From: an uncultured Lachnospiraceae bacterium | GTDB taxonomy: Bacteria; Bacillota; Clostridia; Lachnospirales; Lachnospiraceae | Direction: 5' to 3' | NCBI GenBank assembly: GCA_902761585.1 | Contig: CACWKX010000012.1 | Coordinates: 62,001 to 126,000 of the forward strand | DNA length: 64,000 bases | In this document: in pieces, positions 1 to 64,000 of the stretch | How the letters are laid out: each line of letters begins with the position of its first letter | Position numbering within the stretch: the first letter of the stretch is position 1 | Translations under genes and position numbers: made by a program | The notes under the pieces: model-generated | Seen by the model: only the letters and a program-made list of their open reading frames with translations | What the model was told of the DNA's origin: nothing | The model's database searches: none

Positions 1-2001
1 GCTGTAAGCTTTACGGTCCATTCAGCCGGGGCAACAGCCGTGACACTGCTGCTGTATCACAGAGGAGAAGAGAAACCATACTCTGAGATCGTGTTTCCTA
101 AGACATACCGGATCGGATCAGTCTGGTCGATGGTCGTGTTCGGCCTTGATATTTCCAGGTTTGAGTATGCATATTCGGTGGACGGACCATGGAACCCGGA
201 GAAGGGACTGCTGTTCGACCGGCAGCATGAGCTGCTCGACATCTATGCGAAGGCCGTGACAGGGCAGCGGATCTGGGGGAAGAAGGACGATGTGCCGAAG
301 TACCGTGCGCGGGTCGTCCGGACATCCTATGACTGGGACAATGACCACCAGTCTGTTCCGATGGAGGATCTGGTGATCTATGAGCTCCATGTGCGCGGCT
401 TCACGATGGGAAAGAGCGCCGGCGTGACGGCGCCAGGTACATTTCAGGGACTCCGGGAGAAAATTCCGTATTTGAAGTGGCTCGGGATCACGGCAGTGGA
501 GATGATGCCGATCTTCGAGTTTGACGAGATGCAGAACTGCAGGCACTTTGATGGAAAGGAACTGATCGATTACTGGGGATATAACACTGTCAGCTATTTT
601 GCCCCCAATACGAGCTATTGCTCGGAGCAGGAGTACAACCACGAGGGGGATGAGCTGCGGTCGCTGATCCGTGATCTTCATGCGGCCGGCATCCAGGTCA
701 TTCTGGATGTGGTGTTCAACCATACCGCGGAGGGGAATGAAGACGGGCCTTTCATATCCTTCAAGGGATTCGATAACAACATCTACTATATGCTCACGCC
801 GGATGGAAATTACTACAATTTCTCCGGCTGCGGGAACACCGTCAACTGCAATCATCCGGTTGTCCAGGAGCTGATCGTGGAATGCCTGAGGTACTGGACG
901 GTCAACTACCATATCGATGGATTCAGATTCGACCTGGCCAGCATCCTTGGACGCAATGAGGATGGTTCCCCGATGGAATATCCGCCGCTTCTGTACCGTC
1001 TGGCTCGGGATCCGCTGCTGTCCGGCGTCAAGCTGATCGCGGAGGCCTGGGATGCGGGCGGCATGTACCAGGTGGGAAGCTTTCCGGCCTGGAGCAGATG
1101 GGCAGAGTGGAACGGAAAGTACCGGGACGCGCTCCGATCGTATCTGAAGGGAGATATCTGGATGGCGCCGGAGGCGGCGAAGCGAATGATCGGGTCTCCG
1201 GACCTGTATTCGGACAAGCCGGCGGAACAGGGCAGGAGCCCGAGAGGATATCTCGGATACAATTCGTCCGTCAATTTCATTACCTGCCATGACGGCTTTA
1301 CGCTGTACGACCTGTATGCGTACAACGGCAAGCACAATGAGGCAAACGGCTGGGGCAACTCGGACGGCGCGGATGATAACAGAAGCTGGAACTGCGGAGA
1401 GGAAGGACCGTCTTCAAATCCGGAGATCGAGAAGCTCCGTACCCGGATGATGAAGAATGCGATGGGAATCCTTCTGATGAGCCGGGGGACGCCGATGTTT
1501 CTGGCAGGAGATGAGTTTGCGAACACGCAGTTCGGCAACAACAATGCCTACTGCCAGGACAATGAGATCAGCTGGCTGGACTGGAACTATTGTGACAAGA
1601 ACAGGGACATCCTGGAGTTTACAAAAGGAATGATCGCATTCCGGAAGCAGCATGACTGCATCCGAAGGGACTTGAAGGCTGCAAAGTGCGGCTTTCCGAA
1701 CATATCCGTTCATGCGGGGACACCCTGGAACGCCCTGATTACGAAGGATACGAAGGCCATGTATGTGGTCTATGCCGGGTATGACGAGAACACCAGAGAT
1801 GACGACATTGTCTGCGTCTGTCTGAATGTCTGGTGGGAAGGCGTGGAGATCCAGCTTCCGGATCTGCCGGAGGGAAAGAGCTGGCACCTGGTTGCCTCGA
1901 CGGCCGGGGAGGAGCGCGGGATGGCCTGGAAGCGGGTTGTCATGCAGCCAAGATCGCTGGCAGTGCTGGTGGCGGAATCGTATATCCCGCCGCAGCGTTA
2001 A
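1..2001 (+). CDS. glgX: Glycogen debranching enzyme GlgX (isoamylase type), 5' end outside the window
   Basis: This enzyme hydrolyses alpha-1,6 branch points of glycogen or limit dextrins in the cytoplasm. The frame is open from base 1 (AVSFTVHSAGATAVTLLLY), which is the N-terminal beta-sandwich domain, so the true start lies upstream and the GTG at 40 is internal. GH13 landmarks are visible in order: DVVFNH, GFRFDLAS with the nucleophile Asp, LIAEAWDAGG with the acid/base Glu, and FITCHDG with the transition-state Asp. A C-terminal beta domain follows and the stop is at 1999-2001. The gene lies 48 bases before mnmA on the same strand, without an obvious terminator between them. Assignment to the isoamylase/GlgX group is firm; the choice between a strict debranching enzyme and a broader isoamylase is inference. 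Confidence 0.93.
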   Translation, partial: AVSFTVHSAGATAVTLLLYHRGEEKPYSEIVFPKTYRIGSVWSMVVFGLDISRFEYAYSVDGPWNPEKGLLFDRQHELLDIYAKAVTGQRIWGKKDDVPKYRARVVRTSYDWDNDHQSVPMEDLVIYELHVRGFTMGKSAGVTAPGTFQGLREKIPYLKWLGITAVEMMPIFEFDEMQNCRHFDGKELIDYWGYNTVSYFAPNTSYCSEQEYNHEGDELRSLIRDLHAAGIQVILDVVFNHTAEGNEDGPFISFKGFDNNIYYMLTPDGNYYNFSGCGNTVNCNHPVVQELIVECLRYWTVNYHIDGFRFDLASILGRNEDGSPMEYPPLLYRLARDPLLSGVKLIAEAWDAGGMYQVGSFPAWSRWAEWNGKYRDALRSYLKGDIWMAPEAAKRMIGSPDLYSDKPAEQGRSPRGYLGYNSSVNFITCHDGFTLYDLYAYNGKHNEANGWGNSDGADDNRSWNCGEEGPSSNPEIEKLRTRMMKNAMGILLMSRGTPMFLAGDEFANTQFGNNNAYCQDNEISWLDWNYCDKNRDILEFTKGMIAFRKQHDCIRRDLKAAKCGFPNISVHAGTPWNALITKDTKAMYVVYAGYDENTRDDDIVCVCLNVWWEGVEIQLPDLPEGKSWHLVASTAGEERGMAWKRVVMQPRSLAVLVAESYIPPQR

Positions 2002-2049
2002 CGGGACGGGGACAGCGTGAGATGTCCGGACAGGCAACAGGAGAGGGAT

Positions 2050-3246
2050 ATGTCTGAGAAAGAGCATGCAGAGAAGAGAGCGCTGATTGCGATGAGCGGC
2101 GGGGTGGATTCCTCCGTCGCGGCAGCCCTGATGCTGAAGAGGGGATATGAGTGCATTGGTGTCACCATGAAACTCTATTCCAATGAGGATATCGGGGTGT
2201 GCCGGACGCATACCTGCTGCAGCCTGGACGACGTGGAGGATGCGCGGGCCGTTGCCGGGCGGCTGGGGATGCGGTACTATGTCTTCAACTTCGCGGATGA
2301 TTTTCAGGCGAAGGTTATCGATAAATTTATCCGGACATATGAGGAAGGCGGAACACCGAACCCGTGTATCGATTGCAATCGATATATGAAGTTTGACAAG
2401 CTGTATGACCGTGCGAGGGAGCTGTCCTGCGATACCATCGTGACCGGCCATTATGCCAGGACGCACTACGACGAAAAGAGCGGGAGGTGGCAGCTCCTGA
2501 GGTCGGAGAATCCGGCCAAGGATCAGACCTATGTGCTGTACGCGATGACGCAGGATCAGCTCGCGCATACCGTTTTCCCGCTTGGAAGCTACAGAGATAA
2601 GGAACAGGTAAGGCAGACGGCGGAGGAATATGGCTTTGTGAACGCGCAGAAGCCGGACTCGCAGGATATCTGCTTTGTTCAGAATGGAGACTACGGAGAT
2701 TTCATCGAGCGGCAGACCGGGCATACCTATCCGCACGGCAGATTTGTGGACGAGGATGGAAGGGTGCTGGGCGAGCACAAAGGACTGATCCGTTATACCA
2801 TCGGACAGCGAAAAGGGCTCGGACTGGCGCTTCCTCATCCGATGTATGTCAAGGCCAAGGATATGGAGAAGAACGAGGTGATTCTCTCTGAGAACAGCGG
2901 GCTGTATTCCAGCCGCCTGGAGGCCGGGGATTTCAACTGGATCTGGTGGCCGGGTGCGGAGAAAACCTGTCATTTCGAAGACATCGAAAGCGGAACAGAA
3001 CAGCAGGACGCCGGGGGTTGTGCCGGACAGAGGCGCCCGGCACCCGGTACAGTGCTTCGCGCAACGGCGAAGCCCCGCTACCGCGCCGTGGAGGCTGCCG
3101 GCACAGCAGTCGTTCTGGATGACGGCGGTGTTTCATTTACCTTTGACGAACCGCAGAGGGCGCTTACACTCGGGCAGGCGCTCGTTCTGTACGACGGCGA
3201 GCGTGTGATCGGCGGCGGAACCATCACCAGAGTGCCGCGCACATAA
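2050..3246 (+). CDS. mnmA: tRNA-specific 2-thiouridylase MnmA
   Basis: MnmA adenylates and thiolates U34 of tRNAs for Lys, Glu and Gln, using a persulfide relayed from a cysteine desulfurase. The P-loop of the PP-loop ATPase family (SGGVDSSVAA) is close to the N-terminus. The catalytic cysteine motif NPCIDCN, the motif VTGHYAR and the second cysteine in SQDICFV are all present, so the protein should be active. I chose ATG 2050 because AGGAGAGGG sits just upstream; the in-frame GTG at 2017 has no such site. The product is about 398 residues, slightly longer than usual. The extra length is a short hydrophilic stretch near residues 315-335 (EQQDAGGCAGQRRPAPG) before the C-terminal barrel, one of several low-complexity insertions in this window. 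Confidence 0.95.
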   Translation: MSEKEHAEKRALIAMSGGVDSSVAAALMLKRGYECIGVTMKLYSNEDIGVCRTHTCCSLDDVEDARAVAGRLGMRYYVFNFADDFQAKVIDKFIRTYEEGGTPNPCIDCNRYMKFDKLYDRARELSCDTIVTGHYARTHYDEKSGRWQLLRSENPAKDQTYVLYAMTQDQLAHTVFPLGSYRDKEQVRQTAEEYGFVNAQKPDSQDICFVQNGDYGDFIERQTGHTYPHGRFVDEDGRVLGEHKGLIRYTIGQRKGLGLALPHPMYVKAKDMEKNEVILSENSGLYSSRLEAGDFNWIWWPGAEKTCHFEDIESGTEQQDAGGCAGQRRPAPGTVLRATAKPRYRAVEAAGTAVVLDDGGVSFTFDEPQRALTLGQALVLYDGERVIGGGTITRVPRT

Positions 3247-3403
3247 GAATGGCAGGCGGCGCAGAACCTCTATACGCGCAGGGCGGATCGACTGCGAGGC
3301 GTTGCCAGATCGAGAGCATGTGTATGCGCAAGAGAAAGCGTGACAGCGCGGCAGACGTGTCCACGTATGCGCCAGGACAGAAACAGGCAGGAGGAGGATG
3401 TGC

Positions 3404-5386
<1,983 letters not shown>

Positions 5387-5466
5387 ATCGGACAAGCCTG
5401 CGGACAGAGCTTCGTGCAAATGGCATAGCTTTGAGTCAGGAATCCGGTCAGTGAAGGAAGAGTTGA

Positions 5467-8400
5467 ATGTGTGCATATGATCCAGCCCCGAAAAGGGACG
5501 TCAAAAAATATATCCGCATCCGCGGCGCGTCTGAGAACAATCTCAAGCATGTGGATGTCGACATTCCGAGAAATGAACTGGTGGTTCTGACAGGATTGTC
5601 GGGATCAGGAAAGAGCTCCCTGGCCTTTGACACCATCTACGCAGAAGGACAGCGGCGGTATATGGAGTCGCTCTCCAGCTATGCACGCCAGTTCCTCGGC
5701 CAGATGGAGAAGCCGAAGGTGGACAGCATCGAGGGCCTCCCACCTGCAATCTCCATCGACCAGAAGTCCACAAACCACAATCCGCGCTCGACAGTCGGGA
5801 CGGTGACGGAGATTTATGATTATTTTCGTCTGCTCTATGCCCGCTGCGGAACGGTGCACTGCCCCACATGCGGCAGGGAGATCAAAAAGCAGACCGTCGA
5901 TCAGATGACGGACGCTATCATGAAGCTTCCGGAGAGAAGCCGGATCCAGCTGCTTGCACCGGTCGTGAGAGGCAGGAAGGGGGAGCATACCAAGCTTCTT
6001 GAACATGCAAGGCGCTCCGGCTATGTCCGTGTACGGATCGACGGGAACCTGTATGAACTCAGCGAGCAGGTGAAGCTGGACAAGAATGTCAAGCATAATA
6101 TCGAGATCCTGGTTGACCGGCTGATTGTGAAGCCGGGAATCGAGAAGCGCCTGACAGAATCGCTGGAACAGGTTCTGGCGCTGGCAGACGGACTGGCCTA
6201 TGTCGAGGTGCAGAGACCGAAGACGGAGAAGGACCTTCATCCGGACGAAATCGGCAGAGTTCAGAATCATGGAACCGGGACGGAGGATACAGCAGCCCAT
6301 CCGGCATCAGAGGGGGATGTACAGACGCCTGTCAGGGCAGGTGCCCGCGCTGCCGGGGATATGTCCGAGGAAGCCCCGGATACGCATAAAGAGACGGAGA
6401 TGCTCATTTTCTCAGAGAATTTCTCCTGCCCGTATGACGGAACCTCGATTGCAGAGATCGAGCCGAGATCCTTCTCCTTCAACAACCCCTATGGCGCATG
6501 CCCGGAGTGTACGGGACTGGGCTACAAGATGGAGTTTGACGAGAATTTGATGATCCCGGATAAGTCGCTGAGCATCGATCAGGGAGCCATTGTGGTGCCC
6601 GGATGGCAGTCATCGAAGGCGGAGGGATCCTTTACGCGGGCCCTTCTGGTCGCGCTTGCGGATGCCTATGGATTCAGACTGGACACACCATTCCGAGATT
6701 ATCCGAAGAAGATCCATGATATCCTGATCTACGGGACAGGCGGGCGTGAGGTCGCCGTTCATTATAAGGGGCAGAGAGGCGAAGGTGTCTACAATGTCGC
6801 GTTCGAGGGCCTGATCAGCAATGTGCAGAGACGTTACCGGGAGACGTTCGGGGAAGCCATGAAGGCGGAATACGAGACATTCATGCGTGTGACGCCCTGT
6901 CCCGCCTGCCATGGGCAACGTCTGAAGAAGGAGGCACTTGCCGTCACGATCGGCGGGAAAAATATCTACGAGATGACGAACATGTCCGTGGCGGACCTGC
7001 TCGAGTATCTGAGCACGGCTGATCTGGGACTGTCGACGCAGATGATGCAGGTCGGCGACCAGATTCTGAAGGAGATCCGGGCACGCGTCCGGTTTCTGAA
7101 CGATGTCGGCCTCGATTATCTGTCTCTGGGAAGGGGAACCGCAACTCTTTCCGGCGGAGAAGCGCAGCGGATCCGGCTTGCGACGCAGATCGGATCCGGG
7201 CTGGTCGGGGTGGCCTACATCCTGGACGAGCCGTCCATCGGTCTGCACCAGCGGGATAACGACAAGCTTCTGAAAACGCTGCTCCGCCTCCGGGATCTGG
7301 GCAACTCTGTTCTGGTTGTCGAGCATGACGAGGACACGATGCGCGCGGCAGACTTCATCGTCGATGTCGGACCGGGTGCGGGAGAGCACGGCGGACAGAT
7401 TGTGGCAACCGGGACAGCGGAGGAGATCATGAAGTGCCCGCAGTCCATCACCGGCAAGTATCTCTCCGGTGAGCTGAGAATCCCGATTCCGAAGACCCGG
7501 AGGAAACCGGCCGGCTGGCTGACCGTACGGGGCGCTGAGGAACACAATTTGAAAAACATCGATGTGAAATTCCCGCTCGGGGTCTTCACCTGTGTGACAG
7601 GCGTGTCAGGTTCCGGGAAGAGCTCCCTGGTCAATGAGATTCTCTACAAGGATCTGGCGAACCGGCTCAACCGGGCTCGTCACATTCCGGGAAAGCACAG
7701 GGGAATCGAGGGCTATGAAGCCCTCGACAAGGTGATCAACATCGATCAGTCGCCGATCGGCAGGACGCCGCGCTCCAACCCGGCAACCTATACCGGTGTG
7801 TTCGATCAGATCCGGGATCTGTTTGCGGCGACGCAGGAGGCGAAGGCGAGAGGATACAAGAAGGGCAGATTTTCATTCAACGTCAAGGGCGGACGCTGCG
7901 AGGCCTGCGGCGGGGACGGCATCATCAAGATTGAGATGAACTTCCTGCCGGATGTCTATGTACCCTGCGAGGTCTGCCATGGCCAGCGGTACAACCGCGA
8001 GACGCTGGAGGTTCACTATAAGGGGAAGAATATCTATGAGGTGCTGAACATGACGGTGGAGGAGGCGCTGAAGTTCTTTGACCATGTGCCGTCCATCCGC
8101 AACAAGATTCAGACACTGTATGATGTCGGGCTCGGATATATCCGGCTGGGGCAGCCGTCGACCGAGCTCTCCGGCGGGGAGGCGCAGCGCATCAAGCTGG
8201 CGACCGAGCTGGCGAGACGGTCCACCGGAAGGACGATCTATATTCTGGATGAGCCCACAACCGGGCTGCATTTTGCGGACGTGAGCAAGCTGGTGGAGAT
8301 CCTGCAGCGGCTCACGGATGGCGGAAACACAGTCGTTGTCATCGAGCACAATCTGGATGTCATCAAGACGGCAGATTACCTGATCGACATGGGGCCGGAA

Positions 8401-8547
8401 GGCGGAGACGGCGGCGGAACCGTGATCGCACAGGGGACGCCGGAGGAAGTCGCAAAGGTGAAGCATTCGTACACCGGTTTCTATGTCGCGAAGATGCTCA
8501 GACAGGCGAAAGAACCGGCGCCGGAAAAGACACAGGAAAAGGCATGA
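5467..8547 (+). CDS. uvrA: Excinuclease ABC subunit A (UvrA) with an extra linker
   Basis: UvrA is the dimeric ABC-type damage sensor of nucleotide excision repair. Two ATPase modules are visible: Walker [11 protein letters not shown] with [12 protein letters not shown] in the first half, and [10 protein letters not shown] with [12 protein letters not shown] in the second. Zinc-finger cysteines occur as CPTC, CPAC and CEAC...CEVC. At about 1026 residues it is some 80 longer than typical. Much of the excess is a Gly/Ala/Glu-rich stretch at about residues 266-311 that precedes the insertion-domain motif FSCPYD...CPEC. In that motif the second ligand position is Asp where many homologues have Cys or His. 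A GGAAG site lies before ATG 5467. The cognate uvrB is directly upstream. Confidence 0.97.
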
Positions 8548-8596
8548 CAGCAGCGGCAGACTGCCGCATCAGCAAAACCGCCGCGGCGGGGCGAGC

Positions 8597-9589
8597 ATGG
8601 AGAACGTTATGGAGAATACAGCAAAAGCAGTCGGGCTCTGCATGAAGGATGAGGCTGCGCAGGTTGTGCGGACCATCCTGGATGATTATCAGGGCGGACG
8701 TGCCATCGATAAGATCAGCAGCGCACAGGCGCCGAACCGGGATGTGGTCATTCGGATTCTGCATGAGCTCTTTCAGGTCATTTATCCGGGGTACTACAGG
8801 GATCCCAACAACAAGGGCCGTGTCTACAACGTGGAGGCACAGATATCGACTGTTGTCGATGATATTATCATCAATCTTGAGGAACAGGTTGAGATTGCGC
8901 TCCGGTATACCAATGAGTTTACCGCGCGCTCCGGAAAGGAGCTGCGGGCTGAGTCTCAGAAGATTGCTATCGAGTTCGTCCGCCGGATCCCAAAGATCAG
9001 GGAATATCTGGACACGGACCTTCAGGCGATTTTGGACGGCGACCCGGCCGCGTATTCCAAGAGCGAGATTATCCTCAGCTACCCGGGCATGTATGCCATC
9101 ACGGTCTACCGCTGCGCACATGAACTCTACAAGCTCCATGTTCCGATGATTCCGCGCATTCTCTCTGAGCATGCGCACAGCAAGACAGGCGTGGATATCC
9201 ATCCCGGCGCGACAATCGGAAAGTATTTCATGATTGACCATGCGACAGGTGTTGTGGTCGGCGAGACAACGATCATCGGAGAGCACGCGAAGATCTATCA
9301 GGGCGTGACAATCGGGGCACTTTCAACCAGACTGGGTCAGAAGCTTCAGGGCAGGAAACGCCATCCGACGATCGAGGACAATGTCACGATCTATTCCGGG
9401 GCATCCATCCTTGGCGGGGAGACAATTATCGGGCACGATGCGGTCATCGGCGGCAACTGCTTCATCACCGCCTCGGTGCCGCCGTACACCAAGGTGAATG
9501 TCAAGAACCAGGAAATGGTGCTCAATCAGGGAAAGGGCGTTCCGGAGAAGGTGGAAGCCGAAGACTCAGGCTGGTTCTACGTCATCTGA
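8597..9589 (+). CDS. cysE: Serine O-acetyltransferase, EpsC/CysE-like
   Basis: The enzyme acetylates L-serine with acetyl-CoA, the first committed step of cysteine synthesis. The C-terminal third is a left-handed beta-helix of hexapeptide repeats (GVDIHPGATIGKYFMIDHA, then VVVGETTIIGEHAKIYQGV) with the family His in IDHATGVVVGET. The long N-terminal helical domain gives about 330 residues, typical of the clostridial EpsC form and longer than E. coli CysE. ATG 8597 is preceded by a modest GCGGGGCGAG site; upstream in-frame codons encode only an Arg-rich tail overlapping the end of uvrA. An alternative ATG at 8609 cannot be excluded. No cysteine synthase gene is adjacent. Confidence 0.9.
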   Translation: MENVMENTAKAVGLCMKDEAAQVVRTILDDYQGGRAIDKISSAQAPNRDVVIRILHELFQVIYPGYYRDPNNKGRVYNVEAQISTVVDDIIINLEEQVEIALRYTNEFTARSGKELRAESQKIAIEFVRRIPKIREYLDTDLQAILDGDPAAYSKSEIILSYPGMYAITVYRCAHELYKLHVPMIPRILSEHAHSKTGVDIHPGATIGKYFMIDHATGVVVGETTIIGEHAKIYQGVTIGALSTRLGQKLQGRKRHPTIEDNVTIYSGASILGGETIIGHDAVIGGNCFITASVPPYTKVNVKNQEMVLNQGKGVPEKVEAEDSGWFYVI

Positions 9590-9637
9590 ACAGCCGGGCG
9601 ATAAGCCTGACATGACAGGAGGGAGGCGCGTAAGCTC

Positions 9638-10759
9638 ATGAGAATATCCTGCATCTGCTTTACGGAAAAGGGAGCACAAACCGCTCTGATGATTCGTCAT
9701 GCACTGAATGATGCATCTACAGATATCGATGTGTGGACGGAGAGAAAGTCGAAGACCGCGGACGAGGAGGTTCATGTTGTCAGCAAGAACATCCATGCGT
9801 GGGTGGCGGATCATTTTCTGACAGACGATGCAATCATCTTTGTCGGGGCTGTCGGGATTGCGGTGAGGCTGATCGCCCCGCAGATTCAGTCGAAGACAAC
9901 AGACCCGGCGATTGTTGTGGTCGATGAAGAGGGCAGGTGGGCGATCTCCCTTCTGTCCGGACACCTGGGCAGGGCAAATGACCTTGCGCGGCGGACTGCC
10001 GCAGGGATCGGGGCGGAGGCGATTGTAACGACCGCAGCCGATTTGCACGCGGCATTCGCGGTGGATGAATTTGCGAGGGAGAACAACTGTGTGATCGGCA
10101 GCATGGAGCTGGCCAAGGAGGTCTCCTCCGCGGTGTTGGGCGGACGGCCTGTCGGTTTTTATGCAGACCCGCTCCTTCCGGTTGACGGTACATGCCCGGA
10201 GGAACTGACCTGCTATCCGCCGGGGACGGAGCCCTACACAGAGGAAGGGTGGGAGGACAGGCCGGTGCTTGGGATTACGATGTCCCTGAACAGTCAGGTG
10301 CCGTATTTTCAGAGCAATCTTTCGCTGGTGCCGAAGGCTGTGGTACTTGGTGTGGACTGCAGAAGAGGTGTGGCTGCGGAGGAGCTGGAGCGGTTTCTGT
10401 TCAACTTCCTGGATGTTTCAGGTGTCAGCCTCGAGGCGGTCTGCAAAGTGGCAAGCGTCGACCTGAAGGTACAGGAGCCTGCCATCCATTCTTTTTGCGA
10501 GAAACATCAATTACCGTTTGAAACGTATACGGCATCCCAGCTGATCCGCGTTCCGGGAAGGTTCAGCGCATCGTCATTTGTCGAGAAGACAATCGGCGTG
10601 GACAATGTCTGTGAGCGGGAAGCGGTGCTTGGAGCGATGGACAGAGAACTCCCCGGCAAACTGATTGTGGAAAAGAAAGCGTACAACGGTATGACGGCGG
10701 CTCTGGCACTGGTGCCAAGGCTGTATCACTGGAAATCCTCCGTTTTCCAGACCAGGTGA
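9638..10759 (+). CDS. cbiG: Cobalt-precorrin-5A hydrolase CbiG
   Basis: CbiG opens the delta-lactone of cobalt-precorrin-5A and releases acetaldehyde in the anaerobic cobalamin pathway. The central domain motifs FVGAVGIAVRL and SLLSGHLGRANDLA and the C-terminal domain (VLGVDCRRG near residue 240, then VPGRFSASSFV) fit CbiG well. The length of 373 residues is normal. GGAGGGAGG lies upstream of ATG 9638. It stands alone here, without the rest of a cbi operon. Its last 34 bases overlap the end of trmL on the other strand. The other B12 genes must be elsewhere or absent. Confidence 0.9.
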   Translation: MRISCICFTEKGAQTALMIRHALNDASTDIDVWTERKSKTADEEVHVVSKNIHAWVADHFLTDDAIIFVGAVGIAVRLIAPQIQSKTTDPAIVVVDEEGRWAISLLSGHLGRANDLARRTAAGIGAEAIVTTAADLHAAFAVDEFARENNCVIGSMELAKEVSSAVLGGRPVGFYADPLLPVDGTCPEELTCYPPGTEPYTEEGWEDRPVLGITMSLNSQVPYFQSNLSLVPKAVVLGVDCRRGVAAEELERFLFNFLDVSGVSLEAVCKVASVDLKVQEPAIHSFCEKHQLPFETYTASQLIRVPGRFSASSFVEKTIGVDNVCEREAVLGAMDRELPGKLIVEKKAYNGMTAALALVPRLYHWKSSVFQTR

Positions 10760-11235
10760 TGGAGAGCGCCATGGAGTTCCAGGCCGCTGAAGTGATTCTG
10801 CCGCAGCGCTTCATACAGGACGATGGCGGCGGAGTTGCACAGGTTGAGGGAGCGCTCGCCTGCCATCATGGGGATACGGATGCAGTCTTCCTCGTGTGCG
10901 GTCAGAATTTCCTCCGGGATGCCGCGGCTTTCCGGCCCGAACATGATAAAATCATCCGGTTCGAAGGAAACATCCGTATAGAGCTGGTGGGCCTTCGTGG
11001 TTGCCAGCCAGACGCGGTGGCCGGCGGCAGCGCGGCAGAATGCCGTATAGTCTTCATGGACAGTCGGATGGAGACGCGGCCAGTAGTCGAGCCCTGCCCG
11101 CCGGATATACTTGTCGGTCAGCTGAAAACCGAGCGGTTTGATCAGATGAAGCCCCGCGCCGGAGGCAACGCACGTCCTTCCGATATTGCCGGTGTTGTAT
11201 GGAATTTCGGGTTCATAAAGCACAATGTTCAGCAT
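10726..11235 (-). CDS. trmL: tRNA (cytidine/uridine-34-2'-O)-methyltransferase TrmL (SPOUT fold)
   Basis: TrmL uses SAM to methylate the ribose of the wobble base in tRNA-Leu isoacceptors. The protein is about 169 residues, the normal size for this minimal SPOUT enzyme. It shows the conserved N-terminus NIVLYEPEIPYNTGNIGRTC, the motif FGPESRGIPEEIL, and the knot region RIPM...SLNLCNSAAIVLYE. It is transcribed towards cbiG and the two coding ends overlap tail to tail. Its start at 11235 lies about 130 bases from the promoter of the nitrogenase-like cluster, which is transcribed divergently. Confidence 0.95.
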   Translation of the reverse strand: MLNIVLYEPEIPYNTGNIGRTCVASGAGLHLIKPLGFQLTDKYIRRAGLDYWPRLHPTVHEDYTAFCRAAAGHRVWLATTKAHQLYTDVSFEPDDFIMFGPESRGIPEEILTAHEEDCIRIPMMAGERSLNLCNSAAIVLYEALRQNHFSGLELHGALHHLVWKTEDFQ

Positions 11236-11366
11236 ATCTGATATCCTTCAGCAACTCATTTTTTCCCTCGTTTACGGTCATTCATTTTATCACGAATCGG
11301 GAAAGATGGAGAACAGCCGGCCTGTCTCCGTTTCCGGCCGTGTGGAACGCAAAACCTGATATTCGG

Positions 11367-11395
11367 TTGAAAAAGGACATCAGCTTCGGTAGAAT
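11367..11395 (+). promoter_or_regulatory. Sigma-A-type promoter of the nitrogenase-like/Hyp/Hyd cluster
   Basis: A -35 element TTGAAA at 11367-11372 and a -10 element TAGAAT at 11390-11395 are separated by exactly 17 bases. This predicts a transcript starting near 11402, about 164 bases before the first coding sequence. The 11236-11366 stretch between trmL and this promoter shows no gene. Confidence 0.7.
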
Positions 11396-11401
11396 AGGAG
11401 C

Positions 11402-11565
11402 ATCAGCCGCCGGATGAAGGACCGATTCCGGCAGCCAATCCAGGTGCAGCCATCTTGACGGCTAAGAGTGTGAAACGTGTACAGCAGGCATTCTGAGCAG
11501 GAAAGAGTCCGGGACCGAAGGATGAACAGGACTCCTCTGCGCAGTATGCAGAGGAGTCTTTTATT
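11402..11565 (+). promoter_or_regulatory. Structured 5' leader of the cluster, candidate riboswitch or attenuator
   Basis: The predicted leader RNA contains several self-complementary segments. GCCGGA pairs with TCCGGC at about 11410-11432, and AGCC with GGCT around 11448-11464. The segment GAGTCC at 11505-11510 is complementary to GGACTC at 11529-11534. That last pairing would destroy the terminator-like hairpin at 11530-11558, so the two structures exclude each other. This is the logic of an attenuator or riboswitch. I could not match the aptamer part to cobalamin, SAM, NiCo, Moco or T-box consensus elements from memory, so no ligand is assigned. Confidence 0.5.
11530..11562 (+). terminator. 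Perfect terminator hairpin that also contains the first gene's ribosome binding site
   Basis: GACTCCTCTGC (11530-11540) and GCAGAGGAGTC (11548-11558) form a perfect 11-bp stem with a 7-base loop, followed at once by TTTT (11559-11562). The start codon of the NifH-like gene is at 11566. The only Shine-Dalgarno sequence, GAGGAG at 11551-11556, is in the 3' arm. The hairpin can therefore act both as an intrinsic terminator and as a block to translation. Confidence 0.75.
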
Positions 11566-12390
11566 ATGATCAAACTGGCAATCTACGGCAAAGGCGGAAT
11601 CGGAAAGTCGACGGTAACCTCGAATCTTTCTGCGGCCTTCGCCATGCGCGGGAAGAAGGTCATCCAGATCGGCTGTGATCCGAAGGCGGATTCTACAGGA
11701 AACCTGCTGGCCGGAAAACCGCTGATGCCGGTGATGAATTATCTCCGCGAGCATGATGAGGATCCGACATCGCTCGAGGAGATCACTGCAAGAGGATTCG
11801 GGAACGTTCTGTGCATCGAGACAGGCGGGCCGACGCCGGGGCTCGGGTGCGCAGGCCGGGGAATCATCTCCACATTCAATCTGCTGGATGATCTGAGGCT
11901 TCTTGAGAGGGAGAAGCCGGATGTGGTGCTCTTTGATGTCCTCGGGGATGTGGTGTGCGGCGGTTTTGCCGCTCCGATCCGGGAGGGCTATGCCGAGAAG
12001 GTACTGATTGTCACGAGCGGTGAGAAGATGGCCCTGTATGCGGCCGGAAACATCAACAGCGCAGTGCTGAATTTTGAGGATCGGGGCTATGCTTCTGTCG
12101 AGGGAATCATTCTGAACCGGAGGAATGTCGAGTCGGAGCGCGAGAAGGTGGAGACATTCGCCCGCGAAAGGGGGTTGCGTATAGTGGCGGACATCCCGCG
12201 GGACAGGGCATTCCAGACAGCGGAGGACCAGGGCAGGACGATTGTCGAGCTGGATCCGGATGGCACGATTGCATTGAAGTTCTTCGATCTGGCAGACCGG
12301 CTGCTGGCGGAAGAAGCCGGCGGAATGACGAGCGGGACGGATACACCTCACGGATTTGGAAAACTGGAGGACTGCGGATGCCCGATGTGA
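11566..12390 (+). CDS. Nitrogenase reductase-like Fe protein (NifH/CfbC/BchL superfamily)
   Basis: This is an ATP-dependent [4Fe-4S] reductase expected to form a homodimer and donate electrons to a nitrogenase-like partner. The P-loop GKGGIGKST is at residues 8-16. The cluster-binding cysteines are at C95 (in GLGCAGRGI) and C131 (in DVVCGGF), and the Arg used for ADP-ribosylation control in NifH is at about R98. The 274-residue length is close to NifH. The C-terminus ends EDCGCPM, adding two cysteines not usual in NifH. It is the only Fe protein for two alpha/beta-like pairs downstream. The next gene starts at 12378, inside its last 13 bases, so the two are translationally coupled. It is clearly a nitrogenase-superfamily reductase; true nitrogen fixation is unlikely given its partners. 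Confidence 0.9.
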   Translation: MIKLAIYGKGGIGKSTVTSNLSAAFAMRGKKVIQIGCDPKADSTGNLLAGKPLMPVMNYLREHDEDPTSLEEITARGFGNVLCIETGGPTPGLGCAGRGIISTFNLLDDLRLLEREKPDVVLFDVLGDVVCGGFAAPIREGYAEKVLIVTSGEKMALYAAGNINSAVLNFEDRGYASVEGIILNRRNVESEREKVETFARERGLRIVADIPRDRAFQTAEDQGRTIVELDPDGTIALKFFDLADRLLAEEAGGMTSGTDTPHGFGKLEDCGCPM

Positions 12391-13763
12391 GACAGGAGAC
12401 AGGCGGCTGCAAGACAGAAGACCTGTTTCAGAAAGGTACTGGCGCCGGCTGCGACGCGGTGCATAAGCCGGGCGGCTGTACGGTTGAGGAGCTCAACAGA
12501 CTGGGGCCGGAGGGGATACCTGAGGAGTATGTGACATCCTCCCACCTGGTGTACAACTCACCGGCGACGCTGGCCTATAACTCTCCCGGAGCGGAGGGCT
12601 TCGGTGTCAAGCGGGCCGGGCTTGCGGTACCGGGCTCGATCATGCTGATTGTATCGCCGGGCTGCTGCGGACGGAACACGGCGGAGATCACAAAAATCAA
12701 GGGATATGAGGAACGCTTCTTCTATCTGGAGATCGGTGAGACCGACCTTGTGACCGGGCGCCACCTGAAGGTGATTCCGCAGGCAGTGGCGGAGATTGTA
12801 GAAAGCTGCCGTGTTCAGCCTTCTCTGGTGATGATCTGCATCACCTGCGTGGATGCGCTTCTCGGGACAGACATGGAGCGGGTTGCCCGGAAGGCGGAGA
12901 CGCTGGTTCAGATCCCGGTGCGTCCCTGTTATATGTATGCGCTGACAAGGGAGGGGAGGCGGCCGCCGATGGTGGCGGTCCGTCAGTCGCTCTATTCGCT
13001 TCTGCCCAGTCAGAAGCGAATCCGGTCAAGTGTGAATCTGCTCGGCTTTTTTGCCCCTGTCGATCCAGACTGTGAGCTGTTTGGGATGCTTCGGGGGATT
13101 GGCGTGAAAACGATCCGGCAGATCTCTACCTGTGAGAACATCGGGGAATTCTACCGGATGGGTGAGGCCAACTTCAATCTGGTGCTGAACCCGGAGGCGC
13201 AGGATGCCGCGGATGATCTGAGCAGGAGGCTTGGCATCCCATCGGTTGCCCTGACCCGGTTCTATGGAGCAGACCGGATCGCGCGGCAGTACCGGGCGCT
13301 CTCAGCCGCGCTTGGGGTAAAATGGAGCTGCGGGGAGGGCCGCCAGGAGGCAGAGGAGGCGCTTGCCAGTCTGAAGAGGCGCTATCCGAAGCTGGTTTTC
13401 TCGATCGGGGAAGTTGTGAATGCAAATCCATTTGAACTGGCCCTGGCCCTTTCGGAGACAGGCTTCTGTGTCCGGGAGATTTTCGCCAACCCGGCTCCGG
13501 AATATGCCTGGTACATCGGCAGGCTGGCAGAGCGCTCGCCTCAGACGATGGTATATTCCAACATGGAACCGACCATGATCTACTACGACATCGCGGAGGG
13601 CGGAGAGCTGCCCTATGCCGTGGCGGTCGGAAAGGATGCGGGGTACTACCACCCGGATGCAGCATTTGTTCCCTGGAATACAGATGAGCAGCCCTTCGGG
13701 TACGCAGGCCTCCGCAGGCTTGCCGAGGCGATCCTCTCGTCCTGCGAGGAACGATATGGCTGA
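12378..13763 (+). CDS. Nitrogenase component 1-like protein, alpha-type (pair 1)
   Basis: The protein of 461 residues belongs to the NifD/NifE/BchN-type oxidoreductase superfamily. Candidate cluster ligands are C96/C97 (SPGCCGRN) and C154/C157 in ICITCVDALLGTD, which aligns by pattern with the CPxGLIGDD motif around NifD Cys154. The position of the FeMo-cofactor ligand His442 (YHGFDGF in NifD) reads PFGYAG here. The Cys275 region (NLVHCYR) reads NLVLNP. A FeMo-co-type cofactor bound in the NifD manner is therefore not expected. The first 40 residues carry three further cysteines. The start overlaps the Fe-protein gene and has CTGGAGG seven bases upstream. It pairs with the gene at 13861. Confidence 0.85.
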   Translation: MPDVRQETGGCKTEDLFQKGTGAGCDAVHKPGGCTVEELNRLGPEGIPEEYVTSSHLVYNSPATLAYNSPGAEGFGVKRAGLAVPGSIMLIVSPGCCGRNTAEITKIKGYEERFFYLEIGETDLVTGRHLKVIPQAVAEIVESCRVQPSLVMICITCVDALLGTDMERVARKAETLVQIPVRPCYMYALTREGRRPPMVAVRQSLYSLLPSQKRIRSSVNLLGFFAPVDPDCELFGMLRGIGVKTIRQISTCENIGEFYRMGEANFNLVLNPEAQDAADDLSRRLGIPSVALTRFYGADRIARQYRALSAALGVKWSCGEGRQEAEEALASLKRRYPKLVFSIGEVVNANPFELALALSETGFCVREIFANPAPEYAWYIGRLAERSPQTMVYSNMEPTMIYYDIAEGGELPYAVAVGKDAGYYHPDAAFVPWNTDEQPFGYAGLRRLAEAILSSCEERYG

Positions 13764-13860
13764 GGCGCAGGCACCAGGCTGAAGGCGGCTTACGCAGCGG
13801 CCAGCCGGTGCAGTGGGAAAATGACTTTACAAAGCACAGTGAAGAAGGGAGGACAAGTAC

Positions 13861-15114
13861 ATGAGGGGACTGCGGAAAGTCCTGACGCCCTTTGCACCCG
13901 ACCAGTCAGGGGCGGAGTCTGTCCTCTATGAGCTTGGCGGGATCATTGTCATCCTGGATGCCGGCGGCTGTGCCGGGAATATCTGCGGGTTCGACGAACC
14001 CAGGTGGTCCAGCAGAAAATCAGCGGTCTTCTCAGCAGGGCTGAGGGATATGGACGCCGTGATGGGACGGGACAGGCTTCTTGTGAAGAAGATCTGCCGG
14101 TGTGCAGAGAAGATCGACGCCCGTTTTATCGCGGTGATCGGCACGCCGGTTCCGGCTGTGATCGGAACAGATCTGAGCGCGGTCAAGCGAATGATCGAGG
14201 CACAGATCAGCCTGCCGGTCCTTACGATGGCAACGGATGGCATGCATCTGTACGACCGGGGCGTGCAGCTGGCGTACATGGCCCTTCTCAGAGAGCTGGA
14301 CCGCCGGGGGATGCTTGAAGAACCAGGAAACTCGGACCAGAAACCTGACAGGGCGGAGGGACATGCGAACCAGAATCCGGACGGGGCAGCGAGAGACATG
14401 GAGCGGCAGCCTGACGGGGCGGCGGGACGCATGGAGTCGGCGGCGTTCCCGGATGGAAGAAGAACCAGGCGGGCAGGTGTCTTTGGCGTCACACCGCTTG
14501 ATCTGCCGGATGGACAATGCGCGGAGCTGATCCGGCTGGCGCTTCAGGCAGAGGGCTATGACGAGGTGATTTTGTATGGAGACGGCGCGGCTCTGGAGGA
14601 TTACAGGCGGGCCGGGGAAAATGACGTCAACATCGCCGCCTCACCGGACGGTTTGGAAGCCGTTCATTTTCTGAATCAGCGGTTTGGGACGCCGGTTGAG
14701 GTGCGTTTTCCGGGTGCGGTGCGCATGCTGGAAAGAGCAGAGCGTGAAAGGTCAGACCGTGAAAAAGCAGACTATAACAGACCAGACTGTGAAAGGCCAG
14801 AGAGACAAGGAAAGTCCTGCACGCTGATTGTCCAGAGCCAGATTCTGGGATGCTCCATCCGTGAGGCACTCATAAAGCAGGAGCCTGGACAGAGAATTGT
14901 GGTGGCAAGCTGGTTTGAAATGGACCAGGGGCTGATGCAGCCGGGGGATGTCCGCCTGCGGGAGGAAGATGACTTCACGCACCTGGTTCAGATGCTTAAG
15001 CCAGACAGGATGATCGCAGACCGTGTGGTGGAGAGACTGATCCCGGCGTTTGAAGGGACATTTGTTCATCTGCCGCAGTTTGCCGTCTCCGGAAAGAGCG
15101 AGGCAGCCGTCTGA
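13861..15114 (+). CDS. Nitrogenase component 1-like protein, beta-type (pair 1)
   Basis: This 417-residue protein resembles the second subunit of nitrogenase-like enzymes. It has an N-terminal VLYELGGIIVILDAGGC segment with C37 and C42 (GGCAGNIC), followed by GTPVPAVIGTDL, the counterpart of the NifK motif CMAEVIGDDL but without the Cys. The match with the beta-type protein at 21821 is strong (ALYELGGMVVIHDPSGC, SPVPYLNGTDF). Residues about 153-203 are a low-complexity Asn/Asp/Gly/Ala linker with repeated PDGAA units, and about 292-322 is an Arg/Glu/Asp-rich repeat (RAERERSDREKAD). GGGAGG precedes ATG 13861. The gap to the alpha gene is 97 bases. The function follows from its partner and is inference. 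Confidence 0.8.
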   Translation: MRGLRKVLTPFAPDQSGAESVLYELGGIIVILDAGGCAGNICGFDEPRWSSRKSAVFSAGLRDMDAVMGRDRLLVKKICRCAEKIDARFIAVIGTPVPAVIGTDLSAVKRMIEAQISLPVLTMATDGMHLYDRGVQLAYMALLRELDRRGMLEEPGNSDQKPDRAEGHANQNPDGAARDMERQPDGAAGRMESAAFPDGRRTRRAGVFGVTPLDLPDGQCAELIRLALQAEGYDEVILYGDGAALEDYRRAGENDVNIAASPDGLEAVHFLNQRFGTPVEVRFPGAVRMLERAERERSDREKADYNRPDCERPERQGKSCTLIVQSQILGCSIREALIKQEPGQRIVVASWFEMDQGLMQPGDVRLREEDDFTHLVQMLKPDRMIADRVVERLIPAFEGTFVHLPQFAVSGKSEAAV

Positions 15115-15257
15115 AGTTGATCCGCCGGCGCCGTCAGCCCGACCGCAGGGGGCGGACAAGAGGCCGGTGGCCGGGCTGAAACAGGCAGGGCTGAACAAAA
15201 CAAACAGAGGCGAGAGAACCAAACTGCAACAGGAAGGCTGGATGGACAGGCACAGGG

Positions 15258-17765
15258 ATGGAGAAGACCGAGAGAAGACAGATCAGAGTATACGGAATCG
15301 TTCAGGGGGTTGGGTTTCGGCCTGCCGTTGACCGCCATGCTCATGCGCTTGGAATCCGGGGGACGGTGGCCAACCGGGGAAGCTTTGTGGAAATCAACGC
15401 GGAGGGTGTGCCCTCTGTTCTCGATGAATTTGAGAAGCGTGTGAAGGAACAGCCGCCGGAGCGGGCGGTCATCCTGAAAATGGATGTGAAGCTGCTGGAA
15501 CAAAGCCCTGCCGCCGGATTCGGGGACATAGCGGGACAGAGCCAGGGGTCGGATGGCTTCCGGATCGTCGAGAGTGAGAAAACCTCTGGGGAGATTTTCA
15601 TATCGCCGGACATTGCCATCTGTGATACCTGCAAGGCGGAGCTCTTTGACAAAAACAGCAGGCGGTATCTTCACCCTTTCATCAACTGTACATGCTGCGG
15701 GCCGCGTTTCTCGCTTCTGGAGGCGCTTCCCTATGACCGGGAACGCACATCGATGAAAAAGTTTCCGATGTGCCCGCAGTGCCGCCGGGAATACTTTGAC
15801 CCAAAGTCACGTTTCTATGATGCACAGCCGGTCTGCTGCAACGACTGTGGACCGCAGGTGTATCTGATCGAGCGAGCAGGAGAGACTGACAGGAGAATTT
15901 CTGTCCGAGGCGCCGCGGCCATCAGCCGGGCACGGCAGATTCTGGTGCAGGGCGGAATCATTGCTGTGAAGGGAATTGGCGGCTTTCATCTCGCATGCAA
16001 TGCAGCAGACGAGGATGCGGTGACGCGCCTCAGAAGGCTGAAGAGACGGCCGATGAAACCGTTTGCCGTCATGGCGAGAGATGAGGCGGTTTGCAGGCGG
16101 GAGTGTGAAGTTTCCCCTGAGCAGCACCAGATTCTGACAGGTCATCAGAAACCGATCCTTCTGCTTCCAAAGAAGGCAGGAGGCCGGATCTGCAGCGCTG
16201 TGGCACCGGACATCCCGACCATCGGCATGATGCTTCCGTATGCGCCGATTCAGCTTCTGCTTTTCACCTATGAGGACGCTTGGCAGGAACGAATGCCGGA
16301 TGTGCTCGTCATGACGAGCGGTAATGCGTCCGGTGCCCCGATTGCCTCAAACGATGCGGAGGCACTGGATGAGATCGCAGGCTTCTGCGACGCCATCCTG
16401 TCCAACAACCGGGACATCCGGATCCGGACGGACGATTCGGTCATGGATTTTTACGACCATGCGCCGTATATGATTCGCCGTTCAAGAGGATACGCGCCGC
16501 TCCCATTTCTGGTGAGCCGGCCGTATCAGGGACAGGTGCTCGGGATTGGCGGAGAGCTGAAGAACACGTTCTGTCTTGGAAAGGATCAGATTTTCTACCC
16601 GTCTGCCTATGTCGGAGATCTGGCGGACCTGCGGACGGTGAAGGCGCTTGAGGACGCGGTCAAAAAGACAGAGACGCTTCTGGAAATGAAGCCGCAGGTC
16701 ATCGCGGCGGATCTTCACCCGAAGTATAACTCGACCCTGGTGGCGGAGAAGCTGGCGGAGGAGCGCGGGATTCCGCTTCTGCGCGTGCAGCATCACTATG
16801 CACATGTGCTCTCCTGCATGGCCGAAAATGACTATCTGGAGCCTGTCATCGGTGTTTCATTTGACGGAACCGGATTCGGGACGGATGGTACCATCTGGGG
16901 CGGCGAGTTCCTGCTGTCGGATATCGGACACTTTGAGCGGGGCGGTCACATCGCGCCGTTCTGGCAGATCGGCGGCGACACGGCGGCAAGGGAAGGCTGG
17001 CGGATTGCGGTATCCATGCTGCAACAGATCTTCGGCGCCGGGGCAGATGACCTCATCCGCCGCCTCGGGCTGTGTGACGAAATGGCAGCAGGCGCCTTGA
17101 AGGTACTCTTTACCCGGAAAATCAACGCGGTACAGTCTACCAGTGCGGGCAGGCTGTTTGATGCCGTCAGCGCAATCCTGGGAATCCGGCGGGCATCCAC
17201 ATATGAGGGGGAGGCAGCCACGGCGCTGATGTACAGCGCCATGCGGGGGAGAGCGCATGCAGCCGGCAGCTTGGCTTCCCTGACAGAGCTTTGCCAGTCC
17301 GGGGACAGTTTGGCGCAAAACAGGCAGGCAGTAGAAGCGGGCGGACAGCCGCAGCCGGATGGAGCACCGCAGCCAGGTGTCTTACCGCATCCGAATGTGC
17401 TGCCACGGCTGAACAACCTGCCGCAGCCGGATGTCCTGCCGACTGATTCACTCGTGCGGGCGCTTGTCCTGGCAAAGCTGGACGGAGCCGGAAGCGAAGA
17501 ACTGGCATATGAATTCCACAGGGGGCTGGCACAGATGATTGTGCGGGAAACAGTTTCGCTCAGCGAAAGAACGGGCGTGAAGACGGCGGCTCTGACAGGG
17601 GGCGTTTTCCAGAACCGGCTCCTTCTGGAGCTTGTGGAGAAAGGGCTTCAGGCAGAAAAGATTCAGGTGCTGCGCCACCATCTGGTTCCCCCGAATGACG
17701 GCGGCATCGCGCTGGGACAGGCACTCTATGCGATGGCGGCGCTGGGACAGGAAAACGGCGTGTAG
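15258..17765 (+). CDS. hypF: Carbamoyltransferase HypF (cyanide ligand synthesis)
   Basis: HypF turns carbamoyl phosphate and ATP into a carbamoyl group delivered to the C-terminal Cys of HypE, the source of the cyanide ligands of [NiFe] hydrogenase. Domains appear in the standard order. An acylphosphatase domain has VQGVGFRP near residues 15-22. Two zinc-finger units follow (CDTC...CTCC and CPQC...CNDC) at about 120-197. Next come a YrdC-like domain (about 220-400) and a Kae1-like domain with HHYAH at 512-516 and SFDGTGFGTDG. The 835 residues exceed the norm because of a Pro/Gln-rich linker at about 671-731 (PQPDGAPQPGVLPHPN). The start at 15258 has a weak site. No HypA or HypB gene accompanies it. 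Confidence 0.95.
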   Translation: MEKTERRQIRVYGIVQGVGFRPAVDRHAHALGIRGTVANRGSFVEINAEGVPSVLDEFEKRVKEQPPERAVILKMDVKLLEQSPAAGFGDIAGQSQGSDGFRIVESEKTSGEIFISPDIAICDTCKAELFDKNSRRYLHPFINCTCCGPRFSLLEALPYDRERTSMKKFPMCPQCRREYFDPKSRFYDAQPVCCNDCGPQVYLIERAGETDRRISVRGAAAISRARQILVQGGIIAVKGIGGFHLACNAADEDAVTRLRRLKRRPMKPFAVMARDEAVCRRECEVSPEQHQILTGHQKPILLLPKKAGGRICSAVAPDIPTIGMMLPYAPIQLLLFTYEDAWQERMPDVLVMTSGNASGAPIASNDAEALDEIAGFCDAILSNNRDIRIRTDDSVMDFYDHAPYMIRRSRGYAPLPFLVSRPYQGQVLGIGGELKNTFCLGKDQIFYPSAYVGDLADLRTVKALEDAVKKTETLLEMKPQVIAADLHPKYNSTLVAEKLAEERGIPLLRVQHHYAHVLSCMAENDYLEPVIGVSFDGTGFGTDGTIWGGEFLLSDIGHFERGGHIAPFWQIGGDTAAREGWRIAVSMLQQIFGAGADDLIRRLGLCDEMAAGALKVLFTRKINAVQSTSAGRLFDAVSAILGIRRASTYEGEAATALMYSAMRGRAHAAGSLASLTELCQSGDSLAQNRQAVEAGGQPQPDGAPQPGVLPHPNVLPRLNNLPQPDVLPTDSLVRALVLAKLDGAGSEELAYEFHRGLAQMIVRETVSLSERTGVKTAALTGGVFQNRLLLELVEKGLQAEKIQVLRHHLVPPNDGGIALGQALYAMAALGQENGV

Positions 17766-17823
17766 CCGCCTGCTTAGCAGCGATCATAACATAGCTGGAG
17801 ACAACAGGAAGGAAGAGAAAGAG

Positions 17824-18030
17824 ATGTGTGTAGGGTTATCGGCAAAGGTTGTCAGTGTGAAGGATGATGTGGCGATTGTGGATGCCAGTGGTGCCAGACG
17901 AAAAGTCTCAGCGGCATTGCTTTCGGATCTGGAACCGGGCGACTTTGTGATGGTGCATGCGGGGACGGCGATCGCGAAGATTACGGACGATGACGAGGAA
18001 GAATCGGGGGCACTGCTCGACTTACTGTGA
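17824..18030 (+). CDS. hypC: Hydrogenase maturation chaperone HypC
   Basis: HypC carries the Fe(CN)2CO unit together with HypD and delivers it to the target apoprotein. The protein is 68 residues and starts MCVGLSAKV, with the essential Cys at position 2 that binds the iron. The beta-barrel sequence (VVSVKDDVAIVDASGARRKV, then DLEPGDFVMVHAG) is typical, and an acidic tail ends it. AGGAAG lies upstream of ATG 17824. It sits between hypF and hypD as in canonical hyp operons, with hypD beginning 31 bases after its stop. Since no [NiFe] hydrogenase large subunit is nearby, the acceptor of its cargo is an open question. Confidence 0.93.
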   Translation: MCVGLSAKVVSVKDDVAIVDASGARRKVSAALLSDLEPGDFVMVHAGTAIAKITDDDEEESGALLDLL

Positions 18031-18061
18031 GCGTACCACGTCGTATGACAGGGAGGAAGCT

Positions 18062-19111
18062 GTGAACCAGACGATTGAGCGGGCAAAGGAAATTCTGACA
18101 CGGTACGACGGGCCGCACTGCCGGATCATGGAGGTCTGCGGAACCCATACCCATGAGATTTTCCGGCAGGGAATCCGCCGGATTCTGCCCGAACAGATTG
18201 AATTGATATCCGGACCGGGATGCCCTGTCTGTGTGACACCAGTAGGCTTCATCGATGAAGCCATCTGGCTGGCGCTTGAGAAGGGTGTGACGGTCTGTAC
18301 ATTTGGCGACCTCGTCCGGGTGCCGGGTACAGAAGCTTCGCTTCAAACCGCGAGGGGGAAAGGCGCAGCCGTCAAGGTGGTCTACACACCACTCGATGCA
18401 GAGCGGTACGCTGCAGAGCACCCTGATAAGCAGGTTGTGTTTCTGTCGGTTGGTTTTGAGACGACAACGCCGTCTGCCTGTCTGGCGGTCCGGAAGGCAC
18501 AGCAGGACGGGATCCGGAATTTTTCACTTCTGACGGCCAACAAGACAATGCCCGGTGCCTATGAGGCGATGAAGGACTCCACCGATCTGTTTCTGTATCC
18601 GGGACATGTCCATGCCATTACCGGAACCGGAATCTGTGAAAAGCTGGCAGAGGAAGGCGTGAGCGGCGTCTGTGCCGGGTTCACGGCGAGCGAACTGCTG
18701 GCCGCGCTGGCGGTGGCGGTTACCCGTTATCAGGAAGGAAAACCGTTCTTTGTGAACTGCTATCCGAGGGTCGTCCGGCCGGAGGGAAGTCCGAAGGCAC
18801 AGTCGCTTGTGGCGGCGATGATGGAGCCGTGCGATGAGGAATGGCGGGGAATCGGCGTCATTCCAGGCTCCGGCATGAGACTGAAGGAGTCCTGTCAGAT
18901 GTATGACGCAAGAGTCAGGTTCCGGGTTCCGGAGATGGCAGGCCGTGCGAACCCGGCCTGCCGGTGCGGGCAGGTGCTGAAGGGTGAACTTCTTCCGCCC
19001 CAGTGCAAGGTGTTCGGGAAAGCCTGCACACCGGAGCACCCGGTCGGCGCCTGCATGGTATCGTCGGAAGGCGCCTGCTCCGCCTGGTATCTGTATGGGC
19101 AGAATCTGTGA
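18062..19111 (+). CDS. hypD: Hydrogenase maturation factor HypD
   Basis: HypD is the [4Fe-4S] scaffold on which the Fe(CN)2CO moiety is built with HypC and with cyanide from HypE. The conserved motifs are present: EVCGTHTH near residue 23, GPGCPVCVTP with the redox-active cysteines, PGHVHAITG, and the C-terminal CRCG...CKVFGKACTP...GACMVSSEGAC that binds the cluster. I chose GTG 18062 because AGGGAGGAAG lies just upstream and the resulting 349 residues match the family; an upstream ATG at 17957 would overlap hypC. The invariant cysteines are intact, so the protein should be functional. Confidence 0.95.
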   Translation: MNQTIERAKEILTRYDGPHCRIMEVCGTHTHEIFRQGIRRILPEQIELISGPGCPVCVTPVGFIDEAIWLALEKGVTVCTFGDLVRVPGTEASLQTARGKGAAVKVVYTPLDAERYAAEHPDKQVVFLSVGFETTTPSACLAVRKAQQDGIRNFSLLTANKTMPGAYEAMKDSTDLFLYPGHVHAITGTGICEKLAEEGVSGVCAGFTASELLAALAVAVTRYQEGKPFFVNCYPRVVRPEGSPKAQSLVAAMMEPCDEEWRGIGVIPGSGMRLKESCQMYDARVRFRVPEMAGRANPACRCGQVLKGELLPPQCKVFGKACTPEHPVGACMVSSEGACSAWYLYGQNL

Positions 19112-19142
19112 AAAACCGAATCTTCGGATGAAGGGAGCAAGT

Positions 19143-20147
19143 ATGACAGATACGATCACGATGGCGCACGGCGCCGGTGGGAAACAGACATCGGAGCTGA
19201 TTCACGGCATCTTTGAAAAGCACCTTGGCAATGAATATTTCACGGCAGACGATGCGGCTGTGCTGCCGCCAGTCTGCGGCCGCCTTGCAATGACAACGGA
19301 CGGTTTCATCGTGTCGCCGCAGTTTTTCCCCGGCGGGAACATCGGAAAGCTCAGCATCTGCGGCACGGTCAACGATCTCTCCTGCATGGGGGCCCGTCCG
19401 CTGTACATGACCTGTGCCTTTGTGATTGAAGAAGGGTTCCGGATTGACGAGCTGGATCAGATTGCGGCAGCAATGGCAAAGACAGCCGGTGAGGCAGGCG
19501 TCCGGCTGGTGGCGGGAGATACGAAGGTCGCCGGAAAGGGACAGTGCGGCGGTGTCTTCATCACGACAACCGGCGTCGGGGAGATTGTGGAAGGTGTACG
19601 GATGTCCGGCGCCTGCGCCAGACCAGGGGATGCCGTGATTGTGACAGGGGATATCGGCCGCCATGGGACAGCGATCCTGCTGGCGCGGGATGATTACGGC
19701 ATAGAGGCAGAGGTGACAAGCGACTGTGCTCCGCTCTGGAAACCGGTCGAGGCTGTTTTGTCATCTGGTCTCAGACCGCATGTCATTCGTGATGCGACCA
19801 GAGGCGGTGTCGGGACTGTGCTCTACGAGATCGCGGCAGAGTCGGGTGTCGGTATCCGGCTGGAGACCGAGAAGATCCCGGTTCAGCCGGCTGTCCGGGG
19901 TGTGACAGGCATGCTGGGGCTGGAGCCGCTCTACCTTGCCTGTGAGGGGCGGCTTGTGATTATCTGCCCACAGGAAGAGACCGGAAGATTGATGGAAATT
20001 CTTCACGGCCAGACCTGCACCGAGGGCGCTGCTGTGATCGGCTGTATCACGGCGGAGAACAAAGGACGGGTCGTCATGACGACCCAGATCGGGGCACAGA
20101 CCCTGCTGCCGGAGCCGGGAAATGAGCTTCTCCCCCGGATCTGCTGA
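19143..20147 (+). CDS. hypE: Carbamoyl dehydratase HypE
   Basis: HypE dehydrates the thiocarbamate received from HypF to thiocyanate, the donor of CN for the iron centre. The PurM-like fold is seen in AHGAGGKQTSELI, FTADDAAVL, TKVAGKGQCGG and DATRGGVGTVLYEIA. The protein ends exactly in PRIC, the C-terminal Cys that carries the carbamoyl/cyano group, so the key residue is intact. AAGGGAGC precedes ATG 19143. The product is 334 residues. A 20-base direct repeat begins at its stop codon. It completes a HypF-C-D-E set that is sufficient in principle to make Fe-CN groups. Confidence 0.95.
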   Translation: MTDTITMAHGAGGKQTSELIHGIFEKHLGNEYFTADDAAVLPPVCGRLAMTTDGFIVSPQFFPGGNIGKLSICGTVNDLSCMGARPLYMTCAFVIEEGFRIDELDQIAAAMAKTAGEAGVRLVAGDTKVAGKGQCGGVFITTTGVGEIVEGVRMSGACARPGDAVIVTGDIGRHGTAILLARDDYGIEAEVTSDCAPLWKPVEAVLSSGLRPHVIRDATRGGVGTVLYEIAAESGVGIRLETEKIPVQPAVRGVTGMLGLEPLYLACEGRLVIICPQEETGRLMEILHGQTCTEGAAVIGCITAENKGRVVMTTQIGAQTLLPEPGNELLPRIC

Positions 20148-20234
20148 ATGGCGGGGTATTGAAGGCGGGATGATCGAGAGTTTCTCCGGTATCCTTGACT
20201 TCGAACCTGACAGAAATGGCGGGGTATTGAAGGC
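20147..20234 (+). repeat. 20-base direct repeat pair after hypE
   Basis: AATGGCGGGGTATTGAAGGC occurs at 20147-20166 and again at 20215-20234, a period of 68 bases. The first copy overlaps the last base of the hypE stop codon. Both copies are followed by a GATGAT-containing segment. The pair fills most of the gap before the next gene. Confidence 0.9.
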
Positions 20235-20306
20235 ATGATGATGGGGAGAGCAGAGCCCCGGGACAGACGAACCGTAAAGCAGAAGGAAGCAGGAAGGAGG
20301 GACAGG

Positions 20307-21824
20307 ATGCTGACCAGAATCGGACCGCAGGAAGAGCAGGTATGCTGCCAAAAGTCAGGCTGCGGAAATCCGGAGCGTCCGGCTCACTGCACATCTGAGG
20401 CACTGGTGCGGATCGGCGATGCCTGCTTCCCGAGGCCGTTCCCATGGCGGCTGGAATACAACTGCCCGGTTCATGAGAACTGGAACATTGTCCACACCGG
20501 CATGCTGATCCCACAGACGCGCCAGATCTATGTCTGCTCGCAGAACTGCCTGCGGGGCGTCATCATGACAGCCGGGGAGATGGACTGTGCGGGCCGCATT
20601 TCCTCGGTGATGCCGACAGAGCGGGAAGTCGTCGGCGGAAGGCTTGAGAAAGTCACGATTGAGGGGACAAGCGATCTGATAGACCGCCTGCAGGAGCGGC
20701 CAAGAGCAGTGGAGCTGTTTCTGGTCTGTATGCATCATCTGTGCGGAGCCGATGAACGGTACATTCTGAAGGAGCTTCGAAGAAGGTTTCCGGATATTGA
20801 CTTCATGGGCTGCTGGATGGACCCGATCATGCAGAAGGTGTCACTGACGCCGGAGCAGAAACAGAGAAAAAGCATGATGGCGGTGATTCCGAAGAGGCCG
20901 GTGAACCGCCGGTCTGTCAGTGTTTTCGGGGACAACCTTCGCCTTCCGCAGACATCCGACCTCACCAGAGTGCTGGGAAGGCTAGGCATCCATGTGCGGC
21001 AGGTCATGGACTGCAGAAACTATGATGCCTACCTGGACATGGGGGACAGCTTTCTCTATCTCACCCGCTCGGCGTTGTCTGTCTATGGTCTTCAGGCGCT
21101 TGCCGGGAAAAATGAACGTCCCTGTCTCTATCTTCCGCCGGTGGCGCTGGACGGCCAGATCAGGGAAGCCCTCCGGAGTCTGCTGACAGCAGCCGGACAG
21201 GAAGGCGGGGCGCCGGATGAGAAGCTTTCTGCATTTTTAAAGCAGGAACAGTCGTCGGCCAGACAGGCGTTTTCCCGGGCCAGGGCCGTGATCGGAAACA
21301 CGGAGGTGTGGCTGGACTATCTTGCATGTCCGCGTCCGCTGAGCATGGCGAGGCGCCTGCTGGAGGAAGGTTTTCGTGTGACGAGAATCTGTCTCGACAG
21401 CATCAGCCCGGAGGAACGGGAGGATTTTGACTGGCTGAAAGCGCAGGCGCCCGACCTTCTGCTGCAGTCAACCAGCCAGGTCGAGGCCAGGCAGAGAGCG
21501 CGCATTGCGCCAGGCATGCTGCAGGGGAAACCGGAAGAGTGCCGTATTCTGGCGATCGGACCCAAGGCGGCATTCTTTGCTGCTACGCCCTTCTTTGTGA
21601 ACTGGATTGAATATGACGGGAATTGGGGCTACGATGGCCTGAGAAAACTTGCATCGGCAATGATCGATGCATATCAAAGGCCGAAGGACCTGCGCGATAC
21701 GGTTCAGCGGAAGGGGCTCGGCCTGCCGTCGCTCCCGGGAAGGGAGGAGGACAGAGACCATGCCTGTGCGCCTTCTTCCTCGGACATAACTGCTTCCGCC
21801 AAAGGGAGGGGAGGAGTCCGATGA
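20307..21824 (+). CDS. Nitrogenase component 1-like protein, alpha-type (pair 2) with Cys-rich N-terminus
   Basis: This 505-residue protein is a second NifD/E-type subunit. Its C-terminal stretch YDGNWGYDGLRKLASAM aligns by pattern with the NifD region around His442, with Trp where the FeMo-co His would be. Cysteines cluster at the N-terminus (13, 14, 19, 28, 40, 53) and at positions 77, 81 and 94, with CMHHLCGAD at 141-149 as the counterpart of the Cys154 motif. The extra cysteines could hold an additional Fe-S cluster. AGGAAGGAGGG precedes ATG 20307. The stop overlaps the next start (ATGA at 21821-21824), so this pair is tightly coupled. By analogy with NifEN it could be the assembly pair, or the catalytic one. 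Confidence 0.82.
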   Translation: MLTRIGPQEEQVCCQKSGCGNPERPAHCTSEALVRIGDACFPRPFPWRLEYNCPVHENWNIVHTGMLIPQTRQIYVCSQNCLRGVIMTAGEMDCAGRISSVMPTEREVVGGRLEKVTIEGTSDLIDRLQERPRAVELFLVCMHHLCGADERYILKELRRRFPDIDFMGCWMDPIMQKVSLTPEQKQRKSMMAVIPKRPVNRRSVSVFGDNLRLPQTSDLTRVLGRLGIHVRQVMDCRNYDAYLDMGDSFLYLTRSALSVYGLQALAGKNERPCLYLPPVALDGQIREALRSLLTAAGQEGGAPDEKLSAFLKQEQSSARQAFSRARAVIGNTEVWLDYLACPRPLSMARRLLEEGFRVTRICLDSISPEEREDFDWLKAQAPDLLLQSTSQVEARQRARIAPGMLQGKPEECRILAIGPKAAFFAATPFFVNWIEYDGNWGYDGLRKLASAMIDAYQRPKDLRDTVQRKGLGLPSLPGREEDRDHACAPSSSDITASAKGRGGVR

Positions 21825-23215
21825 AGGAAGCGTACAGAATTCTGCCGGTCTGCGCCGGGGATGTTTCAGGAATCGCCTCTGCCCTCTATGAGCTGGGCGG
21901 GATGGTTGTGATTCATGACCCCTCCGGTTGCAACTCAACCTACAATACACATGATGAGATCCGCTGGTACGACCAGGAAAGCTACATCTTCATATCCGGT
22001 CTCAATATGCGGGATGCCATCCTTGGAAATGACCGGAAGTTCATCGACGATATCGTGGAGGCGGCGGGGGAGCTGGACCCAAAGCCCTGTTTTATTGCGA
22101 TCTGCAACTCTCCGGTTCCTTATCTGAACGGGACTGATTTTAGTGGGATCTGTAGAATTGTAGAGGCGCGGTGCGGAATCAAAACGTTCTATGTGCCCGG
22201 GAACGGGATGCACGATTATGTCAGAGGAGCGGGGCGTGCCTTCCTGGAATACGCGCGTCGGATGCTGCCAGCACCCGGTCAGGGAACTGGCAGCAGCGCA
22301 GAGCTGGCTGTCAGCCTGAAGGCCACTTGTTGCACTGATTCGGTTTCGGGCCAGAAAGCCGACCGTGGCGCACAATTGCCAGTCAGTGAAAGGGTGTCCT
22401 GTGGATCAGAGTCTTCAGTCAGATTGCAGGCCGTGCGTGATATGGATTCTCAGGGTTTTGTACCGGGGACCGGACAGTCCCGCAGGCCAAGAGTGTGTGT
22501 GCTGGGAGCAACACCGCTGACATATGGAAACCGAAAGACGATTCCGCACCTGAGGTGTATCCTTCAAAAGGCTGGATTCGATGTGACGGCGGTCTGGGCG
22601 ATGGGCAGTACGCCGCAGGAAATTTACAGATCGACAGATGCAGATGTAAATCTGGTTATCTCTGACACGGGCATCCTGGCTGCAAGGTATTTGAAGGAAA
22701 CGTATGGGATCCCGTTCGTTGCGGGGGCGCCTGTCACGCGGAAACTGTGGGCAGAGCTGGCGAGAAAACTGATGGAAGCGGCAGAGCGGCCCCTCCAGCG
22801 TCAGCAGGATGAAACCGCCTTCCTGATGCGGTTAGATGCGGCGGGGACGCGTAACGGCGGAAAATCTGTTTCCATCTTAATCGGAGAGGCCGTTCTGTCT
22901 GCTTCGCTGGCAGCGTCTGCGAGGGGGACAGCGATGATCCTGTGCCCATTTCCGGACAGCAAGTCCTTGCTTGGACCCGAAGACCGGTTCTTTGATGGCG
23001 AAGAAGAGCTGACCGAATGCATCAGCGATGTCCGGCGGGATCATCCGGATACTGAGATTGGCATCTGGGCAGATCCTATGTACAAATCCGTTCTTCCGGC
23101 AGACTTGGTATTCCATCCCCTTCCTGCACTGGCATGTTCAGGGCGCCTGTACAGGACAGAGTTTCCGGATTATTTTGACTGGGTCGAAGAGGATGGCATG
23201 CAGGATAACCTGTGA
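21821..23215 (+). CDS. Nitrogenase component 1-like protein, beta-type (pair 2)
   Basis: The protein of 464 residues is a paralogue of the beta-type subunit at 13861. Both have an ALYELGG core followed by a single conserved Gly-Cys (C37 here, DPSGC), a TDG or GNGMH segment and a second domain opening with VLGATPL or VFGVTPL. Unlike its paralogue it keeps a Cys (C95) just before SPVPYLNGTD, at the NifK Cys153 position, and it has C11. Between the domains, at about residues 149-221, lies a variable Ser/Gly/Ala-rich linker, at the same site as in the paralogue. GGGAGGGGAGGAG precedes ATG 21821, which overlaps the upstream stop by four bases. Confidence 0.82.
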   Translation: MKEAYRILPVCAGDVSGIASALYELGGMVVIHDPSGCNSTYNTHDEIRWYDQESYIFISGLNMRDAILGNDRKFIDDIVEAAGELDPKPCFIAICNSPVPYLNGTDFSGICRIVEARCGIKTFYVPGNGMHDYVRGAGRAFLEYARRMLPAPGQGTGSSAELAVSLKATCCTDSVSGQKADRGAQLPVSERVSCGSESSVRLQAVRDMDSQGFVPGTGQSRRPRVCVLGATPLTYGNRKTIPHLRCILQKAGFDVTAVWAMGSTPQEIYRSTDADVNLVISDTGILAARYLKETYGIPFVAGAPVTRKLWAELARKLMEAAERPLQRQQDETAFLMRLDAAGTRNGGKSVSILIGEAVLSASLAASARGTAMILCPFPDSKSLLGPEDRFFDGEEELTECISDVRRDHPDTEIGIWADPMYKSVLPADLVFHPLPALACSGRLYRTEFPDYFDWVEEDGMQDNL

Positions 23216-23289
23216 AGGATACATGGGAACAGACAATAAACAGACAATATTTGAAATGTCGGTGCATACGGAAATGGGAGGAAAGGACC

Positions 23290-24594
23290 ATGGGTATGAT
23301 GAGCGAGGCGCCATCTTCAGAGCGGGTGCAGATCGGATTCTTCGGCATCCGGAACGCGGGAAAATCCAGTGTGGTGAATGCGGTGACCGGGCAGAATCTG
23401 TCTGTGATCTCCGACACGCCGGGGACGACTACGGATCCGGTCCGAAAGGCGATGGAAATCTCCCCCATCGGGCCGGTGGTGGTTATCGATACGCCAGGCT
23501 TTGATGATGAAGGGGAGCTTGGGACAATGCGTGTCGCGAAGACGAAGGAAACGCTGAGACGGGTGGACGTTGCGGTCCTGGTGGTGGACGGAACACGCGG
23601 GATGAGAGCAAAGGACAGAGAGCTTCTAGATATCTTTGAAAAGCTGCGCATTCCGTATGTTGTCGCGCTGAACAAGGCCGATCTGATGCAGCGGGTGCAG
23701 GAAACGAAGACGGAGATGACCGGTGCTGTCTCTCAGAGCCGGGAATTATCAGCGGGAGCAGCAGAAGTCCTGCCGCAGGTTGGCAGGGAGGCGGAGCGGC
23801 GGGCTGTGCCTCACGCGGAGTTTGCAGTCAGTGCGAAAACAGGCTGGCACATCCGGGAACTGAAGGATCTGATCGGAAAGCTGGGCAAGGCGAAAATCAG
23901 TTCACGCGGACTCCTTGACGGTCTGATTGAGCCGGGCGATCTGTTTGTGCTGGTCATCCCGCAGGATGCCTCCGCACCGAAGGGGCGGCTGATCCTCCCG
24001 GAGCAGATGATGATTCATGAGATTCTGGATCATGCCAGCATGGCGCTCTGTTGTCAGCCGCCGCAGCTTCGCCAGACGCTTGCTTTTCTTGCGCAGTCCG
24101 GGAAGAAGATCCGGATGGTGATCACTGATTCGCAGGCTTTCTCTGAGGTGTCAAAAGCTGTGCCGGAGGAAATCCCGCTTGCATCCTTCTCCATTCTGAT
24201 GGCACGCTACAAGGGTGTCCTGGAGGAAGCGGCCAGAGGCGTGAAGGCGGTAGACATGCTTCAGGATGGCGATAAGGTTCTGATGTCGGAAGGCTGCACA
24301 CATCACAGGCAGTGCCAGGACATCGGTACCGTGAAGATTCCGGCCTGGCTGCGGGCATACACGAAAAAGAACATTTCCATCGAGACATCCAGCGGCTTCG
24401 GCTTCCCGGAGGATCTGAGCCCGTACCGCATGGTGATCCATTGCGGCGGCTGTATGCTGAATGAGAAGGAAGTGCAGAGCAGGATGCGGCAGGCGAAGGA
24501 GCAAGGTGTTCCATTTACAAACTATGGAATCACGATTGCCTATATGAATGGCATTCTTCAGCGGAGCGCAAAGGCGATCGGCCTTTCACTTTGA
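23290..24594 (+). CDS. hydF: [FeFe]-hydrogenase maturation GTPase HydF
   Basis: HydF is the GTPase scaffold that receives the diiron subcluster precursor and transfers it to apo-HydA. The G domain shows GIRNAGKSS (about 19-27), the switch region DTPGTTTDP, DTPGFDD and NKAD. The C-terminal cluster-binding motif is complete: CTH at about 336-338 and HCGGC at about 384-388. Of the two candidate starts, ATG 23290 has GGGAGGAAAGG upstream; the GTG at 23212 lies inside the previous gene's end. The protein is about 434 residues, with a slightly expanded linker near 140-175 after the G domain. Its usual partner HydG is missing from the window. Confidence 0.93.
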   Translation: MGMMSEAPSSERVQIGFFGIRNAGKSSVVNAVTGQNLSVISDTPGTTTDPVRKAMEISPIGPVVVIDTPGFDDEGELGTMRVAKTKETLRRVDVAVLVVDGTRGMRAKDRELLDIFEKLRIPYVVALNKADLMQRVQETKTEMTGAVSQSRELSAGAAEVLPQVGREAERRAVPHAEFAVSAKTGWHIRELKDLIGKLGKAKISSRGLLDGLIEPGDLFVLVIPQDASAPKGRLILPEQMMIHEILDHASMALCCQPPQLRQTLAFLAQSGKKIRMVITDSQAFSEVSKAVPEEIPLASFSILMARYKGVLEEAARGVKAVDMLQDGDKVLMSEGCTHHRQCQDIGTVKIPAWLRAYTKKNISIETSSGFGFPEDLSPYRMVIHCGGCMLNEKEVQSRMRQAKEQGVPFTNYGITIAYMNGILQRSAKAIGLSL

Positions 24595-24652
24595 TGGTGC
24601 ATGAATGTCAGGTGTGAGGCCATTTGCTCTGCGATCTGATGGTGCATGAATG
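24592..24652 (+). repeat. 16-base direct repeat pair after hydF
   Basis: TGATGGTGCATGAATG occurs at 24592-24607, overlapping the hydF stop, and at 24637-24652. The similarity continues imperfectly for about ten more bases (AGGTG, then GA). The period is 45 bases. The second copy precedes hydE. Confidence 0.85.
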
Positions 24653-24705
24653 CTAGGTGCGAAGGTTGCCTGGCTTGCAGACGGAATGACAGATTGGACA
24701 TATGG

Positions 24706-25749
24706 ATGACGAACCGGGATCGAATCGAACAGTTATATCAGACAAGCAACCTTCCGGATGAGGGACTCATGGCACTCCTTGTCAGCATGGACAAAGAAGA
24801 TTTTGACCACCTGTGCAAAAGAGCCTGTGAGGTGCGTGAGAAGGTTTATGGAAGGGAAGTCTATCTCAGAGGGCTGATTGAATTTTCAAACTACTGCAGA
24901 AATGACTGTTACTACTGCGGGATCAGGAGGAGCAACCGGCTGGCTGACCGGTACCGTTTGTCTGAGAATGAGATCGTCGCCTGCAGTGATGCAGGATATG
25001 AACTCGGCTTTCGAACATTTGTCCTGCAGAGCGGGGAGGATCTTTCCTATACGACAGCGGACATCTGCCGCATCGTCAGCAAGATCCGAAACCGGCATCC
25101 GGACTGCGCGGTCACGCTTTCCATCGGGGAGAAAAGCCGAAGCGAGTATCAGGCCTATTACGATGCCGGGGCAGAGCGGTATCTGCTCCGGCAAGAAACA
25201 TCCAACCCGGAGCATTACAGAAAACTTCATCCACCGGGGCTTTCCATCGAGAACCGCAAGCGCTGCCTGTATGACCTTCGGGAGATCGGCTATCAGGTTG
25301 GGTGCGGGATCATGGTCGGGACACCGGGGCAGACACCGGAATATATCATCGAGGATCTTCGATTCATGCAGAAGCTGGATCCTCAGATGATCGGAATCGG
25401 TCCCTTTATCCACCACAAGAATACACCGTTTCGAGATCAGCCGGATGGAACGCTTCAGGATACCCTTCACCTGCTGGCTATCCTTCGGTTGATGTTTCCG
25501 CATGTTCTGCTGCCGGCAACGACGGCGCTTGGGACCATCCATCCACTTGGCCGGGAGATGGGAATCAAGGCGGGCGCCAATGTCGTGATGCCGAATCTCT
25601 CGCCGCGCGGCGTCCGGAACAAGTACCTGCTCTACGACGGGAAGATCTGTACAGGCGACGAAGCAGCAGAGTGCAGGGCCTGCATGGAACGCCGGATTGC
25701 GGCTACCGGATACCAGGTTGTTGTCAGCAGGGGAGATTACCGTGCGTAA
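24706..25749 (+). CDS. hydE: [FeFe]-hydrogenase maturation radical SAM enzyme HydE
   Basis: HydE is a radical SAM enzyme that processes the iron carbonyl-cyanide synthon on the way to the diiron subcluster. The CX3CX2C motif is at C64, C68 and C71 (NYCRNDCYYCGIR), followed by LQSGED, the SIGE segment and GTPGQT, all characteristic. The accessory cysteines near the C-terminus (ICTGDEAAECRAC) are also present. I take ATG 24706, giving 347 residues; an upstream ATG at 24646 would add a Cys-rich tail of 20 residues and lies in the repeat region. HydE sits with HydF and with HypCDEF rather than with HydG, which is unusual. Confidence 0.9.
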   Translation: MTNRDRIEQLYQTSNLPDEGLMALLVSMDKEDFDHLCKRACEVREKVYGREVYLRGLIEFSNYCRNDCYYCGIRRSNRLADRYRLSENEIVACSDAGYELGFRTFVLQSGEDLSYTTADICRIVSKIRNRHPDCAVTLSIGEKSRSEYQAYYDAGAERYLLRQETSNPEHYRKLHPPGLSIENRKRCLYDLREIGYQVGCGIMVGTPGQTPEYIIEDLRFMQKLDPQMIGIGPFIHHKNTPFRDQPDGTLQDTLHLLAILRLMFPHVLLPATTALGTIHPLGREMGIKAGANVVMPNLSPRGVRNKYLLYDGKICTGDEAAECRACMERRIAATGYQVVVSRGDYRA

Positions 25750-25809
25750 GCAACAACAGTCGACATTGGATGAGTACAGGCCTTTGCGGCTTGAATGCTG
25801 GAGGGTGGA

Positions 25810-27009
25810 ATGAGCAAGGATGAGTATGAGAAAGTACAGAGTCAGGCTGTACGGGCTTCCAAGCGACGGTCTGATGTGGTTGTGCTGACGGCGTGCCCGG
25901 ACTACAGTGAGGAACATGCAAGGGCTGCCGTGTGCAGCGCGCTGGAAAAATGGCCGGGCCTTTCAGGGATCAGGCCGGGCGTACGGGTTGCGGTGAAGGT
26001 CAACCTGGTAACGGGCGCATCACCGAAGAAAGCTGTGACGACGCACCCGCAGCTGGTGACGGAGCTGTGCCGGCAGCTGACCATGCGCGGCGCTGAGGTG
26101 ACGGTAGGAGACAGTCCGGGCGGCCTGTTCACAAGGGAAGCCCTCAGGCGGGCGTACCGTGAATCGGGCATGGAACAGATTGAGCAGACTGGCGCAAAAC
26201 TGAATGATGACATAGAGACGGAGAATGTGACATATCCGGGGGCAGCGGCCGCGCATGTCTTCAGCTGTACATCCTGGCTGAGAAAGGCGGATGTGATCAT
26301 CAACTTTGCAAAGCTGAAATCACACGGGATGATGCGTCTGACAGCGTCGGTCAAGAACCTGTTCGGAGCTGTCCCGGGAACGACGAAGCCGGAGTACCAT
26401 ATGCGGTTTCCAAACGAGACAGCCTTCGCCAACATGCTGATTGATCTGAACGAGGCACTCCAACCGGCACTGAATCTTGTCGATGCAGTCGTCTGCATGG
26501 AGGGAAATGGACCGACAGCCGGATCACCCCGCCCGCTGGGCCTGGTTCTTTCATCGGAAAATCCTTACAATCTGGACATGGTCTGCGCGGAGCTGATTGG
26601 GCTCCATCCTGAGGATGTGCCGACACTTCGCTGTGCAGCCAGCCGCGGACTCGGGCCATCCGGGCTTCAGGAGGTTGAGATTTCAGGAGAGCGGCCGGAA
26701 CAGTGGAAGCTCACCGATTTCCGGCAGGCAGACGGCGTCCGGGTTACATTTACAGGGAATGGCGTGCTTGGCCGCCTGCAGGAGGCCATTTTCAGAAGTG
26801 CAATGCAGCAGATGCCCAAGGTACATCCGTCCGAGTGCATCGGCTGCAGGAAATGTTTCAACGTCTGTCCGGCCAGGGCAATCACGATGGTGAAAGGAAA
26901 GCCAAAGATCGACAGAAAACGATGCATTCGCTGTTTCTGCTGCCAGGAATTCTGCCCAAGGGGCGCGATGAAAGTGCACCGCACGCTGCTGGCAAGGCTT
27001 CTTCAGTAA
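25810..27009 (+). CDS. DUF362 protein with C-terminal 2[4Fe-4S] ferredoxin domain
   Basis: The first 330 residues match the DUF362 domain (VAVKVNLVTG, GDSPGG, NFAKLKSHG, KNLFGAVPG), a family found with Fe-S oxidoreductases whose role is not settled. The end is a bacterial-type ferredoxin domain from about residue 340: CIGCRKCFNVCP, then CIRCFCCQEFCP, binding two [4Fe-4S] clusters. GGAGGGTGG precedes ATG 25810, 60 bases after hydE. As the last gene of the cluster it could pass electrons to the NifH-like Fe protein or take part in cofactor assembly; both are inference. The paralogue at 49847 has a different sequence and its ferredoxin motif is central. Confidence 0.85.
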   Translation: MSKDEYEKVQSQAVRASKRRSDVVVLTACPDYSEEHARAAVCSALEKWPGLSGIRPGVRVAVKVNLVTGASPKKAVTTHPQLVTELCRQLTMRGAEVTVGDSPGGLFTREALRRAYRESGMEQIEQTGAKLNDDIETENVTYPGAAAAHVFSCTSWLRKADVIINFAKLKSHGMMRLTASVKNLFGAVPGTTKPEYHMRFPNETAFANMLIDLNEALQPALNLVDAVVCMEGNGPTAGSPRPLGLVLSSENPYNLDMVCAELIGLHPEDVPTLRCAASRGLGPSGLQEVEISGERPEQWKLTDFRQADGVRVTFTGNGVLGRLQEAIFRSAMQQMPKVHPSECIGCRKCFNVCPARAITMVKGKPKIDRKRCIRCFCCQEFCPRGAMKVHRTLLARLLQ

Positions 27010-27038
27010 GCGGCGGGGGATATTGGATGCGGAGCCAG

Positions 27039-27062
27039 AAGCGCTGAGGAAGGTCAGCGCTT
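27039..27062. terminator. Weak convergent hairpin between the cluster and the CDF gene
   Basis: AAGCGCTGA (27039-27047) and TCAGCGCTT (27054-27062) form a 9-bp stem with a 6-base loop. The right arm includes the CDF stop codon. There is no T run, so it is at best a weak or bidirectional terminator. Confidence 0.35.
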
Positions 27063-28241
27063 CGCCATTGTAACGGTGTAATCGGTATCCACATGGATCA
27101 CCACTTCATACTGCGCGCCGATCCGGCGATGAACCTCGTCCTCAATTCGCTTCTGCAGCTCGTCGTCTGTCAGCTTGAATCCAAACGGAATGACGACGTC
27201 AAAGATCAGCTTCGGGCGCTTTTTCCCGGGAACGACCCGGAAGTCGTGCATGGTCAGGTACGGCGCGATGCTCTGCAGAATCTGGTAGAGCTCATCCCGC
27301 AGTGCAACGATGTGCGGGTCGTCTGTGATAATCGGATCCATATGGATTGTCACCAGGCAGTGAAGCTTCGATTCCAGGTCTTCCTCGGCTTTATCGATGA
27401 TCTCGTGAAGTTCCACAATGTTTCCGCTTGCCGGGACTTCGGCATGGAGGGAGACGATCCGCTTCCCGGGTCCGTAATCATTGACAATCAGATCGTGGAT
27501 GCCTGTAATCTGGTCGCTCTCGTTCGCCATGATATCCCGAATCTCCTGTACAAATGCCGGATCCGGTGCCTGCCCGAGAAGCGGGTTAAGGGTATCCCTG
27601 GCGGACCCGATGCCCTGGTAAGCAATGAAGCAGGCAACCAGCAGACCGCAGATGCCGTCCAGCAGGGTCAGTCCGGTCAGATGGATGGCAATGGAAGCGA
27701 TAAGGACAACGGAAGTCGAAACACAGTCGTTGGTACTGTCTTTGGCGACGGCTTCAAGAGCAACCGAATGAATGCGCTTTCCTGTTGCTTTGTTATAGAA
27801 TGCCATATAGCACTTTACAAGGATGGAACCGATCAGGATCACAAAGACCAGCCAGGAGAAAGAGATTTCCTCAGGGTGAATCATCTTTGCAATCGAATCA
27901 CGGGCAAGCTCGAACGCCATGACAATCATCATGCACGAAACGACGAAGCCTGAGACATACTCGGCCCGTCCATGGCCGAACGGGTGCCCGGGATCCGCCT
28001 GCCTTTTCGAGATCGAAAAGCCTGCCAGTGTGATGATGGAGGAGGCAGCATCGGAAAGGTTGTTCAAGGCATCCGCCACGATTGCAAGAGAACCGCTGAA
28101 AAGACCAGCCAGTCCTTTTCCGGCAAACAGAAGCAGGTTCAGTATGATACCAACCGTCCCGCAGAGCATTCCCCAGGCATTGCGCTGTTCATCCTCACTC
28201 ATGCCGCTCTTGATGAAGAAGCGAGAAAACAAGCGTACCAT
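27054..28241 (-). CDS. Cation diffusion facilitator (CDF) family metal exporter
   Basis: This is an inner-membrane divalent metal/proton antiporter, with zinc, iron or manganese as the likely range. Hallmarks are the metal site DALNNLSDA in the second helix, HPFGHGR after the third helix, and a long cytoplasmic C-terminal domain ending in HVDTDYTVTMAKR. The start at 28241 is chosen because AAAGGGG lies ten bases upstream; an in-frame start at 28295 has none. The product is about 395 residues, longer than FieF because of the extended C-terminal domain. It converges on the DUF362 gene, and the inverted repeat at 27039-27062 spans its stop codon. Confidence 0.9.
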   Translation of the reverse strand: MVRLFSRFFIKSGMSEDEQRNAWGMLCGTVGIILNLLLFAGKGLAGLFSGSLAIVADALNNLSDAASSIITLAGFSISKRQADPGHPFGHGRAEYVSGFVVSCMMIVMAFELARDSIAKMIHPEEISFSWLVFVILIGSILVKCYMAFYNKATGKRIHSVALEAVAKDSTNDCVSTSVVLIASIAIHLTGLTLLDGICGLLVACFIAYQGIGSARDTLNPLLGQAPDPAFVQEIRDIMANESDQITGIHDLIVNDYGPGKRIVSLHAEVPASGNIVELHEIIDKAEEDLESKLHCLVTIHMDPIITDDPHIVALRDELYQILQSIAPYLTMHDFRVVPGKKRPKLIFDVVIPFGFKLTDDELQKRIEDEVHRRIGAQYEVVIHVDTDYTVTMAKR

Positions 28242-28391
28242 AATGTCAAAATCCCCTTTCAAAGCAGAACCGAAATAGTCCTGTTTTCGGGACATCGTAC
28301 GTCTCAGGAGCGGGATTAGTCAACTGCAATCGTACAAAGAATCCCGGGAAATCAGGATGTGAGCGCAGTCGGTTCTGCCTGTATGGAATGC

Positions 28392-29282
28392 TTATCGGGG
28401 CACGTTTTTCTCCAGGTAACCGATGAAGTTCCGTTCTGAATCAGTCAGGCTCCGCTTCTTCTGCCAGACAATGTAAAAGTGACGGCTGATGTCTTCATGC
28501 ATCTGATAGACGAGAACCTGTCCGCTGCCGGCCAGATCCCGGACAGAACAGGCAGACATCATTGAGATACCCATTCCGGAGACGATCATCTTGCGGATCG
28601 CCTCCAGATCGTTGGCACAGGCAGCGACATGCAGATCCTCCTTGTGAATATGGTGACGTTCCAGAAAACGATCAAAGTTTTTCTGTGTTCCGGAGCCGGA
28701 TTCACGGAGAATGACAGGTTCCTGGAAAAGCTGCTGCAGGGAGGGCGTGTGGTGCTTCAGCGTCATATAATGCTCATTCACAGGGGTTACAATCAGCAGC
28801 TGATCCCGGCAGATCTCCCGGATGGTGAGCGCAGGATTGTCAGGGACTTCGCCTACGACCGAAAAATCGACTGTTCCATCGAGAACCTGACTGACCGCGG
28901 TATGAGAATCAGATTGCAGGACACGGAAGAAACAGCCGGCATTTTCACTGCGGTACCCAGACAGAATTGGCGGAAGCAGGTAGGAGGAAGGGATTGTAGA
29001 TGCGCCGAGCGTGATCATCTGTCCCATAGAGTCTGAGAGCTTTTCCAGGGCAGTCTGTTCCAGCTCCAGCATGCGGAGGGCGTAGCTGTAAAAAAGCTCC
29101 CCCTTCTCGGTCAGAGTTACCCGCTTTGTTGTCCTTTCCAGCAGATCCACGCCAAGCTCTCTTTCCAAAGCCCTGATCTGGGTGCTGACCGCCGGCTGAG
29201 ACAAATGAACGCGGTTTGCCGCTTCAGTGAACTGCCGCAGCCGCGCAACCTCCACAAAACTTCGAAGCTGTTTCATGTCCAT
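28392..29282 (-). CDS. LysR-family transcriptional regulator
   Basis: The N-terminal winged helix (MKQLRSFVEVARLRQFTEAAN, then LSQPAVSTQIRALERELG) and the periplasmic-binding-like effector domain give a normal length of 296 residues. The start at 29282 has GGAGG nine bases upstream, and a second ATG lies two codons in. It is divergent from the redox protein gene at 29480, with about 200 bases of AT-rich DNA between. LysR regulators usually control the divergent gene, so the redox protein and its transporter are the likely targets. The effector is not evident; the closest named groups I would consider are CysL- or CbbR-like. Confidence 0.9.
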   Translation of the reverse strand: MDMKQLRSFVEVARLRQFTEAANRVHLSQPAVSTQIRALERELGVDLLERTTKRVTLTEKGELFYSYALRMLELEQTALEKLSDSMGQMITLGASTIPSSYLLPPILSGYRSENAGCFFRVLQSDSHTAVSQVLDGTVDFSVVGEVPDNPALTIREICRDQLLIVTPVNEHYMTLKHHTPSLQQLFQEPVILRESGSGTQKNFDRFLERHHIHKEDLHVAACANDLEAIRKMIVSGMGISMMSACSVRDLAGSGQVLVYQMHEDISRHFYIVWQKKRSLTDSERNFIGYLEKNVPR

Positions 29283-29479
29283 CGTGCCTGTCCTCCTGTC
29301 CGGGTATTCTGTCTGAATAAAAATCTGAACGAATCGTCAATTAATAAAGAATAATTATAAATATTATAATAAAAATTTATTATTTGATAAATGCCTTCCA
29401 AATATTTTGATACAATGAAATAAAATCAGATGACTGAACAAGTAAAACAAAGCAATCAATCTAAGGGAGGGATTTTCAG
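29283..29479. promoter_or_regulatory. AT-rich divergent control region between LysR gene and redox protein gene
   Basis: This segment is strikingly AT-rich (29341-29420) in an otherwise GC-rich window and contains overlapping A/T dyads such as ATAATTATAAATATTATAAT. A possible -10, TACAAT at 29411-29416, serves the rightward gene. The best -35, TTGATA at 29384-29389, is spaced 21 bases away, too far for a strong unassisted promoter. This fits activation by the LysR protein. Confidence 0.5.
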
Positions 29480-30022
29480 ATGGTGGAGTATCATGCAGTA
29501 AAAGTCAGTCCGAAGGCCGTACAGAAGCATGCAGAGGATTTGTACAGAGGCGGGTATTTCTGCTGCGAGGCTGTAATGGCCGCAATCCGCAGTGATTTTG
29601 AGGTGAATGTTCCGGAGGAGGTTATCGCGATGGCATCCGGGATGGCAGTCGGTGCAGGGCGCTCAGGCTGTATGTGCGGTGCGCTGAATGGCGGCATTCT
29701 GGCGCTCGGCATGTTCTTCGGACGGACGGAGCAGAACGGGCCGAAGGATCCGAAGGTCAACCACTGTATGGCACTGACGCATGAGTTGCACGACTGGTTC
29801 CGTGAGGCAACTGCGAAGCATGCCGTGTGCTGCAGGGTTCTGACGAGAGGATTCGACATGGGCTGCGGTGAACACAAGGAGCAGTGCATCGCGTTCACTG
29901 GGTTGTGCGCAGGAAAGGTTGCAGAGATACTGTGCCGGGAACTTGGCGTCGAGGACACAGATGACGAGCCGGTCAAAGGGCTCGACAAGCCGTACCTGCC
30001 TCCGAAGAAGGAGGAAGAGTGA
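29480..30022 (+). CDS. C_GCAxxG_C_C family redox protein
   Basis: This 180-residue protein matches the family named for its cysteine pattern. GGYFCCEAV is followed by GRSGCMCGALNGG and then VCCRVLTRGFDMGC and CAGKVAEIL. The motif contains many cysteines that probably bind an Fe-S or other metal centre. Members are often adjacent to or fused with redox enzymes and transporters, and their function is unknown. AAGGGAGGG lies upstream of ATG 29480. The stop overlaps the ATG of the transporter gene by one base, so the two are co-translated and probably act together under the LysR regulator. Confidence 0.8.
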   Translation: MVEYHAVKVSPKAVQKHAEDLYRGGYFCCEAVMAAIRSDFEVNVPEEVIAMASGMAVGAGRSGCMCGALNGGILALGMFFGRTEQNGPKDPKVNHCMALTHELHDWFREATAKHAVCCRVLTRGFDMGCGEHKEQCIAFTGLCAGKVAEILCRELGVEDTDDEPVKGLDKPYLPPKKEEE

Positions 30023-30954
30023 TGAAAAAGTGGTGTCAGAGAATTCCGCTACCTCTCTCGGGTGTGATGCTGGGGATGGCTGCTCTCGGAAATCTGCTGC
30101 AGAGCACCTCGGAAGTGCTTCGCACAATCTGTGGCTGGCTGGCGTTCGGCATGCTGGTGCTGCTTCTCCTAAGGCTGGTCTTCTGTCCTGATCAGATGAA
30201 GGCAGACATGAAGAATCCTGTTCTTGCCGGAATCAGCGGGACCTTTCCAATGGGACTGATGCTGCTGTCGGTCTACGCAAAGCCTTTTATCGGGAAGGCC
30301 GCTTTTATAATCTGGACGCTTGCCATCGCCCTGCATATTGCGCTGATCATCTATTTTACGGTCACCTTCATCTTTCATCTGAAGCTGAAGGATGTATTTA
30401 CTGTGTACTATATTGTCTATGTCGGAATTGTCGTTGCGTCTGTTACAGCACCGGCTTACAATGCCGCTGCATTCGGAAATGGAGCATTCTGGTTCGGATT
30501 CATCTGCTTCCTGTTTCTGTTTGTTCTGGTAACCGTGCGGTACATCCGCATTCCGGTTCCGGAGCCGGCCCGTTCTCTGGCGGTGATCTATGCCGCACCG
30601 CTCAGCCTCTGTGTGGCCGGATATGTCCAGAGCGGGACGCCGAAGTCCTATCCGTTTCTGATGGCAATGGCAGTTGGTGCCAATCTGATCTATCTGGCAG
30701 CACTGGTTCAGGCAGTTCGGTGTCTGAAGCTTCCGTTTTATCCAAGCTGCGCAGCCTTCACGTTCCCGCTGGTCATTACAGCCATTGCGACGAAGCAGAC
30801 GATGATGTGCGCGGCAAAGATGGGACATCCACTGCCCGTGCTTCGGCCGATCGTTGTGGCGGAGACTGTCATCGCAGCCGCGTTTGTCGTGTATGTGTTC
30901 TGCCGCTATATGGCGGTGATCTTCCGGCCACTTTCCAAATCTGAGAAATCCTGA
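30022..30954 (+). CDS. TDT-family (TehA/SLAC1-like) membrane transporter
   Basis: About ten hydrophobic segments fill the 310 residues (for example VMLGMAALGNLL, FIIWTLAIALHIALII, AVGANLIYLAALVQAV), in the pattern of the tellurite-resistance/dicarboxylate transporter family. TFPLVITAIATKQ in the ninth helix is typical. Family members conduct anions such as sulfite, malate, nitrate or chloride. The start ATG 30022 overlaps the preceding stop. The pairing with a Cys-rich redox protein suggests an oxyanion or sulfur-species substrate, which is inference. A long inverted repeat follows at 31053-31107. Confidence 0.75.
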   Translation: MKKWCQRIPLPLSGVMLGMAALGNLLQSTSEVLRTICGWLAFGMLVLLLLRLVFCPDQMKADMKNPVLAGISGTFPMGLMLLSVYAKPFIGKAAFIIWTLAIALHIALIIYFTVTFIFHLKLKDVFTVYYIVYVGIVVASVTAPAYNAAAFGNGAFWFGFICFLFLFVLVTVRYIRIPVPEPARSLAVIYAAPLSLCVAGYVQSGTPKSYPFLMAMAVGANLIYLAALVQAVRCLKLPFYPSCAAFTFPLVITAIATKQTMMCAAKMGHPLPVLRPIVVAETVIAAAFVVYVFCRYMAVIFRPLSKSEKS

Positions 30955-31052
30955 ATGGCCCTGAAAGATCTGCCAGTGATTCTGCAAAGCCGGCAGTCAG
31001 ACTGAGGGGTCAAAGCACGAGCAGGCGGTATACTCAGGACAGACATTTCTAT

Positions 31053-31107
31053 ATAGCCAGGAATGGTTCCGTGCGTGATCAACGGCACACGGACCGTTCC
31101 TGGCTAT
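31053..31107 (+). terminator. Long imperfect hairpin after the TDT transporter
   Basis: ATAGCCAGGAATGGTTCCGTG (31053-31073, 21 bases with one bulge and one G-T pair, shown here as the left arm) pairs with 31088-31107, leaving a 14-base loop. The stem is long enough for a terminator, but only TTTG follows. It may simply end the upstream operon. Confidence 0.55.
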
Positions 31108-31155
31108 TTGCTGTCTGAATACGGATATCCCATGACAGATGTTTTTTGGAAATGC

Positions 31156-31198
31156 TTGACAGGAGGGAATGTATCACCTAAACTGAACAACGTTCAGT
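31156..31198 (+). promoter_or_regulatory. Promoter and overlapping TetR operator
   Basis: TTGACA (31156-31161), 17 bases, then TAAACT (31179-31184) form a promoter. ACTGAAC (31182-31188) and GTTCAGT (31192-31198), separated by three bases, form an inverted repeat overlapping the -10 element. This placement lets the TetR product at 31212 repress its own operon. Confidence 0.75.
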
Positions 31199-31211
31199 AT
31201 GAGGAGCTGCG

Positions 31212-31892
31212 ATGAATACGATTGTCACATCAAGAGAAGAGATTCTGAAAGCGAGCCGGAAGCTTGCGATGGAAAAAGGCTGGAAGGCTGTCAGTATCCG
31301 TTCTGTTGCGGCGGCCTGCGGGGTTTCGGTCGGGTCGATCTACTATTACTTCCCGTCCAAGACGGCGCTTCTGACCGACACAGTAGAGAGCGTCTGGTAT
31401 GAAATCTTCCATGAGCCGGGTGATCCTTCAGTGTTTGAGAATACAGAGCGCTGTGTCAGATGGGTATATGCGCGGATGGAGGCTGGAAGCAGAGAATACC
31501 CGGAGTTTTTTACGCTCCATTCGCTGGGCTTCATGCAGGAAAAAAAGGCTGAGAAGACAGAAGAAGCGGCTGGAGCAGGCTTGGGCGGGAAGACAGAGGA
31601 AGCAGCTGGAGCAGGCTTGGGCTTGGGCGGGAAGGCAGAGGAAGCGGCTGGTACGGCTGACAGCGGAAAGACAGCGGGAACCGAGAGGATGCATCAGACC
31701 TGGCTGCATATTCAGGATGGATTCTGTCAGGTACTGAAGCAAGACAGGAAGGTGCGAAGAGATGCATTTTCCAGCCGGTTTACAGCGGAGCAGTTCGCAG
31801 GAATTCTGTTTTCCCTGATGTTCGCGGCACTGGTGAGGAAAGACTACAATCCGGAACCGGTTCTTGAAGTGGTCCGGAGAACATTGTACTGA
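31212..31892 (+). CDS. TetR/AcrR-family repressor with internal amino-acid repeats
   Basis: The N-terminal DNA-binding domain is typical (TSREEILKASRKLAMEKGW, then SVAAACGVSVGSIYYYFPSK). The ligand domain is interrupted at about residues 114-155 by three near-repeats of EEAAGAGLGGK, encoded by DNA repeats of about 36-40 bases, so the insertion arose by tandem duplication. The total is 226 residues against about 190 for close types. GAGGAG precedes ATG 31212. The operator at 31182-31198 indicates autoregulation, and two small membrane protein genes follow at 31911 and 32581. Whether the ligand pocket still works with the insert is unknown. Confidence 0.85.
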   Translation: MNTIVTSREEILKASRKLAMEKGWKAVSIRSVAAACGVSVGSIYYYFPSKTALLTDTVESVWYEIFHEPGDPSVFENTERCVRWVYARMEAGSREYPEFFTLHSLGFMQEKKAEKTEEAAGAGLGGKTEEAAGAGLGLGGKAEEAAGTADSGKTAGTERMHQTWLHIQDGFCQVLKQDRKVRRDAFSSRFTAEQFAGILFSLMFAALVRKDYNPEPVLEVVRRTLY

Positions 31893-31910
31893 AGAAAAGG
31901 AGAGGTTGCG

Positions 31911-32579
31911 ATGCAGGCAGTAATGGAAACGACATTTGATCTCGTTTATCTGATTTCAGTCATCACCATCGGGATTCTGATGCTCAGAGCGAGCAGTGGG
32001 AAAAGCAGACAGTTCACAATTTTTGGGTGGATGGCCATCATCCTTGGCGGAGGCGATTCCTTCCATCTGATTCCGCGGGTGATCGCACTTTGCACGACCG
32101 GACTTGACCACTATACGGCTGTTCTGGGCGTCGGAAAGGTAGTCACATCTGTGACGATGACGATCTTCTATGTTCTGCTCTACTATGTGTGGTGGGAGCG
32201 TTATCAGATCAGGCAGCACAGGAGCCTGACAGGGATCGTATATCTTCTGGCCGCGGCGAGGATCGTACTCTGCCTTCTGCCGCAGAACCAGTGGACAGCG
32301 GAAAATCCGCCTGAAGGCTGGGGGATCTGGCGGAATATCCCATTTGCCCTGCTCGGTGTGGTTGTCATCATCCTGTTCTTCCGAAGCGCAAGGGGGAGAC
32401 AGGATCTTTCGTTCCGCCATTTGTGGCTGACGATCGTGCTGAGCTTCGGCTTCTACATCCCGGTTGTCCTGTTTGCATCAAGAATACCGCTGATGGGTAT
32501 GCTGATGATCCCGAAGACCTGCGCTTATATGTGGACCGTGCTGATCGGATATAAGGCAATGAGAAAGGAGATCAAATAA
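31911..32579 (+). CDS. Unrecognised polytopic membrane protein (about seven helices)
   Basis: I do not recognise this 222-residue protein. About seven hydrophobic segments are visible: LVYLISVITIGILML, FGWMAIILGG, VGKVVTSVTMTIFYVLLYYVWW, IVYLLAAARIVLCLL, FALLGVVVIILFF, WLTIVLSFGFYIPVVLF and the last near TCAYMWTVLIGY. Conserved-looking polar residues include GGGDSFHLIPR in the second segment, a His in the membrane that could bind a ligand or cofactor. AAAGGAGAGG lies before ATG 31911, 18 bases after the TetR gene, and the DUF2871 gene follows with a one-base gap. All three are probably one operon. Confidence 0.7.
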   Translation: MQAVMETTFDLVYLISVITIGILMLRASSGKSRQFTIFGWMAIILGGGDSFHLIPRVIALCTTGLDHYTAVLGVGKVVTSVTMTIFYVLLYYVWWERYQIRQHRSLTGIVYLLAAARIVLCLLPQNQWTAENPPEGWGIWRNIPFALLGVVVIILFFRSARGRQDLSFRHLWLTIVLSFGFYIPVVLFASRIPLMGMLMIPKTCAYMWTVLIGYKAMRKEIK

Positions 32580-32580
32580 G

Positions 32581-33003
32581 ATGGAGAACCTGAAGAGATA
32601 TATCCATACAGCGATTTTCTACGCTTTGATGGCGATGGCGGGCGGCGTGTTCTACCGGGAGTTTACGAAGTACAATCACTATTCTGGAAGGACAACCCTG
32701 GCTTTCGTCCATACCCATTATTTCATCCTGGGGATGCTGTTCTTCCTGCTCCTGATGGTACTTGAGAAGAGTTTTTCGTTCACAGACCAAAGGACCAGAC
32801 GCGTACTGGCAGCCTATCATGTGGGACTGAATCTGACAGTCGTGATGTTGACTGCACGCGGCATTCTGCAGGTGAAGGAAGCTTCTGTTTCTTCTGCTGT
32901 GAATGCCGCAGTCTCCGGGATGGCAGGAATCGGTCATATCGTATTGTGCGTCTCCCTGATTCTGCTCCTTCTGAGAATCCGGAAGTGTATTTACGCTCAG
33001 TGA
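32581..33003 (+). CDS. DUF2871-type small membrane protein
   Basis: The 140 residues contain four hydrophobic helices and the motif YIHTAIFYALMAMAGGVFYREFTK, which I associate with the DUF2871 family of unknown function. THTHYFILGM-like histidine spacing (FVHTHYFILG) in the second helix may bind a metal or haem, as in some cytochrome-like four-helix proteins; this is inference. It begins two bases after the stop of the preceding membrane protein, with AAAGGAGATC as its ribosome binding site. Its context is the TetR-controlled operon. Confidence 0.75.
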   Translation: MENLKRYIHTAIFYALMAMAGGVFYREFTKYNHYSGRTTLAFVHTHYFILGMLFFLLLMVLEKSFSFTDQRTRRVLAAYHVGLNLTVVMLTARGILQVKEASVSSAVNAAVSGMAGIGHIVLCVSLILLLLRIRKCIYAQ

Positions 33004-33108
33004 TGCTGATGCAGTGGAGCTGAAGCACCTGCATGGATACATCCGGCAGCCAAGGGCTGAAGTCACACAGCTGCAGTGTGGAGCGGGGAACTGAAGCTTT
33101 CTGCAAGG

Positions 33109-34554
33109 CTAGTCATGTATGCGGGGGTATGTGCAGATGGTTTCCTGTGTGAAAGATCTTTTTTCAGCTGCTTTCTCCAGATGATGGATCTCGGATGAGA
33201 CAAACAGAAAGCCTGCTACAGCAGCAATCACATCCGAGATGACAGCAGCCCAGAGCATGGTCACAATACTTTTTGATACGGCTGCGATCACGATGGATGC
33301 AGGGACAAATATGATCACATCTCTCAAGAGCGCCAGAATCGTGGACTTTACACTATTCCCGGCCGCCTGGAGGATGATGGCGGCTGATTTAATATAGCAG
33401 GTCAGGATAATGCCGCCGAGGAAGATGCGGATGCATAACCTGGCATATTCCATATACTCGACGGTATTGTGGCTGCCAAACAGGGAGATGACAAGATCCG
33501 GAGCCAGTTCAAAGATCAAAAAGGCAATGACGCCGACGCCGATCACAAGCTTTGTGATGGACTGCACGGTTTTCTTGACTCTTTGGACATTGCCGGAGCC
33601 GATATTGTAGCCGATGATCGGCTGACCGCCCAGGCTGATGCCGATCACAATCGACACGACAATTCCGAAGACTTTCATGACGATGCCAACCACTGCCAGC
33701 GGGATCACTGCGCCGAAGGCTTTGCCTGTGCTTGCATAGGTCTGATAGCCATACCTTGTCAGCAGATTATTGTTGACAGCAATAATCACAACGATTGACA
33801 GCTGGACGATCAGCGATGCCATCCCAGTCTGGATGATGTTTTTGACCGTCGAAGCCTGCAGACCGACAGATTCCCGGGCGATCCTGAAATTTTTTGCTTT
33901 TCCCAGGTACACAACGCTCATTGCAAACGTGATGACCTGACCGATTACCGTCGCGATAGCGGCTCCCTTCACTCCAAGTCCAAGCGGAAAGATGAATACT
34001 GGATCCAGGACCAGGTTCGCCAGAGCGCCGGCCAGCGTGCACACCATGGCATACCGGGGAGAACCGTCTGCCCGGATTGCACCATTGAGCCCCTGCCCGA
34101 TCATGTAGCAGGGAATTCCCATGCATATGATATGATAGTAATCATTCGCGTACTGGTAACACTCTGCTTCCTCAGGATCCCCACCGAACAGAGCCAGAAT
34201 CTGAGGCTGGAAGAGAAATCCAATCAGACACATTACCAGGGCGGAAACGATCAGCACGATCAAACCATTCCCGATGATCCGGTCCGCCTTTTTTTTGTTT
34301 CCCATGCCGAGTGCAATACTGAATTGAGCTGCAGCGCCATCCCCGACCAGCAGGGCGATACCAAGGGCAAACACAGTAAACGGATAGACAATATTTGTTG
34401 CCGCGTTGCCGTAAGCCCCCGCCGGACTCCAGCCTATGAATATCTGATCGACGATATTGTACAGCGCTGCGACAACCATACTGATAACACAGGGAACAGA
34501 AAACCGTCTGATCAGGGTTCCAATTTTTTCGTGTCCAAGGTCCAGTTCCTTCAT
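33109..34554 (-). CDS. MATE-family multidrug/cation efflux transporter
   Basis: Twelve membrane segments arranged as two similar halves identify a MATE exporter. The N-terminal half begins TLIRRFSVPCVISMVVAALYN with the family motif IVDQIFIG, and GDGAAAQFSIALG lies further on. The start at 34554 is preceded by AAAGGAG with nine-base spacing; an in-frame start at 34578 has no such site. The product is 481 residues. Substrates cannot be predicted. The gene is read leftwards and a strong hairpin at 34582-34625 separates it from the small gene upstream. Confidence 0.92.
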   Translation of the reverse strand: MKELDLGHEKIGTLIRRFSVPCVISMVVAALYNIVDQIFIGWSPAGAYGNAATNIVYPFTVFALGIALLVGDGAAAQFSIALGMGNKKKADRIIGNGLIVLIVSALVMCLIGFLFQPQILALFGGDPEEAECYQYANDYYHIICMGIPCYMIGQGLNGAIRADGSPRYAMVCTLAGALANLVLDPVFIFPLGLGVKGAAIATVIGQVITFAMSVVYLGKAKNFRIARESVGLQASTVKNIIQTGMASLIVQLSIVVIIAVNNNLLTRYGYQTYASTGKAFGAVIPLAVVGIVMKVFGIVVSIVIGISLGGQPIIGYNIGSGNVQRVKKTVQSITKLVIGVGVIAFLIFELAPDLVISLFGSHNTVEYMEYARLCIRIFLGGIILTCYIKSAAIILQAAGNSVKSTILALLRDVIIFVPASIVIAAVSKSIVTMLWAAVISDVIAAVAGFLFVSSEIHHLEKAAEKRSFTQETICTYPRIHD

Positions 34555-34581
34555 CTTTATCACTCCTTTGAAGACCAAAAA

Positions 34582-34625
34582 CAGCCAGAAGCGTAAGTCC
34601 GTAACTGGACTTACGCTTCTGGCTG
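34582..34625 (-). terminator. Perfect 19-bp hairpin, terminator of the 50-residue protein gene
   Basis: CAGCCAGAAGCGTAAGTCC (34582-34600) and its exact complement (34607-34625) flank a 6-base loop. On the minus strand the stem is followed by TTTTTGG, so it terminates leftward transcription from the small gene at 34677-34829 just before the MATE gene. Confidence 0.85.
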
Positions 34626-34676
34626 CTCATTACGCGGATGATTTTATCACATTTGTCTGGGGCATGTAAGCGTTTT

Positions 34677-34829
34677 TTACCTGCGGAATGCTTTCCCGTA
34701 CGTGTCTGTATCTTTCAGAAGAATCAACATCAGGATGGACGGACCGGCAATGACACCAGGCGTCATTCCTTCGACAAACATCTTAAAGGCGCCGCCGATG
34801 AATCCCCCAAATGCTTTTCTGTTATTCAT
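34677..34829 (-). CDS. Small hydrophobic protein of 50 residues, unknown
   Basis: I do not recognise this protein. Starting at 34829 it reads MNNRKAFGGFIGGAFKMF and continues with one hydrophobic segment, PGVIAGPSILMLILL, then a charged tail. AAGGAG eight bases upstream of 34829 is an excellent ribosome binding site, whereas an extension to 34925 has none. A strong terminator follows. The gene is divergent from the arsenic operon and upstream of the MATE gene. The single glycine-rich helix suggests a membrane peptide, perhaps an accessory subunit. Confidence 0.6.
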   Translation of the reverse strand: MNNRKAFGGFIGGAFKMFVEGMTPGVIAGPSILMLILLKDTDTYGKAFRR

Positions 34830-34921
34830 GCGGAAATCTCCTTCTGGTATAAGACGGGAATCTGGGCGACTTCGCAACCAGCCATGACACCGCCAACGTA
34901 TCAGATTAAAAGGCGGTCTTA

Positions 34922-34982
34922 TCACATTGACAAGTAAGAATGTGAGAACTATAATCTTTCACATAGATGAATACGAATGTGA
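34922..34982 (+). promoter_or_regulatory. Arsenic operon promoter with two copies of a dyad operator
   Basis: TTGACA (34927-34932), 17 bases and TATAAT (34950-34955) form a consensus promoter. Two 24-base dyads of the form TCACAT...ATGTGA lie at 34922-34945 and 34959-34982, one over the -35 element and one just after the -10. They are the likely binding sites of the ArsR protein encoded at 36062. Confidence 0.8.
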
Positions 34983-34991
34983 GGGGATCGT

Positions 34992-35996
34992 ATGGGGAAT
35001 TTGATTCAGAACGAAATCCTGGGGCTGAAGTGGCTGAACCGGCTGGTTGGCCGTGCACTATCAGCCATGGGACTGGACTTGTCCGGAAGAGTCGGCGGAA
35101 GCATCCAGTTTTTTTTCTATGATGTCATCAAAATTACAATCCTGCTCTGTGTGCTGATCTTTGTGATTTCGTACATACAGAGCTTTTTCCCGCCGGAGCG
35201 GAGCAGGCAGATCATGGGAAGGTTTCATGGAATCTGGGCCAACCTGATCGGGGCACTGCTCGGGACGGTGACGCCGTTTTGCTCCTGCTCCTCGATCCCG
35301 ATCTTCATGGGATTTACCAGTGCAGGCCTTCCGCTCGGTGTGACATTCTCATTCCTGATCTCCTCTCCGATGGTGGATCTTGGGAGTCTTGTCCTTCTGA
35401 TGGGCATCTTCGGGTATCGGATTGCTCTTGTCTATGTGGCTGCAGGGCTGCTGATTGCGGTATGCGGAGGGACGCTGATCGAACATATGCATATGGAGGA
35501 TCAGGTTGAGGACTTTATCCGGAATGCAAGCTCGGGAGTAGACATTACAGCTCCGGATCTGACCATCCGGGACAGAATGATCTATGCGCGGGATCAGGTT
35601 GCATCGACGCTCCGTAAGGTTTTTCCGTATATCCTCCTCGGAGTCGGCATTGGCGCGGTGATCCACAACTGGATTCCGCAGCATGTGGTCGAGACTGTCC
35701 TGGGCAGCAGAAATCCCTTCGGTGTGATTCTGGCAACACTGGTCGGTGTTCCGATGTATGCGGATATTTTTGGGACTATCCCTGTGGCGGAGGCGCTTCT
35801 GCCTAAGGGCGCGCTGCTCGGAACCGTGCTCAGCTTTATGATGGCGGTCACAACCCTGAGTCTTCCATCGCTAATCATGTTGAGAAAGGCCATCAAACCG
35901 AAGCTGCTTACAGTGTTTATTGTCATATGTATTGCCGGAATCATCATCGTCGGGTATGGATTCAATCTGTTTCAGGGCGTACTGACAGGGATCTGA
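34992..35996 (+). CDS. arsP: ArsP-type permease (organoarsenical efflux family)
   Basis: This 334-residue membrane protein has about eight helices and the family signature TPFCSCSSIPIFMGF at about residues 95-109, where the paired cysteines are thought to handle trivalent arsenicals. GVPMYADIFGTIPVAEAL in the second half repeats the motif. ArsP proteins export methylated or aromatic arsenicals; homologues of unknown substrate also occur, so the substrate is inferred from the context. GAGGGG precedes ATG 34992. It opens an operon with arsR, acr3, a thioredoxin-like protein and arsC. Confidence 0.82.
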   Translation: MGNLIQNEILGLKWLNRLVGRALSAMGLDLSGRVGGSIQFFFYDVIKITILLCVLIFVISYIQSFFPPERSRQIMGRFHGIWANLIGALLGTVTPFCSCSSIPIFMGFTSAGLPLGVTFSFLISSPMVDLGSLVLLMGIFGYRIALVYVAAGLLIAVCGGTLIEHMHMEDQVEDFIRNASSGVDITAPDLTIRDRMIYARDQVASTLRKVFPYILLGVGIGAVIHNWIPQHVVETVLGSRNPFGVILATLVGVPMYADIFGTIPVAEALLPKGALLGTVLSFMMAVTTLSLPSLIMLRKAIKPKLLTVFIVICIAGIIIVGYGFNLFQGVLTGI

Positions 35997-36061
35997 TCCT
36001 GCGGCAAAGGGAAATGACGCAAGGGGAGACAGGCAGCCAGAAAATAAGGAGGTAAGCGTAT

Positions 36062-36460
36062 ATGAATGCAATGGATGCCGCTCTGATCTGCAGAGCACTG
36101 GGGGATTCCAACCGGATCCAGATTGTGGAGCTGTTGATGAACGGGGAAATGTGCGGGTGTCGGCTGCTGGAGCATTTCCAGATTGCACAGCCGACGCTGT
36201 CCCATCATATGAAGGTTCTGGCAGAGTGCGGTCTTGTGAACGGGAGGAAGGAGTGGAAGAATACCTACTATTCCCTGAACTGCGATGTCCTGACCGCATT
36301 TCGTGAATATATTGATCACCTGAACTGCGGGAAAACCTGCAGACAGAAAAGCGAAGACAGAGACTGCTGTGATGAGGAAAATTCAGGGCAAGTCTTACGG
36401 AGCAGGGAGAAAACCACCGGAGGCTGCTGCGATCAGAAGCAGGCAGACCAGTGCAGATAA
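36062..36460 (+). CDS. arsR: ArsR-family arsenic-responsive repressor
   Basis: The winged-helix core is typical: LGDSNRIQIVELLMNGEMCGCRLLEHF, then QPTLSHHMKVLAECGLV. The CxC pair in EMCGC sits in the position of the ArsR metalloid site (ELCVC type). The C-terminal 35 residues add several more cysteines (CGKTC, DCC, GGCC), suggesting an enlarged metal-binding tail. AAGGAGGT lies eight bases before ATG 36062. It should bind the dyads at 34922-34982 and be released by As(III), by analogy with the family. Confidence 0.92.
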   Translation: MNAMDAALICRALGDSNRIQIVELLMNGEMCGCRLLEHFQIAQPTLSHHMKVLAECGLVNGRKEWKNTYYSLNCDVLTAFREYIDHLNCGKTCRQKSEDRDCCDEENSGQVLRSREKTTGGCCDQKQADQCR

Positions 36461-36505
36461 GACCTATTTTGAAGCGAGAAAGGATATAGGGAGGTTGCAG
36501 GAGAG

Positions 36506-37539
36506 ATGCCAAGGATGATGAAGAGACAGAGCGAGGGAATCAGCTTTTTTCAGCGGTACCTGACCGTATGGGTGCTGCTGTGCATGGTGGCGGGGGTACT
36601 GATCGGACATTTCCTGCCGGCGGTTCCCAGGATTTTGGGGAGAATGCAGGTTGCCGGGATCTCGATCCCGATTGCGGTGCTGATCTGGATCATGATCTAT
36701 CCGATGATGATTAAGGTAGATTTCCAGAGTATCAGGGAGGTCGGTAAAAATCCGAAAGGACTGTTCGTAACATGGATTACAAACTGGTTGATCAAGCCTT
36801 TTACCATGTATGGTCTGGCGTACCTGTTCCGGAGCTCGCCACTCAGTATCTGGCCGGGGCAGTTCTTCTGGGCGCGGCACCGTGCACGGCGATGGTTTTT
36901 GTATGGAGCACGCTGACGCATGGGAATCCCGCCTACACTGTGGTACAGGTTGCGACCAATGACCTGATCATTCTTGTAGCATTTGTTCCGATTGTAAAGT
37001 TTTTGCTTGGGGTATCGAAGGTTTCGGTGCCGTACAGCACTCTGTTTGTCAGCATCCTTCTCTTTGTCGTGATTCCGCTTGTGGCAGGGGTCGTAACGAG
37101 GGTCGGGATTACAGGACGAAAAGGCAGGGACTATCTGGAGAATGTGTTTGTCCATAAATTTGACCATGTTACCACGGTCGGTTTGCTCCTGACGCTGGTG
37201 ATCATCTTCGCATCTCAGGCGGAGGTGATTCTCTCCAACCCGGTGCACATCATCCTGATCGCGGTGCCGCTTATCATCCAGACATTCCTGATTTTCTTTA
37301 TCGCTTACGGAGCAGCGAAGCTGGTGAGACTTCCATATGACATTGCCGCACCTGCAGGACTGATCGGGGCATCAAATTTCTTCGAACTGGCGGTTGCGGT
37401 TGCCATTGCCCTGTTCGGGACAACAAGCCCGGCAGCTCTTGCGACCACGGTGGGGGTATTGACAGAGGTTCCGGTTATGCTGACACTGGTGAAAATCGCG
37501 AACAGAACGCAAAATCATTTTCAGAAGAGACAGGCATGA
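36506..37539 (+). pseudogene. acr3: Arsenite efflux pump Acr3, frame disrupted by an internal deletion
   Basis: Acr3 exports arsenite across the membrane. The first part, in one frame, reads GVLIGHFLP, IYPMMIKVDF and NWLIKPFTMYGLAYLF. The rest, in another frame, resumes with PELATQYLAGAVLLGAAPCTAMVFVWS and runs to the end. Intact Acr3 proteins have roughly ten residues between LAYLF and PELA, so the switch at about 36821-36835 is best explained by loss of about 31 bases (3n+1), not by a single-base error. The essential Cys in GAAPCTAM lies after the break. Unless recoded it is not made as one protein. Sequencing or assembly error cannot be excluded. Confidence 0.8.
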
Positions 37540-37567
37540 GCCTGCATATTAGAAGGAGGGCAATGAG

Positions 37568-37795
37568 ATGAACATCAAGGTTTTGGGAGGCGGCTGCAGC
37601 AAATGCGAGGCACTGCTGGAGAACACAAAGAAGGCTATACAGGAGAAAGGGATCGAGGCAGAAATCGAGTATATCACCGACTTCAGTGTCATCGCCGGGT
37701 ACGGCATTATGAGTACGCCGGCACTGATGATTGACGGGAAGGTCGTCTCAACAGGACGTGTCCTGAATGAGAAGCAGATCGGAAAGCTGTTATGA
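37568..37795 (+). CDS. Small thioredoxin-like redox-active disulfide protein
   Basis: This 75-residue thioredoxin-fold protein reads MNIKVLGGGCSKCEALLENTKKA with a CxxC active site at about residues 10-13, and YGIMSTPALMIDG carries the cis-Pro. It matches the glutaredoxin-like TM0996/MJ0307 group often found in ars operons, where it probably serves as reductant or as an As(III) carrier. AAGGAGGGC precedes ATG 37568. Its stop overlaps the arsC start (ATGA at 37792-37795). Confidence 0.88.
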   Translation: MNIKVLGGGCSKCEALLENTKKAIQEKGIEAEIEYITDFSVIAGYGIMSTPALMIDGKVVSTGRVLNEKQIGKLL

Positions 37796-38238
37796 ATCAG
37801 CAAGGGAGGAAACCGAGGGTCGGATTCATCTGTACACATAATTCTTGCCGCAGCCAGATCGCGGAGGCACTGGGAAGACACCTGGCCGGGGACGTCTTTG
37901 AAAGCTATTCAGCAGGCACAGATATCTGGGACAGGATCAATCCGGATGCAGTCCGTCTGATGAAGGAACAGTATGGAATAGACATGATAAAAGAAGGGCA
38001 GCACAACAAAACGTTGGATGCCCTTCCGGAGCTTGATATTGTGGTTACCATGGGATGCGGGGTGAAGTGCCCGTATCTTCCCTGTAAGAGACGTTTTGAC
38101 TGGGGACTCCCGGATCCGACCGGAACCTCTGACGGAGAATTCATGGAAGTCATCCATCAGATTGAGAAAGAGATCGGTCTATTGGAGGACCAATTGAAAG
38201 GGAACCATCAGGATTCGGTTCCAGAGGCTCCTTTGTAA
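37792..38238 (+). CDS. arsC: Thioredoxin-coupled arsenate reductase ArsC
   Basis: ArsC reduces arsenate to arsenite with an intramolecular three-cysteine relay. The low-molecular-weight phosphatase P-loop CTHNSCRS is at about residues 15-22, and the relay cysteines follow in MGCGVKCPYLPCKRR. DWGLPDPTG carries the catalytic Asp. The length of 148 residues is normal. It is coupled to the small thioredoxin gene by a four-base overlap, which supports thioredoxin as its reductant. Since the acr3 gene appears broken, arsenite produced here may have to leave by ArsP or another pump. Confidence 0.94.
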   Translation: MNQQGRKPRVGFICTHNSCRSQIAEALGRHLAGDVFESYSAGTDIWDRINPDAVRLMKEQYGIDMIKEGQHNKTLDALPELDIVVTMGCGVKCPYLPCKRRFDWGLPDPTGTSDGEFMEVIHQIEKEIGLLEDQLKGNHQDSVPEAPL

Positions 38239-38626
38239 CGGCCGGGTAGAGTCCACCGATCAGTGATCGCAGACCATCGCATCGAAGCACTTCAGAGCGG
38301 GGACTCCCATCGCCAGGATCCAGCTTGATGCACTTGCTTTTATTGTGAATCATATGGTGCAATGACAATAAGTGCAGAGGAGCATGCAAACCAGCTCCGC
38401 GAACAGGAGGTATAGGATGGGCTTCCTTTTTGTGTTATTTGCTGGATCAGTAGGATAAATCAATTCCCACGTGTAAAAGCTGATATTTCATAGCCATCTG
38501 TGAGCGAGTCATCTCTCTTCAGGTCGAGATAATGATACAATAAAATCGACAGGTGTGTATCGTCACCCGAGAATGTGTAATGTTTCGAAAGGCATGAGTC
38601 TGAATTGGCTGGAAAGGGAAAGGAAT
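38239..38626. other. Gap between arsC and the GH27 gene
   Basis: This 388-base stretch has no convincing gene. A tiny frame at 38417-38458 (MGFLFVLFAGSVG) has a strong AGGAGG site but only 13 codons; it may be a leader peptide or the start of a decayed gene. GATACAAT near 38533 could be a -10 element for the GH27 gene, although no good -35 is visible. Confidence 0.4.
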
Positions 38627-39922
38627 ATGAGACTCAGAAAAGACAATGCGGCGCTGCAGCCTCCGATGGGCTGGAACAGCTGGGACTGCTTCGCAGCAGG
38701 AGTAACGGAGAATCAGCTTCTGGATAATGCGGCTGGATTGGCGCAGCTGAAGTCCTGCGGCTGGGAATATGTGGTCTGTGACATTCAGTGGTCAGAGCCG
38801 CTGGCAGCGAGTGAGAAAAATCAGGGTGTTGTGTATCGGAAGTTCGCCCCGCTCACGTTGGATGCATGGGGACGGCAGATCCCGGCACCAAACCGATTCC
38901 CGTCTTCTGCGGATGGAAAAGGCTTTGCTCCAATCGCCGAAAAAATTCATGCCATGGGGCTGAAGTTCGGCATCCATATCATGCGTGGTATTCCGAGACA
39001 GGCAGTACATGAGCGGCTGCCGATCTTTGGAACCAATGCAACAGCGGATGAGGCAGCCCGCCCGGATTCGATCTGCTGCTGGAACGGCGATATGTACGGT
39101 GTTGACCCGGCGTCCGCCGCAGGGCAGGCGTATTATGACTCGATCTTCCAGCTGTATGCAGACTGGGGAGTGGATTTTGTGAAGGTGGATGACATCTGCC
39201 ATGAGCATCTCTATGTGGATGATCCATACGGGGCAGCAGAGGTAGAAATGATCCGCCGCGCGATCGACAAGGCCGGGAGACCGATGTGCCTGTCTCTCTC
39301 GCCGGGACCGGCGGTGATCGAAAAAGCCTGGCATCTGGAACATTATGCTAATATGTGGCGTATCACCGATGATTTCTGGGACGACTGGAAGCTTCTTCTT
39401 GATATGTTTGACCGCTGCGAGCTGTGGCAGGGGCATGGAAAGCCGGGATGCTGGCCGGACTGCGATATGCTGCCACTGGGAAAGATCGGTACCGGATTCG
39501 GCCAGCCGAGACAGACGAATTTCACGCATGCGGAACAGCGCACACTGATGACACTCTGGTGCATTTTCCGCTCACCGCTGATCATGGGTGGTGACCTGAC
39601 ACAGCTGGATGACTGGACACGGTCGCTTCTGACCAATGAGAAGATTCTTGCGGCGCAGCAGACTGGCAGGGAACCGGAGCAGATGGAGCGGGATGAAAAG
39701 CATGCTGTCTGGACGAGCCTGACGCAGGAAGGCGGACGGTATCTGACGCTTTTCAATCTTGACAATAAAACACAGACGGTATCAGTGTCTCTTTCTGATC
39801 TGGAATTTGATGTGCGCAGTGCAGAGGATCTGTGGGGCGATACACCGGCCACGCTTTCAGGAAGCTGCATTCAGGCAGAGCTTCCGGCGCACGGCGCGGG
39901 AATGTATCTTCTGCAGAAGTGA
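38627..39922 (+). CDS. GH27 alpha-galactosidase-like glycosidase
   Basis: GH27 enzymes release alpha-linked galactose or N-acetylgalactosamine, or beta-L-arabinopyranose, with retention. The N-terminal hallmark MGWNSWDCFA, the nucleophile motif VDFVKVDD and the acid/base motif WRITDDFWDDW are present. A C-terminal beta-sandwich domain follows, giving about 431 residues. No signal peptide is seen, so it acts in the cytoplasm on imported oligosaccharides. AAAGGAAT precedes ATG 38627; an upstream ATG at 38555 lacks a site. The other glycosidases begin 3 kb downstream, beyond the ATPase gene. The precise substrate is uncertain. Confidence 0.85.
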   Translation: MRLRKDNAALQPPMGWNSWDCFAAGVTENQLLDNAAGLAQLKSCGWEYVVCDIQWSEPLAASEKNQGVVYRKFAPLTLDAWGRQIPAPNRFPSSADGKGFAPIAEKIHAMGLKFGIHIMRGIPRQAVHERLPIFGTNATADEAARPDSICCWNGDMYGVDPASAAGQAYYDSIFQLYADWGVDFVKVDDICHEHLYVDDPYGAAEVEMIRRAIDKAGRPMCLSLSPGPAVIEKAWHLEHYANMWRITDDFWDDWKLLLDMFDRCELWQGHGKPGCWPDCDMLPLGKIGTGFGQPRQTNFTHAEQRTLMTLWCIFRSPLIMGGDLTQLDDWTRSLLTNEKILAAQQTGREPEQMERDEKHAVWTSLTQEGGRYLTLFNLDNKTQTVSVSLSDLEFDVRSAEDLWGDTPATLSGSCIQAELPAHGAGMYLLQK

Positions 39923-39942
39923 GGCAGATTGATGGCGCAGCA

Positions 39943-39969
39943 CCGGCTGTGGATGTCATCCACAGCCGG
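39943..39969 (+). terminator. Hairpin after the GH27 gene
   Basis: CCGGCTGTGG (39943-39952) and CCACAGCCGG (39960-39969) form a 10-bp stem around a 7-base loop, 21 bases after the stop. No T run follows, so termination is plausible but not certain. A second small hairpin, AAGAGGGA/TCCCTCTT, is at 40066-40085. Confidence 0.5.
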
Positions 39970-40088
39970 CAGGTCAGGCAAATTTCTGCGCGAGCAGGCA
40001 GATCAGGATTGTCAGAAGCATGTCCGGCAGGGTATTGCCAAGGGGCAGATCAATTGTCATCGTTGAAGAGGGAGGCATCCCTCTTTCC

Positions 40089-41270
40089 TTATAACTTATT
40101 CATCAGGAGAAAGTCCCGGAGTTTGTAATGGTAAACAGTGCTGGTTGAATAATCGATATCATCGTTTGTGATGATGATCTTTTTTACTGTATTATCAATA
40201 TTTGCGAATGCTGAGAATTCTCTTTCATAGGTTTTTTCTTCCGCCACGCTGTAGGCAACCTGGATCAGATAAAGCTTACCATCCCGGGATGCTCTGAAAT
40301 CAATCTCCCGCCCTTTGTTGTTGTAGACCGTCACTTCGTATCCCAGATAGATTAATTCATTTAAGACAATATTTTCCAGGTTGTGCGTAAGATCATACCG
40401 GTTTCCGGACACTCGTATACTGTTTAGAGAAACATCCTCATCATACAGCTTATAGTAATAGTTGAGCTTTGCCTTGGCTTTGGGAGAATAAAGGGGAATG
40501 TCTTCAATAACGTATGCTTCTTTTAGATACCCGAGATATTTAATTACCGTCGGAACAGAAACAGAAATGTTCTGTCCCTTCATATAGTCAGCGATGGACT
40601 TCGCACTGAAGATCCTTGCATTGGATACGAGGATGTAATCAACGATATGTTCAAACACATCCTTTTTTCGGATATTGTACCGGTTTTCCAGGTCATTGTA
40701 GATGATGGTGTTGTTGAGATCGTTCAGGTATCGCTTCATGGATTCTTTATTCTGCTGTTCCAGAGCTGCCGGGAATCCGCCCCAGACCAGGTAGTCACTG
40801 ACTTCAAAGCTGCGTCCCAGTTGTCCAACATATTCTTTGGCTTCCCGGTATACAAAGGGTCGTATACGGAAGGAGACATAGCGCCCGGACAGTTCCTTTG
40901 TAAATTCCCGGGACAGTAACTTGGAATTGCTTCCCGTAATAAATACAGAAGTGTTATAGAGCCGAAGTGTTCTTGCAGCCTCGTTCCAGCCTTCAACATT
41001 CTGGACTTCATCCAGAAAGACATAAAGCTTATCTTCTCCTAGATAATCATTTACGTAGGAAATAAGAGCATCAGCATTCGGAATCTTTGTCCTGACAGGC
41101 CTCAAGTCAAAGTCCAGAAATAAGCATCTTTTTCCGATAGCTTCTAGCTCATTCAACACTTGCCTTAAGATTACGGATTTCCCGCATCGACGGATACCGG
41201 TAATGATTTTGACCAGATCGCTTTCATAAAAAGGTCTGATCTGCGCCATATAGTGCTCTCTGATAATCAT
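40089..41270 (-). CDS. AAA ATPase of the AAA_14/DUF4143 type, low G+C
   Basis: The N-terminal ATPase domain shows Walker A GIRRCGKSV, the Walker B-like VFLDEVQNV, a sensor ITGSNSKLL, and then the DUF4143 nuclease-like C-terminal domain with GREIDFRA and IQVAYSV. Proteins of this type are common in gut bacteria and archaea, and their role is unknown. The G+C content is clearly lower than that of the neighbours, which suggests recent acquisition. The start at 41270 has CGGAGAG eight bases upstream; an alternative is 41297. It has its own promoter at 41323-41351. It splits the sugar-utilisation region. Confidence 0.85.
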   Translation of the reverse strand: MIIREHYMAQIRPFYESDLVKIITGIRRCGKSVILRQVLNELEAIGKRCLFLDFDLRPVRTKIPNADALISYVNDYLGEDKLYVFLDEVQNVEGWNEAARTLRLYNTSVFITGSNSKLLSREFTKELSGRYVSFRIRPFVYREAKEYVGQLGRSFEVSDYLVWGGFPAALEQQNKESMKRYLNDLNNTIIYNDLENRYNIRKKDVFEHIVDYILVSNARIFSAKSIADYMKGQNISVSVPTVIKYLGYLKEAYVIEDIPLYSPKAKAKLNYYYKLYDEDVSLNSIRVSGNRYDLTHNLENIVLNELIYLGYEVTVYNNKGREIDFRASRDGKLYLIQVAYSVAEEKTYEREFSAFANIDNTVKKIIITNDDIDYSTSTVYHYKLRDFLLMNKL

Positions 41271-41322
41271 AAAATCGTCTCTCCGTATGTTGAACATGCA
41301 GATAGTTGTTCATTATGCCATC

Positions 41323-41351
41323 ATTATACTTTAAGATATTTAGAAATACAA
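41323..41351 (-). promoter_or_regulatory. Promoter of the AAA/DUF4143 gene
   Basis: Read on the minus strand, TTGTAT (41346-41351) and TATAAT (41323-41328) are separated by 17 bases, about 50 bases upstream of the start codon. The surrounding DNA is AT-rich. Confidence 0.65.
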
Positions 41352-41570
41352 CAATATATTAAAATAGAAATTTAAAATATTACTTAATAACGGAACTTCT
41401 TAAAGTTGCAGAAGAGATCTGAAAGCAGTGAAGGACTCTATGTTCGCTGATATTTGAGACGAAGAGGAAAACATTCCATGTCGGGGGGCTGTGCCGGAGG
41501 TCTCTTGCTTTATTCTGGTAAAAGTGATGCAATGAAAAGACACAGGTGAATGAATCATGGAGGAAAGAAT

Positions 41571-42047
41571 ATGTTTCGTGAAATGCGTCGGAAGAAGCAG
41601 CAGATATCGAAAGAAGAGTGTATCAACATTCTGAATCAGGAGAAGCGCGGGGCCCTGGCCGTGAATGGCGAGGATGGTTATCCATATGTGATCCCGGTGA
41701 ACTTTTATTATGATGAGCCGGCAGAGACGCTCTATTTCCACGGCGCAAAGACCGGGCATAAGATTGATTCGATCCAGAAGGATTCCAAAGTGTGTTTTAC
41801 AGTTTGGACGTCCGGTACGCGTAAGGAGGGAGACTGGGCTTATTACGTGTCAAGCGTTGTCGTGTTCGGAACGGCAAGTCTGGTCATGGACAGCGATCTT
41901 TTCCGTGAAAAACTCAGGGCGATCGGACTGAAGTACTATCCGACCGCTGAGGAAGTGGACATGGAGATTCAAAGAGATCTGAGGAACGTACAGATGATTG
42001 CGGTTCATGTCGATCATATGACAGGGAAGCTTGTACATGAAAAGTAA
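41571..42047 (+). CDS. Pyridoxamine 5'-phosphate oxidase-fold flavoprotein (NimA-like)
   Basis: This split-barrel FMN-binding protein of 158 residues begins FREMRRKKQQISKEECINIL and continues LAVNGEDGYPYVIPVNFYYD, a pattern shared with NimA nitroimidazole-resistance proteins and related flavin reductases. HGAKTGHKIDSI contains the conserved His. GGAGGAAAG precedes ATG 41571. Function cannot be specified beyond flavin-linked redox; annotation as a resistance gene would be over-reach. It is followed by an AraC-type regulator but is not obviously part of its operon. Confidence 0.85.
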   Translation: MFREMRRKKQQISKEECINILNQEKRGALAVNGEDGYPYVIPVNFYYDEPAETLYFHGAKTGHKIDSIQKDSKVCFTVWTSGTRKEGDWAYYVSSVVVFGTASLVMDSDLFREKLRAIGLKYYPTAEEVDMEIQRDLRNVQMIAVHVDHMTGKLVHEK

Positions 42048-42115
42048 TATCCTCAGCTCTCCTACAAGGATGAAGCACATGAGCGTGGTGTAACTGATGC
42101 AGGGAATGGAAGTGG

Positions 42116-43045
42116 ATGGATAATTACCAGGAAAAATATACGCTGGAGAGTGTCGATTACGGCTCGCAGCTTCGCGGGAAATCATTTGTTACCTCCATTG
42201 GATTCAGCGCATGGCACTGGCATTATGAGTATGAACTGATGCTGGTCCTGAAGGGGAAGGTGACATTCCGTTCAGAGAAGTGGACAGGATCTGTTACGGA
42301 AGGAAATCTCGTGCTTGTAAACTCAAAGGAGCTGCATTCTATCGTTGGCGGGAATGAGGTAAATCTCTGCGGGTTTGTACAGTTAAGTCCGGATCTTTTC
42401 AGAAGCGGGACGGAGGACAAGCGGCAGTTCAGATTTTTTCTGAACAGTATGAATCAGGATGAGCAGCCGGAAGAGGGAATTGTATCCATCCGGAACCATG
42501 TGTCGAGGATTTTGATGTGTACACTCATTGAGAAGGAACAGACGGCATACAGGCTTCGCGGAGAAATGTATAGTCTGGTAGCGGATCTGGTGGAGGGTGC
42601 TGATTATGACATCCTTATGAGAAGGCAAAAGGAAGAAACAGGGTCTGAAGAGCTTCTGGATATGATCGACTACATTCGCCGGCATGTGGCAGAGGACCAT
42701 CTGAGTGTGCTGCTGGCGCATGAGTTTGGCGTCGGGGAGAAGACACTTTATCGCTGCTTTAAGGCTGGACTTGGAATGTCTGTGAGGGATTTCATTGAGG
42801 AAATGAGAGTCCAGCAGGCCAGAAAGCTTTTGCGGACGACCGACCATGACATGCCTTTTATCATCGATGCCTGTGGGTTCGGTTCGGAGAAGACATTCTA
42901 CAGGTCATTCCAGAAGCTGACCGGCCAGACGCCTCTCAGCTACAGGAAATCAGATGGTGGAAACACCGGGCATGCAGAGGTACGGGGGTATCTGGATTAC
43001 GAGAGATACGAGGCACTTGATCTGTTGAAAGGATTCCTGTCATGA
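42116..43045 (+). CDS. AraC-family transcriptional regulator
   Basis: An N-terminal cupin-like sensing domain (HWHYEYELMLVLKGKV) is followed by a C-terminal double helix-turn-helix at about residues 195-290: HVAEDHLSVLLAHEFGVGEKTLYRCFK, then FIIDACGFGSEKTFYRSFQKLTGQTPLSYRK. The length of 309 residues is typical. Its stop overlaps the GH3 start by four bases (ATGA at 43042), so it probably controls the GH3, GH43 and GPH symporter genes in response to a sugar. No strong ribosome site precedes ATG 42116. Confidence 0.9.
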   Translation: MDNYQEKYTLESVDYGSQLRGKSFVTSIGFSAWHWHYEYELMLVLKGKVTFRSEKWTGSVTEGNLVLVNSKELHSIVGGNEVNLCGFVQLSPDLFRSGTEDKRQFRFFLNSMNQDEQPEEGIVSIRNHVSRILMCTLIEKEQTAYRLRGEMYSLVADLVEGADYDILMRRQKEETGSEELLDMIDYIRRHVAEDHLSVLLAHEFGVGEKTLYRCFKAGLGMSVRDFIEEMRVQQARKLLRTTDHDMPFIIDACGFGSEKTFYRSFQKLTGQTPLSYRKSDGGNTGHAEVRGYLDYERYEALDLLKGFLS

Positions 43046-45135
43046 CGCCGGAATGGATTGTGCAGAATATGTCTCTTGAGGAAAAGGTCCGTCTGATGAG
43101 CGGGCGGGCTGACCGCTCCAGAATTCACGGAGCGCTCAAGGGAACATTGTCGGAACATTATAATGAAAAGCCCTACGCGGCGGGAGGCAATGACAGGCTT
43201 CATGTGCCTGAGATCAGATTCTGTGACGGACCGAGAGGTGTCGTCTGCGGCAGGGGGAAAGCCACCTGTTTTCCTGTCCCGATGGTTCGGGCAGCCGGAT
43301 TCAATCCGGACCTGGAGGAGGAAATCGGGACGGCGATTGCGCAGGAGGCGCAGCAGTTCGGAGCCAATTTCTTTGGCGGGATCTGCATCAATTTCCTCTA
43401 TCACCCGGGATGGGGACGGGCACAGGAGACGTACGGGGAAGATGATTTCCTGCTCGGAGAGATGGGCGGAGCGATGGTCAGAGGTGTTCAGAGCGTCGGC
43501 GTCATCGCCTGTCTGAAACATTTCGCCTTTAATCAGATGGAAAATCAGCGCTTCCGCGTGAATGTACGCTGTGACAGCCTTCGGACAGAACGGGAGGTAT
43601 TCCTGCGCCATTTTGAGAAATGCATCCGCAGAGATCATGCAGGAGCTGTGATGAGTGCCTATAACGCCTACAATGGCGTGATGTGCGGACATAACCGATA
43701 TCTGCTTCATGATGTCCTGAAGGAGGAGTGGGGATTTCAGGGATTCCTCATCAGCGATTTTACCTGGGGCGTGAAGGGTACAGTCGCAGCTGCGCTGGCA
43801 GGCCAGACAGTTGAAATGGCAGACACCAAGTACTTTGGTGAAAAACTGGTGGAAGCAGTCCGAAGGGGGCTTGTTCCGGAGGCTGTGATCGACGATGCGG
43901 CACTGCGTATTGCCCGAACCATGAAATCCTTTGAAAAGATTTCCATGGAATCGGAAAAAAGAAAAAGACTGAAGAAGAGAGAGATCCGGGAGCTGGCGCT
44001 TCAGTCCGCAGAGGAAGGAATCGTCCTGCTGAAGAACGAAAGGAATGTGCTTCCATTTTCGAAGAGAAGGCTCCACACGATTGCAGTGTTCGGAGAGCTG
44101 GCTGAAGAAGGAAACCAGGGAGACAGAGGCTCTGCAAGAGTGTATCCGGAGCATGTTGTCTCTCCGCTCGAAGGGCTGATGAAGCTGGTGAACGGGACGA
44201 CAGATGTCATCTATTACCGCGGGCATAACATCGCCCACGCAAAACGTCTTGCGGATGAGGCGGATTGTGTGATCGTGATCGCAGGACTGACATACCTGGA
44301 TGAGGGAGAAGCACTCTCGAAGGACCAGTTTACGGCTGAGCGGGGAACTTCAGTCGGAGGGGACCGGGAAGGAAGATTGCGCCTGCATGACGGGGATGAG
44401 AAGCTTTTGAATGAAATCGGCAAAGTCAATCCCAACACTGCCGTTGTCATGATATCCGGATCGGCAGTGATCCCGGGCGAATGGATCAGTCAGGTGCCGG
44501 CTTTGCTGTGGGCGGGATATGGCGGCCAGGAGGGCGGCACGGCGATCGCCCGCGTTCTGTTTGGAGAGGCTGAACCGGGCGGGAGGCTCCCATATACAAT
44601 CCCCCAGCGGGAGGAAGATCTGCCGGCGCTGGACTTTGAAGCGTCAGAGGTGACGTATCAGTACTACAGTGGATACCGGAAGCTTGCACATGATGGGATC
44701 AGAGCCATGTACCCGTTCGGATATGGACTGTCTTATACGTCATTTGCACTGTCCGATGTATCGGTCAGACGGGAGATCCCGTCCGATGTGAAGGCGGCGG
44801 GAGAAACGGAATGGAACGGCAATCCGTTTTTCGCGGTCTTTTGCCATATCAGCAATACCGGAAAAAGAAGCGGTTCCACTGTTGTGCAGGTATATGTGGA
44901 AACCGCAAAGTGTCCGGTACCGACTTTGAAGGGATTTCTGAAGGTAAAGCTGGAAGCCGGAGCGGGCAGAGACATCCGGATTCCGGTTTCCTGCGATGAT
45001 CTGAAGTATTTTGATGAAGAGGAACATGCTTTCAGACTAGAGCAGGGGAATTTCACCATTCATGTCGGATTTAGTGCAGAACAGATTGAATGGAGCGGAA
45101 AGTTTCAAGAATTGCATCATCATGATGACCTGTGA
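43042..45135 (+). CDS. GH3 glycoside hydrolase (beta-glucosidase/xylosidase type)
   Basis: GH3 enzymes cleave terminal beta-linked sugars with retention. The (beta/alpha)8 domain shows RFCDGPRGV, VIACLKHFAFNQ and the nucleophile Asp in FLISDFTWGV at about residue 234. The second domain (KNERNVLPF, then ALLWAGYGGQEGG) and the C-terminal fibronectin-type domain (PFGYGLSYTSF) complete a 697-residue protein. There is no signal peptide. The start overlaps the AraC stop. The substrate is undetermined; the GH43 enzyme and GPH symporter beside it suggest plant hemicellulose side chains. A 17-base repeat straddles its 3' end. Confidence 0.9.
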   Translation: MTPEWIVQNMSLEEKVRLMSGRADRSRIHGALKGTLSEHYNEKPYAAGGNDRLHVPEIRFCDGPRGVVCGRGKATCFPVPMVRAAGFNPDLEEEIGTAIAQEAQQFGANFFGGICINFLYHPGWGRAQETYGEDDFLLGEMGGAMVRGVQSVGVIACLKHFAFNQMENQRFRVNVRCDSLRTEREVFLRHFEKCIRRDHAGAVMSAYNAYNGVMCGHNRYLLHDVLKEEWGFQGFLISDFTWGVKGTVAAALAGQTVEMADTKYFGEKLVEAVRRGLVPEAVIDDAALRIARTMKSFEKISMESEKRKRLKKREIRELALQSAEEGIVLLKNERNVLPFSKRRLHTIAVFGELAEEGNQGDRGSARVYPEHVVSPLEGLMKLVNGTTDVIYYRGHNIAHAKRLADEADCVIVIAGLTYLDEGEALSKDQFTAERGTSVGGDREGRLRLHDGDEKLLNEIGKVNPNTAVVMISGSAVIPGEWISQVPALLWAGYGGQEGGTAIARVLFGEAEPGGRLPYTIPQREEDLPALDFEASEVTYQYYSGYRKLAHDGIRAMYPFGYGLSYTSFALSDVSVRREIPSDVKAAGETEWNGNPFFAVFCHISNTGKRSGSTVVQVYVETAKCPVPTLKGFLKVKLEAGAGRDIRIPVSCDDLKYFDEEEHAFRLEQGNFTIHVGFSAEQIEWSGKFQELHHHDDL

Positions 45136-45150
45136 TTTAGTGCAGAACAG
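45068..45150 (+). repeat. 17-base direct repeat pair across the GH3 stop codon
   Basis: GATTTAGTGCAGAACAG occurs at 45068-45084 inside the GH3 gene and at 45134-45150 across its stop, a period of 66 bases. The second copy is non-coding. The arrangement resembles the repeats after hypE and hydF. Confidence 0.85.
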
Positions 45151-45365
45151 GTCGTATGGGTTGGGAAGGTGACGGGACAAAACAGAGCCATCCTTCGAGA
45201 AGAGCACTTCCATCAGCTGACAGCAGGCGTACAGGCAGCTGGTGGAATTTTTTTGTCCAATTTTGACAGTGGGTATTCCGGATGTGACAGCAGAAGGAGC
45301 AGAGAACCTTCTATACTTGTCTGCAGCAGAACGATAGAAGGAAAAGATAAAAGAGGAACAGAAAG

Positions 45366-46817
45366 GTGAAAAATCTGGTAATGAATCCATATCTCCCTCT
45401 GGATGAACACATTCCGGACGGAGAGCCCCATGTGTTTCAGAACAGGCTGTATCTGTTTGGCAGTCATGACCGGGAGAATGGAAAAGAGTTTTGTGAGCTG
45501 GACTATGTGACGTGGTCAGCTCCTGCGGATGACTTGTCTGACTGGCGGTATGAGGGCGTTATCTACAGGAAGGACCAGGATCCATATAATCCGGATAGGC
45601 TTCCGATGTATGCCCCGGATGTCGTGCAGGGACGGGATGGGCGGTATTACCTTTACTACTGCATCAAATTTCAGGACAGCATCCATGCTGCAGTTTCTGA
45701 CAAGCCACAGGGGCCATACAGGTTCTATGGTCAGGTTCACTACAAAGACGGCAGGGTGATGAGCGAGAACCAGCCGTACGACCCGTCTGTCATCTGTACG
45801 GAGGAAGGAAACTTTCTGTACTTCGGATTTGCGCCCTGCATGATCAATATTCCACGATACAAGTCACAGGATCTGAAGGGCGGCTCTGTCGTCAGGCTGG
45901 CGGATGACATGCTGACTGTTCTGGAGGGACCGGAGGTCGTTCTTCCATCAGAGAAGTATGCGGCCGGGACCTCATTTGAAGCGGACCCGTACTTTGAGGG
46001 ACCGTCGATCAGAAAAATCCATGGCATGTATTATCTGGTCTATTCCTCCGTTCATACCCACAGGCTCTGTTATGCGACAAGCAGCAGGCCGATGAGCGGA
46101 TTTCAGTACAGAGGCTGCATCATATCCAACACGGATGTCGGATACAGGGGGCGTAGAGAAGAGGATCAGCTGAACAGCGAGGGAAACAACCACGGGGGAC
46201 TCGTGGAGGTTGACGGGCAGTGGTACATCTTCTATCACCGGCACACCTCCCTCACCCAGTATAACCGGCAGGCCTGCGCAGAGCGCATTTGCATTGAGGA
46301 AGATGGATCCATACCGCAGGTCTGCGTGACAACCAGCGGTCTGAATGCAAAGAGGCTTCCGGGCGTGGGCGTATATCCGGCAGTCTATTGCTGCAATCTG
46401 ACAAATGGACATATGGGAGCATTGAATTCTCTGGGGCGTTCCAACAAGGCGGCAGATTTTCCTTATCTGACAAGTGATGAGGACGGAAGGTATGTATCCA
46501 ATATTTCATCGGGGACGATCATCGGATATAAGTATTTCGATCTTAGAAAAACGCATCAAATCCGGATCCGCTACCGGAGGAGGGGCGAGAACTATGCAGA
46601 TGGGGTGATCCGGATTTTCGCGGAGATTGACGCACCGGATACGGCATGCAGAGGAGAGATCCGGGTGAAAACGGAAGTTTCAGACAGAACTGTACCGGAA
46701 GGTACGTTCAGGAAAGCGGAGGGGAACGTTCAGTTCCGGGATGATGATCAGGAACTCTATCTTCGATATGTCGGAAGCGGAGCAATAGACCTCATGGAAA
46801 TAGAACTGATGGAGTAA
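45366..46817 (+). CDS. GH43 family glycosidase (xylosidase/arabinofuranosidase type)
   Basis: The five-bladed propeller of GH43 is visible. A catalytic-base region DGEPHVFQNRLYLFGSHD is followed by MYAPDVVQGRDGRYYLYY, YDPSVI and the general-acid Glu in YFEGPSIRKIHGMYYLVYS. The last 130 residues form a beta-sandwich like a carbohydrate-binding module (FRKAEGNVQF, LYLRYVG). GAGGAA lies seven bases upstream of GTG 45366, which I prefer to ATG 45381. No signal peptide is seen. The stop is followed within 50 bases by the transporter gene, so the two are co-transcribed. Activity on xylo- or arabino-oligosaccharides is inferred. Confidence 0.85.
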   Translation: MKNLVMNPYLPLDEHIPDGEPHVFQNRLYLFGSHDRENGKEFCELDYVTWSAPADDLSDWRYEGVIYRKDQDPYNPDRLPMYAPDVVQGRDGRYYLYYCIKFQDSIHAAVSDKPQGPYRFYGQVHYKDGRVMSENQPYDPSVICTEEGNFLYFGFAPCMINIPRYKSQDLKGGSVVRLADDMLTVLEGPEVVLPSEKYAAGTSFEADPYFEGPSIRKIHGMYYLVYSSVHTHRLCYATSSRPMSGFQYRGCIISNTDVGYRGRREEDQLNSEGNNHGGLVEVDGQWYIFYHRHTSLTQYNRQACAERICIEEDGSIPQVCVTTSGLNAKRLPGVGVYPAVYCCNLTNGHMGALNSLGRSNKAADFPYLTSDEDGRYVSNISSGTIIGYKYFDLRKTHQIRIRYRRRGENYADGVIRIFAEIDAPDTACRGEIRVKTEVSDRTVPEGTFRKAEGNVQFRDDDQELYLRYVGSGAIDLMEIELME

Positions 46818-46865
46818 GTGGTGCGGCAGGGCATACAGGGACAATCATACGAGGAGGAAATCACA

Positions 46866-48260
46866 ATGAACAAGTATGCAGGAAAACGGCCGGGGTTTGG
46901 CGAGAAAATCGCCTTTGCCCTGGGGGACGGCGGTTGTAACTTTGTCTGGACGACTTTGGGGTCGTTCCTGACCGTCTATTATACCGACAATGTCGGCATT
47001 GCGGCGGCAACGATTGGAACGATGATGCTGCTGGCAAGATTGCTGGATGGAATTTCAGATCTGATCATGGGTGCGATTATTGACCGTACGCATACCCGGT
47101 GGGGAAAGGCACGCCCCTGGATCTTATGGTCTGCAATCCCGATGGGTGTCGGGCTGGTGCTGATGTTCTCCGTTCCGTCATCACTTTCGTCGAATGGAAA
47201 AGTAGCGTACGCCTTTATCTCTTATGTATTGATGGCGGCCGTTGTCTATACGGCATGCAACCTGGCGTACAATACGCTGCTTGCCCTGTTCTCCCCTGAG
47301 CGGAAAGACCGCATACAGGCGAGTTCCTTCCGGTTCTTCTGCACGATGGCGACGGTCCTGTTTATCAATTACAATACCATGAACTTTGTCGGAAGGTTCG
47401 GATGGACAGGAATGGCGTCAATCTTCGGCGCAATTGCGGTTGGTATGCTTCTGATCACATTTTTCTTCACAAAGGAGCGCAACAACCAGGATATCGCAGA
47501 TGACGCTGACCAGACCTTCGTCGATACAGAGAAAAAGAAAAAAGCACGGAAACTGTCTGTCGGAAAGTCGTTTGTCTATCTGTTCAAGAATAAGTACTTC
47601 CTGCTTTTAACGTTGATCTTCGTTGTAAACTATACAGCGCTGGGCGTGAATAATGGACTTCGGATTTATTATGCAAGAGATGTGCTCGGCAACGTAGGTC
47701 TCATGGGAACCCTGACACTTTGCTTCATACTTCCGAAGATGATCGGCAACCTGGTTTACCCGTATATTGTGAAGGTACTTGGAAACTGGAGATCCATGGT
47801 CATTGGTTATATCGTTGAGATTGCAGGTGTCTTACTGATGGCAGTCCTTCCGACATCTGCGTCCGCAGCATTCACAGGACTGATCCTGCTTGGAATTGGC
47901 GGAATCCCACATAATGCCGGACTTTTTGCAATGGTAGCGGATGTCGTAGATTATGGTGAGTGGAAGACCGGCGTCAGGCTCGATGGCCTTACAAACTCGG
48001 CAACATCCTTCGGCATGAAGGTTGGTGCAGGACTTGGCTCCGCAATTGTTGGCTGGGGACTTGCGTGGGCAGCTTATGAAGGGAAGCGAACCGCGCAGAA
48101 GGTTGCACAGACCGCAATGACCATCGCCCGCATCAAGAGCGCGTACACGATCATTCCGGTTATCCTGTTTGCAATCGGCATTGTCGCGCTGCTCTTCTGC
48201 AACCTTGATAAAATTGCGCCGCAGATGGAAAAAGATCTTGCGGCAAAGCATGCAGAGTAA
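46866..48260 (+). CDS. GPH-family sugar/cation symporter
   Basis: This twelve-helix transporter of the glycoside-pentoside-hexuronide family is similar in type to XynB/XylP or MelB. The N-terminal signature is clear: KIAFALGDGGCNFVWTTLGSF, LLARLLDGISDLIMGAIIDRTHTRWGKARPW. The length is 464 residues. ATG 46866 has GGAGGAAAT upstream; the in-frame GTG at 46818 begins directly after the GH43 stop but lacks a site. It probably imports the oligosaccharides that the cytoplasmic GH3, GH43 and GH27 enzymes cleave. A terminator follows at 48284. Confidence 0.92.
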   Translation: MNKYAGKRPGFGEKIAFALGDGGCNFVWTTLGSFLTVYYTDNVGIAAATIGTMMLLARLLDGISDLIMGAIIDRTHTRWGKARPWILWSAIPMGVGLVLMFSVPSSLSSNGKVAYAFISYVLMAAVVYTACNLAYNTLLALFSPERKDRIQASSFRFFCTMATVLFINYNTMNFVGRFGWTGMASIFGAIAVGMLLITFFFTKERNNQDIADDADQTFVDTEKKKKARKLSVGKSFVYLFKNKYFLLLTLIFVVNYTALGVNNGLRIYYARDVLGNVGLMGTLTLCFILPKMIGNLVYPYIVKVLGNWRSMVIGYIVEIAGVLLMAVLPTSASAAFTGLILLGIGGIPHNAGLFAMVADVVDYGEWKTGVRLDGLTNSATSFGMKVGAGLGSAIVGWGLAWAAYEGKRTAQKVAQTAMTIARIKSAYTIIPVILFAIGIVALLFCNLDKIAPQMEKDLAAKHAE

Positions 48261-48283
48261 AGAATAAAAAGAGGGATCCTTCT

Positions 48284-48330
48284 GCTCCCGACTGTCGGTT
48301 TTATCCGGCGGCCGGGAGCTTGCTTTCTTC
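48284..48330 (+). terminator. Terminator after the sugar operon
   Basis: GCTCCCG (48284-48290) pairs with CGGGAGC (48313-48319), with further pairing possible inside, and TTGCTTTCTTC follows. This ends the GH3-GH43-GPH operon. Confidence 0.65.
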
Positions 48331-48377
48331 AGGAAAATGTGGTGCAATGGCGGAAAGAGATCAAAAGGAGGACCGCT

Positions 48378-48854
48378 ATGATACAAATCAGAAGAGCAGT
48401 CGATAAGGATATTCCGAGACTGCATGAGCTCCTGGGGCAGGTGCTCCAGATTCACGCAGAGATTCGGCCAGATATTTTTATTTCCGGGACGACAAAGTAC
48501 ACGGACGAGGAGCTCCGGGAGATGATCCGGAATGATGCAAAGCCGATCTATGTCGCGGCGGATGAACAGGACGTGTGCGAGGGGTATGCATTCTGCCAGC
48601 TGCGGGAGCAGCCGTTTTCCAACAACATGGTCCCGTTTCGGTCTCTGTTCATCGATGACTTGTGCGTCGATGAGAGGATGAGGGGGCAGCATGTCGGAGA
48701 GAGCCTGTTCGCTTTTGTAAAGGAGGAGGCAAAGAGGCTGGGCTGTTACGAGGTGACGCTCAATGTCTGGGAAGGGAATACATCTGCGGAGAAGTTCTAT
48801 GAGAAAATGGGGATGAAGACCAAGGAGCGGCAGATGGAGTATATCCTGGCCTGA
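48378..48854 (+). CDS. GNAT-family N-acetyltransferase
   Basis: The 158-residue protein starts IQIRRAVDKDIPRLHELL. It contains FIDDLCVDERMRGQHVGESLFAFVKEEAKRLG with the acetyl-CoA loop (RGQHVG), then LNVWEGNTSAEKFYEKMGM, which is the classic GNAT end. AAAAGGAGGACC precedes ATG 48378. The substrate is unknown. It stands between the sugar operon terminator and the aldo/keto reductase remnant. Confidence 0.92.
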   Translation: MIQIRRAVDKDIPRLHELLGQVLQIHAEIRPDIFISGTTKYTDEELREMIRNDAKPIYVAADEQDVCEGYAFCQLREQPFSNNMVPFRSLFIDDLCVDERMRGQHVGESLFAFVKEEAKRLGCYEVTLNVWEGNTSAEKFYEKMGMKTKERQMEYILA

Positions 48855-48987
48855 CATAAGACAGGGACATCCGCGGCCCCTGAAATCAATCCTGAGGAAG
48901 GTATGTGATATCTTTGGCTTCTTGTTGTAAAATGAGAGGGATCAAACGGATATTTCGGTTAATATAGGCAGGAACAGGAGGGGAACC

Positions 48988-49754
48988 ATGGCGGATAAGT
49001 TCAGACTGAATAACGGGATGACGATCCCGGAAATCGGATTCGGCACCTACAAGGCTGCGGCGGATGGTACAGAGCGGGTGATCAGCGAGGCAATCTGGGC
49101 GGGTTATCGGTATTTCGATACAGCATCGTTCTATGGAACGGAGGAGGCCCTCGGGAAGGCGTGGACACAGAGCGGGCTGGAGCGCGGCGCGTTTCAGATT
49201 GCATCGAAGGCCTGGAAGAGTGAGCTGGGGTACAAGGAGGTGCGCACGGCGTTTGAAAAGTCGCTTGAAAGACTCCGGACAGATTATCTTGACCTGTACC
49301 TGATTCACTGGCCGTCAGCAACTTTCTTCCTCAGCATCTGCTCAATCTGATGGAGCACGCGGAGGTGGTGCCGGCTGTGGATCAGCTGGAGTTTCATCCC
49401 GGTCATACGCAGGAGGTGACGCTTCGGTTCTGCCAGGAGAAGGGGATCCAGGTGCAGGCGTGGAGTCCGCTTGGCAGAAGCCGGGTGCTGACAGATCCGC
49501 TGATTGTGTCGCTTGCAGAGAAGTATGGCGTCTCACCGGCACAGCTTTGTCTGAAGTACGATCTTCAGCGCGGCGTAATGGTAATTCCGAAAGCGTCCTC
49601 CCCGGAGCGGATGCGGCAGAACCTGAACCTGGGCGATTTCACGATCTCGCAGATCGATATGTATCGTATCGATACAATGCCGGACTATGGATGGTCGGGG
49701 GAACATCCGGAGCGGGAACGCGTTGATATCCATCTCGAGAGACACGAAGGGTGA
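48988..49754 (+). pseudogene. Aldo/keto reductase with an internal frame-changing deletion
   Basis: The first 109 codons read as a normal aldo/keto reductase: NNGMTIPEIGFGTYKA, YRYFDTASFYGTEEALG with the catalytic Tyr, and LDLYLIHWP. The frame then runs into a stop. In another frame, from about 49317, the sequence continues SNFLPQHLLNLMEHAEVV and PAVDQLEFHPG to a normal end at 49754. About 35 residues that normally lie between HWP and SNF are missing, so roughly 100 bases (3n+1) were lost. Both halves remain well conserved, so the loss looks recent. The join region reads GTCAGCA, which could code both flanks and suggests a microhomology deletion. Confidence 0.85.
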
Positions 49755-49846
49755 GCGGACACACGTACCGCATGCAAGTTGTGTGGGCACGTCAGAAGAT
49801 GCGCAGGCAGGTTGTGAGAGGCAAGTCAGAACAGGAGAGCAGACAG

Positions 49847-50971
49847 ATGGGAGAAAAAGCAAAGGTTTATTTCACGGATTTCAGGACGAAGGTTGATGTC
49901 CCGCTGACGGCAAAGCTGCAGAAGCTGATCCGGAAGGCCGGAATCAGATCGATTGATATGGATGGGAAGTTTGTCGCCATTAAGATGCACTTCGGGGAGC
50001 TCGGGAACCTGGCGTTTCTGAGACCGAACTATGCGAAGGCGGTCGCGGATGTCGTGAAGGAGAATGGCGGACTGCCATTTCTGACGGACTGCAATACGCT
50101 GTATCCGGGAAGCCGGAAGAACGCACTGGAACATCTGACCTGTGCGGAGCTGAATGGGTTCAACTCCATCACAACCGGCTGCCATGTGATCATCGCTGAC
50201 GGGCTGCGCGGGACAGACGAGGTGGAGGTGCCGATCCGGAACGGCGAGTATCTGAAGACGGCGCTGATCGGAGAGGCCGTCATGGATGCGGATGTGTTCA
50301 TTTCTCTGACGCATTTCAAAGGGCATGAAGCAGCCGGATTCGGCGGAACCATCAAGAACATCGGGATGGGCTGCGGGAGCCGTGCGGGAAAGATGCAGCA
50401 GCACAACGATGGCAAGCCGCATGTGATCGAGGAAAAGTGCAGGAAGTGTCATCGCTGCGCCAGAGAGTGCGGTTCGGACGCGATCGACTACGAGCGTGGT
50501 GTTGCGCATATCAACCAGGACATCTGTAAGGGCTGCGGGCGCTGTATCGGTGCCTGCGCTTTTGATGCGATTGAGAATGACAATGCGAATGCGAATGAGG
50601 TTCTTGGCTGTAAGATGGCGGAGTATACGCAGGCCGTCTGCGACGGGCGGCCGTGCTTCCACATCAGCCTGATTCAGGACGTCTCGCCGAACTGTGACTG
50701 CCATGGCGAAAATGACGCTCCGATTCTTCCCGATGTCGGAATGCTGGCTTCATTTGACCCGGTTGCGCTCGACCAGGCCTGTGTGGATCTGTGCGAGCAG
50801 CAGACGCCGATCCGGAATTCCCAGCTCGGCGACAACCTGGCCAGGCCGGACTGGCACCACTACCACGAGCACTTCAAGGACAGCAATCCGAACGTGGCGT
50901 GGAAGGAGACGCTGGAACACGCCGAGAAGATCGGTCTGGGCACCAGGGAATACGAACTGATAACTATGTAA
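49847..50971 (+). CDS. DUF362 protein with central 2[4Fe-4S] ferredoxin domain
   Basis: This 374-residue protein begins KVYFTDFRTKVDVPLTAKL and has the DUF362 segments VAIKMHFGELGNL and SLTHFKGHEAAGFGG. The ferredoxin motifs CRKCHRCARECG and CKGCGRCIGACAFDA lie at about residues 196-245, inside rather than at the end, and a further Cys-containing domain follows (NCDCHGEND). AGGAGAGC precedes ATG 49847. It is common in Clostridia and unassigned; a role in Fe-S or electron transfer is inferred. It is distinct in architecture from the DUF362 protein of the nitrogenase-like cluster. Confidence 0.85.
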   Translation: MGEKAKVYFTDFRTKVDVPLTAKLQKLIRKAGIRSIDMDGKFVAIKMHFGELGNLAFLRPNYAKAVADVVKENGGLPFLTDCNTLYPGSRKNALEHLTCAELNGFNSITTGCHVIIADGLRGTDEVEVPIRNGEYLKTALIGEAVMDADVFISLTHFKGHEAAGFGGTIKNIGMGCGSRAGKMQQHNDGKPHVIEEKCRKCHRCARECGSDAIDYERGVAHINQDICKGCGRCIGACAFDAIENDNANANEVLGCKMAEYTQAVCDGRPCFHISLIQDVSPNCDCHGENDAPILPDVGMLASFDPVALDQACVDLCEQQTPIRNSQLGDNLARPDWHHYHEHFKDSNPNVAWKETLEHAEKIGLGTREYELITM

Positions 50972-51211
50972 CGCTTCACGGATCACCGGTTATCATTGAC
51001 CTGCGTCAAGATGAGCATCATTGATGGCACTCTGAGGTGTCACGTGGACGGATCCGTGCTGAAAATTCCAGGGAAGTGACTGCCGCGGGGAATTTTCGGG
51101 AATCAGCTGAGAGAATGAGCAGGGAAGATCGGTCTCTTGTAATTTTGTTTGAAATATCTTACAATTCTCTCTAATGGGCTTTACAGATTGAACAGAAACA
51201 GGAGGGAGAAG

Positions 51212-52450
51212 ATGAGTCTTTTTGGCGGTGTGATCAACATTACGGGGATTACGTTCTTCGTGATGAGTATCTTTGCAATTATTGTCGGCGGCTATCTGAT
51301 CGGCAAGATTTCGATTAAGGGTGTCTCGCTGGGGACGGCAGGTGTCTTCATTGCTTCAATTATATATGGAATCCTGCATTCGAAGCAGCTGGCTGACACA
51401 ATGAATTTCAGCGGGATTGATTTCAGCCCCGATGCGCTGAAGATCATCGAGAACTGTGGACTGGTTCTGTTTGTCTGCTCCGTCGGCCTGATCGCGGGGC
51501 CGAGCTTTTTCTCCAACCTGAAGAAGAATTTCAAGTCCTATATCCTGCTCGGAGTTGTGATTATTCTAAGCGGCGGCCTGACAACAGTTGTCTGCTACTT
51601 CATCGGAAGAAACGGGGAGGCTGACACGAAGCAGTTTGTCGCGCTTCTGACCGGTTTGCTCTCCGGGGCTCTCACATCCACGCCGGCGTTCTCGGCGGCG
51701 AAGGCGACCGTCGCGCCGGAGTATGAAAGTGCCGTGACAGTTGGATACGGGATCTCCTATATCTTCGGTGTCATCGGCGTCGTTCTGTTTGTTCAGCTCG
51801 TCCCGAAGATTCTTCATGCGAACATCGATGAGGAGGTTCGGAAGATTACGGATGTGTCGGCCGGGCAGAGACGGAAGGATGACCGGCACTATGTTGAGAT
51901 TGACCCGTTTGGAATTGGTGCCTTCGCGTTCGTCATCCTGACAGGGATTTTTCTCGGAGCGATTCACATCCCGCTCACATCGAAGGGACTTGCCGGAACT
52001 TCATTTTCTCTGACCACAACGGGCGGCGTGCTGATCGCCGGACTGATCTGGGGACATTTCGGACACCTTGGTCCGATCTCACTTCATGTGAAGAGCGAGG
52101 TACTCAAGACCTTCCAGGAATTCGGTCTGATCCTGTTCCTGATCGGGGCTGGTGTGTCTGGCGGCTCCAAGTTCATCGAGTACTTCAAGCCGATCTATTT
52201 TGTGTATGGCCTGTTCATGACAATGATCCCGATGATCATCGGATTCATTGTCGCGATGAAGGTCGTGAAGTTGCATCTGATGAATGCGCTCGGCTGCATT
52301 ACGGGCGGCATGACATCCACACCGGCGCTCGGCACCCTGATCAAGGTTGCGAAGACAGAGGCTGTCGCTTCTGCATATGCGGCAACTTACCCGATCGCCC
52401 TGATCACGGTTGTGCTGGTCTGTCAGTTCCTGATTCTGCTGCTGCACTGA
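51212..52450 (+). CDS. AspT/YidE-like membrane transporter (Asp-Al_Ex type)
   Basis: The protein of 412 residues has about ten to eleven helices in two halves that each carry the family repeat GLLSGALTSTPAF and CITGGMTSTPAL. This matches the aspartate:alanine exchanger/YidE family without the cytoplasmic TrkA-C domains seen in longer members. CAGGAGGGAGAAG precedes ATG 51212; the ATG at 51149 has none. The substrate is unknown, and a carboxylate is a reasonable guess. A textbook terminator follows at 52486. Confidence 0.82.
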   Translation: MSLFGGVINITGITFFVMSIFAIIVGGYLIGKISIKGVSLGTAGVFIASIIYGILHSKQLADTMNFSGIDFSPDALKIIENCGLVLFVCSVGLIAGPSFFSNLKKNFKSYILLGVVIILSGGLTTVVCYFIGRNGEADTKQFVALLTGLLSGALTSTPAFSAAKATVAPEYESAVTVGYGISYIFGVIGVVLFVQLVPKILHANIDEEVRKITDVSAGQRRKDDRHYVEIDPFGIGAFAFVILTGIFLGAIHIPLTSKGLAGTSFSLTTTGGVLIAGLIWGHFGHLGPISLHVKSEVLKTFQEFGLILFLIGAGVSGGSKFIEYFKPIYFVYGLFMTMIPMIIGFIVAMKVVKLHLMNALGCITGGMTSTPALGTLIKVAKTEAVASAYAATYPIALITVVLVCQFLILLLH

Positions 52451-52485
52451 TTCAGTCAATGCCAAAATTGCAATAAGAGAGACAG

Positions 52486-52516
52486 AGATCTGCGGAGAAA
52501 TCCGCAGATCTTTTTC
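52486..52516 (+). terminator. Intrinsic terminator after the AspT-like gene
   Basis: AGATCTGCGGA (52486-52496), a GAAA tetraloop and TCCGCAGATCT (52501-52511) are followed by a run of T. Confidence 0.93.
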
Positions 52517-52582
52517 ATTTGATAAGATTGAGAATATGAAGAATATACAAAGATATATACAGTTAATTGTGCTAATTAATAG

Positions 52583-52611
52583 ATGAAAATCAGTTAATAA
52601 TACAGTATAAT
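52583..52611 (+). promoter_or_regulatory. Probable promoter of the 5'-nucleotidase gene
   Basis: ATGAAA (52583-52588), 17 bases and TATAAT (52606-52611) lie in an AT-rich stretch between the terminator at 52486 and the start codon at 52675. Confidence 0.55.
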
Positions 52612-52674
52612 TATATTAATCAGATATAAACGAGCCTGTGGGCAGGCAGACAAAACAATGAAAGGAGCGGAGAT

Positions 52675-54405
52675 ATGAAAAGGGCAGGAAAGCTGAGTGT
52701 GTATCTGCTGTCACTTATTCTTGTGGTATTTCTGACAGCGGTTCCGGTGGCAGCTGCGGAAGGAGAATCGGAGAGCGGACTGTCGAAGGATCTGGTAATT
52801 CTGTTTACGAGCGATGTCCATTGCGGTGTGGATCAGAATTTTGGCCTCGATGGGCTGTATCAGGTCCGGAAGTATTATGAAGACCAGGGGTGTTACACCT
52901 TGCTTGTGGATGACGGAGATTTCATCCAGGGCGAACCGATTGGGACGATGACGAAGGGCGAGGCGCCGCTGGAACTGATGAACGCGGCAGGATATGACAT
53001 TGCCATCCCGGGCAATCATGAATTTGACTATGGGATGGATCAGTTCCTGGCGCTGACAAAGAAAGCAAAGTTCCCGTACATCAGCTGCAATTTCAATAAG
53101 GATGGAAAACTGGTCTTTAATCCTTATGTCATCAAGGAATTTGACGGAATCAAGTTTGCGTTTGTCGGTATCACAACGCCGCAGACCATCACCTCGTCTA
53201 CGCCGGCTTATTTCCAGGATGACGCTGGAAACTTTGTGTATGATTTCTGCCAGGACGAGACGGGAGAAAAGCTCTACGCGAAGGTTCAGGAGGCGGTCGA
53301 TCAGGTGAGAAAAGAAGGTGCGCAGTATGTTGTCGCCATGGCGCATCTCGGCAACGAGGATACGGCTTCGCCATGGCGGTATGATCAGGTGATTTCCAAT
53401 ACAACCGGGATTGACGTGCTCCTTGACGGACACAGCCATGATACCGATCAGGTGACGATGAAGAACAAAGACGGAAAGGATGTGATCCGGACCGCCTGCG
53501 GGACAAAGCTTGCCTGCATCGGCACCGTGAGGTTCGGGATGGATGGAACCATCAGCAACCAGCTCCTGACCTGGGGCCTGGAGGGATCTGCGAAGGATAC
53601 ATTTGGCTACAGCAACTCCGTCACGGAAGAGGTGAAGAAGGCACAGGAGAAGCTGGACGAAAGCCTGAAAACAGTCGTGGGACATACGGATGTGAACCTG
53701 ACGATTGTGGACCCGACTGCAGTTGATGACGCGGGCGAGCCGATCCGGATTGTCCGCAATGCAGAGACAAACCTGGGCGACCTGGTGGCGGATGCATACC
53801 GGGCAGCGGGAAAGGCGGACATTGGATTTGCAAATGGAGGCGGAGTCCGGGCCAATATCGCGGCGGGCGACATTACACAGGGCGATATCCTCACGGTTCA
53901 GCCATTTGGCAACATGGTTTGTGTGGCGGAGATGACCGGGCAGCAGGTCCTGGATGCGCTGGAGTGGGGAGCCCGCACGGTTCCGAGTGAGAACGGTGGT
54001 TTCCTGCAGGTTTCGGGACTGACATACGAGATCCATACAGACGTCCCGGATCACTGCACACAGGATGAAAATGGCCTGTGGACAGGGCATGAGGGAGAGT
54101 ATCGGGTGAAAAACGTCACAGTTGGCGGAAAAGCGCTCGAATTGGAGAAGACATACACGGTGGCAACACACAACTATATGCTGAAGCAGCAGGGTGATGG
54201 ATATAACATGTTCGGTGATGCAAAGATCCTGCAGGACGAGTTCATGCTGGACAATCAGGCCCTGATCAACTTCATTGCGGACGACCTTGGCGGGACAGTC
54301 GGGGATGCGTATGAGAATCCTTATGGAGACGGCAGAATTGTGGCGGTAGAGGACGGTTCGCAGACGGAAGGCAATGCAGAAATGGTAACAGAAGCGGCAT
54401 CCTGA
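52675..54405 (+). CDS. Secreted bifunctional 5'-nucleotidase / 2',3'-cyclic phosphodiesterase (UshA-like)
   Basis: A signal peptide is clear: MKRAGK, then LSVYLLSLILVVFLTAVPVAAAEG with cleavage after AAA. The metallophosphatase domain shows FTSDVHCG, DDGDFIQGE, GNHEFDYG and DGHSHDTD, all metal ligands. The C-terminal nucleotide-binding domain has NLGDLVADAYR and GGVRANIAAGDIT, then YEIHTDVP. The 576 residues end without a sortase motif or membrane anchor, so the enzyme is probably released or loosely cell-associated. It would scavenge phosphate and nucleosides. AAAGGAGCGG precedes ATG 52675. A terminator is at 54483. Confidence 0.92.
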   Translation: MKRAGKLSVYLLSLILVVFLTAVPVAAAEGESESGLSKDLVILFTSDVHCGVDQNFGLDGLYQVRKYYEDQGCYTLLVDDGDFIQGEPIGTMTKGEAPLELMNAAGYDIAIPGNHEFDYGMDQFLALTKKAKFPYISCNFNKDGKLVFNPYVIKEFDGIKFAFVGITTPQTITSSTPAYFQDDAGNFVYDFCQDETGEKLYAKVQEAVDQVRKEGAQYVVAMAHLGNEDTASPWRYDQVISNTTGIDVLLDGHSHDTDQVTMKNKDGKDVIRTACGTKLACIGTVRFGMDGTISNQLLTWGLEGSAKDTFGYSNSVTEEVKKAQEKLDESLKTVVGHTDVNLTIVDPTAVDDAGEPIRIVRNAETNLGDLVADAYRAAGKADIGFANGGGVRANIAAGDITQGDILTVQPFGNMVCVAEMTGQQVLDALEWGARTVPSENGGFLQVSGLTYEIHTDVPDHCTQDENGLWTGHEGEYRVKNVTVGGKALELEKTYTVATHNYMLKQQGDGYNMFGDAKILQDEFMLDNQALINFIADDLGGTVGDAYENPYGDGRIVAVEDGSQTEGNAEMVTEAAS

Positions 54406-54482
54406 CAGATTGAAGGCAGCCTGGATGGCAGACGCCGCCTGATCCGGAAGTGACAATGTCTGCAGGCGGCGGAAGCTGCGGG

Positions 54483-54512
54483 AGGGGCTTGTATTTCAGC
54501 CCCTTCTTTTTT
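54483..54512 (+). terminator. Intrinsic terminator after the 5'-nucleotidase gene
   Basis: AGGGGCT (54483-54489) pairs with AGCCCCT (54498-54504) and TCTTTTTT follows. A separate composite dyad, GGCGAC...GTCGCC with inner CATCATC...GATGATG, occupies 54518-54567 and lies before the promoter of the next gene. Confidence 0.85.
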
Positions 54513-54686
54513 GTGCAGGCGACCGCTCATCATCGAGTGCGGAGCACGAGATGATGACGGTGTCGCCGAATCGAGTAGGGCAGACATGTTCGTGCACATA
54601 TGGAAAGACATGGAAGTCCGTATGGCGATGTGCTATAATCACGCCGTTAATGAACGATCAAGAAGGACGAACAGGTATTTTTCGAC

Positions 54687-56018
54687 ATGAAGCTGAAGAA
54701 AAACTTTCGACTGACATCTGCCCAGATCATTCTGGCGGGGTTTTTTCTGGTTATTCTGGCCGGAGCGCTTCTTTTGATGCTCCCGATTGCCAGCATGGAG
54801 GGAACGGCAACGCCGTTCCTGGACTGCCTGTTTACATCCACATCGGCAACCTGCGTGACCGGACTTGTCGTCTATGACACGGCGACGCACTGGAGCCTGT
54901 TCGGAAAGATCGTCATTCTGTCATTGATCCAGGTCGGCGGACTTGGCGTCATCACCACCGCATTCCTGATCCGTGTCATTATCGGTTCCAAGATTTCTCT
55001 GATTCAGAGAACACTTCTGCAGGACTCTATCTCCGGTGACAATGTGCAGGGAATCGTCCGGATGTCGCTGTATATTATGAAGATGGTTATGGCGGTGGAG
55101 CTGGGCGGAGCCCTTGTCATGTATCCGGTGTTTGCAAGGGACTTCGGACCTGTCACCGGAGCCGGGTACGCGCTGTTCCACTCTGTCTCGGCATTCTGCA
55201 ATGCGGGCTTTGACCTGATGGGCGTCCGGGAGAAGTACTCATCTCTGGTTGCTTATCAGGGCAATGCCGTGATCAATCTGGTGATCATGGCGCTGATCGT
55301 GTTCGGCGGTCTGGGCTTTTACACCTGGCGGGATCTGCAGAGAAACAAGCTTCATTTCAGCCGGTATACCCTGCAGACGAAGGTGGTCGTGACGACCACG
55401 GTCATTCTGATTCTTCTTCCGGCTGTTATCTTCTTCTTTGCGGAGTACAGATCGCTGCCGGCAGGGGAACGGGTTCTGGCTTCCTTTTTTCAGTCTGTGA
55501 CGACCAGGACAGCAGGCTTCAATACATCTGATCTCACGAAATTCAAGGAAAATGATCTCCTGATCATGATTATGCTGATGCTGATCGGCGGTTCTCCGGG
55601 ATCAACCGCCGGCGGTATGAAGACAACAACCATCGCGGTCGTGGTCGGGACCTTCCTGAGCATGAGCGGACGGCGGAGCAGCACCGTCCTGCATCAGCGC
55701 CGGATTCCGGCAAAGACTGTGCGGGCTGCATTCTCCATTGTCCTGATGTACGTCACCCTGTTTCTGGCAGGCGGCATGGCGGTCAGTGCGATGGAGCACC
55801 GGTCTCTTCTGAGAAGCTTCTTTGAAACGGCTTCCGCGATCGGAACCGTCGGCCTGACGCTCGGCCTGACGCCTTCGCTTCACGTGGTATCGAAGCTGAT
55901 TCTGATTGGCCTCATGTTTTACGGAAGAGTCGGGGGATTGACCTTCATGTATGCGACATTCAGAAGATCCAGGGTCGGGTCCTCGTGCCTGCCGCAGGAG
56001 GATCTGAACGTAGGGTAA
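54687..56018 (+). CDS. Potassium uptake channel subunit, KtrB/TrkH family
   Basis: The four-fold M1-P-M2 repeat of Ktr/Trk channels is visible, each with a selectivity loop: SATCVTGL, SAFCNAGF, TARTAGF-like TRTAGFN, and AIGTVGL. The length of 443 residues fits KtrB better than TrkH. An extended -10 (TGCTATAAT, 54631-54639) lies 48 bases before the start. The regulatory partner gene follows 45 bases after the stop. Together they form a cation-coupled K+ uptake system of the plasma membrane. Confidence 0.92.
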   Translation: MKLKKNFRLTSAQIILAGFFLVILAGALLLMLPIASMEGTATPFLDCLFTSTSATCVTGLVVYDTATHWSLFGKIVILSLIQVGGLGVITTAFLIRVIIGSKISLIQRTLLQDSISGDNVQGIVRMSLYIMKMVMAVELGGALVMYPVFARDFGPVTGAGYALFHSVSAFCNAGFDLMGVREKYSSLVAYQGNAVINLVIMALIVFGGLGFYTWRDLQRNKLHFSRYTLQTKVVVTTTVILILLPAVIFFFAEYRSLPAGERVLASFFQSVTTRTAGFNTSDLTKFKENDLLIMIMLMLIGGSPGSTAGGMKTTTIAVVVGTFLSMSGRRSSTVLHQRRIPAKTVRAAFSIVLMYVTLFLAGGMAVSAMEHRSLLRSFFETASAIGTVGLTLGLTPSLHVVSKLILIGLMFYGRVGGLTFMYATFRRSRVGSSCLPQEDLNVG

Positions 56019-56063
56019 ACATCAATTACAGGGAGCCGCTTTTGCGGGGAAATGGAGAGAAGG

Positions 56064-56711
56064 ATGAAGAACAATATCCTGCTGATCGGTCTCGGATATT
56101 TTGGGATGACAGTTGCGAAGAAGCTGACAGAGTACAAACAGGATGTCATGGCGGTCGATATGAGTGAGGAGCGCGTCGATATGGCGCTCCCCTTCGTGAC
56201 GAATGCAAGGATCGGCAACGCGACCGATGAAAAGTTTGTTGCCAGCCTTGGCGTGAATGATTACGATTTCTGCATTGTCGGAATCGGGGACGACTTCCTC
56301 AGCTCTCTTCAGACGACAGCTCTTCTCAAGGATTATGGGGCAAAATATGTGGTAGCCCGCGCGACGTCCGATGCGCAGGAGAAGCTCCTTTTGAGAAATG
56401 GAGCTGACAGGGTTGTTTTTCCTGAGAAGACGCTTGCGGCGTGGACGGCGATCCGCTTTGCCTCGAACCATATCTTTGACTACCTGGCGCTGGATGACCA
56501 GTTCTCAATCGCGGAGATCGATGTCCCGAAGCGGTGGGTCGGGAAGACGGTTCATGAGCTTGATATCAGGAAACTTTATCATTTAAATATCATTGCGCTG
56601 AAAGAGGACAATGTCCTGATTCCCGGCGTTGATCCGACTAAGCCTTTGACTGCGAATCAGAGGCTGGTTGTACTGGGACGGAAAGAGAATATTGATAAGT
56701 GCTTTCAATAA
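56064..56711 (+). CDS. Potassium uptake regulatory subunit, KtrA/TrkA family
   Basis: An RCK domain with a Rossmann fold is evident: ILLIGLGYFGMTVAKKLTE, then VMAVDMSEERVD, and GNATDE. A C-terminal TrkA-C domain covers about residues 135-215 (AEIDVPKRWVGKTVHELDIR, LVVLGRKENI). This gating ring binds ATP/ADP, and in many Firmicutes the C domain binds c-di-AMP. GGAGAGAAGG precedes ATG 56064; an in-frame ATG at 56052 is an alternative. It works with the channel subunit upstream. Confidence 0.92.
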   Translation: MKNNILLIGLGYFGMTVAKKLTEYKQDVMAVDMSEERVDMALPFVTNARIGNATDEKFVASLGVNDYDFCIVGIGDDFLSSLQTTALLKDYGAKYVVARATSDAQEKLLLRNGADRVVFPEKTLAAWTAIRFASNHIFDYLALDDQFSIAEIDVPKRWVGKTVHELDIRKLYHLNIIALKEDNVLIPGVDPTKPLTANQRLVVLGRKENIDKCFQ

Positions 56712-56738
56712 AAATAGTAATAATTACTGAAAAAGTGC

Positions 56739-56767
56739 TTGCATCCTGTTTTCGTACATGCTAGAAT
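56739..56767 (+). promoter_or_regulatory. Promoter of the rubrerythrin gene
   Basis: TTGCAT (56739-56744) and TAGAAT (56762-56767) are separated by 17 bases. The leader to the start codon is about 70 bases. Confidence 0.7.
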
Positions 56768-56845
56768 GAAGTCACAGCAGATGTGAACTCTCTGCAGGAG
56801 AAAACCTGCAGAACCAGTGTACAAAAACAAGAAAGGAAAGAGAAG

Positions 56846-57388
56846 ATGGCAAAGAATCCGTACGCAGGCACCAAGACAGAGAAGAACCTTCAGGAAGCGC
56901 TGGCTGGCGAATCCATGGCGAGAAACAAGTATACATACTTTGCTTCTGTCGCAAAGAAGGCAGGCTATGAGCAGATTGCGGCACTGTTCCAGAAGACCGC
57001 TGACAACGAGAAGGAGCATGCGAAGCTGTGGTTCAAGCATCTTGGACTTCTCGGTGACACAGCTGAGAACCTGGCTTCAGCAGCTGAGGGCGAGAATTAC
57101 GAGTGGACGGACATGTATGACCGCATGGCAAAGGATGCCGATGAGGAAGGGTTCCACGAGCTGGCGGAGCAGTTCAGAAGGGTAGCGGCAATTGAGAAGA
57201 CACATGAGGAACGCTATCGCAAGCTGCTTCACAACGTCGAGGCGAAGGAGGTCTTCGAGAAGAGCGGCGTAGTCGTCTGGGAGTGCAGAAACTGCGGACA
57301 TGTCGTTGTCGGAACAAAGGCTCCGGATGTATGTCCGGTCTGCTATCATCCGCAGTCCTTCTTTGAGGTTCACGCGGAAAACTATTGA
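56846..57388 (+). CDS. rbr: Rubrerythrin
   Basis: Rubrerythrin reduces hydrogen peroxide in anaerobes. The N-terminal four-helix domain carries the diiron ligands in [22 protein letters not shown] and [10 protein letters not shown]. The C-terminal rubredoxin-like domain carries CRNCGH and [11 protein letters not shown], binding one Fe(Cys)4. The length is 180 residues. AAAGGAAAG precedes ATG 56846. It has its own promoter and a shared terminator at 57489. It converges with the DtxR-type regulator gene. Confidence 0.95.
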
Positions 57389-57488
57389 CAAGCAGTGTTT
57401 TTACAGGAAAGCATGATGAAAAAAAGTCGGCTCCTGAATAATGCAGGAGCCTGACAGCATGACAAATCGTGCTATGAGAAAGTATAAA

Positions 57489-57541
57489 AGAAGCGGTACA
57501 GCCAGGATCGCATATCATTCAGGCTGTACCGCTTCTCTTTT
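57489..57541. terminator. Bidirectional terminator between rubrerythrin and the DtxR-type gene
   Basis: AGAAGCGGTACAGCC (57489-57503) and GGCTGTACCGCTTCT (57522-57536) form a perfect 15-bp stem. T-rich tracts follow on both strands (CTTTTC to the right, TTTTATACTTT to the left). Confidence 0.9.
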
Positions 57542-57543
57542 CA

Positions 57544-57987
57544 TTACTGTTTGTCTGCGTCCGTTGCAGTGTTCTTCTGCCCTTTTGCATACTGTTCTGT
57601 GATATAGCGCTTGATCGCCGCAAAACTCTCCGGGCTGAGGTCATGTTCAATCTTGCAGGCGTCGGCAGCAGCTGTCGTCTGGTCAACACCAAGACTGGCC
57701 AGCCAGCAGGAAAAGAATTTGTGGCGTTCGTAGATTGTGCTGGCAATCTTCAGACCTTCATCTGTGAGGTAGATATACCCCTCAGGCGTCACAGTGATCA
57801 GATTGTTTTCACGGAGGTTTTTCATCGCAATGCTGATACTGGATTTCTTGTAGCCAAGCTCATTTGCGACATCGACAGAGCGGACGACAGGCTTCTGCTC
57901 GCTGAGCATCAGGATGGCTTCCAGATAGTTCTGGGCCGATTCAGTTGTGTGATATGGACGTGAAGAGTGTAATGTAGTCTCACCCAT
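57544..57987 (-). CDS. DtxR/MntR-family metal-dependent repressor
   Basis: The winged helix reads TTESAQNYLEAILMLSEQ, then VRSVDVANELGYKKSSISIAMKNLRENNLI, and the dimerisation/metal-binding domain includes YERHKFFSCWLASLGVD, DACKIEHDLSPESFAAI. The conserved Glu/His pattern (CKIEHDLS) supports Fe or Mn sensing. At 147 residues it lacks the SH3-like domain, as in MntR-type proteins. GGAGAAG precedes the start. The promoter and a shared operator word are described separately. It lies next to the feo genes, so iron is the likelier metal. Confidence 0.9.
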   Translation of the reverse strand: MGETTLHSSRPYHTTESAQNYLEAILMLSEQKPVVRSVDVANELGYKKSSISIAMKNLRENNLITVTPEGYIYLTDEGLKIASTIYERHKFFSCWLASLGVDQTTAAADACKIEHDLSPESFAAIKRYITEQYAKGQKNTATDADKQ

Positions 57988-58024
57988 AACGCTTCTCCTT
58001 TACTTTATTAGATATTTCTAACGA

Positions 58025-58054
58025 ATGTTAGCACATCGGAGGCACTCTTGTCAA
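58025..58054 (-). promoter_or_regulatory. Promoter and operator of the DtxR-type gene
   Basis: On the minus strand, TTGACA (58049-58054), 18 bases and TAACAT (58025-58030) form a promoter. ATGTTAGCA on the plus strand (58025-58033) overlaps the -10. The same nine bases overlap the -10 of the feo operon, suggesting a common DtxR-family site. Confidence 0.65.
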
Positions 58055-58102
58055 TCAGGGGATACAAATTAAATTGAGCGCAATATTACAGAGAAAGAAA
58101 AT

Positions 58103-58132
58103 CCGGGAGAGGCCGGCTGTGGGCTCTCCCGG
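58103..58132 (-). terminator. Terminator after feoB
   Basis: CCGGGAGAG (58103-58111) and CTCTCCCGG (58124-58132) form a stem. On the minus strand it is followed by ATTTTCTTTCT. Confidence 0.75.
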
Positions 58133-58165
58133 GTGAATACAGTGCAGATTGTGAATATGCTGGAA

Positions 58166-60355
58166 TTATACTGCTTCCGATACGGATCTTTTGCTATATG
58201 TCTTTGTATTCTTGTATGGATCTGGTCTGAAGAGCAGATACAGCATGATGATCAAAAGGACAACCGCAACCGCTGTCCATGCCGTGAACCCATTCGCACG
58301 CAGGATCCAGAGCTGATAGACGATCAGACTGGCGACATAGGCGAACACATTCTGATACAGAATCGCAAACCAGAACCACTTCCGGTCGTTCATTTCCGCT
58401 GCCATGGTGCCGATTGCCGCAAGGCACGGGGAATCCAGCAGGTTGAAGAGCAGGAAGGAGAAGGCTGCCGCCGCACTTGGGAACCAGGAAGCGATGGCCT
58501 GGCCAACGACAGCTGTGTCTTCGGAAGCGTCAGAGGCAACATGTGCCAGGACACCCATCGTGGAGACGATGGATTCCTTCGCGGTAAAGCCGGAGATCGA
58601 TGCGGCAACCGGCTGCCACTCGCCAAAACCGAGCGGACGGAAGATGACGGCAATTGCACCGCCGATCGCTGCGAGGACGGAGGAGTTCGGGTTGTCAACA
58701 AGTCCGAAGTGTCCGCCTTCCATTCCGAAGCTGGACAAGAACCACATGACAAGGGTTGCGATGAAGAGAACGGTTCCTGCCTTCTTCAGGAAAGCTTTCA
58801 GCCTTTCCCAGACATGCATCAGAACTGTCTTTGGCTGCGGAATGTGATACTGCGGGAGCTCCATGACAAACGGAGCTGCTTTACCTGAGAATGGTTTTGT
58901 CTTTTTGAGCATGACGGCGGAAATCAGGACAGCGGCGATTCCGACGAAGTACATCATAGGTGCCATCCAACCGCCTGCAGAGAAGTTCCCGGTTACGGAA
59001 TAACTGGTGATGATGCCGCCCATCAGAGCGATGACAGGGAGCTTGGCGCCGCACGGGATGAAGGTCGCTGTCATGATGGTGAGACGGCGGTCATTGTCTT
59101 GGTCGATGGTCTTGCTGGACATGATGCCCGGAACACCGCATCCGGATGAGATCAGCAGCGGGATGAAGCTCTTTCCGGACAGACCGAAATGTCTGAATAC
59201 CCGGTCCATGACAAAGGCGATACGGACCATGTAGCCGCAGTCTTCAAGGATGGACAGGAACAGGAACAGGAACGCCATCTGCGGCGTGAAGCCGAGGACG
59301 GCGCCAAGTCCGCCGATCACGCCATCGGATATTGCGCTGATGAGCACACTGTTCGCGTGAAGAGCAGTCAGACCGTTTGCCACAGCCTCCTGTACCCAGG
59401 GCGTCGCGACATTGTTGATCCAGTCTGTGAAGAAGCCGCCCATGCTGTTGATGGAGAGATAGTAGACCAGGAACATGACCCCGGCAAAGATCGGGATTCC
59501 GAAGATCCGGCTTGTAACGATCTGGTCAATCTTGTCCGAGGTGGTCAGTTTTTCACCGGACTTCTTCACGGCAGCCTTCACCACCTTCTGGATAAAAGCA
59601 TAGCGCTCATCCGTGACGATGGACTCCATATCGGAATCTTCTTTCTTCTCGATGGCAGCACGTTCGGCGGCAATGACCTTGAGCTGGCTGTCAGACAGGG
59701 AAAGCTGTGTGGAGACCTTAGAATCATTCTCCAGCATCTTGATGGCATACCATCTGCGCTTTTGCTGTGGAATGGAAGCCGGGAGAATCATATCCACATT
59801 TTTGACAGCGGATTCAAGCTCCTTTGAGAATATTTCAGGCGGAAGAGCATGACTCTTCTCGGCGCTCGTTTCAGCCGCCTGCTTCGCAAGCGTATCCAGA
59901 CCGTCTCCATGCAGTGCGGAGGTTGGTACGACCTTGCAGCCGAGGATGGAACCAAGACGCTCGGTGTCGACGCGGATGCCGCGCTTTTTCAGCAGATCAG
60001 CCATGTTCAGCGCGATGACGACCGGGACACCTGTTTCGATCAGCTGAGTGGTCAGGTAAAGATTCCGTTCGATGTTGGTTGCGTCGACCAGGTCGATGAT
60101 GACGTCCGGATTCTCACCCAGGATATAGTCCCGACTGACAACTTCCTCAAGTGTGTAGGGGGAAAGCGAGTAGATACCGGGAAGGTCGGTAACGATTGTA
60201 TCGCTGCTGCCGAACTTTCCCTTCATCTTCCCTTCTTTTTTTTCAACTGTGACGCCCGGCCAGTTTCCGACATACTGGTTGCTGCCCGTCAGAGCGTTGA
60301 ACATGGTTGTCTTCCCGCAGTTCGGGTTGCCGGCAAGTGCAAATTTCAGTGCCAT
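58166..60355 (-). CDS. feoB: Ferrous iron transporter FeoB
   Basis: FeoB is the GTP-gated ferrous iron permease. The G domain shows GNPNCGKTT (residues 9-17), the switch region WPGVTVEKKEG, DLPGIYSLSPY and NMAD. The membrane domain has the two Gly-rich gate regions (GVMFLVYYLSI, CGVPGIMSSKTI, then PCGAKLPVIAL) and further helices to a total of about 729 residues. GGAGG lies five bases upstream of the start at 60355. Upstream on the same strand are two feoA genes and an HMA protein, so this is one iron-uptake operon read leftwards. Confidence 0.97.
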   Translation of the reverse strand: MALKFALAGNPNCGKTTMFNALTGSNQYVGNWPGVTVEKKEGKMKGKFGSSDTIVTDLPGIYSLSPYTLEEVVSRDYILGENPDVIIDLVDATNIERNLYLTTQLIETGVPVVIALNMADLLKKRGIRVDTERLGSILGCKVVPTSALHGDGLDTLAKQAAETSAEKSHALPPEIFSKELESAVKNVDMILPASIPQQKRRWYAIKMLENDSKVSTQLSLSDSQLKVIAAERAAIEKKEDSDMESIVTDERYAFIQKVVKAAVKKSGEKLTTSDKIDQIVTSRIFGIPIFAGVMFLVYYLSINSMGGFFTDWINNVATPWVQEAVANGLTALHANSVLISAISDGVIGGLGAVLGFTPQMAFLFLFLSILEDCGYMVRIAFVMDRVFRHFGLSGKSFIPLLISSGCGVPGIMSSKTIDQDNDRRLTIMTATFIPCGAKLPVIALMGGIITSYSVTGNFSAGGWMAPMMYFVGIAAVLISAVMLKKTKPFSGKAAPFVMELPQYHIPQPKTVLMHVWERLKAFLKKAGTVLFIATLVMWFLSSFGMEGGHFGLVDNPNSSVLAAIGGAIAVIFRPLGFGEWQPVAASISGFTAKESIVSTMGVLAHVASDASEDTAVVGQAIASWFPSAAAAFSFLLFNLLDSPCLAAIGTMAAEMNDRKWFWFAILYQNVFAYVASLIVYQLWILRANGFTAWTAVAVVLLIIMLYLLFRPDPYKNTKTYSKRSVSEAV

Positions 60356-60561
60356 AGATTCCTCCATTCATTTCGATACATTTCTTCCAGATTCAGGGTG
60401 GATCCCGTTGCATGCAGCAGGTGCCCCCGGGATCGTCACTACCGGGCAAGTTTCACGGCCTGTGGCGGCTGGCATTGCGAGCATGCTGCGGTAACTGGAA
60501 TTAAATATATCTATATAAAGTTGTACACGACTAACTATTGCACAAATAAAAAACGGTTCTC

Positions 60562-60783
60562 TCAACCGACCTTGATGATGTCCGCATCATTTTTACGGAC
60601 GGAAAGTTCATATCCTCGGACAGTCAGCTCAACCGGATCTCCGAGCGGGGCAACTTTACGGACGTAGAGTTCCGTCCCTTTTGTGATCCCCATATCCATG
60701 ATCCTTCTTCTGACAGCACCGTCCCCGTCAATTTTGACGACCTTGACTGTTTCTCCGACCGGGACATCTCTGAGTGACCTCAT
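60562..60783 (-). CDS. feoA: FeoA family protein (adjacent to feoB)
   Basis: This SH3-like protein of about 73 residues reads SLRDVPVGETVKVVKIDGDG, then RRRIMDMGITKGTELYVRKVAPLGDPVE, all typical of FeoA. GGAGGAGAG precedes the start at 60783. It lies about 200 bases upstream of feoB and follows a second FeoA-like gene, so the operon encodes two FeoA proteins. Confidence 0.95.
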   Translation of the reverse strand: MRSLRDVPVGETVKVVKIDGDGAVRRRIMDMGITKGTELYVRKVAPLGDPVELTVRGYELSVRKNDADIIKVG

Positions 60784-60850
60784 GATTCTCTCCTCCTCCA
60801 ATAAAGTTGTTCTGTATAAGCCAGAAGATTCTTCCAGCAGCGATATATGA

Positions 60851-61072
60851 TCAGCAGGGATCCACCAGAATGTGGCTGGCTGTTCCTCTGTTCAGTGCAA
60901 TCCGGCTATCCTTGACCTGGAGAATCAGGTTCCCGGCAAGCTCGGACACGACTGTGACTTTGTCGCCTGTGATGAACCCAAGTTCGATCAGGTGCTGACG
61001 GACATCGTCATGAGCTTTGATCTCCCGGATGACCACTGTATCACCTGTCTGAGAAAGTGCGAGCGGCATCAT
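60851..61072 (-). CDS. feoA: Second FeoA family protein
   Basis: The product reads PLALSQTGDTVVIREIKAHDD, then HLIELGFITGDKVTVVSELAGNLILQVKDSRIALN and ends near TASHILVDPC. This is the FeoA fold, divergent from the copy at 60562. AAAGGAG lies three to six bases upstream of two adjacent ATGs at 61072 and 61069. Much of the open frame upstream of this start has no protein-like character. Two FeoA proteins in tandem are frequent in Clostridia; the second may act with FeoB as a pair. Confidence 0.9.
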   Translation of the reverse strand: MMPLALSQTGDTVVIREIKAHDDVRQHLIELGFITGDKVTVVSELAGNLILQVKDSRIALNRGTASHILVDPC

Positions 61073-61142
61073 ATGCTCCTTTCTGCTTCCCGTTCGGAAG
61101 CTCCCTTGCCGTGACAATATACAGGCAGGGGGATTACCTTGT

Positions 61143-61406
61143 TCAGCGTCTGTGAAAGAGTCCTCTCTTTTCAAAAGGCTCAATGGAAACAGACTCACAG
61201 CAATAGCCGGTATCGTTGATTGCGCTTTGAAGTTCCGCCGGATTGATTTCGCCATCTATGCGGAAAGATGCGCTCTCGTTGCCGTGCGAGGCACGAACAG
61301 CTTTTGCACCCGGATACAGCTTTCTGACAACATCACAGATGTGGGCTTCGCACATGCCGCACCGCATCCCAGTCACCTTCATGGTAACCTGATTCAAGTC
61401 TCCCAC
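61143..61406 (-). CDS. Heavy-metal-associated (HMA) domain protein
   Basis: This 87-residue ferredoxin-like HMA protein has the metal site MRCGMCEAHI at about residues 14-23 and an expected beta-alpha-beta-beta-alpha-beta pattern (VVRKLYPGAKAVRA, SAINDTGY). It would bind Cu or another soft metal as a carrier. The start is uncertain: GTG 61406 follows AAAGGGG directly, and TTG 61397 has a better spacing. As the first gene of the feo operon it is under the shared operator. Whether it has any part in iron traffic is unclear. Confidence 0.85.
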   Translation of the reverse strand: MGDLNQVTMKVTGMRCGMCEAHICDVVRKLYPGAKAVRASHGNESASFRIDGEINPAELQSAINDTGYCCESVSIEPFEKRGLFHRR

Positions 61407-61454
61407 CCCCTTTACCGGAAACGGCCTAACTTAACTTCCTACTCCGTCTGGAAA

Positions 61455-61483
61455 TGCTAACATAAGTAAGACATAACTGTCAA
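61455..61483 (-). promoter_or_regulatory. Promoter and DtxR-like operator of the feo operon
   Basis: On the minus strand, TTGACA (61478-61483), 17 bases and a -10 within ATGTTAGCA (61455-61463) are present. The nine-base word is identical to the one over the -10 of the DtxR-type gene, in the opposite orientation relative to transcription. Confidence 0.65.
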
Positions 61484-61618
61484 GAATACGGACAAAAAAA
61501 CATTTGTATGTCATGACTTTCATTATTATGCCGCAGGTGTTATATTATAGCTGGATTGAAGGGTAGTTGAAGAAGAACGAAGGGGTTCTATTTTTTCAGA
61601 ACAGAAAGGACTTTGAAT

Positions 61619-61822
61619 ATGGGAATTCTGGTAGATGTGATTCTGATTGCAGCAATCGGCGGTTATGCCGGTTATCTGATCTGGCACATTCTGAGCAGCA
61701 TGAAAGCCGGAAAGGGAAATCCGTACGGATGCAGCGGGGACTGCGGAAAGTGCGGAGGCGGCTGCTCCTGCAGCAGTCAGGCGTCTGAAAAAATGAAGTC
61801 AGGCAGGCAGACACGCGGGTGA
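61619..61822 (+). CDS. FeoB-associated Cys-rich membrane protein
   Basis: This 67-residue protein has one membrane helix (VDVILIAAIGGYAGYLIWHIL) followed by a cytoplasmic Cys-rich tail (CSGDCGKCGGGCSC), the pattern of the small protein that accompanies FeoB in Firmicutes. It may act as a metal relay or FeoC-like accessory. AAAGGA lies nine bases before ATG 61619; a TTG at 61613 is less likely. It is divergent from the feo operon. Confidence 0.88.
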   Translation: MGILVDVILIAAIGGYAGYLIWHILSSMKAGKGNPYGCSGDCGKCGGGCSCSSQASEKMKSGRQTRG

Positions 61823-61994
61823 AAGAGGGAAGGGTGTCCAGCAGAGACTGACAACCTGCTCCGGATTTTTGCCTATGGCCAGTCCTTTGCGCGGGCAGGA
61901 GGTCTTGTCTGCTTTGCCAGTCTCGCAATCTGTACGCCGCCATGATATAATGACCTCAGTCTATTAAACATGTTCAGAGTCAGGGGGGCTTTTC

Positions 61995-63620
61995 ATGAAC
62001 GGTGCAGAGGCAATGGTGCAGTGTCTTCTGGAAGAAGGTGTCAATACGATCTTCGGAATCCCCGGGGTCGCAATTGCTCCGTTCTATGAGGCGATGTATG
62101 AGAATCAGGATAAAATCACTCACATCCTGGTCCGGCAGGAGCAGGCGGCTGGACATGCGGCGAGCGGATATGCCAGAATCTCCGGTAAACCCGGTGTCTG
62201 TGTCGCTTCGTCCGGCCCAGGGGCGACAAACCTGATTACAGCACTGGCGACTGCTTACGCAGACAGTATCCCGATCATCGCGATCACCGGACAGGTGGCG
62301 AGCACGCTGCTGGGACGGGATGTGTTCCAGGAAGCGGATATGCGAGGCGCGACAGAATCATTTGTCAAGTACAGCTATCTGGTCCGGAATGTGAATGACA
62401 TTCCGCAGATTTTTAGGGAGGCATTCTATATCGCAAACACCGGCCGCAAGGGACCGGTGCTGATTGACATCCCCTGTGATATCCAGAAGCTGACACTGAA
62501 GAAGGAGTTTTCCTACCCGAAGTCGGTTGATATCCGGGGATACAAGCCGAACACAAAGGGTAACCGCCAACAGATGGAGAAGGTGATCGAAAGCATCAAC
62601 AAGGCGAAAAAGCCGCTGATCTGCGTCGGAGGCGGGGTGATCCTGGGACAGGCACAGAAGGAAGTGCGTTCATTCTGCGAAAAATTCCGGATTCCGATGG
62701 TCAGTACGATGATGGGAATCGGCGTCATGCCGAAGAAACATCCGCTGTATTTCGGAATGCTGGGGAACAACGGAAAGCCCTATGCGAACAAGGCGGTCGC
62801 AGGCTCAGATCTTCTGATCATCGTCGGTGCGCGGGTGGCGGACCGGGCGGTTCCGAAGCCGGACGAGCTGGAGCGGAAGGTCAGTGTCATCCACATCGAC
62901 ATTGACTCGGCGGAGATCGGGAAAAACATGGGACCGACGCTTCCGCTTGTAGGAGATGCGAAGGATATCTTTGCGCAGCTCCTGGAGGCGGATATTCAGA
63001 TTGACACCAGCGGGTGGCTCACACAGCTGGAGGAGGTCAAGAAGACGACGGTGGACCACAGGGTTTTCAGCGACAGACTGGTGAATCCGATGACGTTTGT
63101 CAAGACACTCTCCGATAAGATGGACAAGGATGCCATCTATGTGGCAGATGTCGGGCAGAACCAGCTGTGGTCCGCCGACAATTACATCATGAAGGAAGGC
63201 CGATTTCTCACAACGGGTGGAATGGGAACCATGGGCTATTCGATCCCCGCATCCATCGGGGCGAGATTTGCGGCACCGGACCGGCAGATCGTCACGGTCT
63301 GTGGAGACGGTGCTTTCCAGATGAGTATGTATGAGCTGGGGACCATTGCAGTCGCAAAGCTGCCGATGAAGATCATCGTGGTGAAGAACCGATACCTCGG
63401 GCTGGTGCGGGAACACCAGGAGAAGGTCTATGAAGGACACTATTTCGGCACACAGCTGGAAGACTATCCCAGATATGACAGTCTTGCGAAGGCTTACGAC
63501 ATGCAGTATTTCGAGGCATGGAGCAACGAGGAACTGGATGGCACGCTGGATGCATTCCTGAAGGCGGATGGTGCAGCACTGATGGTTGTGAATATCGACA
63601 GTGCGAATAATACAAAGTGA
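61995..63620 (+). CDS. ilvB: Acetolactate synthase large subunit
   Basis: The enzyme condenses two pyruvates, or pyruvate and 2-oxobutyrate, for branched-chain amino acid synthesis, with ThDP, Mg and FAD. The N-terminal domain has FGIPGVAIAPFY and the catalytic Glu in VRQEQAAGHAASGYA. The ThDP motif GDGAFQMS...VKN lies near residues 439-466. The 541 residues are on the short side of the family. CAGGGGGG precedes ATG 61995. TATAAT at 61945-61950 with TCGCAA 17 bases upstream may be its promoter. The small subunit follows 12 bases later. Confidence 0.93.
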   Translation: MNGAEAMVQCLLEEGVNTIFGIPGVAIAPFYEAMYENQDKITHILVRQEQAAGHAASGYARISGKPGVCVASSGPGATNLITALATAYADSIPIIAITGQVASTLLGRDVFQEADMRGATESFVKYSYLVRNVNDIPQIFREAFYIANTGRKGPVLIDIPCDIQKLTLKKEFSYPKSVDIRGYKPNTKGNRQQMEKVIESINKAKKPLICVGGGVILGQAQKEVRSFCEKFRIPMVSTMMGIGVMPKKHPLYFGMLGNNGKPYANKAVAGSDLLIIVGARVADRAVPKPDELERKVSVIHIDIDSAEIGKNMGPTLPLVGDAKDIFAQLLEADIQIDTSGWLTQLEEVKKTTVDHRVFSDRLVNPMTFVKTLSDKMDKDAIYVADVGQNQLWSADNYIMKEGRFLTTGGMGTMGYSIPASIGARFAAPDRQIVTVCGDGAFQMSMYELGTIAVAKLPMKIIVVKNRYLGLVREHQEKVYEGHYFGTQLEDYPRYDSLAKAYDMQYFEAWSNEELDGTLDAFLKADGAALMVVNIDSANNTK

Positions 63621-63632
63621 GGACGGACAGGC

Positions 63633-64000
63633 ATGAAGGGAATATTTTCGGTTCTTGTGGAGAACAAAGACGGTGTCCTGTCCGGGATCTCCGGACTGTT
63701 CGCCCGAAGAGGATACAATATTGACAGCCTTGCGGTCGGGGAGACAGACAAGCATGATGTTTCCAGCATGACGATTGTATCGACAGGTGATGAACGAACG
63801 ATTGACCAGATTGAAAAGCAGCTGAACAAGAAGCCAGATGTCATCAAGGTGCGCCGACTCGAGGAGTCCAGGGCAGTCGAGCTGGAAATGATGATGATCA
63901 AGGTCTCCTATTCGGCGACGAACCGGGCTTCGCTGATCGAGCTGTGCAGTGTGATGGGCGCGAAGATTATGCATGTGACGATGAAGTATATGATCATCGA
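63633..64000 (+). CDS. ilvN: Acetolactate synthase small subunit, 3' end outside the window
   Basis: This regulatory subunit binds valine and activates the large subunit. The first ACT domain reads FSVLVENKDGVLSGISGLFARRGYNIDSLAVG, and the second region begins at VSYSATNRASLIELC. Translation starts at ATG 63633, twelve bases after the ilvB stop, with a modest GAGGACGG site. The coding frame is open to the last base of the window, at about residue 122 of about 160. The pair ilvBN would form a holoenzyme. Confidence 0.92.
   Translation, partial: MKGIFSVLVENKDGVLSGISGLFARRGYNIDSLAVGETDKHDVSSMTIVSTGDERTIDQIEKQLNKKPDVIKVRRLEESRAVELEMMMIKVSYSATNRASLIELCSVMGAKIMHVTMKYMII

Follow-up and report, generated by a model that had tools for sequence, protein, structure and literature searches.

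What might be made by a gene cluster in which nitrogenase-like proteins are joined to maturation proteins of both [NiFe]- and [FeFe]-hydrogenases, and which encodes no hydrogenase of its own? The cluster occupies positions 11566–27009 of the window (the whole stretch of DNA analysed, 64,000 nt), and the ORF map and family scans bore out what a first-pass annotation had described: twelve genes, all on the + strand, with overlaps or short gaps between them, in the order NifH–NifD1–NifK1, HypF–HypC–HypD–HypE, NifD2–NifK2, HydF, HydE and a DUF362-ferredoxin gene. As was also claimed there, no hydrogenase gene, HypA, HypB or HydG is to be found among the cluster ORFs. HydG is the known starter of the [FeFe]-hydrogenase cofactor, and is treated as the source of its CO and cyanide. 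The cluster, we shall argue, likely builds this iron–cyanide–carbon monoxide cofactor by a second route.

The first gene (11566–12390) determines a NifH-like, ATP-dependent Fe protein (Pfam Fer4_NifH, 3.2e-83) with a P-loop (GGIGKST) and, as annotated, both cluster cysteines (Cys95 and Cys131). There are two pairs of nitrogenase-component-1-like subunits: NifD1 (12378–13763) and its partner NifK1 (13861–15114), tied to the Hyp genes, and the alpha-type NifD2 (20235–21824, though the true start may lie further in) and its partner NifK2 (21821–23215, overlapping both NifD2 and HydF by 4 bases), tied to HydF/HydE. All four match the Pfam domain Oxidored_nitro (1.8e-26, 1.4e-13 for NifK1, 1.1e-8, and 4.7e-24 for NifK2), and alignment with relatives shows Cys37 to be invariant in K1 and K2. 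An Fe protein and the component-1 fold are thus both present, as in the nitrogenase superfamily, and the pairs have full nitrogenase-type folds. The one Fe protein is common to both pairs in the window cluster; in about half of the relatives it is joined by another. No cluster protein passes the curated cut-offs of NifH, NifD, NifK or NifE: the NifH-like protein scores 295 bits against a NifH cut-off of 394 (and is also under those of CfbC, BchL and BchX), and the best nitrogenase-family score of NifD1 is 51 bits against a cut-off of 505. In a profile alignment to 9p1x_A, the Cys that we take to be the cofactor ligand of the nitrogenase alpha subunit stands opposite a gap, with no Cys nearby, and the His ligand falls outside the alignment. 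In view of these scores and of the absence of the cofactor Cys from the alignment, nitrogen fixation was rejected as the role of the cluster.

The hydrogenase-related proteins, in contrast to the nitrogenase-like ones, all score above their family cut-offs, and their motifs are as intact as the first-pass annotation had stated. They comprise the carbamoyltransferase HypF (15258–17765; TIGR00143, 691 bits, cut-off 466), with two intact C-x2-C-x18-C-x2-C zinc fingers; HypC (17824–18030; TIGR00074, 57.5 bits, cut-off 48; Pfam HypC, 6.2e-21), with the N-terminus MCVG; HypD (18062–19111; TIGR00075, 371 bits, cut-off 193), which, from the frame and the relatives, probably starts at the GTG at 18062; HypE (19143–20147; TIGR02124, 395 bits, cut-off 252), with its C-terminal Cys in the ending PRIC; the GTPase scaffold HydF (23212–24594; TIGR03918, 509 bits, cut-off 326; Pfam HydF domains also matched), with CxH and CxxC; and the radical SAM maturase HydE (24646–25749; TIGR03956, 550 bits, cut-off 255), with C-x3-C-x2-C and C-x7-C-x2-C. 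The last gene (25795–27009; Pfam DUF362, 6e-54), whose product also carries two 4Fe-4S motifs, recurs among the loci compared only in one close relative (G004/L012), and is probably a local neighbour rather than part of the core.

Is this a chance grouping? The same gene order is repeated in Bacillota and Actinomycetota, which excludes chance, and the cluster is a conserved unit. Relatives' loci were drawn from the best 80 of 243 confirmed matches; where at least 7.5 kb was available behind NifD1, HypC, HypD and HypE were present in every case (64/64). Clostridium ragsdalei (L107) is among the carriers. HydF or HydE lay inside the fetched flank of 19 of the 80 loci (HydF recounted with a score floor), so physical linkage of these genes to the cluster is common, not general. 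The first-pass annotation had regarded pairs occurring without hyp or hyd genes as evidence against its interpretation. NifD2–NifK2 does occur without Hyp, at eight loci, but at seven of these it is beside HydF or HydE. It is also present in three genomes that have HydG (G402, G433 and G295).

One conceivable destination for Hyp products is a [NiFe]-hydrogenase whose genes lie elsewhere, in which case the nitrogenase-like genes and HydEF would be neighbours without any connection. HypCDEF is after all what normally makes the Fe(CN)2CO part, and the source genome (98.2% complete) does contain an Ech-like [NiFe] operon, in which no separate HypF shows up along the stretch read. That operon, however, has its own HypC, HypD and HypE, as well as a HypA-like ORF just below the HypA cut-off. 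The HypD of the window is 59–96% identical to that of 82 cluster loci but only 46% identical to the HypD that accompanies Ech in the source genome. A tree was built from 32 of 83 distinct HypD rows, the cluster rows being sampled one in three and the window's row and the whole [NiFe]-type set of five being added; in it the 27 cluster HypD rows and the five of [NiFe] type form separate branches, with support of 99/100. Moreover, among 50 cluster genomes (17 isolates and, of the MAGs whose locus spans 12 kb or more, the first 33, from the best 80 of the 243 matches), 43 have no match to a [NiFe]-hydrogenase large subunit. The idea that the Hyp genes serve such an enzyme is therefore largely refuted already, and we regard it as very improbable indeed. 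With only seven of the 50 having such a match, the operon of an interrupted [NiFe]-hydrogenase was likewise rejected, and the first-pass annotation was right that the Hyp set is no stray [NiFe] operon.

What these 50 genomes do share is an [FeFe]-hydrogenase domain (PF02906, 50/50, a model that also matches non-catalytic and sensory homologues), usually with HydF (48/50) and a HydE-range match (49/50); HydG over the cut-off is found in none (0/50). The exceptions are two MAGs without HydF over the cut-off and one without a HydE match. In the source genome, two [FeFe]-hydrogenases are encoded on other contigs, and one HydA has all three H-cluster motifs (TSCCPAW, MPCTAKKME and EVMACRGGCVMGGGQP); the whole genome has no HydG over the cut-off, the sole match to the HydG model being the window's own HydE. 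When this HydA was compared with solved structures, no entry was named as coming from a HydG-free species, judged by names alone. Weaker matches to the HydG model (about 150–217 bits, in the ThiH range by score) occur in 21 of the 50 genomes and are absent from 29; ThiH was rejected as a general substitute, a hidden HydG, because of this limited distribution.

A wider survey of the family (396 genomes, 33 with the cluster and 363 without) gave the same picture: HydG is in 0/33 cluster genomes and in 183/363 of the others (Fisher p 3.7e-10, with kinship ignored), while HydF is in all 33 of the former. Among the 230 family genomes with HydF, 181 have HydG, 33 the cluster, none both and 16 neither. 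HydG and the cluster are exchanged between congeners in six genera, five represented by G412/G154, G424/G172, G434/G192, G260/G476 and G275/G488, and the sixth being the window's own genus, in which G010 has HydG, HydE and HydF and lacks HypD (G010 is outside the 396-genome set, and absence of the cluster there rests on the lack of HypD and on two loci). As most genomes with no match are not itemized in the survey, congeners with neither system may exist. In a HydE tree, cluster and HydG labels are intermixed, with at least four forced changes, which suggests that the job of HydE is unchanged whichever source feeds it. Outside the family, HydG is present in 33 of 296 Coriobacteriia genomes (a HydG count only), where the six known cluster genomes show a HydE-range match and no HydG; Clostridium carboxidivorans also has no HydG over the cut-off.

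Could HydG simply be dispensable, HydE and HydF using trace or imported CO and cyanide, with the cluster doing no more than track the absence of HydG from particular lineages? The 16 HydF genomes with neither HydG nor cluster indicate that other routes exist and that loss of HydG does not in itself demand the cluster. In four genomes without HydG over the cut-off, an SsuA-like ABC importer lies beside HydE and/or HydF with no Nif or Hyp nearby, and PMC9431212 cites an activation of about 1% when HydE and HydF act in the absence of HydG. Against this, the same-genus exchanges in six genera speak for replacement rather than a lineage effect, and the deletion of hydG in C. thermocellum is described as abolishing [FeFe]-hydrogenase activity despite the presence of hypABFCDE (PMC4355364, in the passage concerned). 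Dispensability thus seems distinctly improbable; the deletion phenotype also implies that ordinary Hyp proteins alone do not replace HydG, and that something more is needed.

That something could be the nitrogenase-like proteins. The first-pass annotation had envisaged them as an enzyme whose own active-site iron bears CN/CO ligands made by Hyp, with HydE/HydF helping to build the centre. One part of this stands: the pairs and the Hyp set are one functional unit, NifD1–NifK1 being tied to Hyp at all 64 loci. The full folds of the pairs, and the existence of two distinct ones (possibly scaffold and enzyme, like NifEN and NifDK), would also suit such an enzyme. The location of the centre in it, however, is not the best reading, since it predicts neither the absence of HydG (0/50; 0/33) nor the universal [FeFe]-hydrogenase (50/50), and no transporter, regulator or substrate-pathway gene recurs in the core (neighbours were compared in part). 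Dos Santos 2012 (PMC3464626), in the one sentence that describes two linked NifHEN-like copies with hydrogenase maturation proteins, suggested a role in assembly, and so also leaned to metallocluster assembly. We consider a CN/CO-bearing nitrogenase-like enzyme unlikely; it explains less than does replacement of HydG.

Given [FeFe]-hydrogenase in 50/50 genomes and HydG in 0/50 and 0/33, the missing HydG step is the simplest destination for CN/CO-iron. It seems quite probable that HypFCDE and the nitrogenase-like reductases together replace HydG, with HydE, HydF and HydA unchanged, the chemistry of the individual steps being our inference. How might this work? HypF and HypE would convert carbamoyl phosphate to cyanide, which HypC–HypD would load on iron as an Fe–CN/CO unit. 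According to the parts of PMC9431212 and PMC13360658 that bear on this, each iron carries two cyanides and one CO in the Hyp product, and one cyanide and two CO in the HydG product. Going from Fe(CN)2CO to Fe(CO)2(CN) would therefore mean removing one cyanide or adding one CO, the latter for instance from CO2 reduction. NifH with NifD1–NifK1, always beside Hyp, might spend ATP in altering the unit or its ligands; this conversion of a Hyp-type into a HydG-type iron unit is conjecture. The altered unit would then pass to HydE (which makes the diiron unit), to HydF and so to the hydrogenase, with NifD2–NifK2 perhaps providing a second ATP-driven reductive step at the HydE/HydF stage. We lean, by a little, to the fuller proposal that an ATP-driven nitrogenase-like machine remodels Hyp-made Fe(CN)2CO into the Fe(CO)2(CN) needed by HydE, the cyanide being drawn from carbamoyl phosphate and neither tyrosine nor HydG being involved: a third route to iron–cyanide–carbonyl chemistry, in many anaerobes and in industrial acetogens.

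If the cluster does replace HydG, both worlds of hydrogenase maturation and the nitrogenase family would meet in one pathway, of which we found no description in the literature searched. It would also resolve some puzzles. C. ljungdahlii, C. coskatii, C. ragsdalei and strain AWRP were found to have HydE and HydF and no HydG, and HypCDEF without HypAB, a pattern left unexplained in the relevant part of that account (PMC9431212, 2022), which gave motif-based HydG candidates for C. autoethanogenum, C. drakei and C. scatologenes. Replacement would explain [FeFe]-hydrogenases without HydG in acetogens such as C. ljungdahlii and C. ragsdalei, and equally in cluster-bearing Blautia, Roseburia and Coprococcus species and Coriobacteria, as well as HypCDEF without HypAB in some carriers. 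It would provide a likely job for the nitrogenase-like proteins that form the red clade in the 2012 census (PMC3464626).

How, finally, does the cluster compare with known systems? The NifHEN-like system of Dos Santos 2012 (PMC3464626) is, going by its brief description, very probably the same one, although that description mentions neither absence nor replacement of HydG. Matches of the cluster proteins to NifEN, DPOR (BchNB), CfbD and methylthio-alkane reductase show 12–19% identity, and all score under the curated cut-offs of those families. With HypABCDEF-type [NiFe]-maturation the cluster shares HypF, HypC, HypD and HypE with intact motifs; it differs in having no HypA/HypB, in its own HypD branch, and in occurring mostly in genomes with no [NiFe]-hydrogenase. 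With HydEFG maturation it shares a HydE and a HydF that belong to the standard families, with scores well clear of the cut-offs, and a standard [FeFe]-hydrogenase target in the source genome; the difference is that there is no HydG, and that HypFCDE and NifH–NifD1–NifK1 apparently stand in its place.

The stretch from 11566 to 27009 of the window comprises twelve genes, all in one direction, which family scans assign to a NifH-like protein, NifD1, NifK1, HypF, HypC, HypD, HypE, NifD2, NifK2, HydF, HydE and a protein that combines DUF362 with two 4Fe-4S motifs. The genes overlap by 13, 4 and 4 bases or are separated by at most 143 bases (the NifK2 start being taken from alignment with relatives, other coordinates from ORF calls), and the catalytic motifs of the Hyp and Hyd proteins are intact. 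ORF coordinates, family scans and motifs thus confirm the mixed cluster described in the first-pass annotation, and its list of absences (hydrogenase structural gene, HypA, HypB, HydG and NifB) stands at the level of the cluster. Just upstream is a CbiG-like cobalamin gene (9638-10759), preceded by uvrB, uvrA and a serine-acetyltransferase-like gene (all three named by eye); a regulator-like ORF at 31212-31892 has an in-frame repeated E/A/G-rich stretch (EEAAGAGLGGK).

How might [FeFe]-hydrogenases be matured here? The window's own genome possesses them, and a HydG profile search of the whole genome found no HydG. Among 50 sampled cluster genomes (17 isolates and 33 MAGs), all 50 have an [FeFe]-hydrogenase domain, 48 have HydF over the cut-off, seven have a [NiFe] large subunit and none has HydG over the cut-off; the HydG-model search gave a match in the HydE range (for comparison, a verified HydE reaches 67 bits with this model) in 49. 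In a family survey of 396 genomes, each at least 90% complete, HydG exceeded the cut-off in 183, HydF was found in 230 and NifD1 (counted above 300 bits) in 33, and these 33 cluster genomes all have HydF and never HydG. The 230 HydF genomes thus divide into 181 with HydG, 33 with the cluster, none with both and 16 with neither (one of the last, G144, matches the HydG model at 8e-78, short of the cut-off, and a broken or partial HydG may be present there). This is a strong exclusion pattern (Fisher p, uncorrected for kinship, 3.8e-28 within HydF genomes and 3.7e-10 over all 396). The earlier idea of a nitrogenase-like enzyme bearing CN/CO ligands made by the hydrogenase machinery is partly supported, in its link between the nitrogenase-like pairs and Hyp, but is redirected: it seems quite probable that the cluster serves H-cluster assembly, by chemical steps that are conjectural.

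Close relatives differ in this respect. Five genera of the 396-genome set include both a cluster species and a HydG species (G412/G154, G424/G172, G434/G192, G260/G476 and G275/G488, respectively). In the window's own genus HydG occurs in one of 19 genomes (G010, which has no HypD but whose HydE and HydF belong to the standard families), and G005 has HydE and HydF without HydG or HypD. The cluster, HydG and other labels are intermingled in the HydE tree, where the cluster label must change at least four times; this implies that HydE is retained while its supplier changes.

Scanning a NifD1 alignment against 84,980 species genomes gave 243 confirmed relatives, the best 80 of which include Lachnospiraceae (Blautia, Roseburia, Coprococcus, Eubacterium ramulus, Faecalicatena), Clostridium carboxidivorans, C. 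ragsdalei and C. luticellarii, and Coriobacteriaceae/Atopobiaceae MAGs. Their loci repeatedly show the order NifH-D1-K1-HypF-C-D-E-(NifH2)-D2-K2. Where 7.5 kb or more is available behind NifD1 (64 loci), HypC, HypD and HypE are always present; HypF is present in 63 (the exception is locus L042), NifD2 in 62, NifK2 in 56 and a second NifH in 36. Within the flanks fetched, 19 of these best 80 of the 243 relatives have HydF or HydE. Apart from the window, only the close relative L012 showed the DUF362 gene, which probably does not belong to the core. Open frames of 813-895 amino acids run through NifD1 in G018, G163, G276, G361, G412 and G417, which suggests putative NifH-NifD1 fusions.

One branch of the HypD tree (99/100 support) parts cluster HypD from the [NiFe] type. 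With 82 cluster loci the window's HypD shares 59-96% identity, against 46% with the HypD adjoining an Ech-like [NiFe]-hydrogenase operon in the same genome (L011, contig C22), which has its own HypC, HypD and HypE and a HypA-like ORF; no HypF was found in the stretch of this operon that was read.

The synteny expected of both pairs with hyp genes holds for NifD1-NifK1, which accompanies Hyp, but only in part for NifD2-NifK2, since eight loci (L114-L118, L121, L122, L125) have this second pair and neither NifD1 nor Hyp; L026, on a truncated contig, and L150, from a cluster genome whose NifD1 is weaker, were left out of this count. Seven of the eight have HydF or HydE within the same fetched stretch. 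Five of their genomes lack HydG (G206, G220, G296, G340, G452) and three have it (G402, G433, G295); the contig of L122 starts inside NifH, so genes upstream lie off it. From these associations, NifD1-NifK1 with Hyp is a candidate for HydG's role, and NifD2-NifK2 a candidate for acting at a step close to HydE and HydF. At all the Hyp-less loci but L122, NifH-NifD2-NifK2 is accompanied by a siderophore/heme-type substrate-binding protein (Peripla_BP_2), often with an FecCD-like permease and ATPase, and HydF or HydE is usually adjacent. Other NifH-D-K-like loci (L113, L119, L120, L123, L124, L126-L132), only 24-36% identical to the cluster pairs and with no Hyp, HydE or HydF in the fetched stretches, are further nitrogenase-like systems.

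We also draw attention to an SsuA/NMT1-like ABC importer directly adjoining HydE and/or HydF at L017 (10597-16000), L133 (5181-10643), L134 (6718-10575) and L135 (9203-13834), in genomes that gave no HydG above the cut-off nor, in those also scanned for it, NifD1; the arrangement suggests that a cofactor precursor or building block might be taken up.

In the least secure part of our proposal, NifH-D1-K1 would alter the redox state or the ligands of the unit made by Hyp; nitrogenase chemistry covers reductive cyanide removal and CO supply from CO2. The open-access journal literature searched held no paper uniting the Nif-Hyp association with missing HydG, or proposing a replacement for HydG. 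The association occupies one sentence in a 2012 paper (PMC3464626). A 2022 survey of acetogen genomes reports that five of eight species have HydE and HydF but lack HydG, and that HypCDEF without HypAB is likewise found in five of the eight, its authors having no straightforward explanation to offer (PMC9431212).

In the known pathway, HydG converts tyrosine to an FeII(Cys)(CO)2(CN) unit, HydE reduces and dimerizes it, and HydF with aminomethyl-lipoyl-H-protein finishes it (PMC13360658); the product of HypCDEF is Fe(CN)2CO (PMC9431212). Deletion of hydG in C. thermocellum abolished [FeFe]-hydrogenase activity despite the presence of hypABFCDE (PMC4355364), so a Hyp set alone is insufficient, which fits with NifH-D1-K1 being the constant partner of the cluster's Hyp proteins.
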